Below, in pieces: positions 1 to 20,526 of a stretch of DNA of 20,526 bases; position 1 is the first letter of the stretch, and each line of letters starts with the position of its first letter. Location of the stretch: positions 1-20,526 of IMG/VR virus record IMGVR_UViG_3300045131_002641; one strand, written 5' to 3'. The notes under the pieces are model-generated. The model worked only from the letters and a program-made list of their open reading frames with translations, was not told the origin of the DNA and made no database searches. The translations under genes and the position numbers were made by a program. This DNA comes from a virus.

Positions 1-1078
1 CGGCCAGGTCAACAGCGATTCGTCGCTGCGCCTGGAAGGTTTCAGACTCGGTGATCTGTTCGTAGGCGCGGCGAAGTACTGCAACGAAATGTGTTTTCAT
101 TTCAATGCAGCGCTGTTCTCCGGGGTTGTTGGCTGCCGTCAGGAGATCCCCGATGAAGACTGTTTCAGCGGGCGGTATTCCTGAGAGGTCCGTTCCGGAT
201 TCCCGGAGCTCGGCAATCGCTGCCGGGGCCAGAATCGGGAAGTCCACGGTGCAGTCTACGGCGTACCCGCGGGAGTCCGCCGGAAGCTGAAACACCGCCG
301 TGGCCGGATCAATCGGGTCGGGAACCGGGTTGCTTAAGGTCATAGTGACAGACCTTTCGTCCGGAGTAGCGCGGAACGGAACCTTTAGCGGGAATCCGCC
401 TCCGGTCATTCCCCGCGTTCCCGTCCGGGTATTCAAGTATTCCTCCGGATGGTCTATAAGTCTCAATATCCACGGGATGGACGCGTTGGTCGCTTGAGTT
501 TCCTGGCTGGTTTTAAACCGGGTTTCGAGCCCTGTCAGGAAAGAAGTCCATACATGGGAGTCGGAGCGATCCGGTCCGAAATTAACCCGGATAAAGACCG
601 GGGGGATGTTAACGCGCATCGGGATAGTCCGGACGAGGCGGTATTTAAGGGTCCCCTGTTCTGTGTAGCAGTAGTTCACCCGGGTTCGCAGCGAGTATTT
701 TGACTCGACGTTGTTTCCGGCAACTCCGTGAGGAATGATTCTCATTGAGCGGAAAACCGCTTCCAGTGCTGGAATAATCCCCAGCTTGCGCCGGGTCATC
801 TCTTCTTGAATCTTCAGGAGCAGCGGCTGGAATTTTACCCAGATCAGATGATTCAGCAGTTCCTGTCCGTACATGCCGGGCGGGATATCCTGCGTGCTCA
901 GTCGCCAGGCGCCGAGCTGGGTGTACATCAAATCGAGGTTCGTCGATTCGGTGGAGCTGCGTATGAACTCCTGCCAGATCGGCGGGATGGGGTAGCTTGT
1001 TTTCTTGGCGTAATATTTGAGGAGCAGAACCACCAGCGGGTGATCTTTTACCTCTTCGAATTTTTCCTGTATTGTCAT
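1..1078 (-). CDS. Unrecognised protein, 359+ residues, C-terminus outside the window
   Basis: An open frame with no stop runs from an ATG at 1078 to the left edge. The start follows a clear ribosome-binding site (GAAAGGAAACCAACC directly before ATG), the same context as the other left-arm genes. The protein begins MTIQEKFEEVKDHPLVVLLL and has a helical first third. The remainder is rich in Pro and Thr with likely beta strands, for example around YSLRTRVNYCYTEQG and RGYAVDCTVDFPILAP. I see no JAB metal-binding motif, Walker motif, membrane segment or signal peptide. It lies downstream of the E1-like gene but is separated from it by a terminator and a homing endonuclease gene. It may once have been the next gene of that operon. 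One candidate identity is a distant relative of an accessory PRTRC protein such as protein F, which is only a guess from gene context. The reading frame is well supported; the function is unknown. Confidence 0.82.
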   Translation of the reverse strand, partial: MTIQEKFEEVKDHPLVVLLLKYYAKKTSYPIPPIWQEFIRSSTESTNLDLMYTQLGAWRLSTQDIPPGMYGQELLNHLIWVKFQPLLLKIQEEMTRRKLGIIPALEAVFRSMRIIPHGVAGNNVESKYSLRTRVNYCYTEQGTLKYRLVRTIPMRVNIPPVFIRVNFGPDRSDSHVWTSFLTGLETRFKTSQETQATNASIPWILRLIDHPEEYLNTRTGTRGMTGGGFPLKVPFRATPDERSVTMTLSNPVPDPIDPATAVFQLPADSRGYAVDCTVDFPILAPAAIAELRESGTDLSGIPPAETVFIGDLLTAANNPGEQRCIEMKTHFVAVLRRAYEQITESETFQAQRRIAVDLA

Positions 1079-1128
1079 GGTTGGTTTCCTTTCGGGGGTT
1101 GTTGAAAATACGTTATCGCACCCCCGAA

Positions 1129-1141
1129 GGGGGGGGGGGGG
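1129..1141. repeat. Run of 13 G residues
   Basis: Thirteen consecutive G follow CCCCCGAA in the 93-bp gap between the homing endonuclease gene and the partial gene. On the - strand this reads as a C-run, TTC and five G, so a C/G hairpin with a UUCG-type turn can form, but no T-tract follows. Such a run is prone to length change in replication and to sequencing error. Confidence 0.9.
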
Positions 1142-1171
1142 TGTGTTAGTTAAGGTGGGCTGGAAGAGAAG

Positions 1172-1813
1172 CTAAGCGGTTTTTCGGCGAGCTTCTCGGG
1201 CTTTTGCGGCCGCAGATATTTTCGCGCGGGCCTCGGGCGAGTGCTTTCGGCCGAGGTTGGATTTCTTGAGCGTTTCTCGGGTTTTTGCGGCCGCGGATAG
1301 CTTTGCGCGAGTTTCTGCAGAGTGCTTTGAGTGGGGCCTTCCTCTTTGTGCCTGTGACAGTTTTTTGCGGGTCTCAAGAGAGGCTTTCTGGCCTTGGCGT
1401 GCTTTAGATATTTTTGCGCGGGTCTCGGCAGACATCTGTTTGCCCGGTCTTCCGAGTCGAATCTCTGACATTTTTGCGCGGGTGGCACAGGAGCAAGTGT
1501 GGATTGAATCTCCGCCGCCTTTGAGGTTGAATCCGCAGGCGGGGGTTTGGCTGTTAAGCCGGTTGATCCAATACAGCTCTCGTTCGTTTAAGTTCTCAAT
1601 GGGGGTCAATTCAAGAGTGGTGTGTTCAAAGGCTTCTTCGCCGTAGGTGTTAAAGGCGTTTTGTAGGTGCGGGTTTCGGTGTCGCCCTAAACGTAACTTG
1701 TTAAAATGAGCGTATTTTCGCTTTTCAATTTCTATCGACTGCCCGACATAAACTTTTCCGTTCCCGGTACATTTTATAAGATATATACCACAGCTCATCC
1801 GAGTAACGTGCAT
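1172..1813 (-). CDS. GIY-YIG homing endonuclease with NUMOD3 repeats
   Basis: A 213-aa, probably freestanding, homing endonuclease. The GIY-YIG nuclease core spans about residues 8-100. It shows G9-I10-Y11, then K-V-Y22-V23-G24, an Arg in EKRKY (R32) and the conserved Glu in NERELYWI (E79), matching the catalytic layout of the family. Residues 109-213 hold about five repeats of the form (S)xETRAKxSxAxxG, the NUMOD3 DNA-binding motif that gives sequence-specific contacts. I chose the ATG at 1813 because AGAAAGG lies 9 nt upstream. A TTG at 1834 or an ATG at 1798 are alternatives. The gene sits between the E1-like gene and the partial leftmost gene, just beyond a terminator, as expected of a mobile intergenic insertion. 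The family assignment is firm. Whether the enzyme is active, and its target, are not visible. Confidence 0.93.
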   Translation of the reverse strand: MHVTRMSCGIYLIKCTGNGKVYVGQSIEIEKRKYAHFNKLRLGRHRNPHLQNAFNTYGEEAFEHTTLELTPIENLNERELYWINRLNSQTPACGFNLKGGGDSIHTCSCATRAKMSEIRLGRPGKQMSAETRAKISKARQGQKASLETRKKLSQAQRGRPHSKHSAETRAKLSAAAKTRETLKKSNLGRKHSPEARAKISAAAKAREARRKTA

Positions 1814-1836
1814 GAGAGGGAGCCTTTCTGTCAAAC

Positions 1837-1870
1837 AAAAAGAGGGACGCCCCGGCTTTCACCGGGGGTC
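1837..1870 (-). terminator. Rho-independent terminator after the E1-like gene
   Basis: On the - strand, GAC-CCCCGG, a TGAAAG loop and CCGGGG-(G)-GTC form a 9-bp stem with one bulged G (1846-1870). It is followed by CCCTCTTTTTG. It starts 10 bp after the stop codon of the E1-like gene and so closes the E2-unknown-E1 operon before the homing endonuclease gene. Confidence 0.75.
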
Positions 1871-1879
1871 GGGTGAGAC

Positions 1880-2590
1880 TTACGCCTTAACGGTCATTAG
1901 CTGTTCATAGGTGACAGTGCGAATCCCTGTGCGGGTACTGGAGTACTCTACAGGAAGTGCGTTACGTACCGCTTCATCATCCAAGTCATAATCCTGTATC
2001 TTTAAAAGATACAACTGGATTAATTGCATGCAGAACATTGCAGAGGCTGAATTGGCGTGAGCCGATTGCGGGGCTGCAGCCAGTGCGCCGGCATCATTGC
2101 ACGGCGGCCGCGTCGGGTCATCAGACTTGTCAGTCAGAATCTCCGGATAGCGAATCCGCGGATCGGCGGCAGTGCCTTTGAACAGCGGATCGTAGTAGTA
2201 CGCATCCGCACTCCAGAGTTCATTGCCTCCGATAACCGCGTAGCTGCCGGTCTGATCACACTGTTCGAGCACGGCAAGCCGGGCTACGTGGTTATCGACC
2301 AGGCAGATGATGAAGCTTTCCGGGTCAATCGCCGTCGTGTCGGTAAACCATTCGGCAACCGGCGTGACGGGGAACGGGCAGAAACCCTGGAGACCGGCGG
2401 CAAGCGTTTCCGCTTTGCCGGCACCGATCGCTTCGCGGGTGAAGAGCTGACGCTCCACATTCCGGGCTTCGAGCTTATCGCGGTCGATGATGACCAGCTC
2501 CTGAACCTGTTCGGCCTTTTGTAAAGACCGGGCGAGAACCGGAAGGAGGTAGCTCGCACCTCCTCCGGCTCCGATACAGTATATTTTCAT
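1880..2590 (-). CDS. E1-like (ThiF/MoeB family) adenylating enzyme
   Basis: A 236-aa protein with the ThiF/E1 Rossmann fold. These enzymes use ATP to adenylate the C-terminus of a ubiquitin-like protein and often pass it to a Cys as a thioester. Visible motifs are the glycine-rich nucleotide loop GAGGGAS (7-13), the strand-end IIDRD (D36, D38), the N44-xx-R47-Q48 signature in ARNVERQLF, GAGK (K59) and the LVDN motif with D99. A candidate catalytic Cys, C164 in RPPCND, lies in the crossover region. No MoeB-type CxxC zinc site is obvious. The length is close to PRTRC-type ThiF proteins. The start at 2590 follows GAAAGAACAAAAACC, a weak form of the local initiation context. It lies 16 bp after the 276-aa gene and is the last gene of the E2-unknown-E1 operon, so the likely partner is the E2-like protein. 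The fold assignment is strong; the specificity is inferred. Confidence 0.9.
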   Translation of the reverse strand: MKIYCIGAGGGASYLLPVLARSLQKAEQVQELVIIDRDKLEARNVERQLFTREAIGAGKAETLAAGLQGFCPFPVTPVAEWFTDTTAIDPESFIICLVDNHVARLAVLEQCDQTGSYAVIGGNELWSADAYYYDPLFKGTAADPRIRYPEILTDKSDDPTRPPCNDAGALAAAPQSAHANSASAMFCMQLIQLYLLKIQDYDLDDEAVRNALPVEYSSTRTGIRTVTYEQLMTVKA

Positions 2591-2606
2591 GGTTTTTGTT
2601 CTTTCG

Positions 2607-3437
2607 TTACGAGTTGGCGTGAAGCGCCTTGCTGATTACAAGGCGAAACAGTTTGAGTGAGGGTTTCTTCGCTTCGAGCAGCGCGCCGACTCCTGTTTTC
2701 TCCCCGTAAGAGGAGCAGAAGTACAGCAGAATTTCGTAGCGGAAGAATATCTCGGGGAGATACCCGGTATGGAACTGCGGATAGGGGGTGTTTTCGAGAA
2801 TCGACTGGACGTGGTGGGTCAACCGGGTGTTGAACTCCGTGACCCGTTCCTGCTGCTCGTATTTCCGGGACATTGTGTAATCCCAGATTGCTCCCAGCCG
2901 CACCAGGATTCGCTCCTGCTTCTGCAGCAGCCCGGCGAAGCCTTCACGCGAGACGATCCGGTTAATAATGGGCTCGCGTAAAGCGGCCCACGCATGAACT
3001 GGATTCGAATCAATTCGGATGTCCTGGTTAGGGGGCAGCGGCCGTTCGTTGTAGCTGTTGGTCAGAAACCGGATAACGGTGTTCGCGGGGCGGTCTGCCG
3101 TTTCGGTAAGCCAGGTAATCAGGTCGAGTCCGGCTCCGGTCATACGCAGATAGTCCATGGGATGCGTCCAGCGTTCGGAGTTTTCTCGAATCATGTCGAA
3201 GGTTTCCCCGTCGAGCTGCAGAGTCGTGACCAGGCCGGCAATCCATTTGTTCTTGCTGAGGGCCAGCTCGGTCTGCGCGATGTTTTGCGGCGCAGCCCGT
3301 CTCGCGGCCTGATGTGCTTTTGAATATCCAGTCTTCTGATTGAGCACGATCCGGCGTCCGGGGGAAACCCAGACGTCGGTTCGGGGAAGCGCCGCAACGG
3401 CGGTTTGCAGAGAGTCAATTATTGCCTGGTTAGACAT
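2607..3437 (-). CDS. Unrecognised 276-aa protein between E2-like and E1-like genes
   Basis: I do not recognise this protein. It is soluble and mostly helical by eye, with no signal peptide or membrane segment. Aromatic-rich stretches occur near the C-terminus (FHTGYLPEIFFRYEILLYFCSSYGE), followed by a Lys-rich tail. There is no JAB, RING or DUF-type zinc motif and only one Cys. The start is well fixed: ATG at 3437 is preceded by AGGAGGT at 6 nt and lies 2 bp after the stop of the E2-like gene. Its stop is 16 bp before the E1-like gene. This tight packing between the two enzymes implies work in the same pathway. Possible roles are a target adaptor, a substrate, or a structural partner of the E1/E2 pair. 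None of these is shown by the sequence. Confidence 0.88.
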   Translation of the reverse strand: MSNQAIIDSLQTAVAALPRTDVWVSPGRRIVLNQKTGYSKAHQAARRAAPQNIAQTELALSKNKWIAGLVTTLQLDGETFDMIRENSERWTHPMDYLRMTGAGLDLITWLTETADRPANTVIRFLTNSYNERPLPPNQDIRIDSNPVHAWAALREPIINRIVSREGFAGLLQKQERILVRLGAIWDYTMSRKYEQQERVTEFNTRLTHHVQSILENTPYPQFHTGYLPEIFFRYEILLYFCSSYGEKTGVGALLEAKKPSLKLFRLVISKALHANS

Positions 3438-3439
3438 GA

Positions 3440-4375
3440 TTAACCTCCTGCTCCGGTTGCCATCTGAGCCCGCGTTTCATCTTCAGCGTTCCGGACAGGC
3501 TGGACCGCACGGGTGTCGCGGTTCCATGGCCGGTAGACGGCTTCCAGCGGGACTTGAGAGGTGGAAATCTCCCAGTCAGCACAGCCCGAGAAGGGCAGCG
3601 GTTTGGCGCTTGCAGCGTCGAAGCGGACGAAACGGCGGTACTGCGCCATCCGGATGGAGTTGGCGCCTTCGAGCAGGTCACGGTTCCAGGCCGTATCCGC
3701 CCAGGTCTTCAGGAAGTGCCGGGTGGATGTGACCAGTCCCGCATGTCTCTGCGGATCGAAGAATCCGCTGGCTTCGTAGGCCGTCCCGGTGCATAGATGG
3801 CAGTCGGGATACAGGTTTGGAAGCGGCAGGCTTATGCAGGTGTTGCGGCTGATCGAGAAGCAGGTCAGGTAATATTTGGCTATCCCGCGGGTGAGTTCTT
3901 CTGCTGAAGCAACTAGATCCCCCGCTCCGGGCAGTTGAATGTCCGAGTCCGGGGGGTTTCGGCGGTATTCAACGTGGAAATGCACGATCAGATCTTCGGG
4001 GATCGGCAGTTTTACCGGCGCGCCGAGGGTGAATTCACCGGAGGCTTCGCCGTTCCAGGGGCAGAAGAAATGCTTGCCTGAGTTGACGTTCGGGTCCTGT
4101 CGCAATTCCCATTGAGTCATGAACGGGATGTGGTCAAGCTGGATGGAATTCCAGTAGTACATATACTGCCCGATCTTCTGCCGAAACGCCGAAACGCCGT
4201 CGCCCAGGTTATACAGGCAGCGGACATCCGGTCCGGCGGAGGCCGCAGCGGGTTCGGGCGAAACGGCGAGCAGCTGAGTGATGATCGCGTCGGGATTGGT
4301 GATGAACTGTTCGGTGACAGTCTGCCGGATAATCTGTCCGGTTTCAGTGAGAAGGTGAATTATTCTTGAGCTCAT
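3440..4375 (-). CDS. E2-like protein of the PRTRC protein B / Prok-E2 family D type
   Basis: A 311-aa protein. Its C-terminal half carries an E2-like core: a strand LPLPNLYPDCHLCTGT (about 183-198) with the probable catalytic Cys C195 (C192 also near). It is followed by an HFLKTW segment (about 220-225) in the place where family D E2 proteins have an F-x-H-like element. Known PRTRC protein B members share the pattern of a Pro-rich strand, Asn-Val/Leu-Tyr, then Val/Leu-Cys-x-Gly. E2 enzymes accept a ubiquitin-like protein from E1 as a thioester. The N-terminal about 160 residues are less conserved, and the C-terminal 20 residues are polar. The start at 4375 has no good ribosome-binding site of its own. 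It overlaps the stop of a 21-codon ORF (ATGA), so translation is probably coupled. The 276-aa gene follows after 2 bp and the E1-like gene after that. The assignment rests on motif and context, not on a search. Confidence 0.72.
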   Translation of the reverse strand: MSSRIIHLLTETGQIIRQTVTEQFITNPDAIITQLLAVSPEPAAASAGPDVRCLYNLGDGVSAFRQKIGQYMYYWNSIQLDHIPFMTQWELRQDPNVNSGKHFFCPWNGEASGEFTLGAPVKLPIPEDLIVHFHVEYRRNPPDSDIQLPGAGDLVASAEELTRGIAKYYLTCFSISRNTCISLPLPNLYPDCHLCTGTAYEASGFFDPQRHAGLVTSTRHFLKTWADTAWNRDLLEGANSIRMAQYRRFVRFDAASAKPLPFSGCADWEISTSQVPLEAVYRPWNRDTRAVQPVRNAEDETRAQMATGAGG

Positions 4376-4437
4376 AATAGGTGGTGTTTCTCTTGGTGTT
4401 TAGGGCTGAATACCCGGTTGCGTCCTCTTGAGGGCAT
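4372..4437 (-). CDS. 21-codon ORF coupled to the E2-like gene
   Basis: This short ORF encodes MPSRGRNRVFSPKHQEKHHLL. It has a strong ribosome-binding site (TAAGGAG, then AACCCC, then ATG) that overlaps the stop of the 70-aa gene. Its own TGA overlaps the ATG of the E2-like gene as ATGA. The peptide is very basic. It shares its MPSRxRN start with the 112-aa protein at 5825-6163. It may be a real small protein, or mainly a device that delivers ribosomes to the E2 start, which lacks a good site. The geometry is seen directly; function is unknown. Confidence 0.5.
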   Translation of the reverse strand: MPSRGRNRVFSPKHQEKHHLL

Positions 4438-4447
4438 GGGGTTCTCC

Positions 4448-4660
4448 TTACGGGGTTGTTTTAGCGCAGTTGAACGCGACGTCTCCCATTCGGATATTTA
4501 TTTTTTCTGGATTGGAGGTGCCGATGATGATCAGAGCTTCGGAGCTCTGGAGGTCGGAGATCAGGCCGCGGACGATGTCTTTATCTTCTTGATAAAGCAC
4601 TTTGCCGGCGCGCATATCTTCGATTTGCTTTTTGCGGGTGGTCGCATTGGGTGTTGCCAT
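4448..4660 (-). CDS. Unrecognised 70-aa protein, first gene of the E2/E1 operon
   Basis: A 70-aa protein with a polar, basic N-terminus (TTRKKQIEDMRAGK), a helical middle, and a likely beta hairpin at the C-terminus (EALIIIGTSNPEKINIRMGDVAFNC). The start ATG at 4660 has AAGGAACAACC directly before it, matching the local initiation pattern. The stop codon TAA is part of the ribosome-binding site of the following 21-codon ORF, so the gene is in one transcript with the E2-like, 276-aa and E1-like genes. I considered whether it is a second ubiquitin-like protein. The length fits, but I do not see the VNG turn or a C-terminal Gly-Gly, so I leave it unassigned. Confidence 0.82.
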   Translation of the reverse strand: MATPNATTRKKQIEDMRAGKVLYQEDKDIVRGLISDLQSSEALIIIGTSNPEKINIRMGDVAFNCAKTTP

Positions 4661-4931
4661 GGTTGTTCCTTGGGTTGGGGTTTTGGTGTCGTTTTGAAAA
4701 AGGGCGGGGGCCCGGAGATTCTGAAAGAGGGATGAGCGGAGTCGCGATTGTCCGGGATACAGTGACCCCTTTATCGGTCTTAGATCGCGTCATCAACGGC
4801 TTCATCGAATCTCCCACGTTCTCCTGAGTCGGGGCCCCCATATAAAGTGGAGCCTCTCGATGCTTTTGGCAACATAGCCAGACAAAAAGTCTGTTCCGGT
4901 TCCCGGAGCAATGAAGCACCGGGCGAGAGGC
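4661..4931 (-). other. 271-bp gap upstream of the E2/E1 operon
   Basis: This stretch lies between the terminator of the ubiquitin-like gene and the 70-aa gene and is where the operon promoter should be. On the - strand a TTGCCA box and a TTTATA box occur near 4870 and 4843, with a spacing longer than ideal, so I do not call them a promoter. A small hairpin (CAGAC, five A, GTCTG; 4879-4893) is visible. Open frames here overlap the terminator or the 70-aa gene in another frame and look spurious. Confidence 0.5.
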
Positions 4932-4967
4932 AAAAAGAAATACCGCCGCCCGAGGGTGGCGGTATTT
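4932..4967 (-). terminator. Rho-independent terminator after the ubiquitin-like gene
   Basis: A perfect 10-bp inverted repeat (AAATACCGCC at 4938-4947 with GGCGGTATTT at 4958-4967) is followed on the - strand by TTTCTTTTTG. It begins 20 bp after the stop codon of the ubiquitin-like-domain gene. It separates that gene from the 70-aa/E2/E1 operon, at least in part. Confidence 0.85.
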
Positions 4968-4986
4968 GGATCAAGCAACCCGAAGG

Positions 4987-5700
4987 TTATTTGATGTTTG
5001 CGTCGAAAGTCCACGCCTTGAGCGGGTCGGCTTTCAATGCTTTGGCCAGCACGGAGCGTTGTTCAGGCAGCGTGAGGCACATTTTGAGATCCGCTTCGAC
5101 GGCGCGGGTCCAGGCCGCAGCGGCCGTTTCCTGTTTGGAAAGGTTGACGCGCAACGGGTGGAGCTTTTCTTCCGCCGCTTTGGCAATGGCGTCGAGTTCT
5201 TCGCGCACATTCACAGGGATCTTGAGGTCGTTGTCCAGGTATTCCCGGGTCACAACGGCTTCGATGATGCCATCGACGTATTCCGTGAAAGCCTTGCAGC
5301 CTTTGAGCATTTCGCGCTGGGCTTTGACCGTTTCCTTGCGGATGACGCTTTCAGTCTGAGCAAAAGCTTCGTAGATCGGTTCGAGAGCCGCCTGAGCGGC
5401 TGATTGAACCAGACGCAAGGTTTCATTGTTCACCGGCAGCGGACGAAGCTGCTGATCGGCGTTCATGAATCCGGTTTCGGCGGATTTGCGACCAGCTTTC
5501 TTCACCAAATCAATTCGCATGTTCGGTGTGATGGAACTCCCCGTATCGACGAGCTGGCCGTTGACGCGAGGGTCAACTTGAGACGGGTCGAAATTCAGGA
5601 CGGCCTGGATGGATGTATCGTTCAAGACCTGTCCGATGGAACGGAATGAGTCTTCCGGTTTGTTGACGCTGTTCCCAACGCCATAGGTAATTGTGAGCAA
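4987..5700 (-). CDS. Protein with N-terminal ubiquitin-like (beta-grasp) domain and helical C-terminal region
   Basis: A 237-aa protein. Residues 1-72 fit a ubiquitin-like/ThiS-MoaD-type beta-grasp. There is a first hairpin (LTITYGVGNSVN), a helix start with IGQVL (22-26), ND-S-IQAVLNF, a strand ending in RVNG (45-48), and a final strand RIDLVKKAG (62-70). The VNG turn and the late strand are typical of this fold. There is no C-terminal Gly-Gly. Instead the chain continues after G70 into about 165 residues that look largely helical. This resembles a fused or precursor ubiquitin-like protein. Translation starts at a TTG at 5700, supported by AAAGGAG 6 nt upstream. It lies upstream of the E2/E1 genes and ends in its own terminator, so it is the natural candidate substrate of that pathway. 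The fold call is by eye. The C-terminal region is unrecognised. Confidence 0.68.
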   Translation of the reverse strand: MLTITYGVGNSVNKPEDSFRSIGQVLNDTSIQAVLNFDPSQVDPRVNGQLVDTGSSITPNMRIDLVKKAGRKSAETGFMNADQQLRPLPVNNETLRLVQSAAQAALEPIYEAFAQTESVIRKETVKAQREMLKGCKAFTEYVDGIIEAVVTREYLDNDLKIPVNVREELDAIAKAAEEKLHPLRVNLSKQETAAAAWTRAVEADLKMCLTLPEQRSVLAKALKADPLKAWTFDANIK

Positions 5701-5824
5701 GGTACTCTCCTTTGGTTGATGTGTTTAAGGGCGTTATGATATTTGTCCAGTTTGCCCCTCACTGGTATCTGTTTGATGTTCGGGGTCCGCTTCGATGACG
5801 ATGCGGGCTCCTTTCTTCAAATTG

Positions 5825-6163
5825 TTAACAGCCCAAAGGGGCCGAAGGTTGGTGTAATGAAAGCACTTTCAGTTTCGCTTTCCACCGCGTATAAGCGGCG
5901 AGCCGTCGTTGCTTCTGTTCGTCGGTTAAGACGAGATATCCTGCTCGGGCTACTCCTAAAGCCTGGAGGGAGTTATCAACGAGCTTTAAAGCGCTGTAGC
6001 TTTTCCCGGGGCCAGGGACTATGCGGTAGCTGTGTCCTGACCGGTGTCCGTTTACGCTGTCGCCAAGGACGAGAGGGAGCCCGGAAGGGATGTTTATCAC
6101 GAGATCTTCGGGGCGGTTTGGTTCGTGGACCCACGTAAAGGTGTTTCTGGTTCTGCTTGGCAT
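5825..6163 (-). CDS. Unrecognised 112-aa basic protein
   Basis: A 112-aa protein starting MPSRTRNTFTWVHEPNRPEDL. The ATG at 6163 is preceded by GAAAGGAACAAAACC, the typical left-arm context; a longer frame to 6211 has no such support. It contains several likely beta strands (LVINIPSGLPLVLGD, SYRIVPGPG) and then a basic helical stretch (EQKQRRLAAYTRWKAKLKVL). It ends in Gly-Cys. It has no recognisable catalytic motif. It lies 124 bp upstream of the ubiquitin-like gene in the same direction, so it may be co-transcribed with it. The MPSRxRN start recurs in the 21-codon ORF before the E2-like gene. Function unknown. Confidence 0.8.
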   Translation of the reverse strand: MPSRTRNTFTWVHEPNRPEDLVINIPSGLPLVLGDSVNGHRSGHSYRIVPGPGKSYSALKLVDNSLQALGVARAGYLVLTDEQKQRRLAAYTRWKAKLKVLSLHQPSAPLGC

Positions 6164-6177
6164 GGTTTTGTTCCTTT

Positions 6178-6747
6178 CAAAAGTAAAGTTCGCTCCGCCG
6201 ACCCGCCGCACTACCGTTGCAATAACGGAATCTGCCTGCAGGGTCGGGGAGCATGACCCCCGGTAAGGAGAGCCATCGGGTCGGAAACAGAGGTCGCAAA
6301 ACGATGGACGTGATTACTTGGCCATTACCGCGAGCGGTTGGGGGTTTCATCACATTTTCCATGAGTGGTGGCGTATTTCTTCTCCTGTAAAAACAGAATA
6401 TCCTGTTGAAACATTGATCAGCAAACGCGCTAATCCAGCCCTCTACGGACTTTGGACCGGTGCATCTTGCCTTTGGACACGTATTTTGCCGTGTTCGCTT
6501 GTCTCGCCGAATCGTTGGTTGCCGAACAAGTAATTAGGTACTGATGCCCTGCCTAAGGGACGAGATATTGTAGAGCGCCCCAAGGGGTGCTCGACGCATC
6601 TGTGTTAGGGAAAGGGCGTATCAGCGGAGTCCTGATCGCATGAGGCTAGGCGTTTCGGGTCATAAACGTGCAGTTATCGCTACTACCCTGTGCCAGTAGG
6701 CAAGAGGCAGATTTATCCGGCATGTTTCTGGATACTGCTTCGAGAGG
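6178..6747 (-). ncRNA. Candidate large structured RNA, no convincing ORF
   Basis: About 570 bp without a gene that has a ribosome-binding site. The stretch is dense in short inverted repeats with tight loops: CCGTT/AACGG (6214-6228), GGACACG/CGTGTTC with one G-U pair (6475-6496), CCCT/AGGG (6546-6559), GAGCGCCCC/GGGGTGCTC (6573-6592) and ATCAG/CTGAT (6620-6636). Neighbouring genes are all on the - strand, so I assume that direction. Size and texture recall the large ornate RNAs known from phages (GOLLD, ROOL), but I cannot match a family. A 61-codon frame at 6177-6362 lacks a ribosome-binding site and I do not accept it. Confidence 0.4.
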
Positions 6748-7401
6748 TTATTCTGGATTTACTGTTTTTTCTTCGGACGATTCGGCTGATTCGTCAGCTC
6801 CACCCGTAGGGAGATCTTGCGTTTCAGCCGTTTCGTCGGGAAGGAAATCAAGGAAGGACTGAGCGACCTCGGCCATCAGTTTCAGGACCTGGACGGTTAT
6901 GGGATGGTTTTCAGGTTCAGGTTTGACCTGTAGAGCCCGGGCGATGTCGGCGCAGATGAAGAGCGTTTTCTGGGCAATTAGGTCAGTCAGGCGCTTTTGG
7001 ACCTCGTCGAGCTCCCAGAAGGGGGCAGGAAGCAGCGCAGGCGCCCCGTCAGTCGGTTTTTCGGTGGGATGCCCTGTTTGGATCAGGTTAATGATCTCTC
7101 CGAGGGTTGTGGGGTTAGGAACGGCTGGATTGGCTTCGGTGGTGGGGGTGAAGTTGTGGAATATGAAGTCGAGCTGCGGATTGAGGATCGGCGGCACGGC
7201 GGTTTTGTTGTGTACGTGGGTCAAATACGCATTGACGAAAGCCGTCTCGGCGATTACGGGAGCTAATACGGAGCAAAGCAGATCAGCCTGGTCATGTATT
7301 GAAGGGGCGATTTGAGCGGTAAATCTGCGCAAAAGGGCGCTTCTGGTGGTCAAATCGTGTGGATTCTGGGGGGTCTGTTCAGTGAATTTGAGGGTAGACA
7401 T
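6748..7401 (-). CDS. Unrecognised 217-aa acidic-tailed protein
   Basis: A 217-aa protein. The ATG at 7401 is preceded by CTAAGGAAAAAAACC. The N-terminal half is mostly helical (RSALLRRFTAQIAPSIHDQADLLCSVLAPVIAETAFVNAYL). The middle is Pro/Thr-rich with a conserved-looking LGEIINLIQTG segment, followed by a second helical region (LDEVQKRLTDLIAQKTLFICADIARAL). The last 30 residues are strongly acidic (Glu/Asp/Ser-rich). There is no signal peptide or membrane segment. It is the first gene left of the repeat-rich region at 7402-7818 and would be read from any promoter there. I do not recognise the family. Confidence 0.85.
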   Translation of the reverse strand: MSTLKFTEQTPQNPHDLTTRSALLRRFTAQIAPSIHDQADLLCSVLAPVIAETAFVNAYLTHVHNKTAVPPILNPQLDFIFHNFTPTTEANPAVPNPTTLGEIINLIQTGHPTEKPTDGAPALLPAPFWELDEVQKRLTDLIAQKTLFICADIARALQVKPEPENHPITVQVLKLMAEVAQSFLDFLPDETAETQDLPTGGADESAESSEEKTVNPE

Positions 7402-7455
7402 GGTTTTTTTCCTTAGGTTGGGGTTAATTTTTTACACGAATCGAGGTCAAAAAGA

Positions 7456-7490
7456 GGGGGTAAGGGGGGGTTTTGAGGGGCAAAAAGGGG
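7456..7490 (+). repeat. G-quadruplex motif
   Basis: Four G-tracts of 5, 7, 4 and 4 residues are separated by loops of 3, 6 and 6 nt, which satisfies the usual intramolecular G-quadruplex pattern on the + strand. It lies 55-89 bp upstream of the start of the 217-aa gene, on the template strand for that gene. Confidence 0.75.
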
Positions 7491-7744
7491 TGTTTTGACA
7501 GTCAGGTGACGATCTTTTTAGGAGGTTGTCACCTTGTAAGTTGTTGCTGGTCAAAGGTATAGGCAAAGCGGTGACGAAGTGACAGAGAAAATGGAACTCT
7601 CGTCCGGGAATTCGGGGAGGGCAGAGAGGTGGTGGTGGTGTCAGTCCTTCTATATATATATATTTTTTTAAACTCAAGAGATAATTATTTACTGTCACCT
7701 TGTCACCATTATTGAGTTTAGGCCTGATAGTATTGGGTGTGACA

Positions 7745-7777
7745 GTGGTGACAATGTTTGAAAATCATTGTCACCAC
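7745..7777. repeat. 12-bp perfect inverted repeat built from the GTGAC motif
   Basis: GTGGTGACAATG at 7745-7756 is the exact reverse complement of CATTGTCACCAC at 7766-7777, with a 9-nt A/T-rich spacer. Both arms contain the GGTGACA motif repeated elsewhere in this region. Two further TGTCACC copies follow directly. The size suits a dimeric DNA-binding protein or an extruded hairpin. Confidence 0.8.
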
Positions 7778-7818
7778 TTTGTCACCTTGTCACCGTTTTG
7801 TTCCCAATTTTGAGAATG

Positions 7819-7968
7819 TCAGGCTGGTACGGCGAAACGACGCAGGGCGAATCCGCGGGGCGTCTTTTGACCTAACATGATGTTAATCATGGGTTTAGGG
7901 TTGATCGGACGGCCTTTTTCGGTTTTTTGGATGTACATTTGGCATGAAGCAAAGTCGAGGTTTTTCAC
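7819..7968 (-). CDS. Unrecognised 49-aa basic protein with GTG start
   Basis: A 49-aa protein (starts VKNLDFASCQMYIQKTEKGR, ends FALRRFAVPA). The GTG at 7968 is directly preceded by AAAAGGAAAAACC, the same initiation context as the larger left-arm genes, which is why I prefer it to the longer TTG-start frame reaching 8034. It is basic and lacks recognisable motifs. It follows the small membrane protein at 7991-8170 after 22 bp and is probably on the same transcript. Confidence 0.6.
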   Translation of the reverse strand: MKNLDFASCQMYIQKTEKGRPINPKPMINIMLGQKTPRGFALRRFAVPA

Positions 7969-7990
7969 GGTTTTTCCTTTTCGAGTCTTG

Positions 7991-8170
7991 TTAAGCGAAT
8001 TTATCGTGGCCGGTTTTTGAGTTTCGGTCTCCAATGACGAAGGCTAGAATCTCCAAAAGCACGACGATTGCGGCTCCCAGCCATATTCCGCTGAGGTATA
8101 TCAGGTTGGCCCAGTAGAATCCTGCAGATAACAGCAGGCTTGATATGACAATTATGATCAGTGATCTCAT
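7991..8170 (-). CDS. Small membrane protein, 59 aa, two transmembrane segments
   Basis: A 59-aa protein starting MRSLIIIVISSLLLSAGFYW. The ATG at 8170 has GAAAGGAAAACC directly before it. Residues 4-18 and about 24-46 (LIYLSGIWLGAAIVVLLEILAFVI) are hydrophobic, giving two membrane spans joined by a short loop. The last 13 residues are polar (GDRNSKTGHDKFA). It could be a phage superinfection-exclusion or holin-like protein, but nothing specific points to either. It lies downstream of a highly structured stretch and 22 bp upstream of the 49-aa gene. Confidence 0.75.
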   Translation of the reverse strand: MRSLIIIVISSLLLSAGFYWANLIYLSGIWLGAAIVVLLEILAFVIGDRNSKTGHDKFA

Positions 8171-8174
8171 GGTT

Positions 8175-8637
8175 TTCCTTTCAGTTTGAAATAGATCCGC
8201 CTCATCCCCGCCAGCCTTGAGGCGGGGGAGAGACTTCGGGGTTTAAGCCCGCTCCGGGATGTCCGGCTCCTTGCTGTTAACATATAAGGCCAAGGAATCG
8301 CTGGTGAGAGCGTACTAGACGCTCTGTGCAGCCGAAATTGTCGAGGTCTTTCCCTCGCGTCATCTTGTTCCGGCTTCTGGTGAAGAACACCGCGTTGAGC
8401 ATCTCCGGTTAAGCAACCGCCTTTTGCCATCTAAGGTCGGTCATGGGGCTCCCTGGACGAATACGTCGGGGATGGCGCTCAGCAAAGAGATTCTTCTCCA
8501 TCCGCCTCAATACGCTGCGTCCTAGAAAGGCGTTTTGAGGGGTAGAGAAGCCCGATGCCGGTGAAAGCATCGGGGTGAAGGACTCGGGCTAGGTCTCCTA
8601 CGGCGTCCTGTCGTCGATTGGGGTTTTCGGGTTCTGC
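8175..8637 (-). ncRNA. Candidate structured RNA, series of perfect hairpins
   Basis: About 460 bp without a supported gene but with consecutive perfect stems and short loops: CCCCGCC/GGCGGGG (8206-8227), AGAGCGT/ACGCTCT (8307-8325), CGAGG/CCTCG (8342-8357), GGTG/CACC (8379-8391), CGGTT/AACCG with a 4-nt loop (8406-8419), and CCCGATGC/GCATCGGG (8551-8574). The last is enclosed by AGCCCG/CGGGCT and GTAG/CTAC arms (about 8542-8600). The number of perfect stems exceeds what I expect by chance. It lies between two - strand gene pairs, so it could be an independent RNA or a long 5' leader of the small membrane protein gene. A short ATG frame at 8443 with a GGGAG site stops after 11 codons inside one of the hairpins. 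No RNA family was recognised. Confidence 0.45.
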
Positions 8638-8814
8638 CTATGGCGGGGTAGGCGAGATTGGGGGTTTAGACTCATATTTTACGCCCAGCATTTTCTGCTG
8701 GGAGCTTCGAGTGGCATTTAAGCCTTTAACGATTAAGGCGGCCGTATCTGCTGTGGGTACGCGGCAGATGATTTCTTTGCGTTTTTTAGGGGTGCGTTTG
8801 AATACGTCTACCAT
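8638..8814 (-). CDS. Unrecognised 58-aa protein
   Basis: A 58-aa protein: MVDVFKRTPKKRKEIICRVP, then a stretch with TADTAALIVKGLNAT, ending in a Pro-rich tail. Its ATG at 8814 lies two bases after the TGA of the 59-aa basic protein, and there is no strong ribosome-binding site of its own, so translation is likely coupled. It has a basic N-terminus and a probable short beta-alpha unit. No family is recognised. Codon pattern and the tight spacing make it credible despite its size. Confidence 0.6.
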   Translation of the reverse strand: MVDVFKRTPKKRKEIICRVPTADTAALIVKGLNATRSSQQKMLGVKYESKPPISPTPP

Positions 8815-8816
8815 TT

Positions 8817-8996
8817 TCAGGCTCGCTGCATTTTGAGTTTTCGGTTGATTCTGCGGGTTCGCGCTTCTATGCGAATAGTTCCCAGTCGCAGGTATTTAGA
8901 GGTTTCGCGTTTGAGCCGGCGTTCTTTGCGCTTTGCTTTGAGTGCGTTTTTCTGGGGTTTTGTTCGTCCCCAGCCTACAATATTCATCAGTTTCAT
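8817..8996 (-). CDS. Unrecognised 59-aa very basic protein
   Basis: A 59-aa protein starting MKLMNIVGWGRTKPQKNALK. About 40% of its residues are Lys or Arg, concentrated in KAKRKERRLKRETSK and RTRRINRKLKMQR. The start at 8996 is preceded by CGGAGAAAAACC. Such a composition suits nucleic-acid binding, but no fold is recognisable. The 58-aa gene follows after 2 bp, so the two form a small operon whose transcript would run into the structured block at 8175-8637. Confidence 0.65.
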   Translation of the reverse strand: MKLMNIVGWGRTKPQKNALKAKRKERRLKRETSKYLRLGTIRIEARTRRINRKLKMQRA

Positions 8997-9130
8997 GGTT
9001 TTTCTCCGGGTTTTGTTCCTAAAGGGAGGGGCTTTAGCGTATAGCTGCGACCTGTATTGAGTGCGATTTGCACCCTCAATGGTCTTTGGTTTGCCCCATA
9101 AATTGGTTTTTGATGCGGTTTAATTGCAGA

Positions 9131-9206
9131 TTTCGCATCTGTTGCGGTATTTCGCATCTGTTGCGGTATTTCGCATCTGTTGCGGTATTTCGCATCTGTT
9201 ACGGTT
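9131..9206. repeat. Four tandem copies of a 19-bp repeat
   Basis: The unit TTTCGCATCTGTTGCGGTA occurs at 9131, 9150 and 9169 exactly, and at 9188 with two changes. A weaker echo (GCGGATTTCGCAGACGC) follows. The unit length is close to two helical turns and is not a multiple of three, so the repeat is not coding. Tandem units of this size are typical of iterons or operator arrays. Confidence 0.92.
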
Positions 9207-9474
9207 TGATTGCGGATTTCGCAGACGCATTCCTCGCGTCGCGCACGCGTCTATATTATGCGACGTTCCGCCGAGCCGCTATTCATCGGCCTATCGTGAC
9301 GAAAGTACACTTTTCAAATATTATGCGACGTTGATTTACTGGATATCCACGCCCCGCCGATCCGCCGTATAGACGATTCGACGATTAGTCCGCGGTTTCC
9401 CGCCTCCGGCGGCTTAGAAGTTGAACTGGTGAATGTATGGCGGGCGTATTCGCCTGCAATACGTTCACACTTAC

Positions 9475-9495
9475 AAAAGAACGCCGAAGGCGTTC
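9475..9495 (-). terminator. Rho-independent terminator downstream of the 113-aa gene
   Basis: On the - strand GAACGCC, TTC and GGCGTTC form a perfect 7-bp stem followed by TTTT. It lies 59 bp past the stop of the 113-aa gene and just beyond the longer hairpin at 9512-9541. Confidence 0.7.
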
Positions 9496-9511
9496 ATACC
9501 TTATCGAGGCA

Positions 9512-9541
9512 GACAACAACCCGCTATTGCGGGCTGTTGTC
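9512..9541 (-). terminator. Long hairpin after the 113-aa gene
   Basis: A 13-bp stem (9512-9524 with 9529-9541) and a 4-nt loop lie 12 bp after the stop codon. The only imperfection is a G-U pair when read on the - strand but an A-C mismatch on the + strand, which supports a - strand transcript. There is no T-tract, so it may protect the 3' end or act together with the terminator at 9475-9495. Confidence 0.6.
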
Positions 9542-9553
9542 TCGCCGTCTCGG

Positions 9554-9895
9554 CTATTCGGCGGACTGTGCGACAGCCTGTGCCGTGGCGATGGATGCGC
9601 GCAGCTTGCGTGCAGCTTTCGCAGCGGCTTTGGCGTCTACAGACAGACGGTAGTCGTCGTAGCCTTCAGCGTTGACACGGTGACGCAGCGTGATCGGCAT
9701 TCCGTCTTCGGGAATGGCGCGCTCGAGCAGGTTGTCAACGATGTCGAATTCAGCGTCGTCCCAGACGGGTACCCAAAGCGGGTCTGTCTGGTCTTTGCAT
9801 GTGAGGATGACGTTGTCTGGACGTCCGTTGATTCCTGGGCGGAAGTCAACGCTGAGCAGTACGAGTTGGATCAGTGAGTATGCTATTGCAGGCAT
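9554..9895 (-). CDS. Unrecognised 113-aa protein
   Basis: A 113-aa protein, the rightmost leftward gene. The ATG at 9895 is preceded by AAGGAGAAACACC. Likely beta strands cover the first half (VLLSVDFRPGINGRPDNVILTC, then LWVPVWDDAEFDIVDNLLERAIPEDGMPITLRHRV). The C-terminal 35 residues are an Ala/Lys-rich helix. No catalytic motif, membrane span or signal peptide is evident. It is followed by two hairpins that should end its transcript. I do not recognise a family. Confidence 0.85.
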   Translation of the reverse strand: MPAIAYSLIQLVLLSVDFRPGINGRPDNVILTCKDQTDPLWVPVWDDAEFDIVDNLLERAIPEDGMPITLRHRVNAEGYDDYRLSVDAKAAAKAARKLRASIATAQAVAQSAE

Positions 9896-10253
9896 GGTGT
9901 TTCTCCTTGTTGTAGTGTTGTTACAGTGTAGTGCAATGGTGTGACAGGATGTGCTATTACCCTGCCTACTCTGTTCCCCTTCCTATGCTTCTGTGTGGCG
10001 TGGAGCGTGGAGCGTGGAGCGTGGAGCGTGGAGCGTCTCGTTGTGTGATGTGTGAGAGGGGGGTAGTGGACACGGCGAGAAACAGGGTATGGCTTATATA
10101 TATATAGCGGTACCGCTCGCGCAACTGAAGGGGGTACCGTCCCTCCGCCGTTTCGTCCCCTCGCCGAACCGCCGTAAAAAATTTTTCAGAAAAATTCTCG
10201 ACTCCCCCTCGAAAAATATGTTCCCCTCGCGCACAAGAGGGAGAGGAAGCAGT
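9896..10253. promoter_or_regulatory. Divergent intergenic region between left and right arms
   Basis: This 358-bp stretch separates leftward and rightward genes and should carry the promoters of both arms. It holds the 7-bp tandem repeat at 10000-10034, a TA-alternating tract around 10093-10105, and the palindrome GCGGTACCGC followed by a second GGTACC about 20 bp on. I cannot name a promoter with confidence. A frame starting at 10089 would extend the terminase small subunit upstream, but the ribosome-binding site at 10240-10250 argues against it. Confidence 0.5.
10000..10034. repeat. Five tandem copies of GTGGAGC
   Basis: The 7-bp unit GTGGAGC is repeated five times without change at 10000-10034. 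It lies in the divergent intergenic region. Perfect short tandem arrays often vary in copy number between isolates. Confidence 0.95.
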
Positions 10254-11024
10254 ATGGATCTCACCAAATCGAAACCCGCCGGCAAAGGCAAAAACGCGGA
10301 GAAGAAGTCTTGCGCACGCCCTTTGTCGGACAAAGCCCGCCGTGCCGCTAAACGTCAAAACGACGAACCGGCGGTAGAATTTAAGTCCGAGAACGAACAG
10401 TTTTCAATTTCAGGCAACAAAATGGCCGGTTTGCCAGTGTACAAGAACCACAAAACGTCGGTTCGTGATCACGTCGAGAAGTTGAAGGTCGACATACCGG
10501 CCCCGCGCATCGTGGATTTGGAAATTTCAAACCCCGTGCTGGCCCAGATCACCGATGAAAAGCTGCGCGTGCGGCTGCAGAGCTTCTTTCAGGTTTTGCT
10601 CGAAGGCGGCAAACACAAGATTGCGCTGGAGGACAACGACTTTTCGTGGAACCACATTCAGAATTTGCGCCACAAGTACGCTGGATTGCATGAACTTTGG
10701 ATTCAATGTCGGGACATCGGGGACGAATACCGGCAGGTTTTGCGCTCGGACGCGGCGCATGAGCGGGCGGTTGAGGGGGTTGAGGAGGCAGTATTCAGCG
10801 CGACGGGCAAATGCCTCGGGTCGCGCCGGGTTTACTCGGACCGGCTGCTTGAGCTGCTGTTGAAGGCGGATAACCCGGATAAGTTCTCAGAGCACAAGAA
10901 GGTGGACATCCGCGGAACCGTGATCAATTTGACTACCGGATTTGATCGCAACGCTCTGCGGGAGGAAGCTGCCCGCGAGATTATTGAGGCTGAAGCGACT
11001 GAAAGGGAGGGCGACCATGGATAA
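10254..11024 (+). CDS. terS: Probable terminase small subunit
   Basis: A 256-aa protein that probably recognises phage DNA and hands it to the large terminase. Residues 1-75 are Lys/Arg-rich and polar. Residues 95-170 are helical. Residues 196-211 (DRLLELLLKADNPDKF) match the DxxLxxxLKAxxPxxY/F motif common in phage terminase small subunits, followed by a short strand region (VDIRGTVINLTTGF). I chose the ATG at 10254 because GAGAGGAAG precedes it at 4 nt; the longer frame from 10089 has no such site. It is the first gene of the rightward head block and overlaps the next gene by 8 nt. The terminase large subunit follows four genes later. The call rests on one motif plus position. Confidence 0.72.
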   Translation: MDLTKSKPAGKGKNAEKKSCARPLSDKARRAAKRQNDEPAVEFKSENEQFSISGNKMAGLPVYKNHKTSVRDHVEKLKVDIPAPRIVDLEISNPVLAQITDEKLRVRLQSFFQVLLEGGKHKIALEDNDFSWNHIQNLRHKYAGLHELWIQCRDIGDEYRQVLRSDAAHERAVEGVEEAVFSATGKCLGSRRVYSDRLLELLLKADNPDKFSEHKKVDIRGTVINLTTGFDRNALREEAAREIIEAEATEREGDHG

Positions 11025-11358
11025 TTGCAGAAAATACCGCAGGACACAGGGAATCTGGATGCGCCCGTATGTCCCGGGAGAAGACACCGCCGGCGTTTCA
11101 GTTGTCGACGCTGACCTTCCCCTCGAAGAGGGCGGCATGCTGGCCTTCGATCCGGATCGTCCGGCGGCGCCTTGGTATGTGTCGCGGAAGTATTTTGAGG
11201 AGAACTTTGAGCCGATGGAGCGGGGGGATGACCCCGACAAGGATAAGACGACCCCGCCTCCGTGCCTGGCGGACTCTGGCCTCCTGTCTGCCTCGGCCGC
11301 GCTTGATTTGATTCAGCACATTTGTTCGAAAACCAAAAAGGAAGGAAGCGAAGTATGA
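11017..11358 (+). CDS. Unrecognised 113-aa protein in the terminase operon
   Basis: A 113-aa protein starting MDNCRKYRRTQGIWMRPYVP. The ATG at 11017 overlaps the end of the terminase small subunit gene and has GGGAGGGCGACC before it. The sequence has short aromatic-rich segments (APWYVSRKYFEENFEPM), then an acidic/Lys linker and a helical end (SASAALDLIQHICSKTKKE). Its TGA overlaps the next ATG. It is probably a small head-block accessory protein; I do not recognise it. Confidence 0.8.
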   Translation: MDNCRKYRRTQGIWMRPYVPGEDTAGVSVVDADLPLEEGGMLAFDPDRPAAPWYVSRKYFEENFEPMERGDDPDKDKTTPPPCLADSGLLSASAALDLIQHICSKTKKEGSEV

Positions 11359-11825
11359 CGACGGAAGCGAAGAAAGAGCCGGTGCTTACGACCGAAGAGA
11401 TGGTGCAGCTGCAGGAGCAGTTGAATAGTCAGCCCGTTCCGGAGAGCGCCGTAATTCCCGGCGTGTCTGAAATGCCCGCCGAACCGGCGAAGGACGACAC
11501 TGCGAAGGACGATCCGGCTGAAAAGGCCGCCCGCATTGCGGAGGAACACGCCAGGATGTGGGCCGGGCTCGATGGGAAGTCCCCGTTTGAGTGGCCCGAC
11601 GATGCGCGTAATCTGTTCCAGAAGGGTTGCGCCTGTTCGCTGTGGGGCCGTTCGGTGGTTGATATGAACCCGGACCAGCGCATTTTGTTTGTGGCGTATA
11701 TCGACGCGGTGGCGTCTGATCTGTACGGGCAGTGCAAGGGCCTGTCGATGGCGATGGAAATGCGCGACCGTGCGGAAGCCAAGGCGCAGGAGTGTAAAGT
11801 TACCCCGGAGGTGAACCATGGCTAA
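11355..11825 (+). CDS. Unrecognised 156-aa protein in the terminase operon
   Basis: A 156-aa protein. The start ATG at 11355 overlaps the stop of the previous gene (ATGA) and follows AAGGAAGGAAG. Residues 1-60 are a polar, Pro/Glu/Lys-rich low-complexity arm (PAKDDTAKDDPAEKAAR). Residues 60-156 look like a folded helical domain with DPNQRILFVAYIDAVASDLYG-like character (seen as MNPDQRILFVAYIDAVASDL). No catalytic motif is visible. It ends inside the start of the 65-aa gene. Function unknown. Confidence 0.82.
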   Translation: MTTEAKKEPVLTTEEMVQLQEQLNSQPVPESAVIPGVSEMPAEPAKDDTAKDDPAEKAARIAEEHARMWAGLDGKSPFEWPDDARNLFQKGCACSLWGRSVVDMNPDQRILFVAYIDAVASDLYGQCKGLSMAMEMRDRAEAKAQECKVTPEVNHG

Positions 11826-12015
11826 AAATACGCACAAAGTGCCGAAGAAGATGTGGAGCCGCTGGAGCAAGTTGCAGCAGGCGATGTTTAACCGGATGTG
11901 GATGGAGATCTGTCCTGAGCTGTTACCGACCGGAGTTAAGCTGACACCGAAGCAGTTCTCCGTGCTCAGACACAACATCTGCTTTGCCGCGACTCGCCTC
12001 GCGCAGTGGAACTAA
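11818..12015 (+). CDS. Unrecognised 65-aa basic protein
   Basis: A 65-aa basic protein rich in Trp, Lys and Met (MWSRWSKLQQAMFNRMWMEI). Its ATG at 11818 lies 8 nt before the end of the preceding gene and follows GGAGGTGAACC, a strong site. The predicted structure is two helices. Some phage head-block genes of this size are terminase-associated, but nothing shows that here. Confidence 0.8.
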   Translation: MAKNTHKVPKKMWSRWSKLQQAMFNRMWMEICPELLPTGVKLTPKQFSVLRHNICFAATRLAQWN

Positions 12016-12041
12016 TATGCCCGACGCGGACGGAGAATAAA

Positions 12042-12314
12042 ATGACTGAGCGAAAAACCGGACAGCCCCCGAGCGTGCTCGGGTTCCTCTTGGAGGTTCG
12101 GCACTGGCTGGCTGAAACTGACCGCGGAGTGTCTGAACTGGACCTCCCGGTTTGGATGTCAGAGATGGCCGCTTTGGAGATGTGTCCGGAAGACCGGCCC
12201 TCTCCGGGGCTGGCGGAGTTTGATGGGCTCCCGATTAGTGTCTGCGGGGACCCTCAGTCATCCTGCTCGCGGCAGATGAGATATCACCTGACCGGGAGTA
12301 TAAAACATGGCTGA
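12042..12314 (+). CDS. Unrecognised 90-aa protein upstream of the large terminase
   Basis: A 90-aa protein starting MTERKTGQPPSVLGFLLEVR. The ATG at 12042 has GGAG 7 nt upstream; a seven-codon frame from 12016 overlaps that site. It is acidic, with helical segments (SVLGFLLEVRHWLAE) and an extended C-terminal half that contains four Cys (EMCPEDRP, SVCGDP, SSCSRQ). Its TGA lies within the first codons of the large terminase gene, an 8-nt overlap, so the two are probably co-translated. Confidence 0.75.
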   Translation: MTERKTGQPPSVLGFLLEVRHWLAETDRGVSELDLPVWMSEMAALEMCPEDRPSPGLAEFDGLPISVCGDPQSSCSRQMRYHLTGSIKHG

Positions 12315-13947
12315 ATTCTTTGATCTGCGTAAGTACAACCCCGAACCGACGGCTCGTCGTTTCCATGGATGCGACGATTTCGTTCGGGGCATTCTCGGTC
12401 CTGTAGGAAGCGGGAAAAGTGTTGCTTGTTGTTGGGAAGCCTTTACAAGAGCGTTAGAGATGCCTCCGGGCAAGGACGGCGTACGTAGGTCGCGCTGGGC
12501 GTTTATCCGCAACTCTTACCCCGAGCTGATCGCCACAACGATGTCGACGTGGAAGGACTGGGTGCCGGAGAAACTCCCCAACGGCGAGCCGTTTTGCACC
12601 ATCCGCCGAACCGCCCCCATCGTGGCGACGATTGACCGCGCCGAGCTTCCGGACGGGACGAGGCTGCTGCTGGAGGTCCATTTTCTCGCGCTGGACAAGG
12701 AAGAGGACGTGCGCAAGCTCAAATCCCTTGAGTTGACCGGAGTGTTCATGAATGAGGCCTCCGAGCTCAGCGAAGAGGTGTTGAAGATGGCTACGACCCG
12801 CGTTGGCCGCTTCCCCGCCAAGGTGGACTTCGGGGAGTTTGACGAGAAGGGCAAACCTCAGTTTGAGTACGACGCAGACGGGGTAGTGACGAAGTGCCCC
12901 TTCTGGACGGGACTGATTATGGACACCAACCCGCCGGACGACATGCACTGGTGGTACCGTCTCGCGGAAAAAGAAAAGCCGAAGAACTACCGGTTCTTCC
13001 GCCAGCCGCCGGCTATGCTTCCCGTCGAGACGGAGATTGAACAGGACGGCGCGGTGGAGAAGATCACTGACTGGGTACCCAATCAGGGGCAGGACCCCAA
13101 CTATCCCGCGGCGGAGAATATGCGCAACCATCCGTTCGGCTGGGGGTATTACAAAAACCTCGTGACTGGTAAGGACGTGGAGTGGTGCAAAGTCTATGTG
13201 ATGGGCGAATACGGCACGCTGGTGTCGGGACGTCCTGTCTATCCGGAGTTCCGCCATTCGCTGCATGTGGCCCGCGATGTTCTGCTGCCCATGCGCGGCG
13301 TCCCGGTTATCTGCGGACTTGACTACGGGCTCAACCATTCTGCGGCTCTCTTGCAGGTGCGCCCGACCGGCCAGCTGGCCCTTTTGGATGAGATTGTTAC
13401 GGAGAACTGCGGATCCCGCCGTTTCGCCGCGGAGTATCTGCGGCCTCTGGTTTCCTCGGAAAAATATTCCGGCTGTCAGTTTATTTACACGGGCGACCCC
13501 GCCGGTTCCCAGCGCTCGACCACGGACGAAGCCACCTGTATCGGCATTCTGCGCGAGTGCGGGTTTTACGTGGATCAGGCTTCGACCAATAATTTTGCCG
13601 CCCGGCGCGATGCGGTGGCCCGTTTTCTCACCATGCTGGTCGACGGCAAGCCGGGGATGATCATCTCCCCGACCTGTGCGATGCTGATCAAGGGGTTCAT
13701 CAGCGGATATAACTACCGCAAGATGGCTCTTGGCGGGGCGGAGAACCGGTATACGTCCAATCCGGATAAGAACATTTTTTCCCACCCCCACGACGCGTTG
13801 CAGTATGGATGCTTGAAAGCGTCCGGCGGCGGGGCGGGGATTGAAGAAGACCCGTTTACCGGGTCGCGGCGGATGGGTCCGCCGGGGTCTCTGGGAAGAC
13901 GCTCTTCGAGGCCGGTGAAAAAACAAAGCGCATTAGGGTGGACATAG
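12307..13947 (+). CDS. terL: Terminase large subunit (DNA packaging motor and nuclease)
   Basis: A 546-aa protein that pumps DNA into the prohead and cuts the concatemer. The ATPase domain comes first: Walker A GPVGSGKS (31-38), then RSRWAFIRNSYPEL (61-74), which is typical of this terminase group. The Walker B-like strand is LTGVFMNEAS, with E150 as the catalytic acid and Asn in place of the usual Asp, as is common in this group. The C-terminal RNase H-like nuclease shows GLDYG (D339), TGDPAG (D397) and HPHDALQYG (D496), the expected acidic triad. The length is normal for a complete protein. GGGAG lies 8 nt before the ATG. It is followed by a 52-bp gap and the portal gene. Confidence is high. 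Confidence 0.97.
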   Translation: MAEFFDLRKYNPEPTARRFHGCDDFVRGILGPVGSGKSVACCWEAFTRALEMPPGKDGVRRSRWAFIRNSYPELIATTMSTWKDWVPEKLPNGEPFCTIRRTAPIVATIDRAELPDGTRLLLEVHFLALDKEEDVRKLKSLELTGVFMNEASELSEEVLKMATTRVGRFPAKVDFGEFDEKGKPQFEYDADGVVTKCPFWTGLIMDTNPPDDMHWWYRLAEKEKPKNYRFFRQPPAMLPVETEIEQDGAVEKITDWVPNQGQDPNYPAAENMRNHPFGWGYYKNLVTGKDVEWCKVYVMGEYGTLVSGRPVYPEFRHSLHVARDVLLPMRGVPVICGLDYGLNHSAALLQVRPTGQLALLDEIVTENCGSRRFAAEYLRPLVSSEKYSGCQFIYTGDPAGSQRSTTDEATCIGILRECGFYVDQASTNNFAARRDAVARFLTMLVDGKPGMIISPTCAMLIKGFISGYNYRKMALGGAENRYTSNPDKNIFSHPHDALQYGCLKASGGGAGIEEDPFTGSRRMGPPGSLGRRSSRPVKKQSALGWT

Positions 13948-13999
13948 ATCTAATTTTTGCGTAAAGGTATGAGTAGAAACCAATTTAGGGGTACAGCAC

Positions 14000-16363
14000 A
14001 TGCAGAAAACAGGCGTGGGACCAAATCCTGACCAAGAGATGCTTCTGGGAGATCGCGGGCTGATCCGGGTTAAAACCGCAGCCGGCGTGCAGGCGGAGCG
14101 TCAGCGGAACAAAGATCGTGCGATTGCCCCTTCGGTTCTAAAAAACTCTACGCTTGCCACCTACGTTCGGGACATCTACACCGAAAATCGCGACTACCGG
14201 ATTTCTTCGGGAACTGAAGATCAGCTGCTCGACAACCTCCGCCGCCGTCTCGGGGAGTACCCTGACGAGAAACTCAAAGAGATCGCCAAGCAGGGCGGGT
14301 CTGCAATTTTTGCCGAAATCACGGGGGTTAAATGCCGCAACGCCGAGTCCTGGCTCTCCGATGTGTTTTCTCCTGACGACGAAAAATCCTGGTCGCTTCA
14401 GCCTACTCCGATCCCCGAGCTGCCCAAGGAGGTCTCCGCCGAGATTGAAAATCTTGCTGCACAGTTCGCCCAGCAGAAGGCGATGGAAATGTCGGCTGCC
14501 GGGCAGCCCGTATCTCCCGGCCAGATGCAGCAGCTTGAAACCAATGCCCGGCCGGTCATTGAAAAGTTTTTGAAAGATAAGCTCCGCAAGAAAACGGAGC
14601 AGCGGGTGAAGCGCATGGAGCGCACCATGTACGACCAGCTCCTTGAAACGGGCTGGGATGAAACCATGGACCAGTTTATTTTTGACCTGACGACGTTCCC
14701 CACGGCGGTCCTGAAAGGGCCAGTCATTCAAATGCGCAAGACGCGCCGGTGGGAAATCATGGCCGACGGGAAATCCGACCTGATTGTGGAGCGCACTCCC
14801 GTTCCGGTGTTTCTGCGGGTCAGCCCGTTTGACTGTTACCCCTCTCCGCTTTCCGAGGGGGCTGAAGGCCCCGGACCTTTTGTTGAACGGTTGCATCTGA
14901 CGAGATCCTCGCTGGAGGACATGAAGGAGTACGACGGGTACGATGCAGACGCGATTGACCGCATTCTCGATGATGCAGGGATCGTTGCCGCCCCCTTGCT
15001 CGCCGCCGAGCCGCTGGACAACGATCGCAAGGATATCGAGTCCTCGCCCCAGGGAACTCCGGAGGATGCTCCGAAAGGCTCTGATGAGATCCTCGGGCTT
15101 GAATTCCACGGATTTGTTCCCGGTAAGCTGCTGCGCGAGCACAATATTTTAAAAGACAACGACGACAAGCCTGTTCGGGATACCAAGCAGTACGCCGTTG
15201 AAGTGGTTGTCATCGGAACGGAGCTGGTCTATGTCAGCCTGAACTCCGATAAGCTCGATCGCCACCCCTACAGTGCGACGAGCTGGTCCAAGGTTGCCGG
15301 GTCGTTCTGGGGCGAATCCATCCCTCAGCTGCTCGCTCCGGTGCAGGATGTCTGCAATGCGGCGCTCCGGGCGCTAATAAACAACATGGGATTTTCCTCC
15401 GGCCCGCAAGTCGCCGTGACGGATATTGACCGGGTGCCGATCAACGAAGACCTGACCAGCGTGTACCCGTTCAAGTTGTGGCAGTTCACCAACGAGAACC
15501 GGCTGACGTCTGATCCAATCAAGTTTTTTGCGATCCCGTCCAACGCCAACGAGCTGTACGCGATTTACGAGAATTTTAAGAAACAGGCGGATGACGATTC
15601 CGGGGTTCCGGCCTACGCCTACGGGAACGAACGCTCTGCCGGGGCCGGACGCACGGCTTCCGGGCTGTCCATGCTGATGACCGGGGCGTCTCGCGGGATT
15701 AAGAAAGTGATCCGCAACGCCCACCGTGACGTGGTCCGCCAATGCCTGATCAGGCTTTACGACTGGAACATGCAGTTCCTGGACGATCCGGAAATTAAGG
15801 GGGATGCTGACATCGTGGCAGTAGGCGCGGTTGCTGTTCTGTCCCGCGAACAGGCCTCTACCCGGCGCATTGAACTGCTCACCATGGCGAATAACCCGAC
15901 CGACACCGCGATCTTCGGGCGTAAGAACCGTGCGGAACTCTGGCGCCAGACGCTGGACACGCTGGAATTTGACGGCGACCGGTACATCCTTACTGACGAT
16001 GAGATCGACGAGCTTGAGAAGAAGGAGCGGCAGGCGCTGGAGAACCAGCAGAAAGCTCAGCAGGCCGTTGCCGAGGCTCAGGCGCAGGCGGCCCAGCAGG
16101 AAATCCAGATCAAAAAACAGATTGCGGACCAGAACTACGAGATTGAGCAGTTGAAATTGCGAGTCAAGTCCGGGGAAAGCGCCGGCAAGTCCGCGATTGA
16201 TCAGGAGAAGATCCGCACCGACCGGATGAAGCTGGACCAGCAGCAGGAGCAGTACGACCTCGAAGAGATTAAGAACACCGCGTTGGAGGCACTACAAGAT
16301 GATGAAAGCACGAATAACGGAACCGGTACAGGAAGCCCTGGCAGCGCTCCGGCCAAATCGTAA
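14000..16363 (+). CDS. Portal protein
   Basis: A 787-aa protein that forms the dodecameric ring at the capsid vertex through which DNA passes. Its position directly after the large terminase, its size, and segments such as FLRVSPFDCYPSPLSEG and WSKVAGSFWGESIPQLLAPVQD (shown only in part) fit the large portals of P22-like and related podoviruses. The region around 520-560 (AGAGRTASGLSMLM) matches a motif often seen in such portals. The C-terminal about 120 residues are a Gln/Glu/Lys-rich coiled coil (EKKERQALENQQKAQQAVAE), as in portals with a barrel extension. The start at 14000 follows TTAGGGGTACAGCAC. The next small gene begins inside its 3' end. Confidence 0.92.
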   Translation: MQKTGVGPNPDQEMLLGDRGLIRVKTAAGVQAERQRNKDRAIAPSVLKNSTLATYVRDIYTENRDYRISSGTEDQLLDNLRRRLGEYPDEKLKEIAKQGGSAIFAEITGVKCRNAESWLSDVFSPDDEKSWSLQPTPIPELPKEVSAEIENLAAQFAQQKAMEMSAAGQPVSPGQMQQLETNARPVIEKFLKDKLRKKTEQRVKRMERTMYDQLLETGWDETMDQFIFDLTTFPTAVLKGPVIQMRKTRRWEIMADGKSDLIVERTPVPVFLRVSPFDCYPSPLSEGAEGPGPFVERLHLTRSSLEDMKEYDGYDADAIDRILDDAGIVAAPLLAAEPLDNDRKDIESSPQGTPEDAPKGSDEILGLEFHGFVPGKLLREHNILKDNDDKPVRDTKQYAVEVVVIGTELVYVSLNSDKLDRHPYSATSWSKVAGSFWGESIPQLLAPVQDVCNAALRALINNMGFSSGPQVAVTDIDRVPINEDLTSVYPFKLWQFTNENRLTSDPIKFFAIPSNANELYAIYENFKKQADDDSGVPAYAYGNERSAGAGRTASGLSMLMTGASRGIKKVIRNAHRDVVRQCLIRLYDWNMQFLDDPEIKGDADIVAVGAVAVLSREQASTRRIELLTMANNPTDTAIFGRKNRAELWRQTLDTLEFDGDRYILTDDEIDELEKKERQALENQQKAQQAVAEAQAQAAQQEIQIKKQIADQNYEIEQLKLRVKSGESAGKSAIDQEKIRTDRMKLDQQQEQYDLEEIKNTALEALQDDESTNNGTGTGSPGSAPAKS

Positions 16364-16511
16364 TTTTGAGGTTTTTTTAGGGTGGTTGCGGCAGAATCTT
16401 GAGGAGACCCGCATCCAAAATGATGATTTAAGCGGGGAAGAGTTGACACGCAACCAAGGATGTGCCAAGACGTTGGCTAAGATTTTAAAGACCGTCGATG
16501 GAGCGGAATAA
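16299..16511 (+). CDS. Unrecognised 70-aa protein overlapping the portal gene
   Basis: A 70-aa protein starting MMKARITEPVQEALAALRPN. It begins 65 bp before the end of the portal gene in a different frame and has GGAGG 9 nt upstream. It is helical (FEVFLGWLRQNLEETR, then CAKTLAKILKTVDGAE). Small proteins in this position are common between portal and scaffold genes in phages, so I regard it as real. Function unknown. Confidence 0.72.
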   Translation: MMKARITEPVQEALAALRPNRNFEVFLGWLRQNLEETRIQNDDLSGEELTRNQGCAKTLAKILKTVDGAE

Positions 16512-16611
16512 CAGATCGCGCTGCCGGCTCGAAAGATCCCCGGCGGCATGTGAGAGGAAGCAAAAAGCAGCGAACCCCTGAGAAATCAGGCTCGCAAGGA
16601 GACTGAAGAAT

Positions 16612-17673
16612 ATGGGTAAAAATACCATACCCTCCGCAGTGCGGAGACAGGACGAAGCAGCAGAGACAGCGCTGAATGCACTTGAGGCCGCTCGCTCTCG
16701 TGAAGCTCAGGGGGATACCCCCGAGCCTCTTGAGAACCCCGGGCAACCCCCCAGTGCGTCAAACCGTGATACTCTTCTGGACGACGCCGAACAGCCGGCA
16801 CCTCGGCCCGCTGTGGCCCCCGACGCGCCCCGCGCGCCAGAGGCTAAAGATAAATCCGAGGAAGGTGAAACAGTAAGTAAGGCGGATTTTGACCGGTTAA
16901 AACACCGGTTCGATGTCCTCCAAGGCAAGTACAACAGCGAAATCCCGCGAGCAGCGTCTCGTGTGAAGGAGCTGGAGCGGGAAAACGATGAGCTTCTGGT
17001 TAAGGTGGAAACGGCCGCGCACGCGCAGCCTGCTCCGAAATCCGAAGCACATAAGAAGTACCTATCCACGGAAGAACAGGCCGATCTCGACGAAGGCTAT
17101 GCAAATATCCAGGGCAAAATGGCCCGGGGGGTTGCAGAAGAAGTCGCCGAATCGCGCACAAAGGTCTTGGGAGACCAGGTGAAAGAGTTGAAGCAGACCC
17201 TTGAGGATTTGCGGGCGACTCAGATCCAGGCCGCCCAGAGCCGTTTCTGGAAAGAAGTGGATGCTCTATCTCCCGGCGCAGAGGTGGCTAACACCTCAGA
17301 GGACCCGGAATGGGTCGCCTTTTTGGGTGGCGTTGATCCGACCTCTCGATTGACCTATCGCGAGATTGGTGTCGCAGCGGTAAATCGCGGCGATGCTGAA
17401 GGAGTTGCCAACCTGTTTGACCTGTTTAAGAGCTCTACTGGAGTTGACCCGGCGGCCGCGCGAAAACGCGTGCTTGCTCAGGTTAAACCCGGCACGGCTC
17501 CATCAGCCCCCCGGACGCAATCACGACCTGTCGGACCGATGATCAACGAGTCGGAGATTAAGCGGTTTTATCAGACCGCCGCCTCCACGCGGATGTCGGA
17601 CGCACAGATCGCTGCCAAGGAAGCTGATTTTGATCAAGCGGCGCTGGAGGGTCGCATTAGGTTCGGCAAGTAG
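16612..17673 (+). CDS. Probable capsid scaffolding protein
   Basis: A 353-aa protein between the portal and major capsid genes, the standard place for a scaffold. Residues 1-90 are low-complexity and Pro/Ala/Glu-rich. Residues 90-125 and about 150-215 form predicted coiled coils (FDRLKHRFDVLQGKYN, VKELERENDELLVKVE, DQVKELKQTLEDLRATQ). The C-terminal part ends in a basic segment (AALEGRIRFGK) as in scaffolds that contact the coat protein. A ribosome-binding site (AAGGAG) lies upstream of the ATG at 16612. No protease motif is visible. The role is inferred from composition and position. Confidence 0.75.
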   Translation: MGKNTIPSAVRRQDEAAETALNALEAARSREAQGDTPEPLENPGQPPSASNRDTLLDDAEQPAPRPAVAPDAPRAPEAKDKSEEGETVSKADFDRLKHRFDVLQGKYNSEIPRAASRVKELERENDELLVKVETAAHAQPAPKSEAHKKYLSTEEQADLDEGYANIQGKMARGVAEEVAESRTKVLGDQVKELKQTLEDLRATQIQAAQSRFWKEVDALSPGAEVANTSEDPEWVAFLGGVDPTSRLTYREIGVAAVNRGDAEGVANLFDLFKSSTGVDPAAARKRVLAQVKPGTAPSAPRTQSRPVGPMINESEIKRFYQTAASTRMSDAQIAAKEADFDQAALEGRIRFGK

Positions 17674-17733
17674 CCGGGCCCCCAACATTGCCGCTGTAAC
17701 GACGAGTCCAAATGAAAAAATAGGAGAATTAAA

Positions 17734-18657
17734 ATGGGCGCACAATATCCAGCCTCCGCGGGTTTCCGCGATGTGGGGTCGGGGTCGATGCAGTATATTC
17801 CTGTAATCTTCAGCGGCAAGCTGTTGACCAAGTTTTATGCCTCATCCATTCTGGCTGCCGTTTCCAACACAGAGTATGAAGGCGAGATCAAGAAATACGG
17901 CGATACGGTTAAAATCCGTCAGACTCCGGACATCACGATCCGCGACTACAGCAAAGGTCAGGTTCTGACCAACGAACAGCCGACCAGTTCCTCGGTTGAG
18001 TTGTATATCAACAAAGGAAAATACTGGTCGTTCGTGACCGACGACGTCGATGATGCCCAGACGGACATCAAAGGCTACGTAAGCAACTGGACAGACGACG
18101 CTTCGAAGCAGATGGTTATTACCGTCGAAACTGAAGTGTACGCCGATATCGGCTCCAGCGCTGCCTCGGACAACCAGGGCGTTGCTGCGGGCGCTATCAG
18201 CGGCTCGTACAACCTCGGCTCTGCCGCGGTTCCGGTGGTCATCACCCGGACGAACATCGTTGAGAAGATCGTCGAATTCGGCGCAGTTCTCGACGAACAG
18301 AACATCCCGGATGAAGGACGCTTCCTTATCATCCCGGTCTGGATGTCTTCTCTGCTGAAGACCTCTGACCTGAAACAGGCCTACCTGACCGGTGACAGCA
18401 AGTCTCCGATCCGCAACGGCTTGATCGGCAGCATCGACCGGTTCAACATTCATGTGTCGAACCTGTTGTACATGCCTTCCTATACGGAAGTTCTGTTCGG
18501 GCACACGAAGGCCTTGACATTCGCCACCCAGATCACCAAGACCAAAGTACAGGACAACCCCGACGGGTTCGGCATGCTGTACCGCGGCCTTCAGGTGTAT
18601 GGCTACGAAGTCATTCTTCCGGTAGCTCTCGGACTGGCCCGCTGCGTAGCGGCCTAA
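17734..18657 (+). CDS. Major capsid protein (P22 coat-like, HK97 fold)
   Basis: A 307-aa protein that should form the icosahedral shell. The N-terminal part has PVIFSGKLLTKFYASSILAAV and the pattern EYEGEIKKYGDTVKIRQTPD, typical of P22-coat-like capsid proteins that start with a helix and a long loop strand. The middle has DVDDAQTDIKGYVSNWTDDASKQM (partial) and the rest is beta-rich. It ends in VILPVALGLARCVAA, another familiar feature of this family. GGAG lies before the ATG at 17734. It follows the scaffold gene and precedes the probable decoration gene. Confidence 0.9.
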   Translation: MGAQYPASAGFRDVGSGSMQYIPVIFSGKLLTKFYASSILAAVSNTEYEGEIKKYGDTVKIRQTPDITIRDYSKGQVLTNEQPTSSSVELYINKGKYWSFVTDDVDDAQTDIKGYVSNWTDDASKQMVITVETEVYADIGSSAASDNQGVAAGAISGSYNLGSAAVPVVITRTNIVEKIVEFGAVLDEQNIPDEGRFLIIPVWMSSLLKTSDLKQAYLTGDSKSPIRNGLIGSIDRFNIHVSNLLYMPSYTEVLFGHTKALTFATQITKTKVQDNPDGFGMLYRGLQVYGYEVILPVALGLARCVAA

Positions 18658-18671
18658 CGGGTAGGAACGTG

Positions 18672-18696
18672 GAGCGGGGTCGTGGTGGCCCCGCTC
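18672..18696 (+). other. Hairpin between capsid and decoration genes
   Basis: GAGCGGGG (18672-18679) and CCCCGCTC (18689-18696) form an 8-bp perfect stem with a 9-nt loop, 15 bp after the capsid stop codon. There is no T-tract, so it may stabilise or process the mRNA, or act as a weak terminator. Confidence 0.6.
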
Positions 18697-18729
18697 GCTA
18701 AAGTTAGTTAAGAAAGTAGGAGAAATATC

Positions 18730-19137
18730 ATGGCTATTAACACAGCAATCGCGCCTCAGACGGGCGCACCAGCAGTCGGGCAGAAGGTACAAGTGTATCA
18801 ACGGGAAATTGACTTTTCCGTCAATGCCCTCGCCAGCGGAGCTCATTTCCAGTTGTTCACTTTGGACGCTGGCGATGTGATTCTCGGCGGGGCCTGTGAA
18901 GTAGTGGACGCCGGAACCGGCAACCACGACCTGACCCTCGGCACGGCAGCAGGCAGCACTGACCTGCTTACTGCTACTCCCGTAGACACCAAAGCCCTTG
19001 TAGCGACGACCAATACGGTCGCCGTTATCGGCGGGTCCACCGGAGCCGTAAACCTCCACATGACCGTAGCGAACGCTGCCACCGGCGTAGTTCGAGTCAC
19101 TCTGGCGGTGCTTAAAGCCGGCGACTTCAGCGGCTAA
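18730..19137 (+). CDS. Probable head decoration or capsid-associated protein
   Basis: A 135-aa protein rich in Ala, Val, Thr and Gly, with many alternating hydrophobic residues that indicate an all-beta fold. It directly follows the major capsid gene and has its own ribosome-binding site (GTAGGAGAAATATC before the ATG). A rho-independent terminator follows it. Small beta-rich proteins in this position are often shell decoration or cement proteins. The sequence does not identify a family. Confidence 0.68.
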   Translation: MAINTAIAPQTGAPAVGQKVQVYQREIDFSVNALASGAHFQLFTLDAGDVILGGACEVVDAGTGNHDLTLGTAAGSTDLLTATPVDTKALVATTNTVAVIGGSTGAVNLHMTVANAATGVVRVTLAVLKAGDFSG

Positions 19138-19153
19138 GCGATCAGGCTAAACT

Positions 19154-19178
19154 GGGGCCCCTCCGGGGGCCCCTTTTT
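19154..19178 (+). terminator. Rho-independent terminator after the decoration gene
   Basis: GGGGCCCC (19154-19161), a TCCG loop and GGGGCCCC (19166-19173) form a perfect 8-bp stem followed by five T. It lies 16 bp after the stop codon and ends or attenuates the capsid transcript. Confidence 0.9.
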
Positions 19179-19197
19179 CCAAAAGGAATGAATCATC

Positions 19198-19638
19198 ATG
19201 AGAAGCAAAGAAAATAAGTTATATGTGAACATCAAAACCGGTGTTGTGTACCATAAGCCGGTCAAAGTCAACGGCGTCAAATTTGAGCCCTCTAAAGACT
19301 TTTATGAAATCACCGCCGAGCAGGCGAAACGCCTTGACGCCGGTGAGTCGCTCCGCGCTGTTTTGCGTGAAGGCATCCGCGAAAAGGTCGAATCTGAGCT
19401 GGCCAGCACCTTGAAAGAGGGATCAGCTCCTGCGGTCGCTCCCGAAGTTCCGGTCGTTCCTGTAGCCCCCGCAGCTCCGCTTGATCTGGACGCGGACACA
19501 GAAGACGAAGTGGAAGGATTCACTACGCATAAAGAAATTGACGCATTCGCAGCCGCAAAAGGACTTGAAATCCCGGCCGACTGCACTACTATGCAGACGA
19601 AGAAGGACTTCATTAAAACTGCGCTGTTGGCGGGTTAA
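19198..19638 (+). CDS. Phage protein with C-terminal HeH/LEM-like domain
   Basis: A 146-aa protein. Residues 1-70 form a compact N-terminal part (KLYVNIKTGVVYHKPVKVNG, then ITAEQAKRLDAGESLRAVLR). Residues 76-105 are an Ala/Pro/Val-rich linker followed by an acidic stretch. Residues 107-146 (FTTHKEIDAFAAAKGLEIPA, then TKKDFIKTALLAG) resemble HeH/LEM-type helix-extended-helix modules seen in several phage head and tail proteins. AAAAGGA precedes the ATG at 19198. Position suggests a head-completion or virion-associated role; this is inference. Confidence 0.7.
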   Translation: MRSKENKLYVNIKTGVVYHKPVKVNGVKFEPSKDFYEITAEQAKRLDAGESLRAVLREGIREKVESELASTLKEGSAPAVAPEVPVVPVAPAAPLDLDADTEDEVEGFTTHKEIDAFAAAKGLEIPADCTTMQTKKDFIKTALLAG

Positions 19639-19648
19639 AGGGGATGGC

Positions 19649-19664
19649 GCCCGGTTCGCCGGGC
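19649..19664 (+). other. UUCG-capped hairpin between genes
   Basis: GCCCGG, TTCG, CCGGGC form a perfect 6-bp stem with a UUCG tetraloop, 10 bp after the stop of the 146-aa gene. There is no T-tract, so it is more likely an mRNA-stability element than a terminator. Confidence 0.65.
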
Positions 19665-19697
19665 CCTCCCTCACACAGCAGGAATCGGGAGAAGAAC

Positions 19698-19997
19698 ATG
19701 AAAATATGGACGATAGTATTAATCGCGGCCGCCGGAGCGTTTTTCTGCCCTGCGGAAGACATCAATATAACCCCCCGGAAAATTATCGAGCGGGTCGGGG
19801 CTACCAACTACATCGGTAAAGCGATGGCCACCCGGAGCGGGGGCTCGCCCAGCACGAACGCCGCCGTTTGGACGATAAAGCGGATCGTGGATGATGGAAC
19901 TACCGCGGACATTACCTTCGCGTTTAACACCAATGCCGTCGGAGACCAGGTGTCTCAGAATGCTTGGACGAACCGGGCCAACGCCACTTACAAGTAA
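19698..19997 (+). CDS. 99-aa protein with signal peptide, fibre-like sequence
   Basis: A 99-aa protein with a Sec-type N-terminus: MKIWTIVLIAAAGAFFCPAE has a positive n-region and a hydrophobic core, with cleavage probably near residues 16-19. The mature part is Asn/Thr/Ala-rich (DDGTTADITFAFNTNAVGDQ, then VSQNAWTNRANATYK). Its NTNAV and SQNA words recur in the next gene, so the two may be related. GGGAGAAGAAC precedes the ATG at 19698. An exported protein in a virion gene block is unusual. It could be a surface adhesin-like or periplasm-directed virion component. Confidence 0.75.
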   Translation: MKIWTIVLIAAAGAFFCPAEDINITPRKIIERVGATNYIGKAMATRSGGSPSTNAAVWTIKRIVDDGTTADITFAFNTNAVGDQVSQNAWTNRANATYK

Positions 19998-20006
19998 GGA
20001 GCCCCC

Positions 20007-20526
20007 ATGAAAAAAATCTTGCTGTTTATGCTGTTTTTAACCGGGGCCCTTTTTGCGGCGACCTTAATCAAGCTGGACGAAGATGAGGACACTATCACAC
20101 TCGACGGGGTTGCCTCCACCTCCGATCTCGCCACCAAACTAAACACAAACGCCGTAGTCCAAACCACCGGAACCAGCACCACGGACGTAATGAGCCAGAA
20201 CGCGGTGACAGAGGCAATAGGGGTCGAAACAGAGGCTCGCATTGACGCTGATGATACACTTCGCCAGATCATAACATCCGGTCAGGCTCTCAGTTACGAG
20301 TTCTATATTTCGACAAACCGATACACAGCTGGAGAATTTGGCTACACCCCGACTAACGCGCAATATGGATTTTGTAGCGCACAAACGACGAACGTTTCCA
20401 GCTTCACCTACACATATACCGCTACGAATACCTACGGGTATGTCGCTTTCTGCACGAATCAAGTATTTTATACGAACGGAGGAGGAACCGCGTATTTCTA
20501 CGACTACGCATCTGAAAGCGTTAGCG
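20007..20526 (+). CDS. Tail fibre-like protein with signal peptide, cut by the window edge
   Basis: The first 173 residues of a longer protein; no stop is reached. Residues 1-17 (MKKILLFMLFLTGALFA) are a textbook signal peptide. Residues about 50-72 contain VQTTGTSTTDVMSQNAVTEA, a motif widespread in phage tail fibre, collar and hyaluronidase-type proteins (STTDVMSQxAVT). The later part is Tyr/Thr/Asn-rich and beta-like. The ATG at 20007 is preceded by AAGGAGCCCCC and lies 9 bp after the 99-aa gene. The fibre-like call rests on that motif; the signal peptide is an odd feature for it. Confidence 0.78.
   Translation, partial: MKKILLFMLFLTGALFAATLIKLDEDEDTITLDGVASTSDLATKLNTNAVVQTTGTSTTDVMSQNAVTEAIGVETEARIDADDTLRQIITSGQALSYEFYISTNRYTAGEFGYTPTNAQYGFCSAQTTNVSSFTYTYTATNTYGYVAFCTNQVFYTNGGGTAYFYDYASESVS

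Follow-up and report, generated by a model that had tools for sequence, protein, structure and literature searches.

A putative ubiquitin-like conjugation cassette carried by a lineage of phages

Does this phage fragment encode a ubiquitin-like conjugation system of its own? The DNA analyzed here, called the window, is a stretch of 20,526 nt (IMG/VR record IMGVR_UViG_3300045131_002641, positions 1-20,526). It is a phage fragment. The cassette genes are on the minus strand, and the opposite arm encodes the terminase, portal and capsid proteins. The original prediction, made from the sequence alone, was that the minus-strand block encodes a ubiquitin-like (Ubl) domain protein (4987..5700), an E2-like protein (3440..4375) and an E1-like enzyme (1880..2590). 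All three ORFs were open at these coordinates, the E1 and E2 motifs were present and the Ubl fold was modelled, and this part of the prediction held. The best reading of the locus is a phage-carried ubiquitin-like conjugation cassette, and we consider it likely because of the co-occurrence of the genes in loci selected by E1, the ubiquitin fold of the Ubl, specific profile-profile links and invariant catalytic residues. The prediction was thus largely upheld, with three amendments. Conjugation itself is unproven, and no biochemical data are available.

Gene content and conservation

Besides the three predicted genes, the minus-strand block contains a small conserved gene of unknown function (4448..4660, 70 aa), with homologues in two related phage loci, L008 and L058; a gene X of unknown function located between those for E2 and E1 (unk276; 2607..3437, 276 aa), also conserved in L008 and L058; a GIY-YIG/NUMOD3 homing endonuclease gene (1172..1834); and an unknown gene Y (g1; 2..1078), truncated by the window edge, with homologues in the same two loci. 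All are on the minus strand. A second phage, L008, keeps every cassette gene in the same order. Identity between the window and L008 was 67% for the Ubl, 73% for the small gene, 70% for E2, 45% for unk276, 80% for E1 and 54% for g1, and purifying selection was found on E1, E2, the Ubl, unk276 and the small gene. Because a second phage conserves all the genes in order and the genes are under purifying selection, the gene set is not a chance assembly.

It had been noted that no JAB gene was in view. This was corrected, since a JAMM/JAB gene lies just past the edge corresponding to window position 1 in the relatives (L008:8487-10001 and L058:5481-7115), where the homologue of g1 is followed directly by JAB. 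The JAB therefore belongs to the cassette, and its absence from the window, which does not contain the gene itself, is an edge effect. The JAMM signature HxH...S..D was complete in the JABs of L008 and L058, in 23/23 sequences of the family alignment and in every JAB from the loci selected by E1 (see below). The JABs of phages with an extended Ubl are 504-544 aa long, compared with about 375 aa in phages with a stand-alone Ubl.

Nothing of use matched unk276, gene Y or the small gene in the libraries searched. A domain homologous to the small gene is found inside a 130-aa protein of L058, and the slot between E2 and E1 is occupied by a non-homologous X gene in most phage cassettes. The homing endonuclease (TIGR01453, 6.1e-30; GIY-YIG, 1.2e-10) is 84% identical in L008 and is missing from the collinear G018/L058 cassette, and its dS is lower than that of the neighbouring genes. 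We regard it as an insertion with no part in cassette function.

Distribution among phages

When viral contigs were searched with the window E2 or E1 as single proteins, no matches were obtained, and tblastn of the window E2 against cultured phages likewise gave none. Related loci were recovered with a degenerate DNA pattern of the E2 motif and with an E1 profile. The co-occurrence test is not circular, as its loci were picked by the E1 profile alone. This search yielded 80 loci in viral contigs, whereas 85,000 genomes of bacteria and archaea contained 3. Near E1 at these 83 loci, a JAB was present in all 83, an E2 in 77 and a Ubl in 71, and all four genes were found in 38 of the 39 loci with at least 4 kb of sequence to either side. 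DNA polymerase A was encoded near 52 of the 83 loci (the query protein was identified by Pfam). As a further amendment to the original reading, the data showed a widespread phage lineage recurring in dozens of phages rather than an oddity of a single one. IMG/VR loci with E2, JAB and E1 of the PRTRC type were kept separate from the window-type clade. One further candidate, moeB of an Acinetobacter 'phage', was dropped as a host-type metabolic gene. The four-gene kit was largely unrecognised in phages before; the literature searched, the scope of which excluded preprints and most subscription papers, yielded no description of such cassettes in phages, and nothing on phage Arash.

The Ubl, E2-like and E1 proteins

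The Ubl-domain protein (237 aa) starts with a TTG codon at 5700, with a Shine-Dalgarno-like AAAGGAG just upstream, and its assignment is based on the fold model, Foldseek against PDB and the family alignment. AlphaFold gave a ubiquitin fold over residues 1-70 with a pLDDT of about 90, and the top Foldseek matches in PDB were nearly all ubiquitin or ubiquitin-like, with a probability of 1.00. The lack of a beta-grasp in residues 1-72 would have refuted the original prediction, and this was not the case. The ubiquitin domain ends in AGRKS at residue 73. It is followed by a flexible linker and a helical C-terminal extension (about 160 residues in all; the long helical part spans about 92-223), which was modelled with low-to-moderate confidence. 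The domain and its AGRKS end align with stand-alone phage Ubls that terminate at that point. These stand-alone Ubls end in ...xxK(A/S/G/N) and lack the di-glycine with which ubiquitin, ThiS and MoaD terminate. The exact C-terminus was at xxK[ASGNQ] in 40 of 61 unique Ubls; the remainder mostly ran 1-7 residues past the motif, and three had a long extension. Such tails would be expected of precursors. In Vibrio phage D69, three Ubls are encoded in tandem, each with a TGTKG end. The role of the window Ubl as a tag was therefore amended, because its extension must be cleaved off before it could act, or else it is not the tag; no cleavage has been shown.

The E2-like protein (311 aa) was identified by its PN-x7-C motif and by profile-profile links. 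It carries LPNLYPD-C-HLCTG with C195 (P186, N187 and C195 form the PN-x7-C) and, downstream, N231-x-D-L. The PN-x7-C spacing is that of eukaryotic E2s. Pfam, NCBIfam, PHROGs and PADLOC gave no useful match for the window protein alone. In hhalign it scored 97.4% with other phage E2s over 220 columns, 94.8% with Prok-E2_D/PRTRC_B-type E2s and 78.3% with plasmid PRTRC_B, while the control in the phage/Prok-E2_D comparison gave 0.3% and all controls were below 1%. When the E2 profile was compared with PDB at E<1, all 21 chains were ubiquitin-conjugating enzymes, matched mostly at the catalytic motif and individually weak. C195 was conserved in 27/27 and N231 in 26/27 sequences of the family alignment. 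However, the Cys count in this alignment is circular, as its loci were selected by a DNA pattern containing the Cys motif. The E1-selected set was used for this reason, and the Cys motif was present in 76 of its 78 E2 matches. A check of the fold around C195 gave no E2 fold in the AlphaFold model, which was of low confidence (mean pLDDT 51.8) and had no informative Foldseek match, and the E2 fold remains an inference.

The E1-like protein (236 aa) is a ThiF-fold adenylyltransferase. It matched Pfam ThiF (PF00899) at 1.9e-14, exceeding the cut-off of 28.1 with 53.9 bits, and scored 47.4 bits with TIGR03736 (PRTRC_ThiF), below the curated cut-off of 144.75. Its family profile aligned with PRTRC ThiF at 99.8% by hhalign. 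The predicted motifs GAGGGAS, NVERQ and VDN and C164 were present, and G7, G9, G10, D36, D38, N44, R47, Q48, K59, D99 and C164 were invariant in 27/27 sequences of the family alignment. The nearest solved structure by sequence was MccB (E=1.7e-4). In the E1 tree, the phage proteins fell on one side of a branch with 99/98 support, apart from plasmid PRTRC ThiF.

Known systems, proposed mechanism and rival readings

The closest known system is operon type 6d of Iyer, Burroughs and Aravind (PMC1779556), which is the plasmid PRTRC system (TIGR03735-03737; Prok-E2_D PF14460, Prok-JAB PF14464). Both have a stand-alone E1, an E2 without the classical His, a JAB with an N-terminal domain and a small Ubl. 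The profile-profile links were specific (E1 with ThiF, E2 with PRTRC_B, JAB with PRTRC_A), and other pairings were null. PRTRC_C and the phage Ubls both have the motif (A/G/S)-x-x-K-(small) close to their C-terminal ends; they could not be aligned by profile, and no sequence homology is claimed. NCBIfam PRTRC models did not match the window E2 or Ubl. In contrast to PRTRC, the phage E1s form their own clade, the cassette is phage-carried and often near DNA polymerase A, and the phage order is Ubl-E2-X-E1-(Y)-JAB, whereas plasmids show ParB-E-C-F-B-A-ThiF. No PRTRC match to ParB, E or F was found in the neighbours scanned, and g1, unk276 and X were unlike F or E by profile.

The Bil/Bub and CBASS Cap2-Cap3 systems (Hor 2024, cited in PMC12660748; PMC10097602) are bacterial and also use E1, E2 and JAB chemistry, by which a Ubl or a tail resembling one is conjugated. 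However, the present cassette is phage-encoded and not host defence, and its E1 and E2 are separate polypeptides. As to CBASS or Bil membership, no CD-NTase was recognised, and PADLOC matched E1 only, plus one negligible match. Lambda and T1 likewise carry a Ubl (TAPI) and a JAB with NlpC (TAPK) (PMC1779556), but in a tail module without E1 or E2, whereas the cassette described here and the structural genes occupy different arms. A cultured phage, Bacillus phage vB_BauM_KLEB27-3, has consecutive E2, JAB and E1 genes (gp194-gp196, with the annotations ThiF and 'PRTRC_A domain'), but no Ubl was recognised there and its E1 lies outside the window-type clade. In Salmonella phage Arash, the putative enzymes gp246 and gp248 are annotated 'structural protein'.

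A phage-specific lineage of a reversible ubiquitin-like conjugation system is the best explanation and a likely one; its chemistry, including thioester and isopeptide formation, its cleavage site, timing and targets are inferred. The JAB would cleave the Ubl precursor after xxK-[small residue], here past AGRKS at residue 73, and so detach the Ubl from its helical extension. The E1 would then adenylate the newly made C-terminus and keep the Ubl as a thioester on C164, from which it would be handed to C195 of the E2-like protein and joined to target proteins. The JAB may also strip the Ubl from its targets. No E3 was identified. Because the cassette is near the replicative DNA polymerase in many relatives, a role early in infection is likely, in which host or phage proteins, themselves inferred targets, would be tagged for takeover, replication or counter-defence. 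The earlier suggestion of host or virion protein modification, or counter-defence, likewise stays a proposal without experimental data.

The window Ubl could instead be a scaffold or regulator with a functional, uncleaved extension, the cassette using another tag or having changed function in this sub-lineage. The long helical extension is indeed conserved (62% identity between the window and L008) and occurs also in L057/G018. However, the alignment of the AGRKS end with Ubls that stop there, the longer JAB of extended-Ubl phages, consistent with a protease and a precursor that have adapted to each other, and the failure to detect another Ubl-like gene in extended-Ubl cassettes make this unlikely. 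Even less probable is a recently captured PRTRC-type plasmid cassette carried as a passenger. Its E1, E2 and JAB are distantly homologous to PRTRC ThiF, B and A, but this idea is largely refuted by the separate phage E1 clade, the different gene order, the lack of detected ParB, E and F counterparts, and the single plasmid match of E1 by tblastn in 72,556 records, compared with the many viral loci found by the E1 profile.

A sulfur-carrier pathway of the ThiS/MoaD type, for example in tRNA or cofactor thiolation, would account for the ThiF-fold E1 and for the weak match of one phage Ubl to ThiS. It is highly improbable, given the conserved E2-like partner, the Ubl C-termini that are not GG, and the absence of recognisable sulfurtransferase, rhodanese or cofactor genes among the genes scanned. 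We give as little weight to MccB-like adenylation, in which the E1 would activate a C-terminal residue and the peptide would be joined to a nucleotide or small molecule and not to proteins. MccB is the closest structure by sequence, and the last residue of phage Ubls is Ala, Ser, Gly or Asn; MccB acts on a C-terminal Asn. Against this, Cys164 of E1 and Cys195 of E2 are invariant, and no MccB pathway is known to us that uses an E2-JAB pair.

The conjugation reading has a bolder form, toward which we lean only slightly. In this form, virus-specific ubiquitin-like conjugation, encoded near replication genes, would belong to the normal infection cycle of many tailed phages. The mature tag would end not in Gly-Gly but in Lys-Ala, Lys-Ser or Lys-Gly, and the phage JAB would release it from precursors that carry a C-terminal tail or a long fused domain or that consist of tandem Ubls. 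To our knowledge, bacterial ubiquitin-like conjugation has so far been described mainly in host anti-phage defence. If the reading is true, bacterial viruses that own the full machinery use this chemistry for their own ends. It would also offer functions for E2-like, Ubl and phage JAB families without usable annotation, and would add to the ubiquitin system distant relatives whose precursors resemble polyubiquitin. Related sets are carried by cultured phages of Vibrio (D69), Salmonella (Arash) and Bacillus (KLEB27-3), and the proposal is therefore directly testable.

Gene layout and the JAB gene beyond the window edge in relatives

The window, a 20.5-kb IMG/VR virus record, is probably a fragment of a larger genome, and its rightward arm carried genes for the phage terminase large subunit, a portal/head-tail protein and a major head protein. 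The leftward block, on the minus strand, encoded in transcription order a ubiquitin-like (Ubl) domain protein (4987-5700), a 70-aa protein from a small gene (4448-4660), an E2-like protein (3440-4375), a 276-aa ORF product without known function or assigned identity (unk276; 2607-3437), a ThiF/E1-like enzyme (1880-2590), a GIY-YIG/NUMOD3 homing endonuclease inside the cassette (1172-1834) and the unidentified gene Y (2-1078), which was truncated by the window edge. The spacing was operon-like, with 2 bases between E2 and unk276 and 16 bases between unk276 and E1, and the Ubl start codon was TTG, preceded by AAAGGAG. The 2.7 kb between both gene arms (7402-10088) contained no convincing gene, and the GC skew peaked at 0.32 (7001-8000), overlapping this gene-poor stretch.

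The original prediction of a phage ubiquitin-like conjugation cassette had noted no JAMM/JAB metalloprotease (JAB) gene in view. The record IMGVR_UViG_3300002026_000339, whose terminase was 91% identical to that of the window and in which all genes were kept in unchanged order, extended past the window-edge homologue and encoded a 504-aa protein with the complete JAMM motif, E...HHHSGMGAFQSGGD. A third phage, G018 (49.8 kb), was collinear through Ubl, the domain of the small gene, E2, unk276, E1, gene Y and JAB. Because the relatives' sequence continues into JAB, its absence from the window is an edge effect, which for the window phage itself is an inference. The GIY-YIG/NUMOD3 gene was probably a mobile intergenic insertion, since it was 84% identical in L008, the locus of the relative with the 504-aa protein, showed a dS below that of its neighbours, and was missing from the collinear cassette of G018. 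Two more HNH-endonuclease-like ORFs, judged from sequence alone, flanked the cassette in L008 (1359-2168 and 10669-11019).

Recurrence of the cassette and its relation to PRTRC

First, viral contigs were surveyed using a DNA pattern encoding PNxYxDxxxxCxG, which gave 47 loci. Of the 40 records examined further, 35 had a single ThiF match each, scoring higher than the Pfam cut-off, and 19 had a terminase match; iterated profiles found E1, E2 and JAB in most pieces inspected. These loci split into the window's group, with the order Ubl-E2-X-E1-(Y)-JAB (X being the gene between E2 and E1), and a group with the PRTRC-like order E2-JAB-E1. PRTRC-like E2/JAB/E1 cassettes were seen in G013, G016, G020, G023, G025 and G035, IMG/VR records classed as viral, which might be prophages, plasmid-phages or misclassified plasmids.

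Since this pattern itself selects the E2 cysteine, loci in a second survey were selected solely through E1, nine aligned E1 sequences serving as the only query. This search found 84 relatives in viral contigs (80 retained) and 3 matches in bacteria or archaea (one genome per species, 84,980 species). On the same strand within 8 kb of E1, JAB was found at 83/83 loci, E2 at 77/83 and Ubl at 71/83, and all four genes were present at 38 of the 39 loci with more than 4 kb on either side. The E2, Ubl and JAB profiles were built from the first survey, which had already included 13 of the 80 retained viral records. A terminase match was found in 25 of 40 E1-selected records checked, and DNA polymerase A (query identified by Pfam DNA_pol_A, 1.9e-59) in the retrieved flanks of 52/83 loci; this nearness suggests, by inference only, that the cassette may be expressed early. 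An Opitutus MAG contig (L101:10001-12856 and 16108-17322) held a window-type Ubl, E2, E1 and JAB set, apparently frameshifted, with a second E1 and E2; it could be a decayed prophage or a phage contig.

According to Iyer et al. (2006; PMC1779556), operon type 6d comprises Ubl, a helical protein, an E2 lacking the classical His, a JAB that carries a domain at its N-terminus, and E1; in our own reading, this operon type corresponds to PRTRC. Like 6d/PRTRC, the phage cassette appears to work as a conjugation system of that kind, the chemistry not having been shown. Unlike PRTRC, it failed the PRTRC model cut-offs and differed in gene set, order and phylogeny. The plasmid PRTRC cassettes examined had the order ParB-E-C-F-B-A-ThiF. 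Cross-comparison of phage and PRTRC families gave 99.8% for E1-ThiF, 91.6% for JAB-A and 78.3% for E2-B, with all other pairings below 1% and no match for Ubl-C, and window-type phage E1s grouped together (99/98 support) apart from PRTRC ThiF. The cassette was considered 6d/PRTRC-like yet outside PRTRC. The literature searched, which lacked preprints and most subscription journals, yielded no paper describing such a cassette encoded by a phage. In the sections bearing on the question, articles on jumbo phages and Borgs described phage peptidases or deubiquitinase-like proteins and no such cassettes. One cultured-phage record was already annotated 'PRTRC_A domain' next to a ThiF gene.

Folds and catalytic residues

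The predicted beta-grasp at the Ubl N-terminus held: residues 1-70 gave a beta-beta-alpha-beta-beta model (pLDDT ~90), for which most Foldseek matches in the PDB were ubiquitins, among them BfUbb from Bacteroides and archaeal ubiquitin (probability 1.00, E-values only ~1e-3). The top match in the viral library was an uncharacterised Caudovirales phage protein. Residues 71-89 were disordered, and 92-223 were helical with low-to-moderate model confidence. The model of the E2-like protein was of poor quality and spoke neither for nor against an E2 fold. Its E2 homology rests on profile comparison, which gave 97.4% over 220 columns against other phage E2s and 94.8% against a Prok-E2_D/PRTRC_B-type set (one member of which matches Prok-E2_D at 3.7e-25), versus 0.3% against the control. 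In the PDB, 21/21 chains at E<1 were ubiquitin-conjugating enzymes, each match being weak.

In the family alignments, the nucleotide-binding, R/Q and Asp residues and C164 of E1 were kept in 27/27 unique sequences, and the JAMM H, H, S and D in 23/23. Among E1-selected loci, the N...C-x-G motif was present in 76 of 78 E2 matches and H-x-H...S..D/N in all JABs; E1s missing the strict pattern had a Cys visible by eye or were truncated or frameshifted. The phage E2 motifs, e.g. PNIYDTGKICTG, have PN-x7-C spacing, as do eukaryotic E2s. The dN/dS was ~0.09-0.22 for cassette genes, with dS close to saturation for some; this purifying selection shows that the genes are maintained, and no more than that.

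The Ubl tail and the proposed reaction sequence

Stand-alone phage Ubls were ~70-95 aa, usually lay directly upstream of E2, and ended in ASSKA, ASSKS, ANTKN, LGQKG and the like. Among 61 unique Ubls, 40 ended exactly at xxK[ASGNQ], 18 ran 1-7 residues beyond it, and 3 carried an extension of 80-165 residues. The Ubls of the window and of the relatives G018 and G001 retained AGRKS followed by ~160 more residues, and the JABs of G001 and G018 were longer (504-544 aa versus ~375). We infer that maturation would occur directly after the xxK-type motif and that JAB is probably the protease responsible; cleavage has not been shown. In the sequence that we propose, JAB would mature Ubl, E1 would adenylate it and form a thioester on C164, Ubl would pass to C195 of E2 and be attached to targets, and JAB would later remove it. 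None of this chemistry has been demonstrated. Host defence proteins, host metabolism and phage replication proteins are possible targets, and the data favour none.

In Vibrio phage D69, a hypothetical protein (L094:2268-3059) contained three tandem Ubls, 47-59% identical and each ending in TGTKG, and was near-identical in phages D181 and D148; from sequence alone, it may be a polyubiquitin-like precursor. The annotated start of the D69 E1 (L094:5836-6825) at 6070 is probably too late, because the reading frame extends farther upstream without a stop and there encodes the nucleotide-binding motif GCGGTGS. Salmonella phage Arash encoded a 66-aa Ubl ending in TGTKG (L093:107-307) in a frame different from that of annotated gp251, which was probably annotated in the wrong frame. 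The D69 and Arash Ubls aligned weakly with PRTRC_C (43.8%, E=2.4e-4), and the controls were null. The E2-like gp248 and E1-like gp246 of Arash (L093:1519-2274 and 3499-4539) were both annotated 'structural protein'; should this label derive from mass spectrometry of virions, both enzymes may travel in the particle.
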